Positions 1-64,000 of a DNA stretch of 64,000 bases are shown piece by piece (the first letter of the stretch is position 1; the number at the start of each line of letters is the position of its first letter). The position numbers and the translations under genes are program-made. The stretch is taken from NCBI RefSeq assembly GCF_001523745.2, contig NZ_CP013387.1:124001-188000 (forward strand), given 5' to 3'. A model generated the notes under the pieces. It did no database searches. It was not told where the DNA came from and was given only the letters and a program-made list of their open reading frames with translations. Source of the DNA: Burkholderia mayonis. GTDB lineage: Bacteria; Pseudomonadota; Gammaproteobacteria; Burkholderiales; Burkholderiaceae.

Positions 1-2822
1 TGATTACGGCCGACGGTTCGGTCGGCTACGGGTATCTGTTTCCGACGGGCGACCTGGGTGCGCTTCGCTCCGGCACTCCGTCGGAAATCGTTTCGGCCGT
101 GCTCGAGCGGTACAGGAAACGCGGCGTGGATCCGCTGGACGCCGCGCGCAAGAAGCCGATTCTCTGGTTCGCTGTTGGAAGCGGGGGCCGTGGCGAAGAG
201 CTTCACATGATCGGCGCGTCCGTGGTGTTCAAGAACGACAAGCTTTATGCGCTCGTTCTGACGAGCGTGGACCTGTACAGCCTGGTTTCTCCTATCGAGC
301 GCGCCGGCCGCGTTCAGCAGCCGGTCGTCGTGGATTCGGACGGCGTGCCGCTCGTGGAGGCGGACGACGCGGAAATGGTCCGGAAAGTCGACGAACGCCT
401 CGTCGGGAAACAGGACGGCCTGTATCACTGGATTCCCGGCTTCGGATGGGCGCTTCGCCGTCCCGCGCTGTTCGCGGGTTTCGGGCACATGATGTATCTG
501 CTTCCGCTCGGGCTGCAGCTTCGGTCCATGAGATACGAGCTGTGGCTCGTCGGCGGCGCCACGCTCGTCCTGATCGTGTTGTTGTTCGTCGCATTCCGAT
601 ATTGGAACTATCGGTTTTTGACGCGAATCTATGCGGAGGCGTCGCGTGCGCTCGAAAGCGAGATGCTCAACCATCTGCTGGTTCATGCGACGCCGGTGGG
701 GCTGTGCATCGTGCGGCGGGCGACGCTGGAAATCGTCGTCGCCAATCCGATCGCGCGTACGATGCTCGGCTTGCGGATTTCGGACAGGCATCTGCCGCAG
801 GAACTTCAGAGCGCGTTCGAGTCGTCGCTGGCCGAGCAGGAAGCTCAATCGGACGATGCGCGCATTTTCCAGTTCCCGTTCTCGCTGTCGCGCACCGGAC
901 ATTCGGCCGTCCACATCGAAATCACGTACGCGCCCGCGACGTTGAATGCGCAGGGCGTGTTCTTTTGCGCGATCACCGACATGACGGCGCACCATCAGGC
1001 GGAAATCCTGCTGCGCGAGGCGAAGTTGACGAGCGACGCGGCGGCCAAGGCGAAGGTGGCGTTCTTCGCATCGATGAGTCATGAGATCCGCACGCCCCTG
1101 TCGTCGCTCGTGGGCAACATCGAGCTGATCGCGCGCGGTCCGCTCGCGCCTGAGCAGCAGGCGCGAGTGAAGGCGATGGAGACGTCGGCCCGCGGATTGA
1201 TGCAGGTCGTCAACGACGTCCTCGATTTCTCCAAGATCGACGTCGGCGAGCTGAGCCTGATGGAGGAGTGGTCGAACATCTCCGATCTGCTCGACCGGCT
1301 CGCGCTCTCGCATGCGCCGCTTGCGACGCAGCAGGGATTGAAGTTCTACATGGTGTTCGAGCGGAACCTGCCTGCGCGGCTTTACTTCGATCCGGTTCGG
1401 GTATCGCAGATCGTGAACAATCTGCTAAGCAACGCGCTGAAGTTCACGCCGTCGGGCAAGATCGTGCTGCGCGCCGGCTGGCACGCCGGCGAGCTCGAAA
1501 TCAGCGTGACGGACTCTGGCATCGGCATCCCGGACGACCTGAAACACCGGCTGTTCCTGCCGTTTACGCAGGGGGACAGCAACCGGCTGAGGCAGGCGCG
1601 CGGCACCGGCCTGGGATTGTCGATCTGCGCGCGCCTTTGCGAGCTGATGAAGGGGCGCATCGATCTGGAAAGCACTGTCGGCGTGGGAACCCGCATCGCG
1701 GTGGTTTTGCCGCTCAACGCGTCGGAGGCCGATTCGAGCAGCGCGTGCTGGACGCTTCCCCATCGTCGTGTCGCCGTGCTCGGCCGGGCGCAGGAAAACC
1801 TCGAGTGGCTGGGTAATCTCTTCGACCCGGGCGTTACCGCCGTGACCGCTCTCGCGAATCCCGTCGACCCGATCGACGAACATACGCACGACTTCCTGAT
1901 GGTCACGGACGAATTCGCGCCGGCCGAGGTGCTGTCATGGTGGAAAAGGCCGGATTCGATCGTGTGGGTCGGGCAGGCCGGGCCGCTCGTGCCGAGGCGG
2001 CGTGGCGACGGGGGCGTGGAAGTCAGCATATACAGCCTCGCCGGTCTGAAATCGGCGACGCAGATGCTTGCTGCCGGACGTACGGCGCGCGTCGATACCG
2101 GGCACGAGCCGCAAGGATCGGCGGCGGGAGTCACGGTGCTGATCGTCGAGGACAATCTTCTCAACCGCAGCCTTCTGTTCGATCAGCTGACGACGCTCGG
2201 CGTCCGGGTTATCGAGGCGAAGAATGGCGAGGAGGCGCTCGCGCTGCTGTCGAAGGAGCCGGTGGACGTCGTGATGACCGACATCGACATGCCGGTGATG
2301 GACGGCTTCCAGTTGCTTGCCGAGATGAGGAAGCTCGGCATGACGATACCGGCCTACGCTGTGAGCGCGAGCGCTCGTCCGGAAGACGTCGCGGACGGCC
2401 GGGCGCGCGGCTTCACGGACTACCTCGCGAAGCCGGTCCCGCTCGAAAGGCTCGAGACGGTCATTCGCGCGTGTTGCAGCGTGTACGAACGCGAGCTGGC
2501 CGAAGACGACGCGCACGACGTGCTTCCGGATGTCCCGGAAGTGCCGGCCGCGTACGCGCAGGTGTTCGTCGCGCAGGCGGGCCGGGAAATCGCGGAATTC
2601 GACGCGATCTTGGTCGAACGTGCGCTGTCGAAACTGAGGCGGTGGCTTCATGGCGTGTCGGGCGGCATCGCGGTCCTCGGGGCGTCCGCGCTGCACGAGC
2701 AATGTCAGGAGCTGCGGACCTACGTGCGCGAGTCCACTGAGTGGAATCACGAGATCGAGCTGCAGGCGTCGGCCATTCGGGATGCGCTTCAGCGGATGGT
2801 CGCGACCCTGAAGGGCGAATGA
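1..2822 (+). CDS. Hybrid sensor histidine kinase with C-terminal Hpt (5' end outside window)
   Basis: The reading frame is open from base 3, so the gene starts upstream of the window; a GTG at 99 is only an internal codon. Visible order: a periplasmic-type N-terminal stretch, one membrane helix coded at about 540-600, a PAS-like region (about 660-1000), HisKA with the H-box SHEIRTP (His codon 1080-1082), HATPase (about 1390-1720), a receiver (about 2130-2480; acceptor Asp in TDIDMP) and a C-terminal Hpt-like segment with LHGVSGG (about 2590-2770). This is the RcsC/BvgS class of multistep phosphorelay kinases, which pass phosphate His-Asp-His to a separate regulator. No regulator is directly adjacent downstream; the nearest candidates are the NarL-type regulator at 8000 and the RcsB-like one at 13151. 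The sensor input cannot be judged because that part is missing. Confidence 0.9.
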   Translation, partial: ITADGSVGYGYLFPTGDLGALRSGTPSEIVSAVLERYRKRGVDPLDAARKKPILWFAVGSGGRGEELHMIGASVVFKNDKLYALVLTSVDLYSLVSPIERAGRVQQPVVVDSDGVPLVEADDAEMVRKVDERLVGKQDGLYHWIPGFGWALRRPALFAGFGHMMYLLPLGLQLRSMRYELWLVGGATLVLIVLLFVAFRYWNYRFLTRIYAEASRALESEMLNHLLVHATPVGLCIVRRATLEIVVANPIARTMLGLRISDRHLPQELQSAFESSLAEQEAQSDDARIFQFPFSLSRTGHSAVHIEITYAPATLNAQGVFFCAITDMTAHHQAEILLREAKLTSDAAAKAKVAFFASMSHEIRTPLSSLVGNIELIARGPLAPEQQARVKAMETSARGLMQVVNDVLDFSKIDVGELSLMEEWSNISDLLDRLALSHAPLATQQGLKFYMVFERNLPARLYFDPVRVSQIVNNLLSNALKFTPSGKIVLRAGWHAGELEISVTDSGIGIPDDLKHRLFLPFTQGDSNRLRQARGTGLGLSICARLCELMKGRIDLESTVGVGTRIAVVLPLNASEADSSSACWTLPHRRVAVLGRAQENLEWLGNLFDPGVTAVTALANPVDPIDEHTHDFLMVTDEFAPAEVLSWWKRPDSIVWVGQAGPLVPRRRGDGGVEVSIYSLAGLKSATQMLAAGRTARVDTGHEPQGSAAGVTVLIVEDNLLNRSLLFDQLTTLGVRVIEAKNGEEALALLSKEPVDVVMTDIDMPVMDGFQLLAEMRKLGMTIPAYAVSASARPEDVADGRARGFTDYLAKPVPLERLETVIRACCSVYERELAEDDAHDVLPDVPEVPAAYAQVFVAQAGREIAEFDAILVERALSKLRRWLHGVSGGIAVLGASALHEQCQELRTYVRESTEWNHEIELQASAIRDALQRMVATLKGE

Positions 2823-3062
2823 CCGCCGGACGCGCGGCCGGCGCGGCGAGCCGGGCCGGCCCCGTCCCGGGGCGCGTTCCGCTGTCGATTCCGGTTAGGA
2901 TTCGAAGATTTGTGATTCTCTCCGCTCGCGGCATGATTTAACGTTTCCTGAAGATTGGAGTCCGATTGGACCGACGGATGTCGGTCTCGCGAGGCGACGC
3001 CGCCTTCGGGCCGGCGCGAAGCCGCGACAGACGACGCCGTGCAGTGTCTTTGGGAGAGTGAT

Positions 3063-3923
3063 ATGGAAGCGGGCATCACGCGCTGTAGGGGTGCATTTTT
3101 TGCCCGAGAACACGAAATCGTACTTCCTTTGGGCGAGGCCGACCTCGAGCGGGCGCTTGAAGTCGGAGAATTCGTCATGGATTACCAGCCGATCGTTTCC
3201 GTCCGTTCGGGGGCCGTGACCGGCGCCGAAGCGACGATACGCTGGGACCACCCGCATTGGGGCGCGCTGTCCCAGCGCGCGGTGTACGCCGTCGCGGACC
3301 GGCTCGGCGCGTCATCGCGGATCGCCAGCCATGCCGTCGGCGAGGCCTGCCGCCAGCTTGCGCACTGGAAGCAGGACGGCGTCGGCGTGTCGGCGCTTTC
3401 GATGAGGCTCTCGGGCGCCCAGTTGAGTGCGGAGAGCGTGTTCGAACGGCTCGCGCAGTCGATCGCGAAATTCGACATATCGAGCAGCCAGTTGACGCTC
3501 GAGGTTCCGGAAATGTCGGCGCCGGAGGAATCGGCGAGCCTCATCGACCGCCTGAAGCGGTTGAGGCAGAAAGGATACGGCATCGTGCTCGGCGATTTCG
3601 GGGCGCACCATACGGCGATGTCGACGTTGATGGTGTTGCCCGTCACCGGCGTCAAATTTGGCGAATCGTTCACCGGGCGTCTGCTCGGTTCGCCGACCAC
3701 CGAGGCGATATTGTCGAGCGTCTCGAGGCTCGCGCATGATCTGGGTTTCACGTTGACTGTGTCCGGCGTCGAAAACGGACGCCAACTGGAGTTGCTGCGT
3801 CGATATCGTGACATCGAGCTGCAAGGCGCCTATCTGTTCAAGCCGATGCGCGCGGAAGTTTGGCACGAGCACGTGAACCCGCGTGCTCTCTCGCAGTTGA
3901 ATCTACGCGAGTCGTTGTTCTGA
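3063..3923 (+). CDS. Degenerate EAL-domain protein, BvgR/PvrR-like
   Basis: About 286 residues, almost all one EAL (c-di-GMP phosphodiesterase) domain. I chose ATG 3063 because GGGAG stands just upstream; the frame stays open to 2955. The signature motif reads GAEATIRW, so EAL is EAT. The later metal/catalytic motif reads LGDFGAHH instead of DDFG.G, and the usual N in the LSVNLS motif is R (LSMRLS). The Glu of LTLEVPE and the Lys of GVKFG remain. Several metal ligands therefore look lost, so enzymatic activity is doubtful and a c-di-GMP-binding or protein-interaction role is more likely (inference). It lies 240 bp after a hybrid kinase gene, the position taken by Bordetella bvgR next to bvgAS and by EAL regulators in the Pseudomonas Roc and Pvr loci. 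It has no receiver domain of its own. Confidence 0.82.
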   Translation: MEAGITRCRGAFFAREHEIVLPLGEADLERALEVGEFVMDYQPIVSVRSGAVTGAEATIRWDHPHWGALSQRAVYAVADRLGASSRIASHAVGEACRQLAHWKQDGVGVSALSMRLSGAQLSAESVFERLAQSIAKFDISSSQLTLEVPEMSAPEESASLIDRLKRLRQKGYGIVLGDFGAHHTAMSTLMVLPVTGVKFGESFTGRLLGSPTTEAILSSVSRLAHDLGFTLTVSGVENGRQLELLRRYRDIELQGAYLFKPMRAEVWHEHVNPRALSQLNLRESLF

Positions 3924-3994
3924 CACGCCGACCTCGACTGCTACGGATTCACGGCGCCGATCACGATTGCGTGCGTCCACAGATCGACCGGAGG

Positions 3995-4026
3995 GCGTTG
4001 CGGATCCGGTCGCGAATCCGCAACGC
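3995..4026. terminator. Stem-loop between convergent genes
   Basis: A perfect 11-bp inverted repeat, GCGTTGCGGAT at 3995-4005 and ATCCGCAACGC at 4016-4026, with a 10-nt loop. It sits between the ends of the EAL gene (plus strand) and the glycosyltransferase gene (minus strand), the usual place for a shared bidirectional terminator. There is no clear T-tract on either side. Confidence 0.5.
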
Positions 4027-4121
4027 GCGCGCTGACGCGATGACCGCAGTCAGGCGCGGCCGGCGCGATCCACGCCGCGCGCGGGCGCGCCGATGTCTGC
4101 GCGGATCGATGCGAACGACGC

Positions 4122-6101
4122 TCATGCCGCCGTCGCCCGGTCCGAAATCGCTTCCATCCGCTCGATCAGGAACGCCTGAAACGCGTAGACACTCTCTGCG
4201 CTCGCCAGTGCGGGAAGGCGCTCGGCGAGCAGCGTCCGGTATTCGTCTCTGAACGCCGCATCTCGCGCGTGGCGAGCGCAAAGATCGATCAGTTCGGCCT
4301 TGTCGCGCGCGACGAGTTGAGGGAAATCCAGATGCCGCATCAGCGCCGCGGCGTGACGCTGCCGCATGAACGATCCTTCGACACAGAGCACCACGGCGCC
4401 GCCGTGCAGCGCGTCGAGAACCGTGTTGTGGCCGGACCACGCCGGATTGTCGAGAAATAGATCGCCTGACGCGCACAATGCGATGAATTCGGGCTGCGAG
4501 AGGGGATCGCGCAAGCACGTCACATGCGCGTCGTACGACAGGCGATGGCGTGCAAACGCTCGTCGCATCCGATCTTCGAATATTCGGACACTCGACTCGT
4601 CCGAACGCGGGAAAAAGGCGAATCTGCACCGCGGGCCGACGCGCAGGGCGATCAGCGGATAGATATCGTCGTCCTCCGGAACGTACTTGAACGTCGACTG
4701 CGGCGAAACGAACACGATATCGTCGGGGGCGAACCCGAAGAACGCCCGTGTGACCGCCGCGGGCTTCGGATAGTCGAACGAATACGCGCATCCGAGACCG
4801 GGCAGCCGCAGCAGCGTCTCGCGGTAGAACGCGTCGGCGCCAGGAGACTCCATCGCCGACGGCGACACGACATAGTCGATCGCGGCAGAGCCGGACGTGT
4901 CGGGATGTCCGAGCAACTGCACCTGCAGCGGCGCGAGACGCAGGCATGTCAGGCAATAGGCGACGAAGTGCATGCCGACGTCGGGAAAAACGATCGCGTC
5001 GGGCGCATCGACCGTCAGCCGCTCGATGACTTCGTGGATCAGCGTGCTCGCAAAAAAGGCATCCGACAGCCGTCTGGCGTCATCCGTGAACCGGTCGCTG
5101 ACGGTCCCGACGTGGTACGTGAAGATTTCGACGACGTCGCGGTCCAGATGTTCGTAGTACCCGACCGTCGGAATTTTCCAGATCGAATGTCCGTTGAAGA
5201 ACGCCGATACGAACGCCAACCGGATCTTGCGCCCGCCCGCTTGACGCCGCCTCGTGCGCCAGGCGCGCGCGGCGCTTGCTTCGGCGGCGGGGAACGCGGA
5301 TCGCATCAGGCGACCGAGTTGATCGCTGAACCGGCCGATCAGGTCGACATTGGATCGTCCGTTATATGTCAGGTAGAACAGCGCGTCGCACCAGACGTCC
5401 CGGAATGCGTCCGGCGAGACTGGCGACAGCGCGACGGCCCGGTCCACGTCGTCCGCCATGTCGTCCAGCGCGTCGCGCAGCTCGCTTCGAACCGCATCGA
5501 TCTCGTCGCTCGAACGGTATGCTACCGGAAGACGAAACGCCACTTTCTGGACGATTCCCGCCACGCACTGGGAATCCAGCTCAACCGCGCGCATCGCGCG
5601 AGTCAGCGCGCGCTCGCGATCGCCGAGATGGAAATGAACGTAGCCGAGCTTTGCGTGAAGACCGGCGTCGGCCGGATGGTGCTCGAGCAAAGCAGCCAGG
5701 TGCTCCGCGGCGATTCGGCGGTAGTGCTCGGTTCCGAGGTTGAATGCCAGAAACGCGGCGTTGCGGACGACGTTCTTGTCGCGCGGCGCGCGCGCCGCCG
5801 CCATCGCGTAGCAGCGATAGGCGTCCTCGCGGCGGTTCCGTCGCTCGTAGCACACCCCGAGGTTGTTCAACGGTGCGTCCCATCGCGGCGCGAGTTCAGA
5901 CGCGCGCAGGAACAACCGCATCGCGCGCTCGAAATTGCCCGCGCGCAGCTCCACGTTCCCGGCGAGGTAGTACATGTCCGGGTCTGACGCGGCGTCGAGC
6001 AGTTCGGACGTGAGTATGTTTCCGAGCCTGTCGGCGAGCCCGCCGGCAATGGACACGCGCAACAGCGCAACCAGCGAACGTTTGATGAGATCAGCGCTCA
6101 T
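4122..6101 (-). CDS. TPR-GT41 (SPINDLY/OGT-type) glycosyltransferase
   Basis: 659 residues from ATG 6101, chosen because GGACAGGAAAA lies just upstream; the frame is open further to 6479 but that extension is Arg-rich and looks non-coding. The N-terminal third holds tetratricopeptide repeats (for example the stretch around YYLAGNVELRAGNFERAM and DAPLNNLGVCYERRNRREDA). The C-terminal half matches the GT41 catalytic fold: FVSPQSTFKYVPE, then LFLDNPAWSGHNTVLDALHGG, then RQRHAAALMRHLDFPQLVA. Family members transfer a sugar from a nucleotide donor to Ser/Thr (OGT) or Asn (HMW1C branch) in the cytoplasm. It is transcribed against its neighbours and set inside a locus for surface products, so a secreted peptide, pilin or adhesin is a possible acceptor; that is inference. 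The substrate cannot be read from sequence. Confidence 0.82.
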   Translation of the reverse strand: MSADLIKRSLVALLRVSIAGGLADRLGNILTSELLDAASDPDMYYLAGNVELRAGNFERAMRLFLRASELAPRWDAPLNNLGVCYERRNRREDAYRCYAMAAARAPRDKNVVRNAAFLAFNLGTEHYRRIAAEHLAALLEHHPADAGLHAKLGYVHFHLGDRERALTRAMRAVELDSQCVAGIVQKVAFRLPVAYRSSDEIDAVRSELRDALDDMADDVDRAVALSPVSPDAFRDVWCDALFYLTYNGRSNVDLIGRFSDQLGRLMRSAFPAAEASAARAWRTRRRQAGGRKIRLAFVSAFFNGHSIWKIPTVGYYEHLDRDVVEIFTYHVGTVSDRFTDDARRLSDAFFASTLIHEVIERLTVDAPDAIVFPDVGMHFVAYCLTCLRLAPLQVQLLGHPDTSGSAAIDYVVSPSAMESPGADAFYRETLLRLPGLGCAYSFDYPKPAAVTRAFFGFAPDDIVFVSPQSTFKYVPEDDDIYPLIALRVGPRCRFAFFPRSDESSVRIFEDRMRRAFARHRLSYDAHVTCLRDPLSQPEFIALCASGDLFLDNPAWSGHNTVLDALHGGAVVLCVEGSFMRQRHAAALMRHLDFPQLVARDKAELIDLCARHARDAAFRDEYRTLLAERLPALASAESVYAFQAFLIERMEAISDRATAA

Positions 6102-7999
6102 TTTTCCTGTCCCTGCGTTCGGTTGAGCGACAGACTCGCGTCTGCCGCAGTCGGGTGTTTCGGCCGAAGGCCGGGCTTGCGTTCGAGCCGCAGTCTTCGC
6201 CAACGCATCGCCTGCCTGCGTGCCTATGCAGCCGGGGCGAGCCGTGTCGGCGGATCTCGACGGAAGCAGGATCGCGACCGACCGCCGCCGCGCGCCGGCG
6301 GCATCGCATGATGCATGCGCGGCCGGCGACATCGAGCGCGTTTCCCGCCGCCGGACGCATACGACGTCGCGCAACGAGCGGCAGCCGCGCCGAGAGCGAA
6401 CGCGTGAATCAGACATTGCCTTGCTTTTTTTCCGGCGGGAATCGCAATTGTTAGAGACACGGCCCTCGGGCCGCCGCACGCTCGCGATTCCGTCGTCCGT
6501 CGTCCGTCGTGGCGTTGACCTGCGTCAGGCGAGCGCATCGCACCGACGGGACGGAGCCGAATTTTCTAAGAACTTTGATTCAACGGCGGACTGGCAATCT
6601 GTACAGTCGAATGCAGATCGGCGAGGTGGACGCGGAATGCGATTTTGCCGCTTATCGCGACGGTATTCGCGTTCAAGGCGGGTGCCGACGATTGCGTTGG
6701 GGAATGTCGAGCCAGGACTCGCGTGATCGCGCCAAGTCCGGTTCATCGGCGATGAGGGAGGGCAGCATGTCGGTTACGGCGGATGATTGGGTCGGCTTCC
6801 AAGGCGCGTTGGGGATGCCTTCGCTGTCCGCGCTGACGTTGCTGAACTGTCGCGATTGGGCGTTGCGTCCGGCTGGAGAACGGTCGCGGACCCGGCGGAA
6901 CGGCTTTCCTGCGGCGATGCATCGGGCTCGGTTCGTGCCGGGGATGAGCCACTGGAAGCCGCGATATTTCCCGAAGGTGCCGAGGCTGTCGATGCCGGCG
7001 CCGTCGATCCGTTCGCGCGGCAAAGCGGACGCCGAGCCATGCGGGATGGCAGCCGCCGACGCGAGCCTGCAGGTTTCGCGTCGCAGGTCGGCGCCGAAGG
7101 CGATCGGCCCCGGCGTCGCGGGCGGCGCAATCGTCGTGTGGGCGTGGTCGGTTGCGCTTCGCCGCGCCGGCGAACGAGCAGCCTCGTGCCGATAGCGTGC
7201 ATCGCCCGAGCGCGCAAATCGATCGGCAACGCCCGGTTGCTCGGCATCTCACGTTTGATTGACACCAGACTCGCAACGCGGACAGCCTCATATCGTCGAC
7301 ACAGCCGGCTGATCTGCCGCTTGCCGAGCTGCAGCCGGTCGGCCGCCTGACCCCGCCTCGGACGGCCGGCGATGGCTGTCGCGATGGTCTCGCCCGCTCG
7401 AGTTCACGCATGCTTGCCGTGATCAGTTCACGTCCGTTCATGTCGGGTTCCCGCCGACGCCAGCGTGGCATGCGCTCAGGACGCCTTCAACGAATGACTT
7501 TCTCGTTCACGACACGATATCTCGCTGGTTTTGACCGGCGCACAGGAGAGCACATGCCGTCAGCAGCGGCCGCATACGCAAACACTGCCGTCAGCGGTTA
7601 CGGCGGCCGTTCCGCGACCGGCCGCGTCGTTATCGCGGCGAGTGGCGATTGCAATTCCGCGACGAGAAGAAACCGCGCGCGGCGACGATCGTTCTTGGCG
7701 ACAGGCGGCTCGGCTCAGGAGCTCGATGCGAACTCGAAATGGAATATCACGATCGATGGAGGATCGACGTTTGGCCCGCTGTCGGCGGCAACGGCGCCGG
7801 CATTGGCGTTCGACCACGCGGCGCCCGTTTCCCGCGAGGCGGGCGGCGGCGCGGCGTCCGGTTCCGGTTCGAATCCGTTGCGTCGACGGTGGCGCACCCG
7901 GCACGGTCACAAGGGCCGTCGCGACGAGCGCGCCCCCATTGAGCCCGATGGCGCCCGCCGATGGCGGGACATGTCGTCAGCCCGAACTGAGGAACAGCG
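6102..7999. other. 1.9 kb interval with no convincing gene
   Basis: No recognisable domain was found on either strand. Open frames here are Arg/Ala-rich and overlap one another in several frames, as in non-coding GC-rich DNA. The best start signal is GAGGGAGGGCAGC before ATG 6767, which would give a 142-residue frame to 7195 beginning MSVTADDWVGFQG; beyond about residue 45 it becomes low-complexity and basic, so it may be a decayed gene. A second stretch around 7640-7830 reads as a plausible globular sequence in one frame (...DRRLGSG...YHDRWRIDVWP) but matches nothing I know. The promoters of the divergent glycosyltransferase (6101, minus) and regulator (8000, plus) must lie within this interval. 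Confidence 0.5.
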
Positions 8000-8626
8000 A
8001 TGCCCGCCATTCTGATTGTCGATGACCATCCCGCCATTGGGCTGGCCATCCGTACCGTGCTGTCCAGAGGCCGGGATTTTGGGCAGTTCTACGAAGCAGC
8101 CAACGCAGCCGACGCCCTGGCACTCCTGCGCGAGCACCCCATCGAATTGGCCATTCTCGATATCGAGATCCCGGGCGGCGACGGTCTCCGTTTGCTGAGT
8201 CGGATCCGTGCGGAAGGACTGAAAACCAAAATTCTGATTTTTTCCGCGATGGACGAAAAAATCTATTCGGTGCGAGCCAGCCAGGCTGGAGCCAATGGCT
8301 TTCTTAGCAAGCGAAACGACATGGACCAGATCCTCAACGCAGTGAAGACCATCCTGTCGGGCTATTTGTTCTTCCCGGCTGAAGCCGTCTCGGCGCTTTA
8401 TCTCGATCGCGCCGAAAGGGCGGCAAACAGAATCGGAGGACTGACGGATCGCGAACTGACGGTGCTGCGCGGACTCGCGCGAGGCTCGTCGAACAGGCAG
8501 ATCGGCGAGGATCTGTGCATCAGCAACAAGACGGTCAGCACGTACAAGTCCAACATATTCGAGAAGCTTGGGGTGTCGTCGGTCGTGGGCTTGGCCGATT
8601 ACGCAAAGAAGAACGGTCTGATCTGA
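8000..8626 (+). CDS. BvgA/NarL-type response regulator
   Basis: 208 residues from ATG 8000, with GAGGAACAGCG just upstream. The N-terminal receiver has ILIVDDHPAIG, the phospho-acceptor in AILDIEIPGGDG and the conserved Lys in GFLSKRND. The C-terminal LuxR/FixJ helix-turn-helix reads LTDRELTVLRGLARGSSNRQIG followed by NKTVSTYKSNIFEKLGV. Architecture and length match BvgA, EvgA and RocA. The next gene, a BvgS-like kinase, begins two bases after the stop, so the pair is almost certainly cotranscribed and cognate. Targets are inferred to be the export and pilus operons downstream. Confidence 0.93.
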   Translation: MPAILIVDDHPAIGLAIRTVLSRGRDFGQFYEAANAADALALLREHPIELAILDIEIPGGDGLRLLSRIRAEGLKTKILIFSAMDEKIYSVRASQAGANGFLSKRNDMDQILNAVKTILSGYLFFPAEAVSALYLDRAERAANRIGGLTDRELTVLRGLARGSSNRQIGEDLCISNKTVSTYKSNIFEKLGVSSVVGLADYAKKNGLI

Positions 8627-8628
8627 AA

Positions 8629-11600
8629 ATGACTCGCGGCGAGCCGCACCGCCGATCGACGGCGAGCCGCATCGATAAGAACAAGATGCCATCCTGCATT
8701 TGGTCGAGGTCGCGCCACGCTGGGCGCCGCAATGCGGTCAAATTATTGGCCGCTGCATGCTTCGTATCGGTTGACGCCGACGCGGTTGCGTCGAAGCCGG
8801 AAAACCCGCCGCGCAAACTGCAACTGCATAGCAGCGCGGATGCCTATCAACGGCTGCCTGCGAAGCTCGAGCATCGGAGCCAAGCGCATTCGCCCAGAAC
8901 GGTGCGGGTAGCGGTAGCGCGCGACGGCGGCGTCCCATTCAACCTGTATCGCGATCGCGACCTGTACGAAGGCATGACCGCAGATTACCTCTACGTTATC
9001 CAGCAGGCCGGCGAGCTCCGCTTCGAGATCTGGATGTTCGACACGCGTGTACAGGCTCGCGCCGCATTGATAAGCGGCGCGGTCGATCTGATCGGCGGCG
9101 TCTCGCTGGATGCCGACCGGCATTTACTCCGATCGCTGCCCTACTTCAAGGATCGGCAGGTCGAAGTGCGCCTGCTCGGAGCAAAAGGCAGGGTGGAAGC
9201 CGCGCCGGCGCCGCCGGAAAACTACGCCGTGACGGCGGACGAGTTCGGCAACGCGGCTTTTCGCACCCGGTACCGGCACGAAAAGATCACCGCCTACCCT
9301 ACGACGCTCGGTGCGCTGCAATCGGTGGCCTACGGCACAGCCGACGCATTCATCGGCTCGGCCACCGAAGCGAACTACTTGATCGATCAATTGCAGTTGC
9401 CGCTGTCGATCACCAATTTCGCCGGCTCCGACGCGCCGCCGTCCGTGTTCGTCGCCCGCGTCACCGACACGAACCTGATCAACCGCATCAATGCGACGCT
9501 GCAAGCCATTCCGATCCGCATGGCCGGGGAAATTCAGCGACGCTGGTTCGGCTCGGCGAGTCATTTCAAGATCCGTCGAGATCTGGTGCTGACCGACGAA
9601 GAGCGCACGTACGTCAGGACGCATCCCGTCATTCGCTATGCCACCGCGATCGACCTGCCGCCCTATATATTCGTCGAGAGCAGCCGCGGAGACGTCACGG
9701 GCCTGGGCGTCGACGTCATGGACCTGATCAGCGAACGCACCGGTCTGACGTTCCAGCCCGTGTCCGTTGGCACCCGGCGAGAATTCTTCGGGGCGCTGAC
9801 CGACGGCAGGGTCGACTTGCTGCCGAACATTGCGATCGGCGACGTGCTCCAGCACCGGATGTCGCCGACCGCGCCGTACGCGCAGACTCTGTGGGCCGTC
9901 CTCGTCCGGGCCGGTGACAGCTCCGTCACCAGCACCGCGCATCTCGGCGGCAAGCGCGTCGGCATCATGGCGGAGACGCGCGAGTTCCAGCAGTTCAATC
10001 CGGAGCCTGTCGCGGGCAAGCCGCAGCTCATCGAGGCGCGCGACATCCCGACGCTGTTCCGCATGCTCCTCGACGGCAGCGTCGATGCGATTTCCCTGCC
10101 GGGCGCCACCGCCAACTACTTCATCGCGCAGTACGACCTCACCAAACTGGTCAAGGTCGTGACGACGGTCAACGAGTCGGTCACCAGCATCGCGATGGCC
10201 GTACGGCCCGACAACGAGCTGTTGCTGGCCATCATCAACAAGGTGCTGCAGGGCGTGCCACCGGAGGATCTCGACGCTTTGCGGCGCGACTGGATGCGCT
10301 ACCATTCGACCAGCGTGATTGCAGGTTGGTCCACGCTGCAGCGGCAGCGGATAGTCAAGGCGCTCGCGGCGCTGTCCGCCGTGCTAAGCGTGAGCGCGGG
10401 CGCGCTCGGCGTGATTCGCTACCGTCAGCGACGTCGCGCGCGCGGCTTGCGCGAGAGGATCGCGTTGCAGGACGCGCTGATCAACGCGCTGCCGTTTGCG
10501 GTTTTTCTGCGCCAGGCGGATGGGCGCGTCGTTAGTTGCAACGCATCCTTCGCCGAGGCATACGGGCTGCCGCGGGACGCGCTCGTCGGTGCTGACGTGC
10601 TGCCCACGCCCGCCAGCAGGCAACAAGCGTTGAACGCGATGCTCGAGGAACTGTACCAGGCCACGCTGACGGAGCGCGAGGCGCAATTCGCCGACAGAAC
10701 CTTGCCGGATGGCGGCGGTGATTCGGATCTGTTCATCTGGACGATTCCACTCAGGTGTCCGAGTTCGGGCGCCAGCGCCGTACTGGGCGGCTGGATCGAC
10801 ATCACGCTTCGCAAGCAGACCGAACGCGCGCTGAAGCAGGCCATGCTCGATGCGGAGGCCGCGAACCGGGCCAAGAGTACGTTTCTCGCGACAATCAGCC
10901 ACGAGATTCGCACGCCGATGAACGCGATCCTCGGCTTGCTCGAACTGGAGCTCGGCGCTTCTGGCGCGCCAAACCGGGACACCATCCGGATGGTGCGCGA
11001 AACCGCGAAATCACTCTTGCGTCTGATCAACGACCTGCTCGACACGTCCAGGGCCGAGGCGGGGCAGCTTCAGCTCGATCCCGGCCCGTCTGACGTGTCG
11101 AGCTGCGTCGAGCGGCTATTGTTGATATATCGGCCGCTCTGCGCGGAAAAAGGCCTGACGCTCAAGGCCGCAATTGACCCCGGCGTGCCGCAGACACTGC
11201 AGATGGATAGCCTGCGGATACGCCAGGTCGTCGGCAACCTGCTGGGCAATGCGCTGAAGTTCACCGACAGCGGCAGCATCAGCCTGAGCCTGCGATGGCA
11301 ATCGCGCGGCGATTCGCATGGGACGCTCGAGATCGCGGTGCGCGACACCGGGATCGGAATACACGCAGAAGACCAAGCCCGGCTGTTCCAGCCATTTGAA
11401 CAGGTCGCCGGTGCCGGAGCCGACTTCGGCGGGTCCGGCCTCGGGCTCTGGATCTGCCGCTCACTGGTTGCTCAAATGCGCGGCCAGATCGTGCTGGATA
11501 GCCAGTTCGGCGAAGGCACGGAGGTGCGCGTCTCGGTTCCGCTGTTGCGGGCTTCGTCGGTCGATGCAATGCCGGGGGCACTGCCGATACCGCGAGATTG

Positions 11601-12378
11601 GGTGCAGAAGCTGCGCGTGCTCGTGGTCGACGACCACTCACCGAATCGCATGCTGCTGGTGCGCCAGCTACACGCGCTCGGCTTCGAGGAAACGATCGAG
11701 GCCGGCGACGGGGAAGAGGCGTTTGCACTGCTGGAACGGGAAACGGTGGATGCGATCCTGACGGATTGCTCGATGCCGCGCATGAGCGGTTATGCGTTCG
11801 CCGCCGCGGTGCGAGCGGACGAGCGATGGCGCGATCTGCCGATCTTCGGATGCAGCGCCGACGCGCGCGCAGAAGCGCACGAGCAGGCGCTGTCCGCCGG
11901 CATGACTGTCTTTCTGACCAAGCCGGTCAGCCTGTCGGATCTGGCGCATGCATTCAACGTCCATCTGCGCGGCGCGACTTCCGTCGACCGCAGCACCGGG
12001 GACACGGCGGGAGATCCGGCGTCCGATACGATGGCGCTTGCCGCAGGTCCCACGCTGGCGGCGATCGCCGGTGACGACGTCGACGCCCGCAACGCGCTGA
12101 TTACAGCCCTGGTGCAGAGCAATGACGCAGATGTCCAGGCTTTGCAACAAGCAATGAACAGCGGCGGCATCGAAACCGCGATCCGGATCGCGCACCGCAT
12201 CAAGGGCAGTTGCCAGATCGTGGGCGCCGCGGAGCTCGAGCACGCCTGCATCCAGCTGGAGCGGCATTTGCAGGAAGGCGACATGACGGGCTCAAAGCGC
12301 CAGGCGAGGCGCGTCATCGCGCTGTGTGCCACCTTGCACGCGCATCTGCACACGTTGCAGCGGGAAGCGGTCGCGTGA
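8629..12378 (+). CDS. BvgS/EvgS-like hybrid sensor histidine kinase
   Basis: 1249 residues from ATG 8629, two bases after the preceding stop; the frame runs back inside the regulator gene but without reason to start there. Order: short N-terminal hydrophobic segment (around residues 37-52), first solute-binding (Venus flytrap) domain from about 88, second from about 332, membrane helix about 575-598, PAS about 612-725, HisKA with SHEIRTPMN (His near 757), HATPase about 858-975, receiver about 995-1110 (LTDCSMPRMSG), Hpt about 1143-1237 with AHRIKGS (His1189). This is the full BvgS layout. In the family the flytrap domains sense periplasmic conditions and the phosphorelay ends on the cognate NarL-type regulator, here the gene at 8000. 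The second receiver-only regulator at 13151 may be a further output. Confidence 0.95.
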   Translation: MTRGEPHRRSTASRIDKNKMPSCIWSRSRHAGRRNAVKLLAAACFVSVDADAVASKPENPPRKLQLHSSADAYQRLPAKLEHRSQAHSPRTVRVAVARDGGVPFNLYRDRDLYEGMTADYLYVIQQAGELRFEIWMFDTRVQARAALISGAVDLIGGVSLDADRHLLRSLPYFKDRQVEVRLLGAKGRVEAAPAPPENYAVTADEFGNAAFRTRYRHEKITAYPTTLGALQSVAYGTADAFIGSATEANYLIDQLQLPLSITNFAGSDAPPSVFVARVTDTNLINRINATLQAIPIRMAGEIQRRWFGSASHFKIRRDLVLTDEERTYVRTHPVIRYATAIDLPPYIFVESSRGDVTGLGVDVMDLISERTGLTFQPVSVGTRREFFGALTDGRVDLLPNIAIGDVLQHRMSPTAPYAQTLWAVLVRAGDSSVTSTAHLGGKRVGIMAETREFQQFNPEPVAGKPQLIEARDIPTLFRMLLDGSVDAISLPGATANYFIAQYDLTKLVKVVTTVNESVTSIAMAVRPDNELLLAIINKVLQGVPPEDLDALRRDWMRYHSTSVIAGWSTLQRQRIVKALAALSAVLSVSAGALGVIRYRQRRRARGLRERIALQDALINALPFAVFLRQADGRVVSCNASFAEAYGLPRDALVGADVLPTPASRQQALNAMLEELYQATLTEREAQFADRTLPDGGGDSDLFIWTIPLRCPSSGASAVLGGWIDITLRKQTERALKQAMLDAEAANRAKSTFLATISHEIRTPMNAILGLLELELGASGAPNRDTIRMVRETAKSLLRLINDLLDTSRAEAGQLQLDPGPSDVSSCVERLLLIYRPLCAEKGLTLKAAIDPGVPQTLQMDSLRIRQVVGNLLGNALKFTDSGSISLSLRWQSRGDSHGTLEIAVRDTGIGIHAEDQARLFQPFEQVAGAGADFGGSGLGLWICRSLVAQMRGQIVLDSQFGEGTEVRVSVPLLRASSVDAMPGALPIPRDWVQKLRVLVVDDHSPNRMLLVRQLHALGFEETIEAGDGEEAFALLERETVDAILTDCSMPRMSGYAFAAAVRADERWRDLPIFGCSADARAEAHEQALSAGMTVFLTKPVSLSDLAHAFNVHLRGATSVDRSTGDTAGDPASDTMALAAGPTLAAIAGDDVDARNALITALVQSNDADVQALQQAMNSGGIETAIRIAHRIKGSCQIVGAAELEHACIQLERHLQEGDMTGSKRQARRVIALCATLHAHLHTLQREAVA

Positions 12379-13150
12379 GCGAGCGTGACCCGAGCAGGCT
12401 GCTGACGTGAAGCCGCCGCGGCGGCCAGCGGCTTGACGCCGCGCGGCGTGCCGTTTGCCGTGTGCGGCACGTCCCGTGCCGTCGCGCTTCGGCAGCGAAA
12501 CTGCAAGCACCTCGTTCCGTTCCTCGTGTCTTGCATCGAATACCCGCAAGAGCATGCATCCCGCCAACGCGACGAGGTTGCCGCGAAAGCATCTGCGCGG
12601 GACCGGCGCGACGCGCCGCCGCGCCCGGCGGAACGGGACCGCGTTCGACCCGATTCGATCCGGCCGGCGTCACGACACGTCGCGGCGGATGCACCGGCGC
12701 CCGGCGCGATCGGGAATTCGTCGCGCCCCGCGCGCAGTCTTGCCGCGAACGTCGCAAGCCCGTCATCCCGACCTCTGCCGCCAGGCGCGGAAATGAAGTC
12801 GGACAGGTTGCTCCGTGCGACGACAATCGACTTCGACTTCGACATCGACCGCCGCCGACCGGCGATCCGCAAACCGGACAGGCCCGAAGGATTCCGTCGA
12901 GTCGATCCGGCATAGCCGCCTCGACCGGCGCCGCGCGACACCCAGGAAAATTCCGATGCCATTCTCGGAAAAACGCTGCCGGGTTTTCTGACGCCGCTTA
13001 TCGCGCGCGAACGGCCTGACGAGAAAAATACAACGTTCAAGCGGTCCAGCACCTGCGCCCGGCGTGAACGGGCCACGCGGGACAGTGGCTCATTTCGTGC
13101 CCGGCTCGTATTGGCGGTGCGACTCACACGTTCATTCATCTGGATCTCAC
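12379..13150. other. Intergenic region, no gene recognised
   Basis: About 770 bases after the BvgS-like gene. A tight hairpin occurs near its left end (CGGCACG at 12465-12471 against CGTGCCG at 12475-12481) without a T-tract. Open frames across 12430-13020 are basic and overlapping, with no domain I recognise. The promoter of the regulator/secretion operon presumably lies near the right end, where the base composition becomes less GC-rich (about 13000-13040). Confidence 0.45.
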
Positions 13151-13792
13151 ATGGCAAGCATCACGTTATCGATCGCCGACGATCATCCGATCGTCCTGCA
13201 TTCGATCAAGCTGGTCGTCGAACGCCAGCCGTTGCTGCAATTGCGACATGTGTGCGACAGCGGGCGCGAACTTCTTTCCGCCTTGACTCGTGAGCCGACC
13301 GATCTGGTGCTGACCGATCTCACCATGCCCGCGCAAGGCGGTTCATACGACGGCCTGGCGCTGCTGCGCGCAGTGCGCGCGGCAGCGCCGCGCAGCAGGG
13401 TGATCGTCCTGACCGCGCAAAGCAATGTCGCGATGCTGACGAAAGCGATGCAACTCGGCGCGCTCGCGCTGGTCGGCAAGTCCGATCCGGCTAAGGAAAT
13501 CATTCGGGCCTGTATGCATGTCTACGCAGGCGCGACTCACCATCTGTCGCCGGCGATGCGCAAGAACATGGAAGACGACCGGTCGGCGCACACGCGGGAT
13601 TGCAACCTGACTCAAAAGGAACTCGACGTCGTGCGCCTGACGGCGATGGGACTCTCGTTGTCGGAAATCGCCATGCAATACCGGCGTTCGGTAAGTACGG
13701 TCGCGTCGCAGAAATCTACCGCGATGCGCAAGCTCGGCGTCCATTCCACGGCGGATCTGATCCGCTATGCCACCGAGAACGGATTGGCATGA
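13151..13792 (+). CDS. RcsB-like response regulator
   Basis: 213 residues from ATG 13151 (frame open back to 13064). The receiver begins ITLSIADDHPIVLHSIK; the acceptor region LTDLTMPAQGGSYDG closely resembles the RcsB form with its insertion after the MP, and the conserved Lys is in LVGKSDP. The LuxR-type helix-turn-helix is at the C-terminus (LTQKELDVVRLTAMGLSLSEIAMQYRRSVSTVASQKSTAMRKLGV). In P. aeruginosa an RcsB homologue activates cupD fimbriae. Here the gene sits directly before the type I secretion genes, with ATGA overlap to a possible start of the TolC-like gene, so it is likely the head of that operon and may auto-regulate it. Its kinase is probably one of the two hybrid kinases to the left. 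Confidence 0.9.
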   Translation: MASITLSIADDHPIVLHSIKLVVERQPLLQLRHVCDSGRELLSALTREPTDLVLTDLTMPAQGGSYDGLALLRAVRAAAPRSRVIVLTAQSNVAMLTKAMQLGALALVGKSDPAKEIIRACMHVYAGATHHLSPAMRKNMEDDRSAHTRDCNLTQKELDVVRLTAMGLSLSEIAMQYRRSVSTVASQKSTAMRKLGVHSTADLIRYATENGLA

Positions 13793-13917
13793 AAGCGACC
13801 CTGAACATCGCGATGGCGCAACGCGAAGCATCGGCATTCGAAAGAATGGATGGATTGCGATTTTCGCCACGGGCGTCGACGTTCAAACTGCATGCCTCGA
13901 ACGCCGCCGAAACGGGC

Positions 13918-15276
13918 ATGAGCATGAGCGTCGCTGGCGCTCCACGCCCGCGACGCAGAAGCTCATGGACGCTGCTGTGGTTCGCGTTCGTCGCACTGGC
14001 GCCGGCGGCGCACGCAACGACATTGGCGCAGGCGGTGGCGACGGCGCGCACGTTCGACTCCGCGATCTCCGCCGCGCGTCACAGCGAGCGTGCGGGCGCG
14101 CAGAAGCGCTGGCAAGGATTGGCCGGACTGCTGCCGAAGGTGCAGCTCGAAGGTTCGTACACGCGCCAGGATCAGCCGAGCGCGACGTATGCGGCCGGCG
14201 TGCGACGCCACTACTATGCGGTCACGTTGACGCAGCCGCTGTTCGACCTCAGCCGCTATGCCGACTACCAGCGTGGTGTCGCGCAGGCTAGCGGCGCAGA
14301 GGTGGAGCTCGCCAGTGCGCAGCAGCAACTCGTGAGCAACGTCTCCGATGCGTTCTTCGAGATCCTGTACCAGCGCGAAGTGCTGCAGGCCGCGCGCGCG
14401 GCCAAGGAGACCTTCGGGCAGGAACTCGGGCAGGCGCGTCTGGCGCTGAAAATCGGCGAAGGAACCCGGACCGACGTCGACGAGGCGCAGGCCAATTACG
14501 ACGACGCGCAAGCGCGCGAGATCGGCGCGGTCAACGATCTCGAAGTCGCCGGCGGCGCCTATGAGCGCCTGACCGGATTGCGGGCGGCCGACATCGATCC
14601 GCTCGCCGGCACGTGCCGGCCGCCGCCCCCGATGGCCGAGCTGGAGCAAACCCTCGCGCGCGCGGAAGCGGACAACCTCGAAGTCCGCGCGGCCACGTTC
14701 CAGCTCGACGAGGCGCAGGCCGATATCTCGACGGCGCGCGCGGGACATTTGCCGGTAGTGAACTTGCAAGGCAGCTACGGCAGCAACTGGAGTCGCGCGC
14801 AGAACAGTAACGCACTCGACGAACTGTTCGGCACGACCTCGAAGACGCGAACGTCGATGATCGGCATCACGGTGACGATCCCGCTGTTTTCCGGCGGCGC
14901 CGGAGTGGCGACGTCGCGCGAAGCGTACAGCCGCCGCGCGCAGCGCCGCGACCTGCTCGAGGACGCACGCCGGCGCGCACGTCAGGATGCGCGGGCCGCG
15001 TTCCTCGGCATCGTCAACGGCGCGGCCAAGCTCAAGGCGCAGCAACGAGCGGCGGAGTCCGCGCACAGCCGCGTCCAGTCCACGCATTACGGTCGCGAGG
15101 TCGGGCTGCGCACCAATGTCGACGAACTGACGGCACAGCAGAAGTATTTCGAGGCGGTGCGGGACCTTGCCGACGCGCGTTTCCGCTATATCACCGCGCG
15201 GCTGAAATTGTCGGCCGTGCTGGGCACGATCGCTCAGGACGACCTGAGCGAATTTGGATGTTTGACTGTTGACTAG
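13918..15276 (+). CDS. TolC-family outer-membrane efflux/secretion protein
   Basis: Outer-membrane channel of a type I secretion system. From ATG 13918 the product (452 residues) starts with a plain signal peptide: basic RPRRRSSW, hydrophobic TLLWFAFVALAP, then AAHA before ATTLAQAV. An alternative ATG at 13789 overlaps the upstream stop as ATGA and would add 43 residues in front of the signal peptide; it could serve translational coupling, but the signal peptide argues for the later start. The mature part shows the two-fold TolC repeat: LAQAVATAR...SAISAARHSE at the start, long coiled-coil helices rich in Ala/Gln/Glu, and GITVTIPLFSGG in the second half. HlyD-like and ABC partners follow within about 1.4 kb, so this is a dedicated channel. 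Confidence 0.9.
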   Translation: MSMSVAGAPRPRRRSSWTLLWFAFVALAPAAHATTLAQAVATARTFDSAISAARHSERAGAQKRWQGLAGLLPKVQLEGSYTRQDQPSATYAAGVRRHYYAVTLTQPLFDLSRYADYQRGVAQASGAEVELASAQQQLVSNVSDAFFEILYQREVLQAARAAKETFGQELGQARLALKIGEGTRTDVDEAQANYDDAQAREIGAVNDLEVAGGAYERLTGLRAADIDPLAGTCRPPPPMAELEQTLARAEADNLEVRAATFQLDEAQADISTARAGHLPVVNLQGSYGSNWSRAQNSNALDELFGTTSKTRTSMIGITVTIPLFSGGAGVATSREAYSRRAQRRDLLEDARRRARQDARAAFLGIVNGAAKLKAQQRAAESAHSRVQSTHYGREVGLRTNVDELTAQQKYFEAVRDLADARFRYITARLKLSAVLGTIAQDDLSEFGCLTVD

Positions 15277-15311
15277 GCGCATGCCGCCGAGGGTCTCATT
15301 GATGGATTGTT

Positions 15312-16571
15312 ATGTCTGACTCGCTGTTTCGCCCCGAGGCGCTGGAAGCCGGCAAGGGCAAGCTGATTGGCACGGTTGCGCTGTACTCGCCGCCTTACCG
15401 CTGGCTGCTCATCGCCATCGTGGCCGTGATCACCGTTTCCATCGCGGCCTTCATGGTGCTCGGTTCTTATACCAAGCGCGAACGCGTGATGGGGCAGCTC
15501 GTGCCCATCGCCGGCGTACTCAATGTCAGCCCGCCGGTTTCCGGCACGGTGGAAAAGATCGATGTCCGCGAAGGCCAGCGCGTGCACGCAGGCGATCCGC
15601 TCATGACGGTGTCCGCCGAAGTTGCGACCTCGTTGGGCGATGCTCGCGAGATGGTGCGCGCGCAACTCGAGACGCAACGCGAGCGTCTCCAGAGCGATCT
15701 GGGCGGCCAGACGGTGCTGGCCGAGGAAGCGATTCGCGGCCTGAAGGAACGAGCGGCGACATTGGAAGGCCAGCTACGCGAACTTCAACTGCAGCACGCG
15801 CACCGCGTGCGCCAGGTGGAGCTCGCCCGAAGCCAGCTCGAGAAGCTGTCGATGATGCGCACCCAAGGCTATGCCTCGAACTCGCAGGTCGATCAGCAGG
15901 AAACCAATGTCCTCGATGCGGAGGCTCGCCTGCAGGATTCCGTGCGCGCCCAGCTCGACGTGCGGGGCCAGTTGATCCAGGTGCGCCAGCAATTGCGCGA
16001 GCAGCCGCTGAATGCGCGTCAGCAGCGCAACGAGACGGGACGCAAGCTGGCGGAAACCGAACAGGCCATCGTCGAGAACGAAGCGCGCCGCTCCGTCGTG
16101 CTGCGCGCGCCGACCGACGGTGTGGTGGGTGCGATGCTGTTCAAGGCCGGGCAGAACGTCAACGCAGGACAGACCGCGGTGTCGGTGCTGCCTGCCGACG
16201 GCATGCTGGAAGCGCAGCTCATGGTGCCGAGCCGAGCCATCGGGTTCATTCATCCGGGACAGACCGTGGTGCTGCGTTACGAGGCTTACCCCTACCAGAA
16301 GTTCGGTCAGCAATTTGGCCGGGTGTCGGGAATTTCGCGCAGCGCGCTGTCGCCGCAGGAAGTCGCGGCGTTGACCGGCCAGCCCAATGTGCAGGAGCAG
16401 CATTACCGGCTGACCGTCGCGCTGGATCGCCAGGACATCGCCGTCTACGACCGCACGGAGCGCTTGCGGCCCGGTATGGCACTGGATGCCGATCTTCTGC
16501 TCGACCGGCGCACGCTGATCGAGTGGGTGCTGGAACCGATCTATGCGCTTGGCCGTCGGGCCAGCGCCTGA
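15312..16571 (+). CDS. HlyD-family membrane-fusion protein of a type I secretion system
   Basis: 419 residues from ATG 15312, 35 bases after the TolC-like gene. A cytoplasmic N-terminus leads into one membrane helix (WLLIAIVAVITVSIAAFMVLG, about residues 34-54), followed by a lipoyl/barrel half (GQLVPIAGVLNVSPPVSG), a long coiled coil (about residues 105-245, rich in Gln/Glu/Arg) and the returning barrel (RSVVLRAPTDGVVGAM). This is the CvaA/HlyD adaptor layout, bridging the inner-membrane ABC exporter and the outer-membrane channel. The C-terminal domain carries the RPGMALDADLLLDRR segment seen in colicin V and HlyD exporters. Confidence 0.93.
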   Translation: MSDSLFRPEALEAGKGKLIGTVALYSPPYRWLLIAIVAVITVSIAAFMVLGSYTKRERVMGQLVPIAGVLNVSPPVSGTVEKIDVREGQRVHAGDPLMTVSAEVATSLGDAREMVRAQLETQRERLQSDLGGQTVLAEEAIRGLKERAATLEGQLRELQLQHAHRVRQVELARSQLEKLSMMRTQGYASNSQVDQQETNVLDAEARLQDSVRAQLDVRGQLIQVRQQLREQPLNARQQRNETGRKLAETEQAIVENEARRSVVLRAPTDGVVGAMLFKAGQNVNAGQTAVSVLPADGMLEAQLMVPSRAIGFIHPGQTVVLRYEAYPYQKFGQQFGRVSGISRSALSPQEVAALTGQPNVQEQHYRLTVALDRQDIAVYDRTERLRPGMALDADLLLDRRTLIEWVLEPIYALGRRASA

Positions 16572-16637
16572 AATCGAACTGTTACGAATTACCGGCTTGC
16601 CGTCTGCGGCGTGCATGCCGGCACTGAAATCTGAACG

Positions 16638-18773
16638 ATGAGTATTTTGAATGCCTTACGCTTTGGCTGGGGACGTCGGCTACCGGTGATCCTGCAAACG
16701 CAAGCGGCCGAATGCGGTCTCGCTTGCGTTGGCATGGTGGCGGGATTCTTCGGCCACGACATCGACATGATGCATCTGCGCCAGCGCTTCACCACCTCGC
16801 TCAAGGGCACCACCCTCGGCGACGTGATGCGTATAGCCCAGCGTCTGGGGCTGGCGTCGCGCGCGCTGCGACTCGAGCTGGACGAACTCGGCCAACTGCG
16901 CCGTCCCTGTATCCTGCATTGGGAGATGAGCCACTTCGTGGTGCTCAAGCGGGTCGAGCGCGATCACATCGTCATCCACGATCCCGCGCGCGGCGCGCGC
17001 AAGGTGCCGATGGACGAAGTCTCGCGCTGCTTCACCGGCGTCGCGCTGGAATTGCTTCCGACCGCCGCGTTCGAGCGCAAGAGCGAGCGCGAATCGATTT
17101 CGATGCTGCGGCTGATCGGCAGCGTACTCGGCGTCCGCTCGGCCTTCGTCCAGGTGCTGACCCTGTCGGTGGCGCTGGAATTGTTCGGCATCCTGACGCC
17201 GTTCTACATGCAATGGGTGATGGATCATGTGCTGGTTTCGTCCGACCGTGATCTGCTGACGCTGCTGGGCATCGGCTTCGCGATGGTGGCGCTGTTCCAG
17301 ACCGCCGTCACGGCGCTGCGCTCGTGGGTCGTGACGTGGTTTTCCAGCCTGCTGAGTGTGCAATGGAGCGCCAATGTCTGCGCGCATCTGCTGCGGCTCC
17401 CCATGGCTTATTTCGAGCAGCGCCATATCGGCGACGTGGTGTCGCGCTTCGGCGCGGTGGGCACGATCCAGAACACGCTGACGTCGCGTTTCGTCGGCAC
17501 TTTGCTCGACGGTGTGATGGCCGTCGTCACGCTGGGCATGCTTTTCTTCTACAACCGCACGCTGACCTGGCTCGTGATCGCGCTGTTCGTCGCGTACGCG
17601 CTGCTGCGCGCGGTTGCCTACCGTCCGTTCCGGCAAGCCAACGAGGACCAGATCGTCTACGCGGCACGGACCGAGACCCAACTGCTGGAGTCGATTCGCG
17701 GCGTCCAGGCGATCAAGCTCGCCAACAAGCAGGATGAGCGCGTGGCGGTCTACGCCAACACCATGGTCGAGACCACCAACAAGGGAATCGCGATACAGCG
17801 CTTGTCCATCGGCTTCTCCACCGTCCACGGACTGGTTTCCGGCATGGGTCGGGTTGCGCTCATCTGGCTCGCTGCGCAGCAAGTCATCGACGGCAGTTTT
17901 TCCGCCGGTATGCTGATCGCCTACATCAGCTTCGCGGATCAATTCATCGGGCGCGGTTCCGGCCTGATCGACGCGCTGATTGAGTTCCGCATGCTGCGGC
18001 TGTACGGCGAACGCCTGGCCGATATCGTGCTGACGGAAGTCGAGGCCGACATGGAAGGGACCGTGGCATACGTGCCGAGCGCACAACGGGATGTACCGCC
18101 CGCCATCTCCGTGCGCAATTTGCGCTATCGCTATGCCGAAGGCGAACCCTGGGTGCTCGACGGCTGCTCGTTCGATATCGCCTCCGGCGAATCGGTCGCC
18201 ATCATCGGCCCCTCGGGGCAGGGAAAGACCACGCTGGCCAAGCTGCTGCTGGGGTTGCTCGATCCTCAGGAAGGCACGATTGCCGTGGACGGGGTCGATA
18301 TTCGCCATGTCGGTTTGCAGCACTACCGCGACCGCATCGGCTGCGTGATGCAGGACGACATCCTTTTCGCGGGATCGATCGCGGACAACATCTGCTTCTT
18401 CGATCTCGACCCGGACCAGGCGAGGATCGAGGAGGCGGCACGGCTGGCGCAGATTCACGACGACATCGCCGCGATGCCCATGGGCTACCAGAGCCTCGTG
18501 GGGGACATGGGTTCGTCCCTGTCGGGCGGCCAGTGTCAGCGTGTGTTGCTGGCGCGCGCACTGTATCGGCGTCCGGACATTCTGGTGCTGGACGAGGCCA
18601 CGAGCCATCTCGACGTAGCGCGCGAACTCGCGATCAACGAGGCCGTCGGCGCAATGCCGATCACGCGCATTCTGATCGCCCATCGCCCCGAAACCATCCG
18701 TAGCGCGGAGCGGGCCTTGCTGCTGGAAAACGGGTGCGCCACGTTCGTGCCGCTGCCGGTTGCAACGCAGTGA
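16638..18773 (+). CDS. Peptidase-containing ABC exporter (CvaB-type, C39 domain)
   Basis: 711 residues. The N-terminal C39 peptidase is complete: QTQAAECGLAC with Cys26, SHFVVL with His99 and HDPARG with Asp115. These three residues cut leader peptides after a double-glycine-type site. A six-helix transmembrane domain follows (about 160-430), then the ATPase with Walker A GPSGQGKTT, signature LSGGQCQRVLLARAL, Walker B ILVLDEATSHLD and the switch His in IAHRPET. An intact C39 domain separates this from RTX-toxin HlyB exporters, which have lost the cysteine. The obvious substrates are the two leader-bearing peptides encoded immediately downstream. It ends about 108 bases before the first of them. 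Confidence 0.95.
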   Translation: MSILNALRFGWGRRLPVILQTQAAECGLACVGMVAGFFGHDIDMMHLRQRFTTSLKGTTLGDVMRIAQRLGLASRALRLELDELGQLRRPCILHWEMSHFVVLKRVERDHIVIHDPARGARKVPMDEVSRCFTGVALELLPTAAFERKSERESISMLRLIGSVLGVRSAFVQVLTLSVALELFGILTPFYMQWVMDHVLVSSDRDLLTLLGIGFAMVALFQTAVTALRSWVVTWFSSLLSVQWSANVCAHLLRLPMAYFEQRHIGDVVSRFGAVGTIQNTLTSRFVGTLLDGVMAVVTLGMLFFYNRTLTWLVIALFVAYALLRAVAYRPFRQANEDQIVYAARTETQLLESIRGVQAIKLANKQDERVAVYANTMVETTNKGIAIQRLSIGFSTVHGLVSGMGRVALIWLAAQQVIDGSFSAGMLIAYISFADQFIGRGSGLIDALIEFRMLRLYGERLADIVLTEVEADMEGTVAYVPSAQRDVPPAISVRNLRYRYAEGEPWVLDGCSFDIASGESVAIIGPSGQGKTTLAKLLLGLLDPQEGTIAVDGVDIRHVGLQHYRDRIGCVMQDDILFAGSIADNICFFDLDPDQARIEEAARLAQIHDDIAAMPMGYQSLVGDMGSSLSGGQCQRVLLARALYRRPDILVLDEATSHLDVARELAINEAVGAMPITRILIAHRPETIRSAERALLLENGCATFVPLPVATQ

Positions 18774-18820
18774 GGCGCGTGTCGCGCATCGGCGCGAGGC
18801 GACGAGACCGATGACGATTC

Positions 18821-18847
18821 AAGCCGTCGGCGAACCGGCTTTCTTCG
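18821..18847 (+). terminator. Possible attenuating stem-loop before the peptide genes
   Basis: AAGCCG at 18821-18826 pairs with CGGCTT at 18836-18841, followed by TCTTCGTTC. The stem is short, so this would be leaky at most. Its place between exporter and peptide genes could help set separate expression levels. Confidence 0.3.
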
Positions 18848-18880
18848 TTCGCCAATCAACTATTTCAAAGGAGTAATTCA

Positions 18881-19195
18881 ATGCGTGAACTGACCATGAT
18901 GGAACTGGAACACGTCGCCGGTGCCGGCTTTTGGTCGAGCCTGGGCGCCAGCATTCTCGGCGGGCTTACGGGCTTCGCTACCGGGTTCTTCAAGGGCGGT
19001 GTGACCGGTGGCAGCACGGGCGGCATCGTGGGCGCCGGCATCATTTCGGCGGGTGTCGGCGCAATCGCCGGTGCGATCGTCGGCCTCGTAGGCGGTGCCA
19101 TTTACGGTCTGATGAACGACTGGGACTCGACGGCTTCGTGGTTCAACCAGAACATGAACAGCCTGCTCGATCCGACCTATCCGGCACTGACGTAA
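18881..19195 (+). CDS. Glycine-zipper, leader-bearing secreted peptide (ColV/Cdz-like bacteriocin precursor)
   Basis: 104 residues from ATG 18881, with a strong AAAGGAG seven bases upstream. The first 15 residues, MRELTMMELEHVAGA, are a ColV-type leader; the likely C39 cut is after GA15, as in microcin E492, whose leader also ends in GA, giving an 89-residue product starting GFWSS. Glycines stand at 27, 31, 35, 39, 43, 47 and 51, exactly four apart, and again at 60, 64, 68, 72 and 76: a nearly perfect GxxxG glycine zipper through a hydrophobic core. The tail (from N79) is polar with two Trp. Class II microcins and the Caulobacter CdzC/CdzD contact-dependent bacteriocins share these traits. 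The adjacent exporter has the matching peptidase. A killing role is inference; no immunity gene is obvious. A surface or aggregating function is the alternative. Confidence 0.85.
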   Translation: MRELTMMELEHVAGAGFWSSLGASILGGLTGFATGFFKGGVTGGSTGGIVGAGIISAGVGAIAGAIVGLVGGAIYGLMNDWDSTASWFNQNMNSLLDPTYPALT

Positions 19196-19241
19196 ATCCG
19201 ATGGCCGCCTCGTTCCGCACGGCGCGACCGCAGCACGCCAA

Positions 19242-19267
19242 GCGCCCGGGACGGCGCGGCTTTGTTT
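19242..19267 (+). terminator. Candidate intrinsic terminator between the two peptide genes
   Basis: GCGCC (19242-19246) and GGCGC (19253-19257) form a short GC stem with a six-base loop, followed by GGC and TTTGTTT at 19261-19267. Short stem, so probably partial termination, which would make the first peptide more abundant than the second. Confidence 0.35.
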
Positions 19268-19314
19268 AACAATGTCGGAGTCCAGACGATCCGACGTTAA
19301 TGAAGGAGCTGAAA

Positions 19315-19572
19315 ATGCGTGAACTCAACCGCATGGAAACGGGGAAGGTCGCCGGCGCCTGGAGCTGGTCGGATATCACGACCAGCTCGATCATGTCGAT
19401 GTTCCGTCCGGCGTCGTCCGCCGAACTCACCGTGAGAGAAGCGCCGGAGCTGACCGGCGGCGCGGTCGGCTTGGGCGACACCTTCGGCAAGGTCGCCGCG
19501 GCGCTGCTGGTCGGCGGCGTGTTGCTCGCCAGCGGTATCGGCGCGGGCCTGCTGTCGTTGGTACGTCGTTGA
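19315..19572 (+). CDS. Second leader-bearing small secreted peptide
   Basis: 85 residues from ATG 19315, preceded by AAGGAG eight bases upstream; an in-frame ATG at 19300 overlaps that ribosome-binding site and is less likely. The leader MRELNRMETGKVAGA aligns position by position with that of the preceding peptide (MREL, M7, E8, V12-A15), so both should be cut by the same C39 exporter. The rest is different: WSWSDI..., a short Pro/Glu stretch, then a hydrophobic C-terminal helix (about 60-83, VAAALLVGGVLLASGIGAG) ending RR. Residues 38-49 (LTVREAPELTGG) look faintly like a second leader ending in GG. It may be the partner of a two-peptide system, by analogy with CdzC/CdzD, or a membrane protein protecting the producer. 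Too short to match a named family. Confidence 0.75.
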   Translation: MRELNRMETGKVAGAWSWSDITTSSIMSMFRPASSAELTVREAPELTGGAVGLGDTFGKVAAALLVGGVLLASGIGAGLLSLVRR

Positions 19573-19600
19573 TCCACCTGACCGGTCTGTATTGACCGTT

Positions 19601-19632
19601 CCCCTCGCGCCACGGCATGTGAGCGCGAGGGG
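19601..19632. terminator. Stem-loop after the peptide genes
   Basis: Perfect 10-bp repeat CCCCTCGCGC (19601-19610) / GCGCGAGGGG (19623-19632) with a 12-nt loop, 29 bases after the second peptide's stop. No T-tract follows, so it may act as a 3' end stabiliser or a Rho-assisted end rather than a classical terminator. It separates the secretion unit from the pilus operon. Confidence 0.5.
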
Positions 19633-19792
19633 CATGGCGCCACCGCCATTGCCAGTTTCACCACTTCGAATTTGGACGTTTTGCGATTTAAGGATTCCGA
19701 ATGATAGGCCAGAATGAATCGTTGTCCGCAGTGTCGTTGCATGGCGAGACAACAATCAACACCTGTTCAATCAACCTGAAAACGTGAATCAA

Positions 19793-20320
19793 ATGAACCA
19801 GAAAATCGCATTCGGCATTCTCTCCGCCGCACTCGCACTGCCCATGGCCGCTCACGCATCGGACGGCACCATCACGTTCAACGGCGCAATCGAAGCACAG
19901 ACCTGCACGATCAGCGTGAACGGCGGCAATCAGGATGCTACCGTCCAGCTCCCGACGGTCGCGGCAAGCACGCTGAGCACGAAGGGCAGTACCGCTGGCG
20001 CCACCAATTTCACCATCGCGCTGAGCGAATGCTCTGGCGACGCCACGCAGGTCCGCGCTTTCTTTGAGGCAGGCCCGAACGTCGACGCCACGAGCGGCAA
20101 CCTGAACAACAACGGTTCCGCAACGCAAGTGCAGGTTCAGCTTCTGAACGAAGACGGCGTCGTGCTGCAAGCCGGCGACGAGTCGCAGCGCAGCAACGCA
20201 GCTTCGACGCTGACGGATGGCGCGGCAACGCTCGTCTACGGTGCACAGTACTATGCAACTGGCGCTGCCACCGCGGGTGACGTTCAAACTTCGGTGACCT
20301 ACTCGATCGACTATCTGTAA
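19793..20320 (+). CDS. Major pilin of a chaperone-usher (type 1-like) pilus
   Basis: 175 residues from ATG 19793 (a GTG at 19784 is an alternative). Signal peptide MNQKIAFGILSAALALPMAAHA, then SDGTITFNGAIEAQTC. The two cysteines (in EAQTC and LSECSG) would form the family disulfide. The C-terminal strand VTYSIDYL carries the alternating hydrophobic residues and penultimate tyrosine used for donor-strand exchange. Size fits FimA-class subunits. A terminator-like hairpin directly behind it suggests it is made in excess over chaperone and usher. Confidence 0.92.
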   Translation: MNQKIAFGILSAALALPMAAHASDGTITFNGAIEAQTCTISVNGGNQDATVQLPTVAASTLSTKGSTAGATNFTIALSECSGDATQVRAFFEAGPNVDATSGNLNNNGSATQVQVQLLNEDGVVLQAGDESQRSNAASTLTDGAATLVYGAQYYATGAATAGDVQTSVTYSIDYL

Positions 20321-20333
20321 GCACCGTCGGCAA

Positions 20334-20361
20334 GGCTCCATCATTTGCATGGAGCCGTTTT
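20334..20361 (+). terminator. Intraoperonic terminator/attenuator after the pilin gene
   Basis: Perfect 8-bp stem GGCTCCAT (20334-20341) / ATGGAGCC (20349-20356), 7-nt loop, then GTTTTG. It lies 14 bases after the pilin stop. A partial stop here would give high pilin and lower chaperone/usher mRNA. A second inverted repeat, ATTCCAG/CTGGAAT, follows at about 20377-20405 just before the chaperone start. Confidence 0.6.
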
Positions 20362-20410
20362 GCGACAAGGAGGGCTTATTCCAGTCCTCCTTCGTAGGCT
20401 GGAATCCACT

Positions 20411-21184
20411 ATGCTCTCATTCAGAACGCCGAAGCGCGGTCGCTCGCGGCCGCATCTCTTCGTCCTCGTCCTTGCTCTCGTCGTCAGCACTCACGCGGCA
20501 GCCAATATCGTTCTGTTCGGCACGCGCGTGATTTATCCCGAGGGGCAGCGTGAAGTGTCCGTGCGCATGAACAATCGGGGTGAACAGCCCGGACTGGTTC
20601 AGGCATGGGTCGATCGCGGCGACACGAAAGCGACGCCGGACAAGGCCGACGCGCCGTTCGTCATCACGCCGCCGATTTCCCGCGTCGAGCCCGGCAAGGG
20701 GCAGACGTTGCGGCTTTCCTTTCTCGGCGACAACGTGCCGGAGAACAAAGAGTCGCTGTACTGGCTGAACGTGCTCGATATTCCGCCCAGGCCGAAAGCT
20801 GCCGAAGGCGAAAACCTAATCCAGCTCGCGATCCGCACGCGCGTCAAGATATTCCTGCGTCCGGCAGCGCTGACCGACGAGGGAGCGCTGGCCGCCCCGC
20901 AACAAGTGCAATGGCAGGTGCAGCGTGATGGCAATGGCCGCGTTCAGGGCGTCCTGGCGAGCAATCCCAGCGCTTACTACGTCAATATCGCGGCGGTCGA
21001 GGTCGGTCCCGAAGGCAAAGCCGTACCTGCCAGCGACGGGGCGATGATCGCTCCGGGCGAGACCCATCTGTTCCGCTTCGCTTCGCCGCTTCCGGCACAG
21101 CTCGAGAAAGCGCGCGTGGCGTTTGGATATATCACCGACTACGGCGGCATTGCTCGCGGCGAAAGCACGCTCGGCACGCCCTGA
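20411..21184 (+). CDS. Periplasmic pilus chaperone (PapD/FimC family)
   Basis: 257 residues from ATG 20411; upstream in-frame codons lack a signal peptide start. Signal peptide: basic N-region PKRGRSRPH, then LFVLVLALVVSTHAAA. The mature part begins NIVLFGTRVIYPEGQREVSVRMNN, the conserved first strands of the family, with Arg and Tyr-Pro in place. RTRVKIFLRP carries the basic residue that anchors the subunit carboxylate, and PISRVEPGKGQTLRL the F1-G1 region. It escorts the pilin and the adhesin-like subunit to the usher. The start has only a weak ribosome-binding site; GGAGG occurs about 40 bases upstream within a hairpin, hinting at structured translation control. Confidence 0.92.
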   Translation: MLSFRTPKRGRSRPHLFVLVLALVVSTHAAANIVLFGTRVIYPEGQREVSVRMNNRGEQPGLVQAWVDRGDTKATPDKADAPFVITPPISRVEPGKGQTLRLSFLGDNVPENKESLYWLNVLDIPPRPKAAEGENLIQLAIRTRVKIFLRPAALTDEGALAAPQQVQWQVQRDGNGRVQGVLASNPSAYYVNIAAVEVGPEGKAVPASDGAMIAPGETHLFRFASPLPAQLEKARVAFGYITDYGGIARGESTLGTP

Positions 21185-21268
21185 CCACTCCCGGTTCCGC
21201 TCCGAGCCGCGACCCGCCCCGTAGTCGGCGGCGGTTCCAGGTGCGGCGCACTTCAACCTTCAGCCACC

Positions 21269-23953
21269 ATGGAAATCAATCACTCGGCCCGTCCGAGGGC
21301 GGTGCGCGCTCGCGCGCGTCAGCCGGTTCTCAGACCTCTCCCCGCGGCGGTGTTATTGGCCAGCATGAGCGTGGCCCAGTATGCGTCGGCCGCGAACGAT
21401 AGCGCATCCGCTCCCGCGCCGGGCCGCCAGCCGACCACGACGCTGGCCAGCGCGGACTTCGACCAGAGCTTCCTCCGGTCCGGTTCGGGCGAGACCGTCG
21501 ATTTGTCCCGATTCGCCAACGGTAACCCGCTGCTGCCTGGCGAATACCGTGCGGATGTCTATGTGGCGGATCGCTTCATCGGCCGAGAATCCGTCACTGT
21601 CAAGTCGGGCGATGGTCCCAACAGCGCCGCGCGCATCTGCGTGTCGCGCACGCTGTTTGATCGTCTGGCCATCGATCCCGCACAGGTGCCCGCGGACTTG
21701 CTCGCGCGGCTTGCCGACCCGGCGGGTTGCGTCACCATCGAGGCGCTGTCCGACGACGCGCACGCCAGCCTCGACACCGCGGAGCTTCGGCTCGATGTCA
21801 GTCTGCCGCAGGCATTGATGCGTCGCCACGCCCGAGGTTACGTCGACCCGGCGCTGTGGGATTCGGGTATCACGGCGGGCATGCTGGGCTACAACGCCAC
21901 TTTTTACCGAAGTGAGTCCGGCAACCTGACGCAGCAGTCGGCCTACGTCGGCATCAATGCCGGCTTTAACGTCGGCGGCTGGATGTTCCGCCATAGCGGC
22001 TCCTACCAGTGGCGCGAACGTGAACCTTCGCGCTACAGCTCGATCCGGACTTATGTGCAGCGTGACATCACGCCGATGAAGGCGCGCGTGACGTTGGGCG
22101 AATCCAACACCAGCGGCGAGATCTTCGACACCTTTGCATTCCGCGGCGTACAGCTCGCCACCGATGACCAGATGTGGCCGGAGTCGATGCGCGGGTACGC
22201 GCCGGTGGTCCGCGGCATCGCGCAAACGCATGCTCGCGTGACGGTGCGTCAGGGCGACGCCGTGCTGTACGAAACCTCGGTTGCGCCGGGCGAATTCGTG
22301 ATCGACGATCTGTACCCGACCGGGTACGGCGGCGACCTCAATGTCACGGTGACGGAGGCCGACGGCCGCGTCCAGGAGTACAAGGTGCCCTACGCGTCGG
22401 TCGCACAGCTGCTGCGGCCCGGCAGGACGCGCTACAGCGTGGTCGCCGGCATGGTGCGATACAGCGGGTTGAGCTACTTGCCGAGGGTGATCCAGGCAAC
22501 CGTGCAGCGAGGCCTGTCCAACAGCTTCACCGCGTACGCGGGGGCCCAGGTCACGAATGACTACGGCGCCGTGCTCGCGGGCGGAGCGTTCAGCACCCCA
22601 GTGGGTGCGTTCGCGCTCGACGTGACCAAATCGTGGGTGTCGTCCGCGGGTCTCAGACGCAACGGCACCAGCGTGCGTGCGACGTACAGCAAGCTGATCA
22701 CGTCGACCAGCAGCAATCTGTCGGTGGCGGCGTACCGTTTCTCGTCGTCGGGCTACATGGACCTGCAGAACGCGCTGCAGTACAGCGACCAGGCGCGGCG
22801 CGGCACGCTGAGCGATAACTCCTGGACGACGAGCCGGCCGCGCAACCGGCTGTCGGTAACGGCAAGCCAGGGCTTCGGCCGGCGCGGCGGCAATCTCTAC
22901 ATTAGCGGCTACAGCCAGAACTTCTGGGACCGTTCGGGCAGCGACACCCAATTCCAGATCGGTTACAGCAACAATTTCCGTTCGCTTGGCTATACGGTCT
23001 CGATCAGCCGCAGCCGTACTTCGCTGGGGCAGATGGAAAACATCTACATGCTGTCGCTGTCAGTGCCGCTGGGGGGCAGGTCGCACGCGCCGACACTCAA
23101 CATGGCCGTGACCAACGGGGCGGATGGCACCAGCGTGCGCTCCACCGTCAACGGTACGGCGCTGAATGACAACGCGCTCGACTACAGCATCGGCGTGACG
23201 CGCAATGCGAACCGCGACGTCGGCGCCAACGGGTCGGTGTTGTACCGCTCGCACTACAGCGCGTTGCAGGGCAGCTTCGATGTGGCCGACCGCTATCGTG
23301 CGATGTCCGCGGGCGCCAGCGGCATGCTGGTCGCCGACGGCGGCGGCGTCACGGCTTCGCCGTACAGCGCGCAGTCGATCGCGATCGTGGAAGCGCCCGC
23401 GGCCGCCGGTGCGCGCGTGCTTGGGTATTCGGCCATCGTGCTCGACCGCAACGGCCGTGCGGTGGTGCCGTACCTGAATCCGTACCGGCTCAACGAAGTG
23501 TCCATCGATCCCAACGGGCTGTCTGACGACGTCGAGCTTCTCACGACGCGGCAGCAGGTTGCGCCCCGGAGCGGCGCAATCGTCAAGGTTCGCTACGGCA
23601 CCGTGGTCGGACGGCCGGTCCTGGTGCGGGGGACGCTGCCTGGCGGCAACGTGCTGCCGTTCGGGGCCTCCGTGGTCGATCCGGAAGGCAATGCGATCGG
23701 CATCGTCGGTCAGAACGGGCAGTTGTACGCGCGCCTCGCCGATGGGCTCGAGAAGCTGATCGTCAAGTGGGGCGAGCACGAACGCAATACCTGCATGCTC
23801 ACATTGCCCGAGCAGGCGCCGGACACCGCTGACGGCAAGAAGGGGCCTCTCAAGCACCTGCAACGTTTCGACGCGATGTGCCAGCCGCTCGCGTCGGAAG
23901 CGAACCAAGCCGCGTCGATGCGGCCGCGCAGAGTGATGCAGACATCCGGTTGA
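21269..23953 (+). CDS. Outer-membrane usher (PapC/FimD family)
   Basis: 894 residues, normal for the family. An N-terminal signal segment ends near AQYASA. The N-terminal domain (FDQSFLRSGSGETVDLSRFANGNPLLPGEYRADVYV) carries the family's start motif LPGxYxVDVYVN. A 24-strand barrel with a plug domain follows (PVVRGIAQTHARVTVRQGDAVLYETSVAPGEFVIDDL), and the C-terminal domains end with ARLADGLEKLIVKWG and a cysteine-bearing tail. It translocates and polymerises subunits. Gene order pilin-chaperone-usher-adhesin is complete. Confidence 0.95.
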   Translation: MEINHSARPRAVRARARQPVLRPLPAAVLLASMSVAQYASAANDSASAPAPGRQPTTTLASADFDQSFLRSGSGETVDLSRFANGNPLLPGEYRADVYVADRFIGRESVTVKSGDGPNSAARICVSRTLFDRLAIDPAQVPADLLARLADPAGCVTIEALSDDAHASLDTAELRLDVSLPQALMRRHARGYVDPALWDSGITAGMLGYNATFYRSESGNLTQQSAYVGINAGFNVGGWMFRHSGSYQWREREPSRYSSIRTYVQRDITPMKARVTLGESNTSGEIFDTFAFRGVQLATDDQMWPESMRGYAPVVRGIAQTHARVTVRQGDAVLYETSVAPGEFVIDDLYPTGYGGDLNVTVTEADGRVQEYKVPYASVAQLLRPGRTRYSVVAGMVRYSGLSYLPRVIQATVQRGLSNSFTAYAGAQVTNDYGAVLAGGAFSTPVGAFALDVTKSWVSSAGLRRNGTSVRATYSKLITSTSSNLSVAAYRFSSSGYMDLQNALQYSDQARRGTLSDNSWTTSRPRNRLSVTASQGFGRRGGNLYISGYSQNFWDRSGSDTQFQIGYSNNFRSLGYTVSISRSRTSLGQMENIYMLSLSVPLGGRSHAPTLNMAVTNGADGTSVRSTVNGTALNDNALDYSIGVTRNANRDVGANGSVLYRSHYSALQGSFDVADRYRAMSAGASGMLVADGGGVTASPYSAQSIAIVEAPAAAGARVLGYSAIVLDRNGRAVVPYLNPYRLNEVSIDPNGLSDDVELLTTRQQVAPRSGAIVKVRYGTVVGRPVLVRGTLPGGNVLPFGASVVDPEGNAIGIVGQNGQLYARLADGLEKLIVKWGEHERNTCMLTLPEQAPDTADGKKGPLKHLQRFDAMCQPLASEANQAASMRPRRVMQTSG

Positions 23954-24019
23954 GCATGCGTTCCCACCACCGCGATCGCCACCTGCGTGGCGATTTCCCC
24001 TGATGATGAAAGGACGATT

Positions 24020-25072
24020 GTGATCAAGGAATACATACTGAAGCTCGGGCGCTCGTCGGTTCGGCGTCTTCTGCCCTGGGTGGCGCTGAGCCTGCTTTGC
24101 ACCGGGACGGCGCATGCGACGCTGAACTGTTCGGTGGGTAGCGGCGAAAGCGTCGTGCTGCTTGACTTGACCCAGAAAATCCTGGTGCCGGAGGATGCAC
24201 CGATCGGAACGGTGCTGATGAGCGCCCATGGCGTCAGCCGTACCGCTCAATGCATGCTGAATGTCACGTATCCGTTGACGAGCGAGTATGCGTATGTGCG
24301 CCGTCCCGACCTGACCACCAGCAACCGGATCGGCAGCGGCTTGGCGATCTACGTGACTTACAACGGCGATCGCGGCAATTCGGCGGCCAGTTGGAAAACC
24401 GACGTGCTGGTCGACTCGGCGGTCAAGAGCGTTTCCGTACCGTTCACGGTGGACATCGAGCTGGTCAAGGTCGGGGAGACGCCCACGAGCTCCGATATCA
24501 AGTTGCCGAGCAACTATGTTCACGTGCTCAGTGTGGCGGACCCGAATCAGAATTTGCTGGTTCAGGGTGGAAACGCGATGTATTTCATTAGAGGCCTGCA
24601 AGATGTCGTGGTGTTTACCAAGAGCACTTGCTCGGTCGTCGGAGACGCCAATCCCGTGGTCAATCTCGGCACGTTTGCGGCCAATGGCCAATCGGGCCTC
24701 GGTTCTGGCATCGGTTCGACCTCGCCGTCGCGGGATTTCACGCTGGAACTTGATTGCAAACAGGGCAATACCGGCGCGTTCTCCGTCGCGCTGACACTGG
24801 ACGGCCAGACGGCATCCGGTTATGACAGCGCCGGCGTGCTGGCGCTGTCGTCGCAGACCGGCGCGGCGACCGGCGTCGGCGTGCAGGTCCTGAAAGGCGA
24901 TGCCGGTTCGCAGACGGCCGTGCAATTCGGCTCGGCATGGGACGTCACGTCGCGATGGCAGTCGGATGGACGCATACAGCTTCCGTTCTCGGCCCGCTAT
25001 TACCAGACCGCCGACACCGTCACCCCTGGGCCGGCCAACGCTACGGCCACCTATACCATCAGCTACATGTAG
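24020..25072 (+). CDS. Fimbrial tip adhesin-like subunit
   Basis: 350 residues from GTG 24020, chosen because AAAGGA precedes it; the frame is open a little further upstream. Signal peptide: basic KLGRSSVRR, then LLPWVALSLLCTGTAHA. At about twice the pilin's length it has the two-domain adhesin layout: an N-terminal domain (ATLNCSVGSGESVVLLDL...) and a C-terminal pilin domain beginning at about residue 205 (CSVVGDANPVVNLGTF...) and ending ATYTISYM, a donor-strand motif. The last gene of the operon usually encodes the tip receptor-binding subunit. The ligand cannot be predicted. Confidence 0.85.
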   Translation: MIKEYILKLGRSSVRRLLPWVALSLLCTGTAHATLNCSVGSGESVVLLDLTQKILVPEDAPIGTVLMSAHGVSRTAQCMLNVTYPLTSEYAYVRRPDLTTSNRIGSGLAIYVTYNGDRGNSAASWKTDVLVDSAVKSVSVPFTVDIELVKVGETPTSSDIKLPSNYVHVLSVADPNQNLLVQGGNAMYFIRGLQDVVVFTKSTCSVVGDANPVVNLGTFAANGQSGLGSGIGSTSPSRDFTLELDCKQGNTGAFSVALTLDGQTASGYDSAGVLALSSQTGAATGVGVQVLKGDAGSQTAVQFGSAWDVTSRWQSDGRIQLPFSARYYQTADTVTPGPANATATYTISYM

Positions 25073-25170
25073 CGTCCCCGTGCTTCGGGGCGGTAGTCGG
25101 CGCCGCGGCCGGATGACCGCGCCGGCTGCTCGCATGCCGCCTGTGCGGCGTCGTGGACGGCATGGAATCA

Positions 25171-25212
25171 GACTCGCCGCGACGGAAACTTCCGTTGCGG
25201 CGAGTCCGTTTT
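25171..25212 (+). terminator. Strong intrinsic terminator of the pilus operon
   Basis: GACTCGCCGC (25171-25180) pairs with GCGGCGAGTC (25197-25206). The interior continues pairing as ACGGAA/TTCCGT, so the hairpin is close to 17 bp, and CGTTTT follows. About 100 bases after the adhesin stop. Confidence 0.75.
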
Positions 25213-25509
25213 CGGCGCGAACCTTGACTCTGGTGCTGCGCGCCTGATTACCCACGCGGGGGATGGCATCGCGCCAGTGCTGTGCTGGTTATTGGCCTGG
25301 CCATCAGGGATAGCGAGGATAGCCACGCCCATCACGCCCGCCGGCTCCGCCTTTCGCGGTGTCTCCACAAAAGCGAACAAACTTGTTCCGATTATTTCGC
25401 TTTCTGCGGATCGTTTCCTCCACTTACCCTTGCTGCACCCGATCGCGCGCCGTCGCCCGCCGCTGGCATGCACACGGGCAATGGAGACAATCGAAACCGG
25501 AGACATCAC

Positions 25510-26829
25510 GTGTCGCAAGCCCGCCCCCTTGCAACTGCCCCCTATTCCCAGCAGGCCGGGACCTTCGCCCGCCTTCGTTCCATTTTCAGCGGATCGGTCG
25601 GCAATCTGATCGAGTACTACGACTGGTACGTGTATTCGGCCTTTTCGCTGTACTTCGCCAAAGTTTTCTTTCCGGCCGGCAGTCAGACCGTGCAGCTGCT
25701 CAACACTGCGGCCATCTTCGCCGTCGGTTTCGTCATGCGGCCCATCGGCGGCTGGCTGGTCGGCCAGTACGCGGATCGCAAGGGGCGCAAGGCGGCCTTG
25801 CTGATCTCGGTGCTGGCGATGTGCTTCGGCTCGTTGATCATCGGCCTGACGCCGGGCTACAACAGCATCGGCATAGCGGCTCCCATTCTGTTGGTCGTCG
25901 CGCGGCTGCTGCAGGGGTTGAGCCTCGGGGGCGAGTACGCCAGTTCGGCCACTTATCTGAGCGAAATGGCCGACAAGACGAATCGCGGCTTCTATTCCAG
26001 CTTCCTGTTCGCCACGCTGTCGCTCGGCCAGTTGCTCGCAATGGCGGTGTTGGTGGTGCTTCAGCAGTGTTTCCTGAGCGCCGCGCAACTGGAAAGCTGG
26101 GGCTGGCGCATGCCCTTCCTGATCGGGTCGCTGGCGGCGGGCGTCGCGATCTTTCTGCGCCGCAATATGGAAGAAACGGAATCGTTCGAGCAGCACCGGC
26201 AGGGCAAGCGCAGCCGCACGTCCGTTACGGAGCTGTTCAGGCACAAGCGCGAATGTCTGATCGTGGCGGGCCTGACGCTCGGCGGGACGGTCGCGTTCTA
26301 CGCCTACACGACGTACATGCAGAAATTCCTGGTCAACAGCGCGGGGATGAGCAAGGCGGATGCCTCCATGGTGTCTGTCATCAGCCTGATTGCCTTCGTG
26401 TTGATGCAACCGGTGTTCGGCAGCCTGTCGGATCGCGTCGGCCGTCGTCCGCTGCTGATCGCCTTCGGCGTGCTGGGAACGGTATGCACCGTTCCGATCT
26501 TCAATGAGCTGAAGATGGTCCGAAGCATGGGCGGCGCGCTTGTGCTGATCTCGGCTGCGCTGCTGATCGTCAGCCTGTATTCGTCCGTCAGCGCGGTGGC
26601 CAAGGCCGAGCTGTTTCCGGTCGGAATACGCGCGTTGGGCGTGGGCTTGCCTTATGCGATCACGGTGTCGCTGTTTGGCGGCACGGCCGAGTACATCGCG
26701 CTGTGGACCAAGAGCATCGGGCACGAATCCTGGTTCTTCTGGTACGTATCTGCGTGCGTTCTGGTGTCGCTGCTGTGCTATCTCTGGATGCCCGATCCGA
26801 AGCAGGTGTCCTGCATCGATCAGGATTGA
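25510..26829 (+). CDS. MHS-family MFS permease, KgtP-like
   Basis: 439 residues from GTG 25510, preceded by GGAGAC; the frame is open back to 25282 but the extra part is not membrane-like. It reads as a metabolite:H+ symporter close to the E. coli 2-oxoglutarate permease: GNLIEYYDWYVYSAFSLYFA in the first helix, GFVMRPIGGWLVGQYADRKG, ARLLQGLSLGGEYASSATYL, TTYMQKFLVNSAGM, IRALGVGLPYAI and FGGTAEYIALWTKSIG. Twelve helices are expected. It probably imports a small carboxylate used by the neighbouring amidohydrolase and FMN dehydrogenase. The exact substrate is open. Confidence 0.88.
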   Translation: MSQARPLATAPYSQQAGTFARLRSIFSGSVGNLIEYYDWYVYSAFSLYFAKVFFPAGSQTVQLLNTAAIFAVGFVMRPIGGWLVGQYADRKGRKAALLISVLAMCFGSLIIGLTPGYNSIGIAAPILLVVARLLQGLSLGGEYASSATYLSEMADKTNRGFYSSFLFATLSLGQLLAMAVLVVLQQCFLSAAQLESWGWRMPFLIGSLAAGVAIFLRRNMEETESFEQHRQGKRSRTSVTELFRHKRECLIVAGLTLGGTVAFYAYTTYMQKFLVNSAGMSKADASMVSVISLIAFVLMQPVFGSLSDRVGRRPLLIAFGVLGTVCTVPIFNELKMVRSMGGALVLISAALLIVSLYSSVSAVAKAELFPVGIRALGVGLPYAITVSLFGGTAEYIALWTKSIGHESWFFWYVSACVLVSLLCYLWMPDPKQVSCIDQD

Positions 26830-27072
26830 ATCCGGTTGACGGCATGTGAAGCGCGAGCGCAATGAATGCTGGCGCCATCGGCGGCCATTGACGCAACATG
26901 CGATTTCCACGCGCGCCGCACGGAGAATCGCGAGGCGCCCGACCGGAACGAGCAAGTGAAAAGTCGCGCAGCACGGAACAGGCGCGCTCGACGACTCGGC
27001 AACCTGTCGCGCAGGTACGGCGGTCTCCGTCTTATTTGCGCAGGGATTTTCTTACGCAACAAGGACGCAGCG

Positions 27073-27963
27073 ATGATCGAACTCTCCCGCTTTCCAACCG
27101 CCTCCATGTGCGCGGCGCCGCTGCCGAATATCGAGCCGCCGAGTTTCAGGATTCCTCACGGCGCGGTCGACACGCATGCCCATGTCGTTTCGGCCGACCT
27201 TGCGTACCGGATGGTTGAGGACCGCAGCTACACGCCGCCGCCGGCACCGGAAGAGAAGTATCTCGCGATGCTCGACGCAACCGGGATGACGTATGGCGTA
27301 TTGGTGCAGATCAGTGTCTACGGAACCGACAACCGCTACATGCTCGAAGTGCTCGACCGCAATCCGCAGCGATTGCGCGGTGTCGCCGTGGTCGCGCCCG
27401 ACGTGTCCGATCGCGAGCTGGAGGCAATGCATGCCGCCGGCGTGCGCGGCCTGCGCATCAACGTGCTGTTCGGCGGCGGCATAGGCTTCGCGGCCATGGA
27501 GACGCTCGCCAGCCGCGTGAAGGATCTGGGCTGGCATCTGCAATTCCTCATGGACGTCAAGGCCCTGCCCGAACTGATGCCGCGCATGATGAAGCTGCCG
27601 GTGACAGGCGTGATCGATCACATGGGTCACACGCCCGTGGCCGAAGGCCTCTCGGCTCCGGGCTTCGTTGCGTTGCGTCATCTCGTGTCCGCGCACGGCT
27701 ATTGGGTCAAGCTCTCCGGCGCGTATCGCATCAGCGACAGATTCCCTACCTTCGAAGACGCGACGCCCTTTGCGCGAACGCTGATCGACGACGCGCCCGA
27801 GCGCATGGTCTGGGGCAGCGATTGGCCGCATGTGTCGCTTACGCCGGAGCGCATGCCGAACACCGGCGGCCTGCTCAATCTCGTTGCCGACTGGGCGCCC
27901 GACGAGGCCACTCGCCACAGGATCCTCGTGAGCAATCCGGCCCGCCTGTACGGCTTTGAGTGA
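27073..27963 (+). CDS. Amidohydrolase-family hydrolase (2-pyrone-4,6-dicarboxylate lactonase-like)
   Basis: 296 residues from ATG 27073, with AAGGA seven bases upstream. A TIM-barrel amidohydrolase of the amidohydro_2 group: metal-binding HxH in VDTHAHVVS, the later His in VIDHMGHTP, and the catalytic Asp in MVWGSDWPHVS. LigI and 4-sulfomuconolactone hydrolase share these motifs and open lactones of aromatic or sugar-acid breakdown. Flanked by two MFS carriers. The substrate is unknown; a lactone of a hydroxy/oxo acid would fit the cluster. Confidence 0.82.
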   Translation: MIELSRFPTASMCAAPLPNIEPPSFRIPHGAVDTHAHVVSADLAYRMVEDRSYTPPPAPEEKYLAMLDATGMTYGVLVQISVYGTDNRYMLEVLDRNPQRLRGVAVVAPDVSDRELEAMHAAGVRGLRINVLFGGGIGFAAMETLASRVKDLGWHLQFLMDVKALPELMPRMMKLPVTGVIDHMGHTPVAEGLSAPGFVALRHLVSAHGYWVKLSGAYRISDRFPTFEDATPFARTLIDDAPERMVWGSDWPHVSLTPERMPNTGGLLNLVADWAPDEATRHRILVSNPARLYGFE

Positions 27964-28027
27964 AGCCGCCCGACAGCCCGGGCTGCGTGGCGCCATTCGC
28001 GCCCAATGACAAACGAGGAGACACGAA

Positions 28028-29293
28028 ATGAACAGCAATAGTCAGATGTCGGCGACCGAAAAGCCGAACTGGTACAAGCAAATGACGGTGACCGAGAAGC
28101 GGACGTTCATGGCCGCGTTCGGCGGTTGGGCGCTCGATGCACTCGATTTCATGGTGTTCACGTTCGTCATCACGACCCTGATCTCGGTGTTTCACATCGA
28201 CAAGGCCCAGGCCGGCATGCTGGCCACGATCACGCTGCTGTTCTCGGCGATCGGCGGGTGGCTGGCCGGCATCCTTGCCGACCGTTTCGGTCGCGTTCGC
28301 GTGCTGCAGTTCACGATTCTCTGGTTTTCCGTGTGCACGGCGTTGATCGGTTTCGCGCAGAACTTCGAGCAGATCTTTGTCCTGCGTGCGCTTCAGGGGC
28401 TCGGCTTCGGGGGCGAATGGGCGGTCGGTTCCGTGCTGATGGGCGAGATCGTGCGAACCGAATATCGCGGCCGAGCGGTCGGCACGGTGCAAAGCGGCTG
28501 GGCGATCGGTTGGGCAGTCGCTGCGATCCTGTACACCTTGTCGTTTTCCGTGCTGCCCGAAGACTACGCGTGGCGCGCGCTGTTCTGGGCAGGCGTCGTG
28601 CCGGCGCTGCTCGTCGTATTCATACGCAGGAAGGTGCCGGAACCGGAACTGTTCCAGCGCACGCGCAAGCGCGAAGACGCCAGCGCCAACCCGATGTCGA
28701 CCTTGGCGATCTTCTCACCTGCACTGATCCGGACGACCGCCCTGAGCGCGTTGCTCTGCACGGGCGTCCAGGGCGGCTACTATGCGGTGACGACGTGGTT
28801 GCCGACCTTCCTGAAGACCGAACGCCACCTGTCGGTGATCGGCACGGGCGGTTATCTGCTCGTCATCATCGTCGGTTCGCTCGCCGGATACCTGGTTGGC
28901 GCTTACCTGACCGATCGCCTCGGCCGCCGCGCGAACCTGCTCGTGTTTTCCGTGCTGTCCGGCGCGTGTGTCTTCGTCTACACGCAGCTTCAACTGTCGA
29001 ACCAGCAGATGCTGTTCCTCGGTTTTCCGCTCGGTTTCGCGGCATCGGGGATCTTCAGCGGCATGGGCGCGTACCTGACCGAACTTTTCCCGTCTGCGGT
29101 GCGAGCCAGCGGACAGGGGTTCGCTTACAACTTCGGACGCGGAATCGGTGCGCTGTTTCCGAGTCTGGTCGGTTATCTTGCGAAGACGAGCGGCCTCGGC
29201 ACGGCCATCGGCATGTTCGCGGGTGGCGCCTATCTCATCGTGTTGATCGCCGCGCTGCTGCTGCCTGAAACGAAAGGGCGCGAAATAGCCTGA
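28028..29293 (+). CDS. MFS carboxylate transporter (SHS/AAHS-type)
   Basis: 421 residues from ATG 28028, behind ACGAGGAGACACGAA. Twelve-helix MFS protein with GWALDALDFMVFTFVI in helix 1, GWLAGILADRFGRVRVL between helices 2 and 3, and LQGLGFGGEWAVGSVLMGE in helix 4, typical of sialate/lactate (SHS) and aromatic acid (AAHS) symporters. It starts 64 bases after the hydrolase gene and is probably cotranscribed with it. Two carriers in one small cluster may serve two related acids, or import and export. Confidence 0.85.
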   Translation: MNSNSQMSATEKPNWYKQMTVTEKRTFMAAFGGWALDALDFMVFTFVITTLISVFHIDKAQAGMLATITLLFSAIGGWLAGILADRFGRVRVLQFTILWFSVCTALIGFAQNFEQIFVLRALQGLGFGGEWAVGSVLMGEIVRTEYRGRAVGTVQSGWAIGWAVAAILYTLSFSVLPEDYAWRALFWAGVVPALLVVFIRRKVPEPELFQRTRKREDASANPMSTLAIFSPALIRTTALSALLCTGVQGGYYAVTTWLPTFLKTERHLSVIGTGGYLLVIIVGSLAGYLVGAYLTDRLGRRANLLVFSVLSGACVFVYTQLQLSNQQMLFLGFPLGFAASGIFSGMGAYLTELFPSAVRASGQGFAYNFGRGIGALFPSLVGYLAKTSGLGTAIGMFAGGAYLIVLIAALLLPETKGREIA

Positions 29294-29311
29294 CGCGCGC
29301 CGGACGCCGAG

Positions 29312-30199
29312 TCAGCGAAAATCCGCATGCTGCCGCACGAGCGCCAGCATTGACGGAATCAACCCGCGCATGTCGCCGCGCCGCCACTGGAACGCATAGT
29401 GGAGAGGCGACAACGAGGGCTCGCTCGTCAACTGCACGAGGCCGCCGCCCGTTCGCGCAGCGGCCCAATCGGCGGGCAGGAAACCGATGCCGACGCCTTC
29501 GCGCAGCATGCCGGCCACCGCGCCCCAGTTGTTGCAGGTGATCCTTCGAGGATGGTCGATGCCGCACGCCAGCAGCCATTCGTCGAGGATGCGCGTGACA
29601 CCCGAGCCGGCAGGCAAGATGACGAGCGTTTGGCTCGCGATCAGCGCCGGCGTCAACGTGCGCTCGCGGCCGACCAGTTTCTCCGCCGCCATCCACGCGA
29701 AGCGGGCCTCCGTCACCGGCTGCGACAGGATGCTGCCGCGCGACGAACGGCCCGCGACGACCGCAAAATCCAGCTCTCCCGCATCCACCTTGTCTTCGAG
29801 CGCCGCGCCGACGTCGACATACGGCTCCAGGATCAATTGCGGATGCAGTTTCTGGACGGCTGCGACGAAACGGGGCAGCCAGGTCAGCGCCGACAGTTCG
29901 CCTACGCCAAAGCGCAGACGGCCGGTCAATCCCTTGTCTTCAGCAAACGCGTCCTGCAGCGCCGCCACGGACTCCAGAACCCGAACCGCGGCTGGCAGCA
30001 GCGTTTCGCCGTCCTCGGTCAACACCGCCCGGTGACCGCTACGGTCGAACAGCGTACGCCCCATGACCTGTTCCAGTTCGTTGATCCGTTTGGATAACGA
30101 AGAGATGGACAGATGAAGCCGCTGCGCCGCGGTCGAGAAATTGGCGCATGTCGCCGCCCAGTAGAAGGCGTCCAGTTGCTTGAGCGTCGGAGTTGCCAT
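29312..30199 (-). CDS. LysR-type transcriptional regulator
   Basis: 295 residues. N-terminal helix-turn-helix LKQLDAFYWAATCANFSTAAQRLHLSISSLSKRINELE, then a LysR substrate-binding domain. It converges with the MFS gene on its left (stops 18 bases apart) and diverges from the FMN dehydrogenase on its right. The shared 100-bp control region has two direct repeats. It is likely the local activator, responding to the imported acid. Confidence 0.92.
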   Translation of the reverse strand: MATPTLKQLDAFYWAATCANFSTAAQRLHLSISSLSKRINELEQVMGRTLFDRSGHRAVLTEDGETLLPAAVRVLESVAALQDAFAEDKGLTGRLRFGVGELSALTWLPRFVAAVQKLHPQLILEPYVDVGAALEDKVDAGELDFAVVAGRSSRGSILSQPVTEARFAWMAAEKLVGRERTLTPALIASQTLVILPAGSGVTRILDEWLLACGIDHPRRITCNNWGAVAGMLREGVGIGFLPADWAAARTGGGLVQLTSEPSLSPLHYAFQWRRGDMRGLIPSMLALVRQHADFR

Positions 30200-30205
30200 G
30201 GTTCT

Positions 30206-30252
30206 TCGCTTTTATCGAACGATTTTATTTGAAGATTATCGCTTTTTATCGA
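30206..30252. promoter_or_regulatory. Direct repeats in the LysR/dehydrogenase divergent promoter
   Basis: TCGCTTTTATCGA at 30206-30218 and TCGCTTTTTATCGA at 30239-30252 are spaced 33 bases start to start, three DNA turns, in an AT-rich gap between a LysR gene and its divergent neighbour. Likely operator half-sites for the LysR protein (inference). Confidence 0.5.
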
Positions 30253-30299
30253 CACTTCGGCTGCATAGAATGGCGTCGTCGCTTCAGGAAAGCCCATAG

Positions 30300-31520
30300 A
30301 TGACCACTGTTACCTCCCCGATCGTCGAAGAGAGCCGGCCCGTGGCCAGCCTCGGCAAGCCGCCGCGCGTTCTGCAAGACGTACTGAGTCTGCACGACTT
30401 CGAGGCCAAGGCGCGTCGTGTGTTGCCGCGTCCGATCTTCGGTTACGTCAGCGGCGCGGCGGAAGACAATCGCACCCGTGACGACAACCGCGCCGTGTTC
30501 GATGAATACGGCTTTGTGACCCGTGTGCTGTGCGACGTTTCCCAGCGGCAGCAGGCAGTCGAATTGTTCGGTCAGCGCTTTGCGTCGCCGTTCGGCATCG
30601 CGCCGATGGGCATCAACGCGCTGTCGGTCTATCGCGGCGATGTGGTGCTGGCGCGCGCCGCGCAGCGCGCGGGGATCGTCTCCATCATGAGCGGCTCCTC
30701 GCTCATTCCGCTGGAAGATGTGGCCGCCGCTGCACCGGGGACGTGGTTCCAGGCGTACCTGCCGGGAGACGCGAGCCGCATTCGCGCGCTGCTCGAGCGC
30801 GTCGCGCGCGCCGGCTACAGAACGCTCGTGATCACCGTCGACATTCCGGTGTCCGCGAACCGTGAAAACAACGTGCGCACGGGTTTTTCCACGCCGCTGC
30901 GTCCCAGCCTGCGCCTTTTCTGGGACGGACTGACGCGGCCGAGCTGGCTGTTGGGCACCTTCGCACGCACGCTGCTCAAGCACGGCATGCCTCACTTCGA
31001 GAATTCCTTTGCGACACGCGGCGCGCCGATCCTTTCCGCCAACGTACTGCGGGATTTCTCCGCGCGCGACCACCTCGACTGGACGCACGTGCGAGAAATC
31101 CGCAGGCAATGGACGGGCGAGCTGGTGATCAAGGGCATTCTCAGCGTCGAGGACGCCGTCGTTGCGCGCGAGGCGGGCGCCGACGGCATCCTCCTTTCGA
31201 ACCATGGCGGCCGCCAGCTGGACGGCGCTTCGTCGCCGATGCGGATCCTGCGGGACGTGGTGCAGACAGTGGGCGACGATTATCCGGTGATGATCGACAG
31301 CGGCTTTCGCCGAGGATCGGACGTGCTGAAGGCGCTGGCGCTGGGCGCGCGCATGGTGTTCGTCGGGCGACCCTTCAACTATGCGGCGGCCGTGGCGGGA
31401 GAGGCCGGCGTGGCGCATGCGATTCGCCTGTTGCAGGAAGAAGTGGACCGCAACATGGCTATGCTGGGGGCGAACGGCTGCGGCCAGCTCACCCCGGACA
31501 TGCTGATCCGCAAGCGTTAA
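30300..31520 (+). CDS. FMN-dependent alpha-hydroxy-acid dehydrogenase
   Basis: 406 residues from ATG 30300. Family of L-lactate, mandelate and glycolate oxidising enzymes: FGYVSGAAEDNRT near the N-terminus, FGIAPMGINAL (FMN binding), LVITVDIPVSANRE, LVIKGILSVEDAVVAREAGADGI with the FMN-contacting Lys, and the signature SNHGGRQLDG with catalytic His and Arg. DSGFRRGSDVLKALALGA and FVGRPFNYAA complete the FMN phosphate site. It converts a 2-hydroxy acid to a 2-oxo acid. The length and the extra central segment (about 200-245) resemble membrane-associated L-lactate or mandelate dehydrogenases rather than soluble oxidases. Confidence 0.9.
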   Translation: MTTVTSPIVEESRPVASLGKPPRVLQDVLSLHDFEAKARRVLPRPIFGYVSGAAEDNRTRDDNRAVFDEYGFVTRVLCDVSQRQQAVELFGQRFASPFGIAPMGINALSVYRGDVVLARAAQRAGIVSIMSGSSLIPLEDVAAAAPGTWFQAYLPGDASRIRALLERVARAGYRTLVITVDIPVSANRENNVRTGFSTPLRPSLRLFWDGLTRPSWLLGTFARTLLKHGMPHFENSFATRGAPILSANVLRDFSARDHLDWTHVREIRRQWTGELVIKGILSVEDAVVAREAGADGILLSNHGGRQLDGASSPMRILRDVVQTVGDDYPVMIDSGFRRGSDVLKALALGARMVFVGRPFNYAAAVAGEAGVAHAIRLLQEEVDRNMAMLGANGCGQLTPDMLIRKR

Positions 31521-31845
31521 CCGCATTAGCCAACCTCACGCGCGCTCGATCGCGTCAACGCCGCATTGCCGCCGCATTTGCGCCGGACGCCGCAGCAAAG
31601 GCTGCAACGAAGGGCAGTCGTCCGTGTTCCGCCGATCCACTCGTTACCGCCGCAGTGGCGTTTCGGGCGTCGGGATCGGGCCACAATTCAGTGTCGTGCG
31701 CGTATCAATTGCAGCGTGATCGATTCGCGACCCGACGGCCGCGGATGCGGCGCCGGATCGCATCGTTTGTCGATCGCGACCGTGTCGCCGCCGATCATGC
31801 GGCCGACCGCAAATTTCGGAACGTAAGACGAATCGACCGGCGGAT

Positions 31846-32350
31846 ATCGAGACGGCGCATCTGATGCTTCCGCGTTGGCGGGACGGCGATGCCGAAGCAT
31901 GGGCGATGTCGAATTCGGATTCCGAAGTCATCGCGCGGCTCGGGCGGCGTAGTCCCACGACGCTGGCCGAGGCGCGTGACGACATACACCGCTTCGATGC
32001 GCATTTCGATGCGCACGGCTTCGGCCCGCAGGCTGTCTAAACGCGAGCCGATGGCACGCTGATCGACCCTTGCGGGTTTCGATGCGTGCTCGCGGACGAT
32101 CATCCGATGACGCCGTGTGTGGAGATCGCGTGGCGGCGCGGCTACATGACGGAAGCCGTGCGTGCGGCGCTCATCGACGGTTTCGACAGTATTCAGCCAA
32201 ACGAAGCATTCGCGTGGACGGCCGCAGAGAATCTTCCTTCGGTCGCAACGCATCATGTGCAGGATCGGCGTGCAGCGAACGGCTTCGCGCGATTTCGATC
32301 ATCCCGCGCTTGCGGACGGGCATCCGCTGCGCCGACACGTCGTGGATTCG
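31846..32350 (+). pseudogene. Decayed GNAT acetyltransferase (RimJ-like)
   Basis: Pieces in order match the Acetyltransf_3 pattern. From 31846: IETAHLMLPRWRDGDAEAW, EARDDIHRFDAHF and GFGPQAV, then an in-frame TAA at 32038-32040. The same frame continues TRADGTLIDPCGF, VEIAWRRGYMTEAVRAALIDG and TAAENLPSV. At about 32245-32255 the frame shifts by one, and MCRIGVQRTASRDFDHPAL (from 32255) plus GHPLRRHVV supply the usual end. No start codon with a ribosome-binding site was found. One stop and one frameshift make it non-functional. It stands at the change from mixed to strongly GCG/CGC-biased codon use. The 325 bases before it (31521-31845) hold nothing recognisable. Confidence 0.8.
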
Positions 32351-32479
32351 ATTCGGCGGCAAACGTCGCGCTGCTCGAGCCGCGGAGCATCCCGACGTTT
32401 GCGTGCGGCGCGCCGATCGTCGCAGCTTGCGACATACGAGACCCACGCGCTCGCAGGCCGCGCGAAGCACATCACACCC

Positions 32480-33100
32480 TCAACGCAACTGCACGGCCGC
32501 GAGAAACAGCACCATGCCGCCGATCGCGCCATCGAGCACGCGCCATGCAAGCGCGCGCTTGAACCACGGCGCGAGCAAACGCGCGCCATATCCGAGCGTG
32601 ACGAACCAGATCGCGCTGACCGTCATCGCACCGATTGCGAATGCGCTGCGCGCGCCTTCCGGCTCGCGCGCGCCGGCCGTGCCGATCAACAGGAACGTGT
32701 CGAGATACACGTGCGGATTGAGCCACGTGAACGCGAGCGTCATCAGCACGATCGGCCATGCGCGCTGCACGGGCGGCGCGACGGCGGCGCCCGTCGCGTC
32801 GAACGTCTCGTGGCCGGGCTTGAACGCGCGGCGCAGCGCGCTCAGGCCGAACCACGCGAGATAAGCGAGGCCGACGTACAGCACCGCGTGAACGAAGGTC
32901 GGGTAGCGTTCGACGAGCACCGACGCGCCGCCGACGCCCGCGCCGATCAGGATCATGTCCGACAGCGTACAGAGCAGAATGATCTTGCCGACATGCGAGC
33001 GCATGATTCCCTGCCGAAGGATGAACGCGTTTTGCGCGCCGATGGTGACGATGAGCGATGCGCACAGCATCGCGCCGTGAGAAAAAGCGATCCAGTTCAT
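32480..33100 (-). CDS. argO: LysE/ArgO-family basic amino acid exporter
   Basis: 206 residues, about five or six membrane helices. MLCASLIVTIGAQNAFILRQG at the N-terminus and TLAFTWLNPHVYLDTFLLIG in the middle match E. coli ArgO and C. glutamicum LysE. It exports L-arginine and/or L-lysine analogues across the inner membrane. It diverges from an argP-like regulator 107 bases away, the known pairing. The gene reaches close to the GNAT pseudogene on its left. Confidence 0.9.
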   Translation of the reverse strand: MNWIAFSHGAMLCASLIVTIGAQNAFILRQGIMRSHVGKIILLCTLSDMILIGAGVGGASVLVERYPTFVHAVLYVGLAYLAWFGLSALRRAFKPGHETFDATGAAVAPPVQRAWPIVLMTLAFTWLNPHVYLDTFLLIGTAGAREPEGARSAFAIGAMTVSAIWFVTLGYGARLLAPWFKRALAWRVLDGAIGGMVLFLAAVQLR

Positions 33101-33207
33101 GTTCGTTGTTGCTTCAGGCGATGGACTAACGGAGCGAGAGGCGCTAGTCTGCGATGATCGCTTGAGTAAGAAAAGCTAAATAATCTAATGCTGATTAAGG
33201 AAAACTG

Positions 33208-34101
33208 ATGCTCGACTACGCGTTGCTCGATGCGCTCGCCGAAGTGATCCGTCACGGCTCGTTCGAACGGGCGGCGAAAGCGCTCAACGTGTCGCCTTCC
33301 GCAGTGTCGCAGCGCGTGAAGCTGCTGGAGGAGCGAGTGGGGAGCGTGCTCGTCAAGCGCGGGCAGCCGTGCGTCGCGACGACATCGGGCGCGCTGTTGT
33401 GCCGCCACACCGAGCGCGTGCGGATGCTGGAAGCCGAACTGTCCGGACACATGCCAGGATTCGCCGGCGTGGAGACGGGCGCATGGCCGATACTGCGCGT
33501 CGCCGTCAACGACGACAGCGTCGCGACCTGGTTCGTCGACGCAGTCGGCCCGTTCTGCGCGGAAAGCGGCACGCTGCTCGATCTCGTGATCGACGATCAG
33601 GACTACACGGCGGAACGGATTCGCGACGGCAGCGTGCAGGGCGCGGTGACGGCGCTCGCCGAGCCGATCCAGGGCTGCCGCTCGACGCGCCTCGGCCGGA
33701 TGCGCTATCACGCGGTGTGCTCGCCCGCGTTCCACGCGCGCTATTTCGGCAACGGCATCAACCGCGACGCGCTGCGGCGCGCGCCGTGCGTGATGTTCAA
33801 TCCGAAGGATGGCCTGCAGGCACGTTTCATCCGGCGCGTGACGCGAGTGGATCTCGATCCGCCGCAGCACTGGATTCCGCACGTCGCCGGCTATCTGCGC
33901 GCGTGCGAGGCGGGGCTGGGCTGGGGAATGTGTCCGGAGCGGATGATCGAGCGTCAGATCGCCGCGGGCGAACTCGTTGATTTGTCAGAAGGAAAGAGCA
34001 TCGACGTCGAACTCTACTGGCAGAGCTGGCGATTGTCGATCGGCTGGCTCGATGAGTTCAGCGCGGCGCTCAAGAAGCGTGCCGCGCAGTTTCTCGATTG
34101 A
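33208..34101 (+). CDS. argP: LysR-family regulator ArgP (IciA)
   Basis: 297 residues from ATG 33208, with AAGGAAAACTG in front. DYALLDALAEVIRHGSFERAAKALNVSPSAVSQRVKLLE is the ArgP-type helix-turn-helix; LRVAVNDDSVATWFVDAVGPF and GELVDLSEGK match ArgP's effector domain. In E. coli ArgP activates argO in response to Arg/Lys. The divergent argO here fits that function. The shared gap is AT-rich (33155-33200), suitable for the operator. Confidence 0.92.
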   Translation: MLDYALLDALAEVIRHGSFERAAKALNVSPSAVSQRVKLLEERVGSVLVKRGQPCVATTSGALLCRHTERVRMLEAELSGHMPGFAGVETGAWPILRVAVNDDSVATWFVDAVGPFCAESGTLLDLVIDDQDYTAERIRDGSVQGAVTALAEPIQGCRSTRLGRMRYHAVCSPAFHARYFGNGINRDALRRAPCVMFNPKDGLQARFIRRVTRVDLDPPQHWIPHVAGYLRACEAGLGWGMCPERMIERQIAAGELVDLSEGKSIDVELYWQSWRLSIGWLDEFSAALKKRAAQFLD

Positions 34102-34139
34102 TTCGATGTGATGCGATGAAAAAAACGAGCCGCGCGGGT

Positions 34140-34892
34140 TTACAGGCGATGGAGGCCGTCGAAATCGACGATGCGGACCACCCGGCCCTGCATCTCGATC
34201 AGCCCGCGCTTGTGGAATTTCGACAGCGTGCGGCTGACGGTTTCGAGCGTCATGCCGAGATAGCTGCCGATGTCTTCGCGCGTCATCCGCAGGTTGAATT
34301 CGTTAGGCGAATAGCCGCGCTTCATGTAGCGCGACGACACGTCGAGCAGGAACGCCGCGACGCGCTCCTCAGCGTTCAGCGAGCCGAGCACCATTGTCTG
34401 CGACGTCTCGCGGACGATCTGCTCGCTCATCAGCTTGTGCATTCGCAATTGCATCGTGCCGGCTTCCGAGCACAGCGTCTTCAGCGCGCTGTACGGAATC
34501 ACGCAGACCGAACTGTCTTCGAGCGCGACCGCGGTGCGCGGATGCGCGTCGTCGCAGATGCCGTCGAGGCCGAGTGCTTCGCCCGCGAGATGCAGGCCGG
34601 TAACCTGCTCGCGGCCGTCGTGGCGTGTGGCGATGGTCTTCAGCGATCCGGAGCGAACCGCGTACAGGTTGTCGAAATTGTCGCCTTCGCGGAACAGCGT
34701 TTCGCCGCGCCGGACCGGGCGTGCGGTGCAGATCACGGATTCGAGACGCGCGAGCGCCTCGGGTGCGAGCCCTTGGGGCATGCAGAGATGGCGCATCGCG
34801 CACGTCGAGCAGTGTGCGGCCTGACGCGGTGCCCACGTGCTGGAGGCATGGACGGGAGCGGCGGCGGCGGGTCGGGCGACGGGCGTAAGCAT
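34140..34892 (-). CDS. FNR/ANR-type oxygen-responsive regulator
   Basis: 250 residues from ATG 34892 (frame open to 35114, but that part overlaps the upstream region and looks non-coding). N-terminal CSTCAMRHLC gives C-x2-C-x5-C, and a fourth Cys lies in DGICDDAHPRT: the four ligands of the FNR [4Fe-4S] cluster. A cyclic-nucleotide-binding-like barrel follows (about 55-160). The recognition helix reads ETVSRTLSKF with the Glu, Ser and Arg used to read TTGAT half-sites. It switches genes for low-oxygen growth. The universal stress gene upstream on the same strand is a frequent FNR/ANR target in relatives, though I see no clear FNR box there. Confidence 0.93.
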   Translation of the reverse strand: MLTPVARPAAAAPVHASSTWAPRQAAHCSTCAMRHLCMPQGLAPEALARLESVICTARPVRRGETLFREGDNFDNLYAVRSGSLKTIATRHDGREQVTGLHLAGEALGLDGICDDAHPRTAVALEDSSVCVIPYSALKTLCSEAGTMQLRMHKLMSEQIVRETSQTMVLGSLNAEERVAAFLLDVSSRYMKRGYSPNEFNLRMTREDIGSYLGMTLETVSRTLSKFHKRGLIEMQGRVVRIVDFDGLHRL

Positions 34893-35041
34893 GATGGATG
34901 GCTCTGAGGTTGAATCAACAGGGCCATTGTCCCATCGTGGGCAAAGCCTGTTTAGCGACAAAACGCCGCGACGCTCCGTGCGATTTCCTTGTTCGGCCGC
35001 AACGCGCGGTTGCGGCGAAACATCGCATCCATTGCGTTCGG

Positions 35042-35509
35042 TCAGCTTTCCTGATCTTCCGGATGGGCGGCGGACGGGATCAGCAGCACGGGCAGCGCCG
35101 AGTGACGCACGCACTGTTCAGCGACGCTGCCGAGCACGAGTCGTTTGAAACCGCGGCGGCCGTGCGTGCCGAGCACGAGCAGATCGGCGCCGAACGCCTT
35201 GGCGCCGTCGACGATGAGCGACGGCACGTCGGCGAGCGACGACGCTTCGCCGATTTTCATCGCGCCCGTCACGCCGGCTTCCTGCATCTTCCGCGCAAAT
35301 TCCTTCGCCAGATCGTTGCCCTGCTGAAGCAGTTGCGTGCGCAGGATCGACGGATCGTAGCCGGGCACGTTGTAGTAGATCGCAGCATTTTCCACGACGT
35401 AGAAGGGCTGCAGTTGCGCGCCGCTCGTCTTCGCGATGTCGAGCGCCGCGTCGAATGCGTGGCGTGCCGTTTCGCTGCCGTCGACTGCAACAAGAATGCG
35501 CTGGTACAT
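35042..35509 (-). CDS. Universal stress protein, UspA family
   Basis: 155 residues, a single Usp domain. ILVAVDGSETARHAFDAAL opens the fold, and the ATP-binding motif GTHGRRGFKRLVLGSVAEQ fits the G-2x-G-9x-G(S/T) rule, so this is an ATP-binding Usp. The insert with YYNVPGYDPSILRTQLLQQG is typical of betaproteobacterial UspA proteins. It lies 150 bases upstream of the FNR-type gene on the same strand and starts behind a hairpin with a T-run. Confidence 0.92.
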   Translation of the reverse strand: MYQRILVAVDGSETARHAFDAALDIAKTSGAQLQPFYVVENAAIYYNVPGYDPSILRTQLLQQGNDLAKEFARKMQEAGVTGAMKIGEASSLADVPSLIVDGAKAFGADLLVLGTHGRRGFKRLVLGSVAEQCVRHSALPVLLIPSAAHPEDQES

Positions 35510-35532
35510 GATGTCTCCGTGGTGCGGTTGAG

Positions 35533-35556
35533 AAAAGATCGGCCGTTCGGCCGATC
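35533..35556 (-). terminator. Terminator-like hairpin in the universal stress gene leader
   Basis: On the minus strand the perfect repeat GATCGGCCG/CGGCCGATC (35537-35556) is followed by TTTTCTC, 23 bases before the universal stress start. Either it ends a short minus-strand RNA from the 35560-35900 gap or it attenuates the gene itself. Confidence 0.45.
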
Positions 35557-35931
35557 GAGTTTGACGATGTCTTTTTACAAGGTAAACGATTACTGACTAC
35601 GGTGCAGCCAACTGACGCAGCCGAGTAAACGCGGCGCCCGACTTTTCCGGTTTCGATCGAATGCGGCGTTTTTTTGCGCGCGATTTGCGTGTCGACCGGG
35701 TCGGCTCATGCCGCGTTCCTCAATGCCGTAATAGACTTGACCGGATCTCGGGCTTGCTCGCCTGCCGACGCGAGCCGATGCTGATTTGAAACACATCGGG
35801 CGATACCGTTCCCGGTGTTTCGTGCGGCGTTCGATGGAGGACGGCCGGCGCTGGCGTCGGAGATGCGTGCCGATGGGCGTAGCCGCTGCGCCCGCTTGTT
35901 CGTTTCGTTCAACCGGAAAAGGAGGAGACCA

Positions 35932-36162
35932 ATGCCGTATGTCACGCTCGAACTGCTGACCGAAGACGCAGACCGGTACTCGCTGCCGGACCTGATCGGC
36001 GTGGACAGCGCGTCGCCCGATATGCCGCACGTCTGCGAAATGCTGCTCGCGGACGCTCAATGGCCGACGATTCAGGCTTATCTCGATCGGCAGGAATTGC
36101 CGTACAAGTTCGCGCGGCCGAGCACGGCGCGGCGGGTGCCGAGGAATAATCCGCGTTGGTAG
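35932..36162 (+). CDS. Small conserved-looking hypothetical protein
   Basis: 76 residues from ATG 35932, with a very strong AAAGGAGGAGACCA in front. Mildly acidic N-terminal two-thirds (PYVTLELLTEDADRYSLPDLIGVD...QWPTIQAYLDRQELPYKFA), then a basic tail ending RRVPRNNPRW. No known domain. The good ribosome-binding site and natural amino-acid composition argue it is expressed. The 420 bases to its left (35510-35931) hold only the hairpin described separately. Confidence 0.65.
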   Translation: MPYVTLELLTEDADRYSLPDLIGVDSASPDMPHVCEMLLADAQWPTIQAYLDRQELPYKFARPSTARRVPRNNPRW

Positions 36163-36861
36163 CGGTGTTGGGGGCCGGCGATTCGGACATCGAGCCGGTT
36201 CAGCGCCGTCGCGGAATCGCGAGTGCTCGCGCGGCTTGTGCGTTTCCCAGCGCAGACCCGAGTGCGCGCGTTGTCTGCGAATGGCTGGAAAAGCGCGAGC
36301 TCACGCTGTTGTCGACGGGTATCGCACTTCGTGCGAACCGACCACGACCGACTCGAACTGCTCGATACGGTGCAACGCTTCGGGATTGATGAAGGCGCGC
36401 CGCGCGTGTCGTGGATATTTCGAAGCAAGACTCATCGTGAATTCTTGCAGTCGATGCAACGGCGCCGCCGCCGCGTCGCTCGCATGTCTTTCATCTTGCG
36501 CCGAGCAAGGGATCTCATCGGAGGCGCTTGCCATGCGTCGTCAAGGGCCTGTTCGAGCCTCCGTCCATCGCGGTTGCGGCGCGCCGCGCCCACGTGTCGA
36601 CCGATCACGGAACAGGGCCTGCGCGTGACGTATCCGGCGCTCGTGCGGGTGTTCGCCGCCGCGCTCGCCGATTCGAGCGACACGGCGCGTCGCTCGCTCT
36701 GGCAGGATAATGCGATTCGCGTATGCCGGATCGGCGCGTCCGATCGAGTCGCTCCGATTCGTCCGATTCGCCCGCATGACCCGATTCGCCCAATTCATCC
36801 GCAGGCGGCGCGCGTCGCGACGCGCGCCCGTCCACGGCAGATTTTTCAATCCGGAGGAAGC
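36163..36861. other. Intergenic region before the semialdehyde dehydrogenase
   Basis: No gene recognised in about 700 bases. Near its right end an imperfect short repeat based on CGATTCG (four copies between about 36743 and 36791) precedes the dehydrogenase start and might be a regulator binding array. Open frames across the rest are basic and overlapping. Confidence 0.4.
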
Positions 36862-38442
36862 ATGCAGATCACTGGGGAGATGTTGATTGGCGCGGCCGCG
36901 GTGCGCGGCACCGAAGGCACGATGCGCGCATACGATCCAGCGCAGGGCGTCGAGCTCGAGCCGGCGTTCGGCGCGGGCGGCGCGGCCGACGTCGACCGCG
37001 CGTGCCGGCTCGCGAGCGCCGCATTCGACACGTTCCGCCAAGCGCCGCTCGAGGCGCGCGCGCGTTTTCTCGAAGCGGTCGCCGAGCGCATCGCCGGGCT
37101 CGGCGATCAATTGATCGAGCGCGCGCATGCGGAATCGGCGCTGCCCGTCGCGCGCCTCGAAGGCGAGCGCGCGCGCACGGTCGGCCAACTGCGGCTGTTC
37201 GCGTCGATCGTGCGCGACGGCCGCTGGCTCGACGCGACGCTCGATTCCGCGCAGCCCGAACGCAAGCCGCTGCCGCGCGCCGACCTGCGCTTGCAGAAGA
37301 TCCCGGTCGGCCCCGTCGCGGTGTTCGGCGCGAGCAACTTCCCGCTCGCGTTCTCGGTCGCGGGCGGCGACACTGCATCGGCGTTCGCGGCCGGTTGCCC
37401 AGTCGTCGCGAAGGCGCACCCCGCGCATCTCGGCACGTCGGAGCTCGTCGGACGCGCGATCCGGCAGGCGGTGGCCGATTGCGGATTGCCCGAAGGCGTG
37501 TTCTCGCTCGTCGTCGGCGCGGGCAACGCGATCGGCGAGGCGCTCGTCGCGCATCCGGCGATCAAGGCGGTCGGCTTCACCGGCTCGCGCGCGGGCGGCG
37601 TCGCGCTGATGGGCGTCGCCGCGCGGCGGCGCGAGCCGATTCCGGTCTTCGCCGAAATGAGCAGCATCAATCCGTTCTTCGTGCTGCCGGGTGCGCTGCG
37701 CACGCGCGGCGCGAAGATCGCGCAAGGCTTCGTCGATTCGCTGACGCTCGGTGTCGGACAGTTCTGCACGAACCCGGGGCTCGTCGTCGCGCTCGACGGG
37801 CCGGACCTGAAGGCGTTCGTCGACGCGGCCGCGCAGGCGCTCGCGCAAAAGGGCGCGCAGACGATGCTGACGGCGGGCATCGCGTCGTCGTACGAGAGCG
37901 CGATCGCGGCGCGTCGCGCGACGGCCGGCGTGAGCGAAGTTGCGCAAGGCACGCGCCGCGACGCGCGGAACGCTGCGCTGCCCGCGCTTTTCACGACGAC
38001 GCACACGCAGTTCGTCCAGGACCCGCAACTCGCAGGCGAGATCTTCGGGCCGACGTCGCTCGTCGTCGTGTGCCGCGACGTCGACGATATGATCGTGCTT
38101 GCCGAGCACGTCGAAGGGCAGTTGACCGCGACGCTCCATCTCGAAGACGACGATGTCGATCTGGCACGCAAACTGTTGCCGACGCTCGAGCGCAGGGCGG
38201 GCCGCATCGTCGCGAACGGCTATCCGACGGGCGTCGAGGTCGCGCATGCGATGGTGCACGGCGGGCCGTTTCCGGCGACGTCGGACCCGCGCAGCACGTC
38301 GGTCGGCGCGCTCGCGATCGAGCGTTTCCTGCGGCCCGTCTGCTATCAGGACCTGCCCGCGGCGCTGTTGCCGGCCGCGCTCGCCGACGCGAATCCGCTC
38401 GGTCTCTGGCGCTTGCGCGACGGCCAGCTCGGCAAGGCGTGA
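36862..38442 (+). CDS. 2,5-dioxovalerate (alpha-ketoglutaric semialdehyde) dehydrogenase
   Basis: 526 residues from ATG 36862, preceded by CCGGAGGAAGC; the frame is open back to 36223 but without homologous content. Aldehyde dehydrogenase fold of the KGSADH group: [20 protein letters not shown] (cofactor region), [30 protein letters not shown] (catalytic Glu region) and [14 protein letters not shown] with the catalytic Cys. Oxidises 2-oxoglutarate semialdehyde to 2-oxoglutarate in non-phosphorylated sugar-acid, glucarate/galactarate or hydroxyproline breakdown. The next gene, an SMP-30-type lactonase, starts five bases after its stop, pointing to a sugar-acid pathway. Confidence 0.9.
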
Positions 38443-38447
38443 GCGCG

Positions 38448-39389
38448 ATGGACGCAATCGATTCCCGGCGCTATCCGGATCCGGCCGTCCGCGTGCTCGA
38501 TCCGCGCTTCGATTCGCTGCGCATCCGGTCCGCTTCCGTCGAATGCCTGTATCAGGGCGCGCGCTGGTCCGAAGGCCCGGTGTGGTTCGGCGACGGCCGC
38601 TATCTGCTGTGGAGCGACATCCCGAACAACCGGATTTTGCGTTGGGATGAACAGAGCGGCGCGGTCGGCGTATTCCGGCAGCCGTCGAACAACGCGAACG
38701 GCAACACGCGCGATCGTGCGGGATGCCTCGTCACGTGCGAGCATCTGACGCGCCGCGTCACGCGCACCGAATACGACGGGGCGATCACCGTGCTCGCCGA
38801 GCGTTTCGAAGGCAAGCGCTTCAATTCGCCGAACGACGTGGTCGTGAAGTCCGACGGCTCGATCTGGTTCAGCGATCCGGACTTCGGCATCCAGAGCTTT
38901 TACGAAGGCGAGAAGCAGGAATCGGAGATGCCGGAGCGCGTCTACCGTATCGATCCGCACACAGGCGCGGTCGAGCCTGTCGTCGACGGCGTGCCGGGGC
39001 CGAACGGCCTCGCGTTTTCGCCGGACGAATCGGTTCTGTACGTCGTCGAATCGAAGGGGCGGCCGCGCACGATCCGCGCATACGACGTTGCGAGCGACGG
39101 CAAGTCGGTGCGCAACGGACGCGTGCTGATCGACGCGGGGCAGGGCACGCCGGACGGCTTTCGCGTCGACGCGCGCGGCAACCTGTGGTGCGGCTGGGGG
39201 ATGGGCACCGACGAACTCGACGGCGTGCGCGTGTTCACGCCCGGAGGAGACGCGATCGGGCACATCGCGCTGCCCGAGCGTTGCGCGAACGTGTGCTTCG
39301 GCGGACGGCATCGGAACCGGCTGTTCATGGCGGCGAGCCATGGGTTGTATTCGCTGTATGTGAATACGCAGGGGGCGATGGGCGGTTGA
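38448..39389 (+). CDS. SMP-30/gluconolactonase-family lactonase
   Basis: 313 residues from ATG 38448. Six-bladed propeller lactonase: YQGARWSEGPVWFGDGRYLLWSDIPNNRI carries the metal-binding Glu, RFEGKRFNSPNDVVVKSDGSIWFSDP and GVPGPNGLAFSPDESVLYVVES the Asn ligands, and TPDGFRVDARGNLWCGWG the Asp. It opens sugar-acid 1,4- or 1,5-lactones. Set five bases behind the semialdehyde dehydrogenase gene, so the pair probably acts in the same aldonate pathway (the dehydratase steps are not in this window). Confidence 0.88.
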   Translation: MDAIDSRRYPDPAVRVLDPRFDSLRIRSASVECLYQGARWSEGPVWFGDGRYLLWSDIPNNRILRWDEQSGAVGVFRQPSNNANGNTRDRAGCLVTCEHLTRRVTRTEYDGAITVLAERFEGKRFNSPNDVVVKSDGSIWFSDPDFGIQSFYEGEKQESEMPERVYRIDPHTGAVEPVVDGVPGPNGLAFSPDESVLYVVESKGRPRTIRAYDVASDGKSVRNGRVLIDAGQGTPDGFRVDARGNLWCGWGMGTDELDGVRVFTPGGDAIGHIALPERCANVCFGGRHRNRLFMAASHGLYSLYVNTQGAMGG

Positions 39390-39741
39390 GTGCCGGCGCG
39401 CCGCGCTGCACGTGGCTCGCGTTGCGGCTCGGCTCGGTGTGCCTGGTGTGCTTGAGGGCGCGGCGTATGAGTTGCATCGCGATGCAATGCGCCGCGTCGA
39501 TGCGCATCGCTTGCGCGCGGATTCGGATGCGCATCCGTTGGCGCGGCGGTCGCTGTCGATGCTGGGACCGGCGCTATTGCCGCTTCTCGGGGCGAGCGCG
39601 CATCGATATCGGCGCTGGTACGGTACCGATTTCGCGGATATAGCGCGAAGACCCACGGCGTTGCATCGACGCGGGCGCCAAAAGAGAATTCGAACGCGCG
39701 TTTCATGATGCGCGCCGAAGCAGCGCTGCATCGATCATCAT

Positions 39742-39840
<99 letters not shown>

Positions 39841-40113
39841 CGAGCTCGACATCTTCCATGCGTGCCGCGTTCATTTCGAGACAACGTTACGACCGACGAC
39901 CGACGACCGACAAAACGCGACGCTCGCTGGGCGCGCACATTCAAACGCCCGAATCAAACAGCGGATCGGATTCGACGCGCGGACGCGTGAACGCGTCGAC
40001 GTAAAAATGTTACCAAGGCCCTGCTGCGCGACGACCGCGCAGCGACAGCAATCACACCATGCGCGAACCGGCCTCGCACCGGCACGCACACGGCGATGGC
40101 GCCGACACCGACA

Positions 40114-40521
40114 TCAACGTGGAATCGGCGCGAACTCGATGATGCGCCCCGGCCGCCGCGGCGGATGATACGGAGACGGAAGCTCGCCGTCCGCGTGCGC
40201 GCCGCCCGATGCGGCGGCGTCGAACCCCTTGTCGACGACCGTGTAGCCGGCTCGCGGCGCGAACTGCGGATGATTGCCGCCGGGCCGGCTGTCGAAGCCG
40301 GCAAAGCCATCGGGCGTTTCGGGCATCGCATTGACGAGCGACGCATTGCTCGTCGTGATCTGGTCAGGAGAAATCGGTTCGCCGTTCGCGATGCGGGCGG
40401 CCTCGCGATTCTTACCGTCCGTGTCGACAGTGCTGTCGTGTGTCGCGTCGTTGTACAACTCGACGCTGCGCGGATGCGCGTGGCCGGCGTCGGCGGGCGT
40501 CTTGCGTTCGAACGGATTCAT
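40114..40521 (-). CDS. Hypothetical protein
   Basis: 135 residues from ATG 40521 (ATG 40530 and an upstream start at 40560 are alternatives; no strong ribosome-binding site for any). Polar, Pro/Gly/Asp-rich and probably largely unstructured: NPFERKTPADAGHAHPRSVE near the start, FAGFDSRPGGNHPQFAPRAG in the middle and HPPRRPGRIIEFAPIPR at the end. No signal peptide, membrane segment or known domain. The even composition and lack of Arg excess suggest a real gene. Confidence 0.55.
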   Translation of the reverse strand: MNPFERKTPADAGHAHPRSVELYNDATHDSTVDTDGKNREAARIANGEPISPDQITTSNASLVNAMPETPDGFAGFDSRPGGNHPQFAPRAGYTVVDKGFDAAASGGAHADGELPSPYHPPRRPGRIIEFAPIPR

Positions 40522-40800
40522 CGCGGTCATCCCAGCGGCGCGATGCCCGGAGCATTGCAAGACCCGTTCCGGGCACGACGGGAAAAGGCGCGCGTGCGAG
40601 CGCCGCTGCCGCGCCGCGTGCCACGCTTTCCAAGTAATTATTTCAGCTAGAAGACGCGTTTTCTACAGAGTATGATTCTTTTCCGACGAAGCGGTGCGCG
40701 ACATTCGGCGCACCCGCTTCCGCCCGCACCGGGCGCCGCAGCATCCTTAACGGACGGTAGCGAAGAAGAAGGTAAAGGGGGACTTAAGGTGGGCGGACTT

Positions 40801-41037
40801 ATGCACTCTACGACAACTGCATTCACGCATCGCGGGTATCTGCTGAATTGCGCGCCGGCGCGCGCGAGCGATGGCTCGTTCCAACCGTATGTCGTCATCT
40901 CCCGATCGAGCGACGGCGAACTGGTCGCCAATCGTTTCTTTCCCTCCGATCTGCATTTCAACGACGAAGATGCGGCGATCGCGCATGCGCGCGATTGGGC
41001 CGTCCGATGGATCGACGCGAGCAGTCTCACCATTTAG
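40801..41037 (+). CDS. Small hypothetical protein
   Basis: 78 residues from ATG 40801; a GTG at 40789 with AAGGGGGACTTAA in front is an alternative start. Sequence begins MHSTTTAFTHRGYLLNC and continues DGSFQPYVVISRSSDGELVANRFFPSD, then an acidic/helical end IAHARDWAVRWIDASS. The short sheet-then-helix pattern resembles small cytoplasmic domains found alone in many Burkholderia; I cannot name the family. A stem-loop with a T-run follows 87 bases after its stop. Confidence 0.6.
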   Translation: MHSTTTAFTHRGYLLNCAPARASDGSFQPYVVISRSSDGELVANRFFPSDLHFNDEDAAIAHARDWAVRWIDASSLTI

Positions 41038-41123
41038 GACGGCGCGACGACACGTCCGGCGGCCCGCGTTCTGCTGACGCGGCAAAAACGCGGTAATCTT
41101 GCGGAACCCGTCACTTTTATCAG

Positions 41124-41157
41124 ACGGCCGTGCGACGAAGCGCGGCCGTGTGTTTTT
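41124..41157 (+). terminator. Intrinsic terminator or attenuator immediately before cysE
   Basis: ACGGCCG (41124-41130) pairs with CGGCCGT (41143-41149), followed by GTGTTTTT ending at 41157. Only four bases separate the T-run from the serine acetyltransferase ATG at 41162, so this either ends the upstream small gene or controls the acetyltransferase. Confidence 0.55.
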
Positions 41158-41161
41158 GCCT

Positions 41162-42085
41162 ATGTCGAAATCCGCTCGAAACTGGGGCCTCGAACAGATC
41201 GTCAACGAGCTGCGCGAATCGCGCGAGAAGCTGCATCGCACGCGCCATCCGCGCGGCATTCGTGAGCTGCCGTCGCGCGACGCGATCTGCACGATCGTCT
41301 CGGGCCTGCGCGCCTCGTTGTTCCCGACGCATTACGGCGCGCCCGATCTGACCGACGAAACCGTCGACTACTACGTCGGCCACACGCTCGAAAGCACGCT
41401 GCGCCTGCTCGCCGAGCAGATCCGCCGCGCGCTGCCGTTCCTGCCCGAGCACGCGGAGACGCCGTCCGCCGCGCTCGGCGAACGCGCGTTCGAGATCGCG
41501 CGCGAGTTCGGCACGCAACTTCCCGGCATCCGCGCGCTCCTCGTCAGCGACATCCAGGCCGCCTACTCCGGCGACCCGGCCGCGCAGCACATCACCGAAA
41601 TCCTGCTCTGCTATCCGGGCGTACTCGCGGTGATGCACCATCGGCTTGCGCATGCGCTGTATCAGCTCGGCGTGCCGCTTCTCGCGCGCTTCATCAACGA
41701 GATCGCGCACTCGGCAACGGGCATCGACATCCACCCGGGCGCGCGGATCGGCCCGAGCTTCTTCATCGACCACGGCACGGGCGTGGTGATCGGCGAGACC
41801 GCGATCATCGGCGAGCGCGTGCGGCTCTATCAGGCGGTCACGCTCGGCGCGAAGAGCTTCCCCGCCGACGGAGAAGGGATGCTCGTCAAGGGCAACGCGC
41901 GGCATCCGATCGTCGAGGACGACGTCGTGATCTACGCAGGTGCGACGATCCTCGGCCGGGTGACGATCGGCAAGGGCTCGGTGATCGGCGGCAACGTGTG
42001 GCTCACGCATAGCGTGCCGCCCGGCAGCAGCGTCGCACAGGGGAAGATCCGCGAGGGCGAGAAAGAGAACGCCGAGAAGGATTGA
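41162..42085 (+). CDS. cysE: Serine O-acetyltransferase (CysE/EpsC type)
   Basis: 307 residues from ATG 41162 (frame open to 41099; no strong ribosome-binding site for either). N-terminal helical domain (about 1-165), then a left-handed beta-helix of hexapeptide repeats: HSATGIDIHPGARIGPSFFIDHGTGVVIGETAIIGERVRLYQAVTLGA, with the catalytic His in IDHGTG and Asp in IDIHPGA. Makes O-acetylserine from serine and acetyl-CoA for cysteine synthesis. The long N-terminal domain matches the EpsC-like subgroup. No other cysteine gene is nearby. Confidence 0.9.
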   Translation: MSKSARNWGLEQIVNELRESREKLHRTRHPRGIRELPSRDAICTIVSGLRASLFPTHYGAPDLTDETVDYYVGHTLESTLRLLAEQIRRALPFLPEHAETPSAALGERAFEIAREFGTQLPGIRALLVSDIQAAYSGDPAAQHITEILLCYPGVLAVMHHRLAHALYQLGVPLLARFINEIAHSATGIDIHPGARIGPSFFIDHGTGVVIGETAIIGERVRLYQAVTLGAKSFPADGEGMLVKGNARHPIVEDDVVIYAGATILGRVTIGKGSVIGGNVWLTHSVPPGSSVAQGKIREGEKENAEKD

Positions 42086-42176
42086 GCGGGCATCGAGCAG
42101 GCGGCGCGGCTGCCGTTGGCCCGCGCCGCGCTTGTCGCTTGCTCCGGTTGCTGGCTGCCGCTGTTGCCGCTTTCGC

Positions 42177-42980
42177 TCAGTGCTTGCCGGCGGGCGACCG
42201 GTGCTTGTACAGCACGTCCTGATCGACGCGGATCAGGTTCTGTCCCGCATCGACGACGAAGTCCGCGCCGTTGTATGCGGGCCCCGTCAGCAGCAGGATC
42301 GCGTCCGCGACGTCGTTCGGCCCGGCGATCCGCGCAAGCGGCGTCGATGCGCGGCTCGCGTGCTCGAAGTCGGCCGGCGTCTGGTCGTCGCTCGGCAGCA
42401 TCAACCCCGGAAACACCGCGTTCACGCGCAGCACCGGGCTCGCCGACAGCGCGAGCATCTGCGTGAGATTGCCGAGCGCCGCCTTTGCGACCGTGTAGCT
42501 GAAATGGTCGCGATGGAAGTTTTCCTTGATCTTCTGGTCGACGACGTTGATCACGACGCCCTGCGCGCCTGCCGCCTTCGCGCGCTCGTAGTACGCGCGC
42601 GTCAGCAGGATCGGCGCGCGGCAGTTGATCGCCCACGCGTTGTCGAATGCCGCGAGATCGAAGCTCGGCAGGTGGTCCTGCCAGAACACCGACGCATTGT
42701 TCACGAGCACGTCGAGACGGCCGAAACGCGCGTAGACCGCATCGACGAGATGCGCGATGGCGTCCGCATGGGCAAGATCGGCTTGCAGCGCGACGGCTTC
42801 GCCGCCCGCCGCTTCGATCTCTCGCACGAGCGCGTGCGCGGCGTCGGCCGACCGGTCGTAATGCACGGCGACGCGATAGCCGCGCGAGGCGAAGCGCAAC
42901 GCGAACGCGCGGCCTGCACGGCGCGCGGCGCCCGTCACGAGTACGACGGGTGCGATGGCTGGTTTCATGCTCGACTGCAT
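42177..42980 (-). CDS. Short-chain dehydrogenase, FolM/pteridine-reductase-like
   Basis: 267 residues. Rossmann start VVLVTGAARRAGRAFALRF carries the TGx3RxG form (Arg in the glycine loop) typical of pteridine reductase PTR1 and FolM rather than ordinary SDRs. LVNNASVFW and the catalytic FSYTVAKAALGNL are present. Its ATG abuts the folE stop codon, so the two are translationally coupled. It may reduce dihydromonapterin or dihydrofolate (inference from motif and partner). Confidence 0.85.
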   Translation of the reverse strand: MQSSMKPAIAPVVLVTGAARRAGRAFALRFASRGYRVAVHYDRSADAAHALVREIEAAGGEAVALQADLAHADAIAHLVDAVYARFGRLDVLVNNASVFWQDHLPSFDLAAFDNAWAINCRAPILLTRAYYERAKAAGAQGVVINVVDQKIKENFHRDHFSYTVAKAALGNLTQMLALSASPVLRVNAVFPGLMLPSDDQTPADFEHASRASTPLARIAGPNDVADAILLLTGPAYNGADFVVDAGQNLIRVDQDVLYKHRSPAGKH

Positions 42981-43706
42981 TTACGTATTCGTCAGATTGA
43001 CCGAGGACGGATTTGCGACGATCGACAGGAATTCGCGACGCGTTGCCGGATCGGTGCGGAACGTGCCGAGCATCCGCGACGTCACCATCTCGACGCCGGG
43101 CTTGTGGATGCCGCGCGTCGAGATGCACTGGTGCGCGGCTTCGAGGATCACGCCGACGCCCTTCGGTTGCAGCACGTCGAACAGCGTGTCGGCGATCTGC
43201 ACGGTCATCTTTTCCTGGATCTGCAGGCGCTTCGCGAATGCGTCGACGAGGCGCGCGAGCTTCGAGATGCCGACGACGCGATGGTGCGGCAGATAAGCGA
43301 CGTGCGCGCGGCCGATGATCGGCACCATGTGGTGCTCGCAATAGCTTTCGAAGCGGATGTCCTTCAGCACGATCATCTCGTCGTAGCCGTCGACTTCGCT
43401 GAACGTGCGCGCGAGGATGTCGCGCGGTTCGAGCGCGTAGCCCGAGAAGAATTCTTCGTACGCGCGCACGACGCGCGCCGGCGTATCGACGAGGCCTTCG
43501 CGGCCGGGATCGTCGCCCGCCCAGCGCAGCAGCACACGCACGGCCGATTCGGCTTCGTCGCGGCTCGGCCGGTTCGCGGGCACGGGGGCGGGCGAGGGCG
43601 CGGCGGCGCGAGTCGTCTGCTTGCTTGCCGTTTTGTTCGTTGCCTTGCTCGCCGCCTTGTGCGCGGTCGGGGCCGCTGTGTTGCTTGCGGTCTTTCCTTT
43701 AGCCAT
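42981..43706 (-). CDS. folE: GTP cyclohydrolase I
   Basis: 241 residues from ATG 43706. The core from about residue 50 is a standard Fol[18 protein letters not shown], the zinc and catalytic motif [22 protein letters not shown], and [13 protein letters not shown] with the third zinc ligand and GTP contacts. Converts GTP to dihydroneopterin triphosphate. The first 45 or so residues are a low-complexity Lys/Ala/Thr extension ([19 protein letters not shown]...) absent from E. coli FolE. The FolM-like gene follows with no gap. Confidence 0.94.
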
Positions 43707-43840
43707 ATGCTCTGAACTCCGTAAGGACCGCTGACGTCGCGGCCGGTCGATCATTGTTTCATGCTTTCGCATCGAGCGTGCGCCGTGGTGCGCATTCGCG
43801 AATGCCGGGCGTGCGCTGGCGCCCGCGTAACGGGCAGGCG

Positions 43841-44764
43841 TCACTTCGGCCATTCGTCCAGCGCGTCGTTGAACAGATCGGCGACGACGCTGCGCAGCCA
43901 CGCGACGCTCGCGTCGTTGTGGAACTTGCGGTGCCAGTGCTGCTTCAGGTCGAAGCGCGGCAACGGCAGCGGCGGCTCGACGAGCATGATCGACGCGTGC
44001 TCGGTCGCATACGCATAGCCGATCGCGTGCGGAACCGTCGCGATCAGATCGGTGCGACTGAGGATGAACGGCAGGCTCATGAAGTGCGGCGTCTCGAGCA
44101 CTGCGCGGCGCGCGAGCCGCCGCTTCGCCAGATATTGCTCGAGCACTTCCTGGCTGCGGCCTTCCGCGCGCACGACCGCGTGGCCGCACGCGAGGAACTG
44201 CTCGAGCGTGAGCGGCTGCGAGGCGAGCGGATGGCCGCGCCGAAGCAGGCAAATGAAACGGTGCGTGAAGAGCCGCTGCTGGAAGAAGTTGGTGCCGCCG
44301 AGATCCGGAAAGTAGCCGACCGCGAGATCGACGCCGCCGTCCTCGAGTGCGCGCCCGACCTCCGCATGCGAGAGCGATACCGAACGCAGATTCGCATGCG
44401 GCGCGCGTTCCGCGAACGCCTGGAGCAGCCGTGGCAGGAACACGATCTCGCCGACGTCCGACAACGCGATCGCGAACGTGCGCGTGCTCTTTGCCGGGTC
44501 GAAATCGTGCGGCGCGACGAGGCCGCGCTCGATGCTCGCGAGCGCGTCGCGCGCGGCCGGAATCAGCGCGAGCGCGCGCGGCGTCGGCTCCATTCCGCGC
44601 GACGTCCGCACGAAGAGCGGATCGCCGAAATGCTCGCGCAGCCGCCCGAGCGCGGCGCTCACGCGCGGCTGGCTGACGCCGAGCAGATCGCCCGCGCGGC
44701 TCACGTTGCGCGTCTCGTTGAGCGCGACCAGGTACGGAATCAGGTTCAGATCGAGTTCGGGCAT
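43841..44764 (-). CDS. LysR-type regulator divergent from pobA
   Basis: 307 residues. Helix-turn-helix near the N-terminus ([43 protein letters not shown]), then a LysR effector domain. Adjacent and divergent to pobA with a T-N11-A box in the gap, so it is the probable 4-hydroxybenzoate-responsive regulator of pobA. Known PobR proteins are IclR- or AraC-type elsewhere, so a LysR regulator here would be a different solution; I therefore give no symbol. Confidence 0.9.
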
Positions 44765-44844
44765 CGGATCGGTACTATTGGATATCCGTATACAACTTAT
44801 CTTCTAAATCGCATTGCCGCATAGTCGGGATAGCGCTGACAATC

Positions 44845-44904
44845 GATTCACTATTCGAATCAATGATCACATTGCATGGGACCGTTGTAAGCGCTAAAGC
44901 GCTA
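44845..44904. promoter_or_regulatory. LysR-type operator and tandem repeat in the pobA promoter
   Basis: GATTC (44845-44849) and GAATC (44857-44861) with seven bases between form the T-N11-A interrupted palindrome that LysR proteins bind. Further right, AAGCGCTA occurs twice back to back (44889-44896 and 44897-44904), each copy holding the palindrome AGCGCT, 26 bases before the pobA start. Confidence 0.6.
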
Positions 44905-44930
44905 ACTCCGGTCGACACAGGAGACGAACA

Positions 44931-46208
44931 ATGCGCACGCAAATCGCGATCATCGGCGCCGGTCCGTCCGGGCTGCTTCTTTCCCATCTGCTCCGCCTGC
45001 AAGGCGTCGAATCGGTCGTGCTCGAGGCGCGCTCGCGCGAATACTGCGAGAACCGGATTCGCGCCGGCGTGCTCGAGCAGGGCACCGTCGACACGCTGAA
45101 CGAAGCCGGCCTGGGCGCGCGGATGCGACGCGAGGGCCTTGCCCACCGCGGCATCGAGCTGCTGTTCGATGGCCGCCGCCACCGGATCGACTTCGGTGAG
45201 CTGACGCCCGGCCGCGCGATCATTGTCTACAGCCAGCACGAAGTGGTGCGCGATCTGATCGCGGCCGCGCTCGAACACGGCCAGTCGATCCATTTCGACG
45301 TGCGCGATGTCGAGCTGCACGACGTCGCGACCGAGCGGCCATCGGTGACGTTCACGCACGCGAACGGACGCACCGAGCGGCTCGACTGCGACTACGTCGC
45401 CGGCTGCGACGGCTTCCACGGGGCCGCGCGCCAGACGATTCCCGCCGAGCGGCTGCACACGTTCGAGCGCGTGTATCCGTACGCGTGGCTCGGGATTCTC
45501 GCCGATGCGGCGCCGTCGCTCGACGAGCTGGTTTATGCGCATCACGCGCGCGGCTTCGCGCTGTTCTCGATGCGCTCGCCGACCGTTACCCGACTGTACC
45601 TGCAATGCCGGCCCGACGAGAACCTGGCCGAATGGCCGGATGCGCGGATCTGGGAAGAACTGCGCACGCGCTTTGAAAACGACAGCGGCTGGACGCCGAA
45701 CGAAGGCCGCATCACGCAGAAGAGCGTGACGCCGATGCGTAGCTTCGTGTCCGAGACGATGCAGTATGGGCGGCTGTTCCTTGCGGGCGACGCCGCGCAC
45801 ATCGTGCCGCCGACGGGCGCGAAGGGGATGAATCTCGCGGTCGCCGACGTTCGGGCGCTGTCGTGCGCGCTCGGCGCGCACTATCGCGAAGGTCGCGACG
45901 AATTGCTCGATGCGTATTCGTCAACCTGTCTGGAACGGGTATGGCGCGCCGAGCACTTTTCGTATTGCATGACGAATATGCTGCACCCGTCCATCGACGA
46001 CTCGCCGTTCGTCAACCGGCTGAAGCTCGCCGAGCTCAGGTACGTGACGCGCTCGCGCGCGGCCGCGCAGTCGCTCGCGGAGAACTACGTCGGCTTGCCG
46101 TTCGACGATGCGGCAGGCGTCGCGTCATTCGACACGGCCGCCGCCGCGTGGGCACACGGCGGGGCAATAGCGGGCGCGACCGCAGTCGCAGACACGGCGT
46201 CGCCTTGA
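44931..46208 (+). CDS. pobA: 4-hydroxybenzoate 3-monooxygenase
   Basis: 425 residues from ATG 44931, with CAGGAGACGAAC in front. FAD-dependent hydroxylase: IAIIGAGPSGLLLSHLLR (dinucleotide fold), the DG motif VAGCDGFHGAARQ, and GDAAHIVPPTGAKGMNLAVAD (FAD ribityl and active-site loop). RAGVLEQGTVD matches PobA closely. Hydroxylates 4-hydroxybenzoate to protocatechuate with NADPH and O2. The pca genes for protocatechuate products follow directly. Confidence 0.96.
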   Translation: MRTQIAIIGAGPSGLLLSHLLRLQGVESVVLEARSREYCENRIRAGVLEQGTVDTLNEAGLGARMRREGLAHRGIELLFDGRRHRIDFGELTPGRAIIVYSQHEVVRDLIAAALEHGQSIHFDVRDVELHDVATERPSVTFTHANGRTERLDCDYVAGCDGFHGAARQTIPAERLHTFERVYPYAWLGILADAAPSLDELVYAHHARGFALFSMRSPTVTRLYLQCRPDENLAEWPDARIWEELRTRFENDSGWTPNEGRITQKSVTPMRSFVSETMQYGRLFLAGDAAHIVPPTGAKGMNLAVADVRALSCALGAHYREGRDELLDAYSSTCLERVWRAEHFSYCMTNMLHPSIDDSPFVNRLKLAELRYVTRSRAAAQSLAENYVGLPFDDAAGVASFDTAAAAWAHGGAIAGATAVADTASP

Positions 46209-46234
46209 CAATCCTGCGCGCGCGCCTCTATGAT
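46205..46234 (+). promoter_or_regulatory. Consensus-like sigma-70 promoter for pcaI
   Basis: TTGACA (46205-46210), 18 bases, TATGAT (46229-46234). The -35 box overlaps the pobA stop codon. Distance to the pcaI ATG is about 125 bases, leaving a leader that holds two regulator-like sites. Confidence 0.6.
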
Positions 46235-46243
46235 CGACGCATC

Positions 46244-46277
46244 GTTCGCTAATCGAATCTGAGTTCGAATTTCGAAC
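46244..46277 (+). promoter_or_regulatory. PcaR-like binding sites upstream of pcaI
   Basis: GTTCGCTAATCGAAT (46244-46258) agrees at 12 of 15 positions with the Pseudomonas putida PcaR site as I recall it (GTTCGATAATCGCAC). Five bases on, GTTCGAATTTCGAAC (46263-46277) is a perfect palindrome of the same type. Both lie just downstream of the -10 box. A pcaR gene is not in the window. Confidence 0.55.
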
Positions 46278-46362
46278 AAATCGGATCGTTTAGCGAGGCG
46301 CGCAGCCATGCGCGAACGTGTGTCGCAGCGGGCGGCACGCGCGGATTCGCATAGGAAGAGAC

Positions 46363-47076
46363 ATGGTCAACAAGATTTTCGATTCCCTCCAGTCGGCGGT
46401 GGCCGACGTTCACGACGGCGCGACGATCATGATCGGCGGCTTCGGCACGGCCGGGATGCCGTCCGAACTGATCGACGCGCTGATCGCGCAAGGCGCGCGC
46501 GACCTGACGATCGTCAACAACAACGCCGGCAACGGCGAGACGGGCCTCGCCGCGCTCCTGAAGGCGAAGCGCGTGCGCAAGATCATCTGCTCGTTCCCGC
46601 GCCAGGCCGATTCGCAAGTGTTCGACGCGTTGTATCGCGCGGGCGAGATCGAACTCGAGCTGGTGCCGCAAGGCAATCTCGCCGAGCGGATTCGTGCGGC
46701 GGGCGCGGGCATCGGCGGCTTCTTCACGCCGACGGGCTTCGGCACGAGGCTCGCCGAAGGCAAGGAGACGCGCTTGATCGACGGCAAGCAGTACGTGTTC
46801 GAGACGCCGATCCATGCGGATTTCGCGCTCGTGAAGGCGCTCAAGGGCGACCGCTGGGGCAACCTCGTTTATCGGAAGACCGCGCGCAACTTCGGCCCGG
46901 TGATGGCGATGGCCGCGAAGACGTCGATCGTGCAAGTGTCGGAAGTCGTGCCGCTTGGCGCGCTGAATCCCGAGCACATCGTGACGCCCGGCATCTTCGT
47001 GCAGCGAATCGTCGGAGTGCCGCAGGCCGCGCATGCGGCCGAGCTGGCTGCCGAACGCGCCGCGAGCGCCGCCTGA
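46363..47076 (+). CDS. pcaI: 3-oxoadipate CoA-transferase, subunit A
   Basis: 237 residues from ATG 46363, behind AGGAAGAGAC. Class I CoA-transferase alpha subunit: ATIMIGGFGTAGMPSELIDAL (glycine loop), NNNAGNGETGLAALLK and GIGGFFTPTGFGTRLAEGKE. With PcaJ it moves CoA from succinyl-CoA to 3-oxoadipate. The beta subunit gene follows 17 bases later. The order I-J-B-D-C follows. Confidence 0.94.
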   Translation: MVNKIFDSLQSAVADVHDGATIMIGGFGTAGMPSELIDALIAQGARDLTIVNNNAGNGETGLAALLKAKRVRKIICSFPRQADSQVFDALYRAGEIELELVPQGNLAERIRAAGAGIGGFFTPTGFGTRLAEGKETRLIDGKQYVFETPIHADFALVKALKGDRWGNLVYRKTARNFGPVMAMAAKTSIVQVSEVVPLGALNPEHIVTPGIFVQRIVGVPQAAHAAELAAERAASAA

Positions 47077-47093
47077 CCCCCGAGGAGAACACG

Positions 47094-47750
47094 ATGAAAC
47101 GACTGACCCGCGACGAAATGGCGAAGCGCGTCGCGCAAGACATTCCTGAAGGCGCTTACGTGAACCTCGGGATCGGCGTGCCGACGTTCGTGGCGAACCA
47201 TCTCGATCCGAACAAGGAAATCTTCCTGCACAGCGAGAACGGCCTGCTCGGCATGGGCCCCGCGCCCGCTCCGGGCGAAGAGGACGACGAACTGATCAAC
47301 GCCGGCAAGCAGCACGTGACGCTGCTCACGGGCGGCGCGTACTTCCATCACGCGGATTCGTTCGCGATGATGCGCGGCGGCCATCTCGACTATTGCGTGC
47401 TCGGCGCGTTCCAGGTGTCCGCGCAAGGCGACCTCGCGAACTGGCACACGGGCGCGCCCGATGCGATTCCCGCGGTCGGCGGTGCGATGGATCTCGCGAT
47501 CGGCGCGAAGCAGGTGTTCGTGATGATGGAGCACCTGACGAAGCAGGGCGAAAGCAAGATCACCGCGGAATGCTCGTATCCGGTGACGGGCGTGCGTTGC
47601 GTCGATCGCATCTACACCGATCTCGCGATGCTCGACGTGACGAGCGACGGGCTCGCGGTGCGCGAGATCTTCACCGACATCTCGTTCGACGCGTTGCAGA
47701 AGCTGACGGGCGTGCCGCTCATCGACGCGACGCAGAAGGCCGCGGCGTGA
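47094..47750 (+). CDS. pcaJ: 3-oxoadipate CoA-transferase, subunit B
   Basis: 218 residues from ATG 47094, with GAGGAGAACACG in front. Beta subunit with the active-site glutamate in HSENGLLGMGP and YVNLGIGVPTFVANHL near the N-terminus. GGHLDYCVLGAFQVSAQGDLANW and ECSYPVTGVRCVDRIYTDLAML complete the family pattern. Acts with PcaI in the cytoplasm. Confidence 0.95.
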   Translation: MKRLTRDEMAKRVAQDIPEGAYVNLGIGVPTFVANHLDPNKEIFLHSENGLLGMGPAPAPGEEDDELINAGKQHVTLLTGGAYFHHADSFAMMRGGHLDYCVLGAFQVSAQGDLANWHTGAPDAIPAVGGAMDLAIGAKQVFVMMEHLTKQGESKITAECSYPVTGVRCVDRIYTDLAMLDVTSDGLAVREIFTDISFDALQKLTGVPLIDATQKAAA

Positions 47751-47878
47751 CGCGGCGGCGCGCGCCGTTCGCGTCGTGCGGCCGCACGGCGTATCGCCGC
47801 GGTTGCCCGAACGGACGAGTGCGCAGCGTCCGATGCTTCGGTGGACAATAAGCGCATTCCGTCTTTCCAATCGATCCC

Positions 47879-49237
47879 ATGCTCGAAGACAGCGCCCGCC
47901 TGACTTCCCTCATCTGCGGCAGCGAGCCGCTCAACCGGATCTGGTCGCCGCGCGCGACGCTGCAGCGGATGCTCGACGTCGAAGCCGCGCTCGCGCGCGC
48001 GCTCGCCGCGCACGGCGTGATTCCGGCGAGCGCGGTGCCGCCGATCGAGGCGACGTGCGTGGCCGACGCACTCGACGCGGAAGCGCTCGCGCGCGACGCG
48101 GCGCTCGGCGGCAACCTTGCGATTCCGCTCGTCAAGCAGCTGACCGCGCGCGTGAAGGCGCGCGACGCCGAAGCGGCGAAGTACCTGCATTGGGGCGCGA
48201 CGAGCCAGGACATCATCGATACGGCGACGGTGCTGCAATTGCGCGATACGTTCGATTGGCTCGAGCCGTTGCTGCGCGATACGTGCGCGACGCTCGCGTC
48301 GCTCGCCGCCGCGCATCGCGCGACGCCGATGATCGGCCGCACATGGCTGCAGCAGGCGCTGCCGATCACGCTCGGATTGAAGTTCGCGCAATGGCTCGAT
48401 GCGCTGCTCCGTCATCGCGAGCGTCTCGCCGCGCTGCGCGCGCGCGCGCTCGCGTTGCAGTTCGGCGGCGCGGCGGGCACGCTCGCGAGCTTGCGCGACG
48501 CGGCGCCTGCCGTCGCGCGTTCGTTCGCCGACGACTTGCAACTCACGCTGCCCGCCGTACCGTGGCACACGCAGCGCGACCGTATCGCCGAGACCGCCGC
48601 CTGTTTCGGGATGCTGATCGGCACGCTCGGCAAGATCGCACGCGACATTTCGCTGTCGATGCAGACCGAAGTCGGCGAGCTGGCCGAGCCGGCCGCGGCC
48701 GGCAAGGGCGGCTCGTCGACGATGCCGCACAAGCGCAATCCGGTCGGCTGCGCGGCCGTGCTGACCGCGGCCGTGCGCGCGCCGGGGCTCGTCTCGACCG
48801 TGTTCGCCGGAATGGTGCAAGAACACGAGCGCGCGCTTGGCGGCTGGCAGGCTGAATGGGACGCGCTGCCCGAACTCGCGCGGCTCGCGGGCGGCGCGCT
48901 CGCGCAGATCGCGCAGATCGTCGCGGGCTTGAACGTCGACGTCGCGCGCCTTGCCGAAAACCTCGACGCGACGCACGGCCTCGTGCTCGGCGAAGCGGTG
49001 ATGCTCGCGCTCGGCGACAAGATCGGCCGGCTCGATGCGCATCATCTCGTCGAGCGCGCATCGAAAGAATCCGTGCGAAGCGGCCGCTCGTTGCATGACG
49101 TGCTCGCCGCGGACCCGGACGTCGCCGCGCACCTCGCGCTCGACGCGCTGCGGCAGTTGCTCGACCCCGCTCACTACGTCGGCGAGGCGCACGCCTACGT
49201 CGACGCCGTGCTCGCGCTTCACGCGAGCCGCCACTAA
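47879..49237 (+). CDS. pcaB: 3-carboxy-cis,cis-muconate cycloisomerase
   Basis: 452 residues. Fumarase/aspartase-superfamily enzyme: KYLHWGATSQDIIDTATVLQ and the signature GKGGSSTMPHKRNPVGC. Converts 3-carboxy-cis,cis-muconate to 4-carboxymuconolactone, the step after protocatechuate ring cleavage. About 130 bases separate it from pcaJ, without a clear terminator; the start ATG 47879 has a weak ribosome-binding site. The 3,4-dioxygenase genes (pcaGH) are not in the window. Confidence 0.95.
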   Translation: MLEDSARLTSLICGSEPLNRIWSPRATLQRMLDVEAALARALAAHGVIPASAVPPIEATCVADALDAEALARDAALGGNLAIPLVKQLTARVKARDAEAAKYLHWGATSQDIIDTATVLQLRDTFDWLEPLLRDTCATLASLAAAHRATPMIGRTWLQQALPITLGLKFAQWLDALLRHRERLAALRARALALQFGGAAGTLASLRDAAPAVARSFADDLQLTLPAVPWHTQRDRIAETAACFGMLIGTLGKIARDISLSMQTEVGELAEPAAAGKGGSSTMPHKRNPVGCAAVLTAAVRAPGLVSTVFAGMVQEHERALGGWQAEWDALPELARLAGGALAQIAQIVAGLNVDVARLAENLDATHGLVLGEAVMLALGDKIGRLDAHHLVERASKESVRSGRSLHDVLAADPDVAAHLALDALRQLLDPAHYVGEAHAYVDAVLALHASRH

Positions 49238-49249
49238 GGAGAGATTCCC

Positions 49250-50035
49250 ATGCCTTTCGCTTCAGTCAACGGAGTGCGGCTGCATTACCGGATCGACCGC
49301 GCGACGCGCGCTGACGCGCCGTGGCTCGTGTTGTCGAATTCGCTCGGTGCGGATCTGTCGATGTGGGCGCCGCAGATCGGCCCGCTGACGGCGCACTTCA
49401 ACCTACTGCGCTACGACACGCGCGGCCACGGCCACTCGGATGCACCGGCAGGCTCGTATACGATCGATCAGTTGACGGGCGACGTGATCGGCCTTCTCGA
49501 TCACGTCGGGATCGCGCGCTCGCACTTCTGCGGAATCTCGATGGGCGGCCTGACGGGCGCGGCGCTCGCCGCGCGCCATGCGAACCGAACCGATCGCGTG
49601 GTGCTCTCGAACACGTCGGCGAAAATCGGCTCGCCGGAAGTATGGGGGCCGCGTGCGCAGAAGGCGCGTGCCGAAGGAATGGCGGCGCTTGCCGACGCGG
49701 TGCTGCCGCGCTGGTTCACGGCCGCGTTCTTCGAGCGCGAGCCGCGCCTCGTCGACGTGATCCGCGACACGTTCAATCACACCGACAAGGACGGCTACGC
49801 GGCGAACTGCGATGCGCTGAACGCCGCCGATCTGCGCGACGAAGTGAAGGGCATCGACGTGCCGACGCTCGTCGTGACGGGCACGCACGACATGTCGACG
49901 CCGCCCGACCAGGGCCGCGCGCTCGCCGCGGCGATCGAGGACGCGAAGCACGTCGAATTCGACTGCGCGCACATCTCGAACATCGAGTGCGCGGACGGCT
50001 TCAACCAAACGCTGATCGATTTCCTGACGGCCTGA
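49250..50035 (+). CDS. pcaD: 3-oxoadipate enol-lactonase
   Basis: 261 residues from ATG 49250, 12 bases after pcaB, with AAGGAGAG in front. Alpha/beta hydrolase: LVLSNSLGADLSMW (oxyanion region), YDTRGHGHSDAP, nucleophile Ser in FCGISMGGLTG, acid in VVTGTHDMSTPP and the C-terminal His in CAHISNIE. Hydrolyses 3-oxoadipate enol-lactone to 3-oxoadipate, the PcaIJ substrate. Confidence 0.95.
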   Translation: MPFASVNGVRLHYRIDRATRADAPWLVLSNSLGADLSMWAPQIGPLTAHFNLLRYDTRGHGHSDAPAGSYTIDQLTGDVIGLLDHVGIARSHFCGISMGGLTGAALAARHANRTDRVVLSNTSAKIGSPEVWGPRAQKARAEGMAALADAVLPRWFTAAFFEREPRLVDVIRDTFNHTDKDGYAANCDALNAADLRDEVKGIDVPTLVVTGTHDMSTPPDQGRALAAAIEDAKHVEFDCAHISNIECADGFNQTLIDFLTA

Positions 50036-50050
50036 CGCGAGAGCATCGAG

Positions 50051-50434
50051 ATGAACGACGATCAACGTTACGAAGCGGGCATGAAGGTGCGCCGCGCTGT
50101 GCTCGGCGATATGCACGTCGACCGCTCGCTCGCGAATCGCACCGAGCTGACCGATGAGTTCCAGAACCTGATCACGCGCTATGCGTGGGGCGAGATCTGG
50201 ACGCGCGACGGGCTGCCGCGCCACACGCGCAGTCTGCTGACGATCGCGATGATGGTTGCGCTCAATCGCGGCGAGGAGCTTGCGCTGCATCTGCGCGCGG
50301 CGAAGAACAACGGCGTCACGCGCGACGAGATCAAGGAAGTGCTGCTGCAGACTGCGATCTACTGCGGCGTGCCTGCGGCGAATTCGGCGTTCCATCTCGC
50401 GCAGCGCATCTTTGGCGAAGAAGACGCGGCCTGA
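50051..50434 (+). CDS. pcaC: 4-carboxymuconolactone decarboxylase
   Basis: 127 residues from ATG 50051, 15 bases after pcaD. AhpD-like fold: FQNLITRYAWGEIWTRDGLPRHTRSLLTIAMMVALNRGEELALHLRAA and EVLLQTAIYCGVPAANSAFHLA match PcaC. Decarboxylates 4-carboxymuconolactone to the enol-lactone used by PcaD. Here it is separate, not fused to PcaD as in some genera. Confidence 0.95.
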   Translation: MNDDQRYEAGMKVRRAVLGDMHVDRSLANRTELTDEFQNLITRYAWGEIWTRDGLPRHTRSLLTIAMMVALNRGEELALHLRAAKNNGVTRDEIKEVLLQTAIYCGVPAANSAFHLAQRIFGEEDAA

Positions 50435-50574
50435 CGCCGCGCGACGCGAAACACGAAGCACACACCGCACGGGCGGCCCGCCGAACGGCTGCTGCCCGTG
50501 CGCGACGACATGCGCCGGCATCGCATCGGCGCAGGACGCGAAAGGCGTCGATGACAAACCCAACGGAGACAGCA

Positions 50575-51930
50575 ATGACCGATTTCGCGCGCCAGCTCGA
50601 TGTGCAGCAGTTCATCGACGAGCGGCGCTTCTCGCCCTATCAGTGGCTGATTCTGATCCTGTGCTTTTTGATCGTCGCGGCGGACGGCTTCGATACCGCC
50701 GCGATCGGCTTCGTCGCGCCCGCGCTCGGCCAGGAATGGCACGTGACGAAGGCCGCGCTCGGACCGGTGATGAGTGCGGCGCTCGTCGGCCTCGCGTTCG
50801 GCGCGCTCACGGCGGGCCCGCTCGCCGACCGGATCGGTCGCAAGCGCGTGCTGGTCGGCTCGGTCGTGTTGTTCGGACTCTTCAGCATCGGCTGCGCGTT
50901 TGCGCAATCGGTGACGGAGCTGGCCGTGCTGCGCTTGCTGACGGGACTCGGTCTCGGCGCCGCGATGCCGAACGCGACGACGCTGATGGCCGAGTACGCG
51001 CCGCACGCGAAACGCTCGTTTCTCGTCAACACGATGTTCTGCGGCTTCACGCTCGGCTCGTCGGCGGGCGGCCTCGTCGCCGCCGCGCTGATCCCGGATC
51101 ACGGCTGGCGCAGCGTATTCGTCGTCGGCGGCATCGCGCCGCTCGTGCTCGGCGCGTTGTTGATCGCGTTGCCCGAGTCGATCCGATTCATGGTGCTGCG
51201 TGGCGCGCCGCGCGAGCGGATCGCCGCGGTGCTGCGCCGGATCGCGCCCGGCACGTCGTTCGACGGCGTGCGCTTCGTGCTGCCCGAAGACCGTGGCGAA
51301 CAGCAGCGCTCGGGTGCGGCCGTCGTGCTGTCGCCGCGCTACCGCGCGGGCACCGCGATGCTGTGGCTCACATACTTCATGGGACTGCTCGTCTACTATC
51401 TGCTGACGAGCTGGCTGCCGACGCTGATCCGCGACACCGGCTTCACCGTGCGCGATGCGGCGCTCGTCACCGCGCTCTTTCCGCTCGGCGGCGGCATCGG
51501 CGCGATCGCAACCGGCTGGCTGATGGACCGCTTCGAGCCGCATCGCGTGATCGCGGTCACATACGCATTGACGGCGCTGTTCGTCTGGATGATCGGGCTG
51601 CAGGCCGGGCATCTCGCGCTGCTCGCGACTGTCGTGTTCGTCGCGGGCGTTTGCATGAATGGCGCACAATCGTCGCTGCCGGCGCTCGCAGCCGCGTTCT
51701 ATCCGACGAGCGGACGTGCGACGGGCGTCGCCTGGATGCTCGGCGTCGGACGCTTCGGCGGGATTCTGGGCGCGTTTTCAGGCGGCTTGCTGCTGCAGGC
51801 GCAGCTCGGGTTCGGCACGATTTTCTCGATGCTCGCGGCGCCGGCGTTGATCGCGGCGGGCGCATTGATGGTCAAGCGCACGGCCGCGTTGCGCGACGCG
51901 GAACCGAACGCGCCGACGCGGGCGGCGTGA
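50575..51930 (+). CDS. pcaK: 4-hydroxybenzoate/protocatechuate MFS transporter
   Basis: 451 residues from ATG 50575, with CGGAGACAGCA in front; ATG 50551 is a possible earlier start. AAHS-type symporter: FLIVAADGFDTAAIGFVAPAL in helix 1 with the DGFD motif essential in PcaK, GPLADRIGRKRVLVG between helices 2 and 3, and TSWLPTLIRDTGF. Imports the substrate of PobA or protocatechuate and can mediate chemotaxis in relatives. Last gene of the pca run, followed by a hairpin. Confidence 0.9.
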   Translation: MTDFARQLDVQQFIDERRFSPYQWLILILCFLIVAADGFDTAAIGFVAPALGQEWHVTKAALGPVMSAALVGLAFGALTAGPLADRIGRKRVLVGSVVLFGLFSIGCAFAQSVTELAVLRLLTGLGLGAAMPNATTLMAEYAPHAKRSFLVNTMFCGFTLGSSAGGLVAAALIPDHGWRSVFVVGGIAPLVLGALLIALPESIRFMVLRGAPRERIAAVLRRIAPGTSFDGVRFVLPEDRGEQQRSGAAVVLSPRYRAGTAMLWLTYFMGLLVYYLLTSWLPTLIRDTGFTVRDAALVTALFPLGGGIGAIATGWLMDRFEPHRVIAVTYALTALFVWMIGLQAGHLALLATVVFVAGVCMNGAQSSLPALAAAFYPTSGRATGVAWMLGVGRFGGILGAFSGGLLLQAQLGFGTIFSMLAAPALIAAGALMVKRTAALRDAEPNAPTRAA

Positions 51931-51957
51931 CCGGTTGAGACGACAGGCGGGGCGGCG

Positions 51958-51984
51958 CGGGGCGCGTTTGGCCCCGTTATTCTT
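51958..51984 (+). terminator. Terminator after pcaK
   Basis: CGGGGC (51958-51963) pairs with GCCCCG (51971-51976), seven-base loop, followed by TTATTCTT. It overlaps the end of the convergent small gene. Confidence 0.5.
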
Positions 51985-52225
51985 CGGCGTCGTGGATCTT
52001 TGCGAAGTGGCGCAGATACGCGCGCAGTGCGGCTTCGCGGCTGCGGTGATCGGCAGGCGTCGACGCGCCCATCTCCTCCTCGTCGCCGAACAGCGCGGAC
52101 GGTGCGCCGTAAGTACCCACTTCGACGCGCTCACGCAGCACGCGAATCAAGTGTGCGCGATGGCGGTATTCGGCGACCCAATGCAGGCCTTCGATCCGAT
52201 CGCCTGCTTTCAGCAGTGGCTTCAT
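51977..52225 (-). CDS. Small hypothetical protein
   Basis: 82 residues from ATG 52225, with GGGAGAACGCAG in front; the frame stays open to 52402 but the good ribosome-binding site decides for 52225. Mixed charged sequence: MKPLLKAGDRIEGLHWVAEYRHRAHLIRVLRERVEVGTYGA, then an acidic stretch DEEEMGAS and a helical end EAALRAYLRHFAKIHDAEE. No domain known to me. Convergent with pcaK. Confidence 0.6.
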   Translation of the reverse strand: MKPLLKAGDRIEGLHWVAEYRHRAHLIRVLRERVEVGTYGAPSALFGDEEEMGASTPADHRSREAALRAYLRHFAKIHDAEE

Positions 52226-52325
52226 CTGCGTTCTCCCGGCCGGGACGGGGTCGCGGAACAGCGAACCGGCGTCCGGAAGAACAGCGTACGCTTTACCGGA
52301 TCGGATCACAACGGTGCGCCGCGTC

Positions 52326-52943
52326 TCAGTGGCCGGTGATCTTGGCGAACATCGGATAAAGCGACAGAACGAGCAGCGCGGCCATCGTGATGTTGAACAC
52401 ACGCAACCAGCGCCGGTTCGACAGGAAGCCGCGCAACCCTTGGCCGAACGCGGCCCAGACGCTGATGCTCGGCAGACCGACGAAGACGAATACGAGCGCC
52501 ATCCAGACGGCGTTGCGGCCGTAGTCGGCGGAGAGCTGGATCGTCGTGCCGGCGGTCAGCACCATCATCCATGCCTTCGGATTGACCCATTGGAACGCGA
52601 TCGCCTCGATGAATGTCATCGGACGCGATTTGCCGTTGTGAGCGCGCACTTCGCCGGACGTGCCGATGCGCCACGCGAGATACAGCAGATAGGCGACGCT
52701 CGCGGTCTCGAGCAACGTATAGAGGACCGGGATGCGCTTGAATGCTTCGCCGAGACCGAAGCCGACCGACAGCATCAGGATCGCGACGCCGGCGCTGATG
52801 CCGAGCATGTGCGGCAGCGTGCGGCGAAAGCCGAAATTGACGCCGGATGCAAGCAACATCGTGTTGTTCGGGCCGGGGGTGATCGAGGTGACGAGCGCGA
52901 ACAGCATGCCGGCGGGCAGCGCACTGATGGTGAGGTAGTCCAT
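52326..52943 (-). CDS. LysE/RhtB-family amino acid exporter
   Basis: 205 residues from ATG 52943. SITPGPNNTMLLASGVNFGFRRTLPHMLGISAG is the family's N-terminal signature, and AIAFQWVNPKAWMMVLTAGT the mid-protein motif. About six membrane helices. Exports amino acids or their derivatives. The upstream gap holds a tandem TACAGT repeat typical of regulator sites, but the divergent regulator usual for such genes is absent and an IS630-type transposase stands there. Confidence 0.9.
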   Translation of the reverse strand: MDYLTISALPAGMLFALVTSITPGPNNTMLLASGVNFGFRRTLPHMLGISAGVAILMLSVGFGLGEAFKRIPVLYTLLETASVAYLLYLAWRIGTSGEVRAHNGKSRPMTFIEAIAFQWVNPKAWMMVLTAGTTIQLSADYGRNAVWMALVFVFVGLPSISVWAAFGQGLRGFLSNRRWLRVFNITMAALLVLSLYPMFAKITGH

Positions 52944-53006
52944 GGTGATGCTCTCTTCGTCTTTGGAATTCAAGGATGACGAAGGGAGTTTAGTGGACTG
53001 TGGCGG

Positions 53007-53023
53007 TACAGTACCGATACAGT
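53007..53023. promoter_or_regulatory. Tandem TACAGT operator upstream of the exporter gene
   Basis: TACAGT at 53007-53012 and again at 53018-53023, 11 bases apart, on one face of the helix. Direct repeats of this sort are bound by MocR/GntR-type regulators near exporter genes in relatives (inference). Confidence 0.4.
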
Positions 53024-53084
53024 TTGTGGGATGGTTGCCAGTACGGGACGGGGCATCGGCAACAACGGTTCGCACAGTTGTGTC

Positions 53085-54235
53085 GGCCCCTCAATTACGA
53101 TGCGCCGTCTTGTAGCGGATAGCTGCGGAAACTCCATTTGAAGGGGCGCGCGGCCCGATTGTGCTCGCTGACGAACCGCTCGGTCCGCTCGCGCAGGTGC
53201 GCAGTGCTGGCGTGACTGGCATGGCGCAGCACCCGGCGGGTATAGCGCGCAAACCAGAGTTCGATCTGATTGGCCCAGCTCGCGTGCAACGGCGTGAAGT
53301 GGAAATGAAACCGGTTGCCATGCCGCGCGTTGAACTCCTGCCAGACGACCTGGGCGCGATGCGTGTTCAGGTTATCCCAAACCACGTGCACTTGTTTGCC
53401 CGGGTGCGCGACTGCCACGCGCTCCATGAAGGCGACCAGATCGTCCTGGGTGCGTCGATCGCGGCACTCGGCGAGCACCTTCCCGGTATGCGCATCGAGC
53501 GCGGCAATCAACGTCTGGGTGCCGTGACGGATATATTCGAATTCACGACGACGCAGCCGTCCTGGTGCGGGCGAGCGTTCCGGGTGCTTGCGCTCGATGG
53601 CCTGAATGCCGGTCTTCTCGTCGATACTGAGTACCACCGCGTTTCGAGGCGCCTTGCGATACAGCTTGCAAATCCAGTTGACCGTTTCGCGAAAGGCCGG
53701 GTCTGAGCTGTGTAGCCATTGCTGGACCCGGTGCGGGCGTACATGCCGGCCCGCAAAATGCGCTGTACCTGGCTGCGGCTGATCTGCCCGACGACACCGC
53801 GCTCCACGGCGCGCCACAATCTCGTCGAGCGTCGGTGTGACCCGTCCCTCAGGTTCCTGCGTTTCACACGCCAGCGCGATCAATTGCAGCCGCGCTTCGT
53901 GCGTGATGCGTGGCGGACGGCCACTTCGCTCGCCCTCGCGAATGCCTTGGACACCTTGCCGCGCAATGCGCTTGCGCCACAGGCAGACCGTTTTCACCGA
54001 TACCCCCAGCTCCCGCGCAATGACCGTGTTGGAGTAACCCTCGTGCGCCCACAACGCGATTTGCGCGCGCATCACATCTCGCTGCGCAGCGGTCTTGCGC
54101 TCGATCAGCGATAGCAGTTCCTGTCTTTCTTTCCTCGCCAGCTTCACTGGCATTGCTTGGTGGCCTCGGCTCATCCCGCCATCATGTCCGAGGCGATCAA
54201 TTATTCAATCTATTTATGGGATGTTGTGCTAGGGC
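53085..54235 (-). mobile_element. IS630-type insertion element (ends approximate)
   Basis: The extent is set by the transposase and by lower-GC flanks (54195-54240). I could not find convincing terminal inverted repeats or a TA duplication by eye, so the true ends are uncertain. The 420 bases to the next gene (54236-54657) hold no gene I recognise; the promoter of the peptide-transport operon should lie there. Confidence 0.5.
53095..54174 (-). CDS. IS630-family transposase with internally scrambled segment
   Basis: 359 residues (ATG 54174, or ATG 54153 beginning MPVKLARKE). N-terminal helix-turn-helix (ALWAHEGYSNTVIARELGVSVKTVCLWRKR), then the DDE catalytic core: VVLSIDEKTG, VHVVWDNLNTHRAQ and the Glu in NQIELWFARYTRRV. 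Between about residues 125 and 150 the frame reads RGARCRRADQPQPGTAHFAG, whereas the neighbouring frame reads AVERGVVGQISRSQVQRIL, the normal linker-helix sequence. So two small deletions, near 53812 and near 53752, have shifted and restored the frame. The DDE part is intact, but the linker is changed, so activity is doubtful. Confidence 0.85.
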   Translation of the reverse strand: MSRGHQAMPVKLARKERQELLSLIERKTAAQRDVMRAQIALWAHEGYSNTVIARELGVSVKTVCLWRKRIARQGVQGIREGERSGRPPRITHEARLQLIALACETQEPEGRVTPTLDEIVARRGARCRRADQPQPGTAHFAGRHVRPHRVQQWLHSSDPAFRETVNWICKLYRKAPRNAVVLSIDEKTGIQAIERKHPERSPAPGRLRRREFEYIRHGTQTLIAALDAHTGKVLAECRDRRTQDDLVAFMERVAVAHPGKQVHVVWDNLNTHRAQVVWQEFNARHGNRFHFHFTPLHASWANQIELWFARYTRRVLRHASHASTAHLRERTERFVSEHNRAARPFKWSFRSYPLQDGAS

Positions 54236-54657
54236 GAACTTCTCGTTGGCCCGCCCAGAACCACCTCGCGCGCGAATCGATGCAAAACGCATGGTCCGGC
54301 GCGCGAGAACGCGTCGGTTGTGCCGAATCGACTTTTTTGTCGACGATTGCCGGGACGCGCGCCCCTTTACGATTTTCGCCAGGACGTGACGCGTCAAACC
54401 GGCGTCGCCGGAACGCCGCTCGCCGCCGGGGTTTTCGCGGACGCGCAGCAAATCGTGCTGCGCTGACCACCTAAAACGGTCGAATCATGTCGTCAAGGCG
54501 CGTCGAATCGCGACAATCGGCATTTTTTTCGATGCTTAAATCGTTTTGAAGCGCGCATCGCGGGAACCGGCACCAGCAGGCGGACCCGGACCATACGTCG
54601 GAACAAGAAACTGCTGGACACCCAGGATCAACCTTCTCATTGTTAGGAGCTGTTCGG

Positions 54658-56235
54658 ATGAGCGACGAAATCAAACATGGCGGTTTCACGCGCCGCGACA
54701 TGATGCGTGTGATGGCCGCGGGGGGCGTGTTGGCGACGGGTGCCGCAGGCGGGTTGCTGGCCGGCGCGAAATCCGCGTTCGCCGCTCCGGCGCCGAAGCG
54801 CGGCGGCAAGATCCGCGTCGCGTACGACGCGAGCTCGACCGCCGACACGCTCGATCCGGCGAAGGGCTCGACGGGCGCCGATTACATCCGTTTCTTCCTG
54901 TTCTACAGCGGCCTGACGCAGCTCGACGAGAGCCTGACGCCGCAGCCGAACATCGCCGAATCGGTGCAGACGAAGGATGCGAAGACCTGGGTCGTCAAGC
55001 TGCGCCGCGGCGTGACGTTCCACGACGGCAAGCCGCTCGCGCCCGCGGACGTCGTCTACTCGCTGATGCGCCACAAGAACGCGGCGACCGCGTCGAAGGT
55101 GAAGTCGCTCGCCGACCAGTTCGCCGACATCAAGGCGACCGGCCCGAACGAGGTCACGCTGACGCTCGACAACGCGAACGCCGACCTGCCGGTGATCCTC
55201 GCGACGCCGCAGTTCGTGATCGTCAAGGACGGCACGACCGATTTCTCGCAGGCGATCGGCACGGGCCCGTACAAGCTGAAGTCGTTCAAGCCGGGCGTGT
55301 CGACGGTCGGCGCGCGCAACGACGGCTACTGGAAGTCGGGCGCGCCGTACCTCGACCAGATCGAGCTGATCGGCATCGGCGACGCGGCCGCGCGCGTGAA
55401 CGCGCTCTTGTCGGGCGACGTGCAGCTGATCAACGGCGTCGATCCGCGCGCGACGCAGCGAGTCGCGTCGACGGCGGGCTATGCGGTGAAGGAGACGAAG
55501 TCGGGCCTTTACACCGACTTGATCCTGCGCCGCGACAGCGCGATGACGGGCAACATGGATTTCGTCAACGGGATGAAGTACCTGTTCGATCGCGAGCAGA
55601 TCCGCTCGGCCGTGTTCCGCGGCTACTCGGTGGTTGCGAACGACCAGCCGATTCCGCCGGGGCATCGCTACTTCAACGCGTCGCTGGCGCAGCGGCCGTT
55701 CGACCTCGACCGCGCGAAGTTCCATTTCCAGAAGGCGGGTGCGATCGGCACGACGCTGCCGCCCCTCTATGCGACGACCGACGCGAACGGCTCGGTCGAG
55801 ATGGCCGTGCTGCTGCAGCAGACGGCGGCGAAGATCGGCGTGAACCTGACGGTGAACCGCGTGCCCGCCGACGGATACTGGTCGAACCACTGGATGAAGC
55901 ATCCGCTCGGCTTCGGCAGCATCAATCCGCGCTCGAGCGCCGACGTGCTGTTCACGCAGTTCTTCAAGTCGGATGCGACGTGGAACGAGTCGGGCTGGAA
56001 GAACCCGAAGTTCGACCAGCTGCTGCTCGCCGCGCGCTCGGAAACCGACGAAGCGAAGCGCAAGCAGATGTACGGCGAGATGCAGGCGCTCGTCGCCGAG
56101 CAGGGCGGGATCGGCATTCCGGCGTTCATCAGCATGCTCGATGCGCACGACAAGCGCCTGAAGGGCCTCGGCTCGATCCCGACGGGCGCGCTGATGGGCT
56201 TCCAGTTCGCCGAGCACGTCTGGTGGGAAGCGTGA
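54658..56235 (+). CDS. ABC transporter substrate-binding protein (DppA/OppA family), Tat signal
   Basis: 525 residues from ATG 54658, behind TAGGAGCTGTTCGG. The N-terminus carries a twin-arginine motif (GGFTRRDMMRVMAAGG), then AKSAFAAPAP at the cleavage site, so export by Tat is likely. SBP_bac_5 family: VWVVKLRRGVTFHDGKPL-type region at about 110-130 and a long peptide-binding body. Binds a peptide or peptide-like compound in the periplasm. It leads an operon with two permeases, a fused ATPase and the hydantoinase/oxoprolinase genes. Confidence 0.92.
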   Translation: MSDEIKHGGFTRRDMMRVMAAGGVLATGAAGGLLAGAKSAFAAPAPKRGGKIRVAYDASSTADTLDPAKGSTGADYIRFFLFYSGLTQLDESLTPQPNIAESVQTKDAKTWVVKLRRGVTFHDGKPLAPADVVYSLMRHKNAATASKVKSLADQFADIKATGPNEVTLTLDNANADLPVILATPQFVIVKDGTTDFSQAIGTGPYKLKSFKPGVSTVGARNDGYWKSGAPYLDQIELIGIGDAAARVNALLSGDVQLINGVDPRATQRVASTAGYAVKETKSGLYTDLILRRDSAMTGNMDFVNGMKYLFDREQIRSAVFRGYSVVANDQPIPPGHRYFNASLAQRPFDLDRAKFHFQKAGAIGTTLPPLYATTDANGSVEMAVLLQQTAAKIGVNLTVNRVPADGYWSNHWMKHPLGFGSINPRSSADVLFTQFFKSDATWNESGWKNPKFDQLLLAARSETDEAKRKQMYGEMQALVAEQGGIGIPAFISMLDAHDKRLKGLGSIPTGALMGFQFAEHVWWEA

Positions 56236-56322
56236 TGCGCACGTGATGGAGCCGGCATCGCCGGGCGCCGGGCGCGCATCGCTCCCGGGCCCGGCCCGCG
56301 TCGTTTCGAAGAGGCCCCGCAG

Positions 56323-57276
56323 ATGAACCAGACCATAGTCGAGTTGATCGGCAAGCGGATCGCGCTGACGGCGCTCACGCTGCTGATCGTGTCGGTGATC
56401 ATATTCGCGATCACGAACCTGCTGCCGGGCGACGCCGCGCAGGCGGCGCTCGGCCAGTCGGCGACGCCGGAGACGGTCGCCGCGCTGCGCCTGCAGTTCG
56501 GCCTCGATCAGCCGGTCCATCTGCGCTACGGCCACTGGCTCGCGCAGGTGCTGCACGGCGATTTCGGCAAGTCACTGTCGAGCGGGCTGCCCGTCGCCGA
56601 GATGATCGACGGGCGGCTGCCGAAGTCGCTGACGCTCGCCGCGATCACGACGGCGTTGTCGGTGCCGGTCGCGCTCGTGCTCGGCATTCTCGCGGCGGTG
56701 AAACGCGAGACCGTGATCGATCGGATCGTGAGCCTCGGCACGCTGTCGCTCGTCGCGACGCCCGAGTTCCTGATCGCGACGGTCGCGGTGCTCGTGCTCG
56801 CGGTCAAGCTGCACTGGCTGTCCGCGCTGTCGTACAACGGCGAGATCGACAGCGTCGATCACGTCCTGCGCGCGTATGCGATGCCGGTGCTCACGCTGTG
56901 CGCGGTCGTGATCGCGCAGATGGCGCGGATGACGCGCGCGGCCGTGATCGAGCAGCTCGGCGCGTCGTACGTCGAGATGGCAATGCTCAAGGGCGCGAGC
57001 CCCGCGCGCGTCGTGCTGCGCCACGCGTTGCCGAACGCGATCGGTCCGATCGCCAATGCGGTCGCGCTGAGCCTGTCGTATCTGCTCGGCGGCGTGATCG
57101 TCGTCGAGACGATCTTCAACTATCCGGGCCTCGCGAGCCTGATGGTCGACGCGGTCGCGAACCGCGATTTCCCGCTCGTCCAGGCGTGCACGATGATCTT
57201 CTGCTTCGGCTATCTCGTGCTCGTGCTGCTCGCCGACCTGTGCTCGATCGTCTCGAATCCGAAGCTGCGGACATGA
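56323..57276 (+). CDS. ABC transporter permease (DppB/OppB family)
   Basis: 317 residues. Six membrane helices; the first, LTALTLLIVSVIIFAITNLLPGDAA, and LRLQFGLDQPVHLRYGHWL are family hallmarks. The EAA loop region reads YVEMAMLKGASPARVVLRHALPNA, the contact to the ATPase. Its stop overlaps the next start as ATGA, so the two permeases are translationally coupled. Confidence 0.94.
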   Translation: MNQTIVELIGKRIALTALTLLIVSVIIFAITNLLPGDAAQAALGQSATPETVAALRLQFGLDQPVHLRYGHWLAQVLHGDFGKSLSSGLPVAEMIDGRLPKSLTLAAITTALSVPVALVLGILAAVKRETVIDRIVSLGTLSLVATPEFLIATVAVLVLAVKLHWLSALSYNGEIDSVDHVLRAYAMPVLTLCAVVIAQMARMTRAAVIEQLGASYVEMAMLKGASPARVVLRHALPNAIGPIANAVALSLSYLLGGVIVVETIFNYPGLASLMVDAVANRDFPLVQACTMIFCFGYLVLVLLADLCSIVSNPKLRT

Positions 57277-58268
57277 CGAATCCCGGACCCCTTTCGACGG
57301 AGACGCGGCCCATGAACCACGCCGATCTGATTCAACGCAGCAGCGCCACCCCCGCCGACGGCCGCGAGCCGTCGTGGAGCGGCGGCGCGCCGTCCGGCGC
57401 GCCCGCCTCGCGCGCCGCGCGCAAGCCATTCGCCGCGCGGCTGCGGCTGTCGAAAGGCGGCTGGGTCGGTCTCGCGATGGTGAGCATCGCGCTCTTCGTC
57501 GCGGTGTTCGCGCCGTGGCTCGCGCCGCATTCGGTCGGCTCGATCGTGTCGACCGACGTGTTCGCTCCCTTCAGCGCGAAGCTGCCGCTCGGCTCCGACT
57601 ACCTCGGCCGCGACATGCTGAGCCGCATCGTCTACGGTACGCGCCTGACCGTGCTGCTCGCGCTCGCCGCGGCGCTACTCGCCGCGATCACCGGCACGTC
57701 GCTCGGCCTGTTCGCGACGGTCGCGGGCCGTGCGGTCGACGAGACGATGAGCCGCCTGCTCGACGCGATCACGTCGATTCCGTCGAAGATGTTCGCGCTG
57801 ATGCTCGTCGCGGCGTTCGGCTCGTCGCTGCCGCTCCTGATCCTGACGGCCGCGATCAGCTACATGCCCGGCTCGTACCGGATCGCGCGCTCGCTCGCGC
57901 TCAACATCAGCACGTACGAATACGTGCAGGTCGCGCGGGCGCGCGGCGAGCGCCCGGCCTACATCGCGTGCGTCGAGATGCTGCCGAACATGATCCACCC
58001 GATGCTCGCCGATACGGGCCTGCGCTTCACGTTCGTCGTGCTGCTGCTGAGCGGCCTGAGCTTCCTCGGCCTCGGCGTGCAGCCGCCGTACGCGGATCTC
58101 GGCTCACTCGTGCGGGAGAACATCGCCGGGCTCGGCGAAGGCTCGCCCGTCGTCATCATGCCGGCGCTCGCGATCGCGATCCTGACGGTCGGCGTGAACC
58201 TGCTGATCGACGGCCTGCCGCATCGCGGCCGCCGCAGCGACGCGGCAGGCGCCGCAGGAGAATACTGA
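57273..58268 (+). CDS. ABC transporter permease (DppC/OppC family)
   Basis: 331 residues from ATG 57273, overlapping the stop of the preceding permease; ATG 57312 is a possible later start. A polar N-terminal 60 residues, then the helices GWVGLAMVSIALFVAVFAPWLAPH and others. SDYLGRDMLSRIVYGTR is the DppC motif, and YVQVARARGERPAYIACVEMLPN the ATPase-contacting loop. It ends directly before the ATPase gene. Confidence 0.93.
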   Translation: MTNPGPLSTETRPMNHADLIQRSSATPADGREPSWSGGAPSGAPASRAARKPFAARLRLSKGGWVGLAMVSIALFVAVFAPWLAPHSVGSIVSTDVFAPFSAKLPLGSDYLGRDMLSRIVYGTRLTVLLALAAALLAAITGTSLGLFATVAGRAVDETMSRLLDAITSIPSKMFALMLVAAFGSSLPLLILTAAISYMPGSYRIARSLALNISTYEYVQVARARGERPAYIACVEMLPNMIHPMLADTGLRFTFVVLLLSGLSFLGLGVQPPYADLGSLVRENIAGLGEGSPVVIMPALAIAILTVGVNLLIDGLPHRGRRSDAAGAAGEY

Positions 58269-60137
58269 ATGAACGTCGATCGCGACAATCTCGTCGAGGT
58301 GCGCGGGCTGCGCGTCGTCGTCGGCCGCCCGGGCGAGCCCGTCACGACGATCGTGCACGGCGTCGACTTCGACGTGCGGCGCGGCGAAGTGCTCGCGCTG
58401 ATCGGCGAATCCGGTTCCGGCAAGACGACGATCGCGCTGTCGCTGATGGGCCATGCGCGAAGCGGCTGCCGGATCGCGGGCGGTGCGGTCCGCATCGGCG
58501 ACGCCGACGTGCGAGCCTTGTCGGACAAGGCGCTCGCGTCGCTGCGCGGCCGCAAGGTCGCGTACATCGCGCAGAGCGCGGCCGCCGCGTTCAACCCGGT
58601 GCGCACGATCCTCGATCAGGTGATCGAGAGCGCGCTGATCCACAAGACGATGACGCGGCGCGCCGCCGGGGCGAAAGCGGTCGAACTGTTCCGTGCACTC
58701 GCGCTGCCCGAGCCGGAGAAGATCGGCGCGCGCTATCCGCACCAGGTGTCGGGCGGGCAACTGCAGCGGCTGATGGCCGCGATGGCGCTGATCACCGATC
58801 CTGAGCTCGTGATCCTCGACGAGCCGACCACCGCGCTCGACGTGACGACGCAGATCGACGTGCTGCAGGCGTTCAAGCGCGTGATCCGGCAATGCGGGAT
58901 GACGGCCGTGTACGTGTCGCACGATCTCGCAGTCGTCGCGCAGATGGCGGACCGCATCGTCGTGCTGAGCGACGGCCGGATCCGCGAGATCGGCGACACC
59001 GAGCAGATCCTGCACGCGCCCGCGCATCCGTATACGCAGAGCCTGATCGCGGCGGTGACGCCGACCGATTTCGAGCGCGCGGCCGCGCAGGCGAAAGCCG
59101 ACGCGGGCCCGCTCCTCGAAGTGCGCCGCGTGACCGCCGGCTACGGCCGCAAGGACGGCAACGGCCGGCCGGCGAAGACGATTCTCGACGACGTCGATCT
59201 GAGCATCGGCCGCGGGCAGACGGTCGGCGTGATCGGCGAATCGGGCTCCGGCAAGACGACGCTCGCGAAGGTGATCGCGGGCCTCGTGCCGGCCGCGGGC
59301 GGGCAACTGCTGCTCGACGGCGAACCGTTGCCGAGCGACCTGGGCCGCCGCACGAAGGAGCAATACCGGCGCATCCAGATCGTGTTCCAGAACGCGGACA
59401 CGGCGCTCAATCCGGTGCATACGGTCGAGCGCACGCTCGCGCGGCCGCTCGCGTTCTATCACGGGATGAAGGGCGAGCGCGCGCGGCGGCGCGTCGCCGA
59501 GCTGCTCGAGCTCGTGCGGCTGCCGGCGTCGATCGCCGCGCGCCGCACGGTCGAGCTGTCGGGCGGACAGAAGCAGCGCGTGAACCTCGCGCGCGCGCTC
59601 GCCGCCGAGCCGGAGCTGATTCTTTGCGACGAAGTGACGTCCGCGCTCGACACGGTCGTCGGCGCGGCGATCATGGACCTGCTGGGCGATCTGCAGCGCA
59701 AGCTCGGCGTGTCCTACCTGTTCATCACGCACGACATCGCGAAGGTGCGCGCGATCAGCGACGACATCGTCGTGCTGTACGCGGGCCAGCGCGTCGAGAC
59801 GGGCAGCCGCGAGGCGCTGTGCGCGCCGCCGTTCCATCCGTATTCGCATCTGCTCGTGTCGTCCGCGCCCGAGCTGCGCGCGGGCTGGCTCGACGACGCG
59901 ACCGAGCGCTGCCGCCGTCCGCTCGCGCCGATCGGTCCCTCTGCCGGCAACCCGGAGCTGTGCTCGTTCCTGTCGCGCTGCGCGGTGCGGATCGACGGCG
60001 TCTGCAATCAGGCGACGCCGTCGCTGCGCACGCTCGACAACGGCGCGCAGGTGCTCTGCCATCGCAGCGAGGCCGACCTGATCCGTTTCCAGGCGCCGCC
60101 CGCGAAGGCGGCGCTCGCGCCCGCGGGGCGCTCGTGA
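58269..60137 (+). CDS. Fused double ABC ATPase (DppD-DppF type)
   Basis: 622 residues, starting on the base after the DppC-like stop. Two complete nucleotide-binding domains in tandem. First: GESGSGKTTIALSLMG, signature VSGGQLQRLMAAMAL, Walker B VILDEPTTALD. Second (from about 285): GESGSGKTTLAKVIAG, LSGGQKQRVNLARAL, ILCDEVTSALD. The Cys-bearing C-terminal tail (CSFLSRCAVRIDGVCNQ) resembles the oligopeptide ABC C-terminal domain. It drives transport by both permeases. Confidence 0.94.
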   Translation: MNVDRDNLVEVRGLRVVVGRPGEPVTTIVHGVDFDVRRGEVLALIGESGSGKTTIALSLMGHARSGCRIAGGAVRIGDADVRALSDKALASLRGRKVAYIAQSAAAAFNPVRTILDQVIESALIHKTMTRRAAGAKAVELFRALALPEPEKIGARYPHQVSGGQLQRLMAAMALITDPELVILDEPTTALDVTTQIDVLQAFKRVIRQCGMTAVYVSHDLAVVAQMADRIVVLSDGRIREIGDTEQILHAPAHPYTQSLIAAVTPTDFERAAAQAKADAGPLLEVRRVTAGYGRKDGNGRPAKTILDDVDLSIGRGQTVGVIGESGSGKTTLAKVIAGLVPAAGGQLLLDGEPLPSDLGRRTKEQYRRIQIVFQNADTALNPVHTVERTLARPLAFYHGMKGERARRRVAELLELVRLPASIAARRTVELSGGQKQRVNLARALAAEPELILCDEVTSALDTVVGAAIMDLLGDLQRKLGVSYLFITHDIAKVRAISDDIVVLYAGQRVETGSREALCAPPFHPYSHLLVSSAPELRAGWLDDATERCRRPLAPIGPSAGNPELCSFLSRCAVRIDGVCNQATPSLRTLDNGAQVLCHRSEADLIRFQAPPAKAALAPAGRS

Positions 60138-60230
60138 TGAGGGCGGCGCGTCCTGAAGCGCGGCTTCGGGTGGTCTTTCCTGTCGCCCGGCGGGCCGCGC
60201 CTGCCGGGCATCAATGAGCAAGGAATCTTC

Positions 60231-62273
60231 GTGGGAATCAGAATCGGGGTGGACATCGGCGGCTCGTTCGCCGATTTCGCGGTACTCGACGACGCGACGG
60301 GCGAACTGAAGACGCTGAAGGTGTTTTCGCGGCCGGACAGTCCCGGCAGCGAAGTGCTGTGCGGGATGGCGTCGCTCGGCGAGCGCTACGGGATCGCGCC
60401 GCGCGATGTCGCGTACTTCACGCACGGCACGACGGTCGGCGTCAACGCGGTCGTGCAGCGCAAGGGCCTGCGGCTCGGTCTCGTCACGACGCGCCACTTC
60501 GAGGACGTGCTCGACCTCGCGCGGCTGAAAGGCCCCGACATGTACAACCTGCTGTCGAAGCGGCCCGCGCCGCTCGTGCCGCGCGAGCGCGTGTTCGGCG
60601 TGATCGAGCGGCTCGCGGCGGACGGCAGCATCGAGACGCCAGTCGAAGAATCGAGCGTGCTCGACGCGATCGCGCGGCTGCGGCGCGCGAAGTGCGACGG
60701 CGTCGTCATCGCGCTGCTGCATTCGTATCGCAATCCAGCGCACGAGCACGCGGTGAAGGGGATCGTCGAGCGTGAGATGCCGGGCTTCTTCGTGTCGTGC
60801 TCGTCCGACGTGTGGCCGATCATCCGCGAGTACGAGCGCACGTTGACCGCGGTGATCGGCGGCTATGTGCAGCCGAAGGTGTCGCACTATCTCGGCTCGC
60901 TGCAGCGCGCGCTCGCCGAGACGGGCGTTTCGTGCGACATGAAGGTCACGAAATCGAACGGCGGCGTGATGAGCGCCGAAGCGGGCAAGACCAACTGCGT
61001 GCAGATGATCCTGTCCGGCACCGCGTCCGGCGTGATCGGCGCGGCATACGTCGCGAAGCAGAGCGGTCTGCCGCGCTGCATGAGCCTCGACATCGGCGGG
61101 ACGACCGCCGACGTCGCGCTGATCGTCGACGGCGAGCCGCAGTACGCGACCGGCGAATACATCGGCGACTTCCAGATTCACATTCCTTCGGTGTCCGTGT
61201 CGTCGATCGGCGACGGCGGCGGTTCGATCGCCTGGGTCGACGATTTCGGCGTGCTGAAGGTTGGCCCGGACAGCGCCGGCTCGAATCCGGGCCCCGTCTG
61301 CTACGGGCGCGGCGGCACGCGCGCGACGATCACCGACGCGTTCGTCGTGCTCGGCGTGATCGGCAACGCGAGTCTCGGCTACGACTCGGTGAAGGTCGAT
61401 CGCGCGGCCGCGCATCGCGCGATCGACGCGCTCGCCGCGCGGCTCGGCAGCGACGCATACCGGACCGCCGAGGCGATCGTCGACGTCGCGGTGTCGGGAA
61501 TGTATGCGGGCGTGAGCCGGATCGTGTCGCGCTTCGGGATCGATCCGCGCGCGTTCGCGCTGCTGCCGTTCGGCGGCGCGGGGCCGATGCTCGCGTGCCA
61601 CTTCGCGCGTGCGATCGGCATCGACGAGATCGTCGTGCCGGCCGCGCCGGGCGTGCTGAGCGCGCTGGGCGGCCTGATCGCCGATACGCGCAACGACTTC
61701 GTGAAGACGACTTACTACGACCTCGACGCGGCGTCGCTCGCGCAACTCGGCGCGGACGCGCGCGCGCTCGAACGCGCGGCGCGCAGATGGATCGTCGGGC
61801 AGATCGGCGACGATCGCGACGCGCGGATCGTGGTGTCGGCCGACATGCGCTACAAGGGCCAGTCGTTCGAGATCGACACGCCGCTCGAGCTCGGCTGGCT
61901 GCACGGCGACGATCCGGCGCCGCTGCGCGACGCGTTCGATCGCGAGCACGCGCGCCTGTACGGCCACAGCGATGCGTCGGCGCGCGTGCAGGTCGTCGCG
62001 CTGCGGCTCGTGATCTCGGCCGCGACGCCGAAGCCGGCGCTGAAGCCCGTCGACGCGAGCGACGCGCCGCCGACGCCCGCGAACACGATCCGCGTGTTCA
62101 TGAACGGCGCATTCCACGACGCGGCGCTCTATCTGCGCCGCGACCTGAAGGCGGGCCAGCGCTTCGACGGCCCGGCCGTGATCGCGCAGGACGACTGCAC
62201 GACGACCGTGCTGCCCGGCTACCGGGCCCGCGTCGACGCGCTCGGCCAACTGATCCTGAACCGTGCGAGCTGA
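60231..62273 (+). CDS. Hydantoinase/oxoprolinase A subunit (HyuA family)
   Basis: 680 residues from GTG 60231, with AAGGAATCTTC in front. GIRIGVDIGGSFADFAVLDD opens the ASKHA-type nucleotide fold, with FTHGTTVGVNAVVQRKG and LDIGGTTADVALIVDGE as further ATP motifs. With a B subunit such proteins hydrolyse hydantoins, 5-oxoproline or related N-methyl compounds using ATP, or carboxylate ketones. 94 bases separate it from the ATPase gene, no terminator seen, so it likely belongs to the transport operon and acts on the imported compound. Confidence 0.9.
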   Translation: MGIRIGVDIGGSFADFAVLDDATGELKTLKVFSRPDSPGSEVLCGMASLGERYGIAPRDVAYFTHGTTVGVNAVVQRKGLRLGLVTTRHFEDVLDLARLKGPDMYNLLSKRPAPLVPRERVFGVIERLAADGSIETPVEESSVLDAIARLRRAKCDGVVIALLHSYRNPAHEHAVKGIVEREMPGFFVSCSSDVWPIIREYERTLTAVIGGYVQPKVSHYLGSLQRALAETGVSCDMKVTKSNGGVMSAEAGKTNCVQMILSGTASGVIGAAYVAKQSGLPRCMSLDIGGTTADVALIVDGEPQYATGEYIGDFQIHIPSVSVSSIGDGGGSIAWVDDFGVLKVGPDSAGSNPGPVCYGRGGTRATITDAFVVLGVIGNASLGYDSVKVDRAAAHRAIDALAARLGSDAYRTAEAIVDVAVSGMYAGVSRIVSRFGIDPRAFALLPFGGAGPMLACHFARAIGIDEIVVPAAPGVLSALGGLIADTRNDFVKTTYYDLDAASLAQLGADARALERAARRWIVGQIGDDRDARIVVSADMRYKGQSFEIDTPLELGWLHGDDPAPLRDAFDREHARLYGHSDASARVQVVALRLVISAATPKPALKPVDASDAPPTPANTIRVFMNGAFHDAALYLRRDLKAGQRFDGPAVIAQDDCTTTVLPGYRARVDALGQLILNRAS

Positions 62274-62286
62274 TCCGGAGGACGCA

Positions 62287-64000
62287 ATGCAACTCGACAA
62301 ATCGGTGCTGCAGATTTTCGCGAACTATTGCGTCTCGGCGGCGGAAAGCATGGCGTACACGCTCGTGCGGACCGCGCATTCGACGTTCGTGAAGGAAACC
62401 GAAGATTTCTCGTGCGCGATCATGACGCCGGACGGGCTCACGTTCGCGTCACCGAAGACGCTCGGCGCGACGTGGTACGTCGGGCTCGACTACGGCTCGG
62501 TGATCCGGATGATCGACGATTACGCGCCGGGCGACGTCTGCATGACGAACGATGCGTACAGCGGCTTCGTCGCGACGCACACGCCCGACATCGTGATCTG
62601 GAAGCCCGTGTATTACGGAGACGAGATCGTCTGCTTCGTCGGCGGGCACATCCACAACACCGACATGGGCGGCGCGGTCCCGGCTTCGCTGTCGCGTACG
62701 CTGACCGAGATCCAGCAGGAAGGCGTGCGCTTTCCGCCGTGCAAGATCGCGCGCGCGGGCGTCGTCGACGACGCGCTCGTGCGGATCATGGCGACGAATG
62801 TGCGCGCGCCCGAGCAGAACGTCGGCGACTTGCTCGCGCAGCTCGCGTCGCTGCACACGGGCGAGCGGCGCGTGCTGGAGATCGTCGAGCGTTTCGGCCT
62901 CGACGGCTTCAAGGCCGGGATGCGCGCGCTGCTCGACTATTCCGAGGAACAGGCGCGCACGATCCTGCGCGGCATCCCCGACGGCGACTACGGCTTCGCC
63001 GAATACGCGGACGAGGATTCGGTAAACGGCAAGCCGATGCGCGTCGCGCTGACCGCGCGCATCCGCGGCGGCGAAGTCGAGATGGACTACTCGGGCAGCG
63101 ATCCGCAACTGCAGTCGTCGCTGAACATGCCGACAGGCGGCCACGAACGGCATGCGCTCGCGCTCGTCGGCCTCGTCTACGTGCTGTACACGCTCAATCC
63201 CGACATCCTGTTGAACACCGGGATGCTGCGCGTCGCGCGCTGCGTGCTGCCCGAAGGCTCGGTCGTCAACGCGGCGCCGCCCGCCGCGGTCGGCATGCGC
63301 AGCCTCACGTGCAAGCTGCTGCATCTGCTGACGTTCGGCGCATTCGCGCGCGCGGTGCCCGAGCGTCTCGCCGCTTGCCCGGCGGGCGGGCTGTCGATCC
63401 TCAGCGTGAAGACGATGAGCCGCGAAGGCGAAACCGTGATGGCGTCGATCGGACCGATCGGCGGCGGCGCGGGCGGCAGCGCGACCGACGACGGCGAGGA
63501 CGGCTCCGGCGCGAACAACGCGTTCCTGCGCAACACACCGGTCGAGATCAACGAGGCCGAGGTGCCGATCCGGATCACGCGCTACGGCGTCGCGCCGGGC
63601 TCGGGCGGCGCGGGCCAGTATCGCGGCGGGCAGGGGCTCGTGATGGAGTTCCAGGTGTTCGCGCCGAACACGCTCGTGACCGCGCGCAATCGCGACCGCA
63701 CGCGCTTCGCGTCGTGGGGCCTCGATGGCGGACTGCCGGGCGGCAACGCGCGCTTCACACGCAATCCCGACACGCCGCAAGCGGAAGCGCTCGACAACAA
63801 CGATCTCGTCGTGTGCGCGCCCGGCGACGTGATCCGGCTCGTCGGCGCGGGCGCGGGCGGCTACGGCCGGCCGATCGACCGCGAGCCGGCGAAGGTTCGC
63901 GACGACGTGCTGCGCGGCTATGTGAGCGCCGATGTCGCGCGCGACGTGTACGGCGTCGCGCTCGACGGCGACGAGGTCGACGTCGAGCAGACCGCCGCGT
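62287..64000 (+). CDS. Hydantoinase/oxoprolinase B subunit (3' end outside window)
   Basis: At least 571 residues from ATG 62287, preceded by CCGGAGGACGCA; no stop before the right edge. HyuB family: MAYTLVRTAHSTFVKETEDFS, GDVCMTNDAYSGFVATHTPDI and VCFVGGHIHNTDMGGAVPAS carry the metal-binding His and Asp cluster; GSGGAGQYRGGQGL is the C-terminal hallmark. Starts 13 bases after the A subunit stop. Substrate unknown. Confidence 0.92.
   Translation, partial: MQLDKSVLQIFANYCVSAAESMAYTLVRTAHSTFVKETEDFSCAIMTPDGLTFASPKTLGATWYVGLDYGSVIRMIDDYAPGDVCMTNDAYSGFVATHTPDIVIWKPVYYGDEIVCFVGGHIHNTDMGGAVPASLSRTLTEIQQEGVRFPPCKIARAGVVDDALVRIMATNVRAPEQNVGDLLAQLASLHTGERRVLEIVERFGLDGFKAGMRALLDYSEEQARTILRGIPDGDYGFAEYADEDSVNGKPMRVALTARIRGGEVEMDYSGSDPQLQSSLNMPTGGHERHALALVGLVYVLYTLNPDILLNTGMLRVARCVLPEGSVVNAAPPAAVGMRSLTCKLLHLLTFGAFARAVPERLAACPAGGLSILSVKTMSREGETVMASIGPIGGGAGGSATDDGEDGSGANNAFLRNTPVEINEAEVPIRITRYGVAPGSGGAGQYRGGQGLVMEFQVFAPNTLVTARNRDRTRFASWGLDGGLPGGNARFTRNPDTPQAEALDNNDLVVCAPGDVIRLVGAGAGGYGRPIDREPAKVRDDVLRGYVSADVARDVYGVALDGDEVDVEQTAA

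Follow-up and report, generated by a model that had tools for sequence, protein, structure and literature searches.

A C39 exporter, two leader-bearing peptides and a chaperone-usher fimbria in Burkholderia mayonis: a candidate co-regulated contact module

Described systems and the exporter of this locus

Amongst the described systems nearest to the locus considered here is Cdz of Caulobacter crescentus. As far as the accessible portion of PMC5380434 goes, CdzC is associated with surface fibrils (which of the Caulobacter fibrils carry it, and whether fibrils mediate attachment, being left open there), immunity genes are hard to identify for Cdz-like systems, and such systems often lie near lateral-transfer genes, fimbrial adhesins included. 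The presence of fimbrial genes near Cdz-like systems and the naming of Burkholderia cepacia amongst Cdz-like candidates were thus already known from that source; the latter qualifies the original prediction that no Burkholderia case had been described, although this is a species-level mention that does not establish a locus of the same type.

Class II microcins normally come with an adjacent immunity gene, according to the available part of PMC13101503. The top literature matches, to the extent of their accessible text, describe no fimbria-linked C39 peptide system bar the general remarks in PMC5380434: term look-ups returned no mention of Burkholderia, Pantoea, fimbri- or pilus in PMC9746304 and PMC11494933, of fimbri-, pilus or Burkholderia in PMC13101503, or of fimbria- or Burkholderia in PMC13174018, the available part of which reports a screen of Pantoea microcin candidates, as well as MccV export plasmids. 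The accessible sections of PMC10233263 hold nothing on fimbria-linked C39 peptides, and those of PMC8386478, on contact killing by Proteus, nothing on a fimbria or pilus; the portion of PMC3505739 at hand deals with other fimbriae and bacteriocins, on a different Pantoea plasmid.

The window analysed here is a 64,000-nucleotide stretch of Burkholderia mayonis (contig NZ_CP013387.1, positions 124,001 to 188,000), and the genes, leaders and motif copies placed by coordinate below all lie on its + strand. Its open reading frames place a three-gene type I exporter ahead of two small leader-bearing genes: a TolC-like outer-membrane factor (13918..15276; OEP 5.8e-55; TIGR01844 283.6 bits against a cut-off of 225.15), an HlyD-like membrane-fusion protein (15312..16571; HlyD_3 1.8e-18) and a C39 peptidase-ABC exporter or ‘PCAT’ (16638..18773), which combines Peptidase_C39 (5e-34), ABC_membrane (5.2e-35) and ABC_tran (3.8e-33) domains. 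The exporter retains C26, H99 and D115, aligned with the C, H and D of PCAT1 (chain 4ry2_A); gene order and an intact C39 peptidase, both claimed from the sequence at the outset, are therefore borne out by ORF positions, Pfam matches and this alignment. In PADLOC, the exporter matches mad3 (8.4e-26) and mad8 (1.4e-6), both ATPase-bearing models, through its ATPase part only; peptides 1 and 2 produced no matches there.

The two peptides and the search for an immunity gene

Peptide 1 (104 aa, 18881..19195) belongs to a family found in Burkholderia, Pantoea and other Enterobacterales, and consists of a 15-aa leader, MRELTMMELEHVAGA (18881..18925), followed by 89 aa predicted to fold as a glycine-zipper helical hairpin. 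Peptide 2 (85 aa, 19315..19572), characterised by alignment and by a profile search that gave 88 matches, has a 15-aa leader of its own, MRELNRMETGKVAGA (19315..19359), then an amphipathic/proline-rich part and a C-terminal hydrophobic helix. Cleavage is predicted after GA15 in both: the VxG[GA] ending falls at residue 15 in 53/55 aligned relatives of peptide 1, and the leader of peptide 2 ends at residue 15 in 39/44 of its own. The two leaders are identical at 10/15 residues (M1, R2, E3, L4, M7, E8, V12, A13, G14 and A15), a level reached by 0/200,000 shuffles and in agreement with the common leader (MREL, M7, E8, VAGA) seen originally; the comparison presupposes that peptide 2 starts at 19315, not at the longer ATG at 19300, a choice favoured by the GGAG just 5′ and by the missing upstream Met in one relative (L021). 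Both leaders also follow what we take to be the MccV pattern, MR[E/T]LxxxE...VxG[GA].

Relatives of peptides 1 and 2 stand side by side at all 12 loci aligned (nine Burkholderia, three Pantoea), with leaders ending GG or GA; here, as there, the leader lies within the 15–25 aa, and has the GG/GA/GS ending, of cargo for a PCAT in a type I system. Four further loci (L045, L069, L070 and L071) carry an adjacent pair; the annotated peptide-1 gene of L071 is shortened. Six of six pairwise tests give dN/dS values of 0.09–0.29, indicative of purifying selection. Since they are paired in the loci of relatives and have low dN/dS, both peptides are, judged from sequence, real genes.

The proposed likeness to Cdz glycine zippers stands for peptide 1, whose 12 GxxxG motifs are equalled in number by 0/20,000 shuffles, but not for peptide 2, which has three, equalled in 9.5% of shuffles, and hence no significant zipper. 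AlphaFold2 models peptide 1 as a hairpin (pLDDT 79.9, pTM 0.67), for which a fold search against the PDB returned 28 matches at E <= 10 and none at E <= 0.001 (best E 3.2); the model of peptide 2 (pLDDT 61.3) is too poor for use. The comparison with microcin families that had been called for yields a weak likeness of peptide 1 to Pfam MccV (PF17508; residues 1–56, 8.1e-4), which at 20.4 bits stays below the cut-off of 27. Among 48 relatives, DUF5862 is matched by nine, MccV by three (E 1e-3) and Bacteriocin_IIc by two, the MccV and DUF5862 matches being below cut-off.

The clusters themselves and a stretch of 19 kb were searched for an immunity gene. Conserved small ORFs (28–200 aa) compared across 13 loci gave nothing convincing, and no conserved small coding ORF lies within the clusters besides the peptides themselves. 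Of the hydrophobic small ORFs (30–160 aa) in the 19 kb, those besides the two peptides comprise four that are antisense inside large genes—a position from which their protein likeness in relatives is to be expected—and one that overlaps the next transporter gene; none is convincing as an immunity gene. In Pantoea a single candidate besides the peptides came up, a DcrB-like protein following the exporter (PF08786 7.3e-20), and it has no match in the genome of the window, whilst peptide 2 was set aside as an immunity protein because it has an export leader itself. An antibacterial role is plausible on the evidence of sequence, and the antibacterial pair of the original prediction is left unsupported by the small membrane immunity gene that usually stands alongside.

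The fimbrial operon, its candidate regulators and its distribution

Directly 3′ of peptide 2 lies a chaperone-usher fimbrial operon (19784..25072) in which a fimbrin, chaperone, usher and adhesin are found together: a FimA-type major subunit (19784..20320; PF16970 FimA 1.1e-19), a PapD-like periplasmic chaperone (20408..21184; PapD_N 9.3e-42, PapD_C 4.1e-14), an outer-membrane usher (21269..23953; Usher 2.4e-157) and a putative tip adhesin or minor fimbrin (23987..25072), with a C-terminal PF00419 Fimbrial domain (5.9e-18) and relatives after the usher elsewhere. By ending the locus at peptide 2, the original prediction stopped one operon too early and missed both this operon and the upstream regulators; it had listed pilus assembly as a possible refutation, and whilst a fimbria does belong to the same apparent module by synteny and upstream motif, it went unrecognised there.

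The regulators comprise a LuxR-type response regulator (8000..8626; Response_reg 5.7e-26, GerE 2.7e-19), a hybrid sensor kinase (8632..12378, its start uncertain and the ORF open from 8515) with two SBP_bac_3, PAS, HisKA, HATPase_c, Response_reg and Hpt domains, which we take to be BvgS/EvgS-like, and a second LuxR-type response regulator (13154..13792; Response_reg 7.3e-18, GerE 2.5e-11). On the B. ubonensis plasmid pRF23, a response regulator likewise lies 5′ of the sensor kinase. The best NCBIfam matches of response regulator 2 are RcsB, MctR and FimZ, all below cut-off, and a relative (29–90% identity) is found in or near the cluster at the other loci; we regard it as the candidate regulator of the module.

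A 17-bp motif occurs as an exact match both 71 bp before the TolC-like gene (13847..13863, TGGATGGATTGCGATTT) and 111 bp before fimA (19673..19689, TGGACGTTTTGCGATTT). These are the only exact copies in the 6.59-Mb genome, the reversed-pattern control giving 0; judged against the 64-kb window by itself it stands out less, since 4/100 shuffles also give two matches at one mismatch. With a matrix built from nine fimA-upstream sites, the score upstream of the exporter exceeds all 134–210 background windows in 9/10 Burkholderia loci, the motif thus standing before both exporter and fimA in those nine and missing on both sides in L003. In 7/7 Pantoea loci, the best matrix match falls 95–133 bp ahead of the leading gene of the cluster, which is peptide 1. 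Response regulator 2 would be the protein that binds this motif. Scans for promoters and terminators yielded nothing beyond what shuffled sequence yields.

The order exporter, peptide 1, peptide 2, FimA, PapD, usher is kept at 8/9 Burkholderia genome loci and on pRF23. Of the 43 Pantoea plasmid records seven were examined: five hold the same parts in rearranged order on one strand, whereas from the other two fimbriae, regulator and exporter have been lost together. The response regulator is annotated as one piece on pPagL15_2 of P. agglomerans L15 and as two in P. vagans C9-1. Fimbrial genes occur in the surrounding 20 kb of 12/14 close exporter relatives (at least 72% identity) and at 0/6 readable loci of a second exporter class (50–54% identity), a difference (Fisher p 0.0007) that, like the other counts here, comes from loci of common ancestry and so not from independent ones; this second class had been considered as part of the same system and was set apart. 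The coupling of exporter, peptides and fimbria is not absolute, six loci keeping only some of the parts: L056 and L060 retain exporter and response regulator with no fimbrial genes or peptides seen, L057–L059 have exporter and fimbria with no peptide recognised by the filters used, and L068 has a fimbria but neither exporter nor peptides. Around the weaker peptide-1-like matches (G026, G038, a second copy in G040, and G076), the regions examined hold neither a close exporter nor a fimbrial operon.

A search of Burkholderia genomes, as originally advised, finds strong matches in 8/65; amongst plasmid records there are 43 from Pantoea and one from Burkholderia. Wider samples give 9/299 genomes at family level (seven Burkholderia plus one each of two other genera), 1/369 at class level (the window's own) and 3/398 at phylum level (again its own, with two weak partial matches). 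Peptide relatives in Citrobacter rodentium, Serratia, Gibbsiella and Rahnella are known as proteins alone.

Possible roles and comparison with known systems

Taken together, this conserved grouping and the shared motif give exporter, peptides and fimbria the appearance of a single co-regulated module, and the co-occurrence of the same parts in plant-associated Pantoea is suggestive of peptides that work where cells touch. Our leading reading, held tentatively and at a little under an even chance, is of a single contact module with a Cdz-like two-peptide antagonist as its most likely product; it leans towards an antibacterial role on the glycine zipper, the weak MccV match, the DUF5862/Bacteriocin_IIc matches in relatives, and the fimbrial neighbours of Cdz-like systems and fibril association of CdzC given in PMC5380434. 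The exporter would recognise the MREL...E...VxGA leaders and cut after GA15, so releasing the mature peptides from the cell; the same regulatory signal would turn on the fimbria and bring cells into contact, whereupon the glycine-zipper hairpin and its single-helix partner might act on, or at, the membrane of the cell contacted, with self-protection from a source other than an adjacent immunity gene.

It is quite possible, though we would lean against it, that the exported pair kills nothing and instead coats, spaces or anchors the fimbria or cell surface, in adhesion, aggregation or biofilm formation; a type I-exported coat protein that works with fimbriae is a loose analogue. Several results would suit such a partner: no immunity gene was found in the search described above, the peptides are under purifying selection and have stayed alongside the fimbria in both beta- and gammaproteobacteria despite rearranged order, exporter and fimA have a motif in common, and when the window is compared with three Pantoea loci, peptide 1 (48–53% identity) is conserved nearly as well as FimA (53–58%). 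Against it speak the microcin-type leader and exporter, the weak but repeated likeness to models of MccV and of class II bacteriocins, and the fimbria of L068 that does without peptides.

That the peptides form an ordinary diffusible class II microcin or two-peptide bacteriocin, beside a fimbria that has nothing to do with it and merely travels on the same mobile island, we consider improbable: the patchy, partly plasmid-borne spread and the loci with only some parts are in its favour, as is the frequent proximity of Cdz-like systems to lateral-transfer genes including fimbrial adhesins (accessible part of PMC5380434), but it sits poorly with the cis motif upstream of both exporter and fimA, the same partners in a different order on one strand in Pantoea, the lack of fimbriae near the second exporter class, and the absence of an immunity gene from the regions searched. 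Less probable again, and by our estimate very unlikely, is a signalling role, whereby exported peptide would be sensed by the hybrid kinase through its two periplasmic SBP_bac_3 domains and so set fimbrial expression. C39 exporters do export double-glycine pheromones in Gram-positive bacteria, and kinase and response regulators lie directly upstream in the window, L021 and pRF23; five complete Pantoea clusters, however, have the response regulator with no annotated kinase, and peptide 1 is modelled as a large hydrophobic hairpin, presumably unlike a pheromone.

Returning to the contact module, what is added to existing knowledge is that conserved grouping in Burkholderia and Pantoea, together with a shared upstream motif, links a peptide pair and its exporter to one particular chaperone-usher fimbria; whether small exported peptides rely on pili to make contact thereby becomes a question open to genetic test. 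There is also a caution here against classing all C39/GG-leader peptides as microcins: since the regions searched showed no immunity gene, the present two may be fimbrial factors. More broadly, the locus could represent a fimbria-dedicated form of peptide export, a prospect we rate slightly short of even, in which GG/GA-leader peptides are partners of a chaperone-usher pilus under one cis-motif and have spread between beta- and gammaproteobacteria, the pilus serving as the organ of contact or display and the peptides as active agents that are either non-toxic or kept from harming their producer by means other than a dedicated immunity gene.

Set beside Cdz as given in the accessible portion of PMC5380434, the locus has in common a type I exporter with two adjacent small leader-bearing peptides, both falling within 60–151 aa and ending their leaders in G[G/A/S] (104 and 85 aa, GA); peptide 1 fits further in its glycine zipper and polar C-terminus. 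It differs in the want of a significant glycine zipper in peptide 2, in a TolC-like gene of its own, in showing no CdzI-like small multi-TM immunity protein at the window locus, and in a dedicated fimbria and shared regulatory motif, neither described for Cdz in that portion. With class II microcins of the MccV/ColV type (PF17508; available parts of PMC10233263, PMC13101503 and PMC13174018) it shares a C39 exporter and small hydrophobic cargo, and departs from them in the sub-threshold Pfam score of peptide 1, in having two peptides and a fimbrial partner operon, and in the want of an adjacent immunity gene at the window locus. The exporter matches PCAT1 (4ry2) over its full length (1.1e-102), catalytic triad included, but unlike PCAT1 is encoded with HlyD-like and TolC-like partners inside the same operon. 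Finally, FimA, PapD-like chaperone, usher and fimbrin-domain adhesin follow one another as in type-1-like chaperone-usher fimbriae, the operon here being set apart from these by the leader-peptide pair that precedes it and by an upstream motif held in common with the peptide exporter.

Exporter, leader peptides and fimbrial operon

All five genes of the original prediction are present on the forward strand: those for a TolC-type outer-membrane factor (13918–15276), an HlyD-type adaptor (15312–16571) and a C39 peptidase-ABC exporter (16638–18773), as identified with Pfam and NCBIfam, followed by two small genes encoding peptide 1 (18881–19195) and peptide 2 (19315–19572). The catalytic residues proposed for the peptidase—C26, H99 and D115—match the C, H and D of PCAT1 (4ry2_A alignment, E 1.1e-102), and the leader said to be common to both peptides is borne out, with 10 of 15 residues identical, a value reached by 0/200,000 shuffles. 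For peptide 2, a start at 19315 appears better placed than one at 19300, given the GGAG just ahead of it and the absence of the upstream Met from the close relative L021.

Once trimmed, peptide 1 would comprise 89 amino acids, 21 of them glycine, with 12 GxxxG and 9 GxxxGxxxG motifs (each count matched by 0/20,000 shuffles); it is predicted to form a two-helix hairpin (residues 17–44 and 52–96; pLDDT 79.9, pTM 0.67), for which a fold search gave no significant match. Mature peptide 2 (70 amino acids) has a single, C-terminal hydrophobic helix; a shuffle test for a glycine zipper gave nothing significant, and structure prediction no confident model. Peptide 1 matches Pfam MccV and DUF5862, both under cut-off; among 48 of its relatives, nine match DUF5862, three MccV and two Bacteriocin_IIc.

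Directly 3′ of peptide 2 lie the genes for FimA, a PapD-like chaperone, an usher and a fimbrin-domain adhesin (19784–25072, forward strand), and this fimbrial operon belongs with the exporter/peptide set. The order exporter, peptide 1, peptide 2, FimA, PapD, usher is found at 8/9 Burkholderia genome loci, the window counted, with exporter and fimbrial proteins of the others showing 41–98% identity to those of the window; at the ninth (L003), peptide 2 is followed at once by an adhesin-like gene, with a fimbrial operon of another kind ~5 kb further on. The whole set, plus a kinase and regulators, is also carried by pRF23, a B. ubonensis plasmid typed as conjugative. At one locus, L024, two overlapping ORFs take the place of a single C39-ABC frame; a damaged gene or a sequencing error may be the cause.

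In Pantoea, we read 7 of 43 plasmid records counted. Five of the seven (one view stopping inside the exporter gene) have the set rearranged on a single strand: it begins with peptide 1 and then peptide 2, runs through FimA, PapD, usher and adhesin to a response regulator, and continues with TolC, HlyD, C39-ABC and a DcrB-like gene. The block from FimA through C39-ABC is missing in the other two, with remnants between the same flanks: in these P. agglomerans plasmids (L071, L072), peptide remnants and the upstream motif are left, along with an annotated DcrB-like remnant in L072. The DcrB-like protein follows the C39 exporter in L030, L031, L069 and L070 (PF08786 tested in L030) and is a possible cargo chaperone; the genome of the window yields no match to this family. 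In P. vagans C9-1 plasmid pPag1 (L030, 17725–18386), the cluster's response regulator is annotated as two pieces.

Relatives and limits of the coupling

Strong matches to peptide 1 (E ≤ 1e-20) occur at nine loci in 8/65 Burkholderia genomes, rising to 10/65 with weak ones included (E ≤ 0.01); ushers of at least 50% identity (rounded table values) occur in exactly those eight genomes plus G062. Around the weak peptide-1-like matches (G026 twice, G038, a second copy in G040, and G076), the sequence examined contains no close exporter and no fimbrial operon. A profile search, scoring the 7,989 candidates with most words in common, returned 105 proteins, the named ones chiefly from Pantoea and Burkholderia, also Erwinia, Serratia, Gibbsiella and Citrobacter rodentium and, more distantly, Xylella and Acetobacter; some bear the UniRef label ‘Colicin V synthesis protein’. 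In another genus of the same family (G213, L046), a TolC-HlyD-C39-peptide 1 set runs up to the contig end.

A single-sequence search with peptide 2 matched 3/65 Burkholderia genomes, one weakly; visual inspection of the sequence that follows peptide 1 shows a leader-bearing relative at 9/9 Burkholderia and 3/3 Pantoea loci, with others in L045, L069, L070 and L071, and a profile search returned 88 proteins, Rahnella and Erwinia among their sources. Residue 15 is the last of the leader pattern in 53/55 aligned relatives of peptide 1 and 39/44 of peptide 2. Across the three closest loci, dN/dS is 0.09–0.24 for peptide 1 and 0.19–0.29 for peptide 2.

Relatives of the exporter with ≥72% identity are present at 14 loci in 13/65 Burkholderia genomes (one match partial, its exporter split into two ORFs). 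Fimbrial genes lie in the ~20 kb read around 12 of these, directly adjacent in eight; the remaining four (L003, L057–L059) have other or divergent fimbrial operons. A second class of C39 exporter (50–54% identity; 30 loci in the 65 genomes), several accompanied by MQEL-type GG- or GA-leader peptides of their own, showed no fimbrial operon in 20 kb at any of six readable loci (seven fetched), against which the close class differs with a Fisher exact p of 0.0007—a value that overstates independence, since the loci are kin by descent. The window's own genome has a second C39 exporter (L061, contig C1 ~477545–482300; 53% identity; close match L062). Its neighbours are HlyD- and TolC-like genes and a pair of MQEL-type GG-leader peptides, and fimbriae are lacking from the 20 kb there. 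Against strict coupling stand L056 and L060 (exporter and response regulator, without peptides or fimbriae), L068 (fimbria without exporter or peptides) and L057–L059, where exporters of 73–74% identity accompany divergent fimbrial operons and our filters recognised no leader peptide.

A shared upstream motif

The 17-bp sequence TGGAYGNNNTGCGATTT, first spotted by eye, occurs 71 bp ahead of the TolC-like gene and again 111 bp ahead of fimA. The window holds two matches at ≤1 mismatch, where shuffles average 0.31 (4/100 shuffles also give two); across the 6,590,914 bases of the genome, the only two exact copies are those at this locus, with six in all at ≤1 mismatch and none for the reversed-pattern control. 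With a weight matrix built from fimA-upstream sites only (9/10 Burkholderia loci, pRF23 included; L003, at five mismatches, left out), the exporter-upstream site outscores all 134–210 same-locus background windows at 9/10 loci, of which L024 (9.6 bits; background maximum 6.1) and L025 (12.3; background maximum 9.2) score weakest; the L003 site fails this comparison. At 7/7 Pantoea loci, the best match of the whole 20–25 kb (19.0–23.9 bits) falls 95–133 bp before peptide 1, there the first gene of the set.

Partial modules retain the motif before the exporter (L056, 14.3; L060, 12.3) or fimA (L068, 34.2). L058 has a site between fimA and exporter (16.8), L059 has its best score (17.7) on the opposite strand beyond a second fimA-like gene, and L057 has no site (best 8.6). 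Top scores at the six readable second-class loci (6.8–11.1) overlap the weakest accepted site. The obvious candidate for a motif-binding protein would be response regulator 2 (13154–13792, forward strand) or a relative.

Function and comparison with known systems

The best-supported reading is of a single, regulated contact module: the pair of leader peptides would be cut and sent out of the cell as a fimbria is assembled. What the peptides do is less certain; by analogy with Cdz, we lean towards contact-dependent antagonism, because leader and exporter are of microcin type and the peptides come as a pair, one of them with a zipper. In class II microcins, an immunity protein, canonically of the inner membrane, is encoded adjacently (PMC13101503). 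Across 13 loci, a search for conserved small ORFs that might serve this role found nothing beyond pieces of larger genes, frames antisense to such genes, and flanking genes. The latter are a Pantoea regulator upstream of peptide 1 and a gene we take to be fliQ-like. Seven small ORFs with a hydrophobic stretch occur in 19 kb of the window, two being the peptides themselves; four lie antisense inside large genes (their likeness in two close relatives is expected from that position), and one, not conserved, overlaps the next transporter gene by 86%. Immunity may be encoded outside these stretches. The missing immunity gene makes a non-toxic role, with the peptides as partners of the fimbria, nearly as likely as antagonism.

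The original prediction knew of no described Burkholderia case, which holds only in part: PMC5380434 already places Burkholderia cepacia among Cdz-like candidates, and reports two adjacent proteins in 14% of these and fimbrial genes near many. Our literature search found no description of a dedicated chaperone-usher fimbria that shares a motif with a peptide exporter and stays linked to it in both Burkholderia and Pantoea. Assignment to the class II microcins or to Cdz was rejected, since some of the defining features tested here failed in each case; in its workings the locus is instead likened to a peptide exporter of the C39 type that is coupled to a fimbria.
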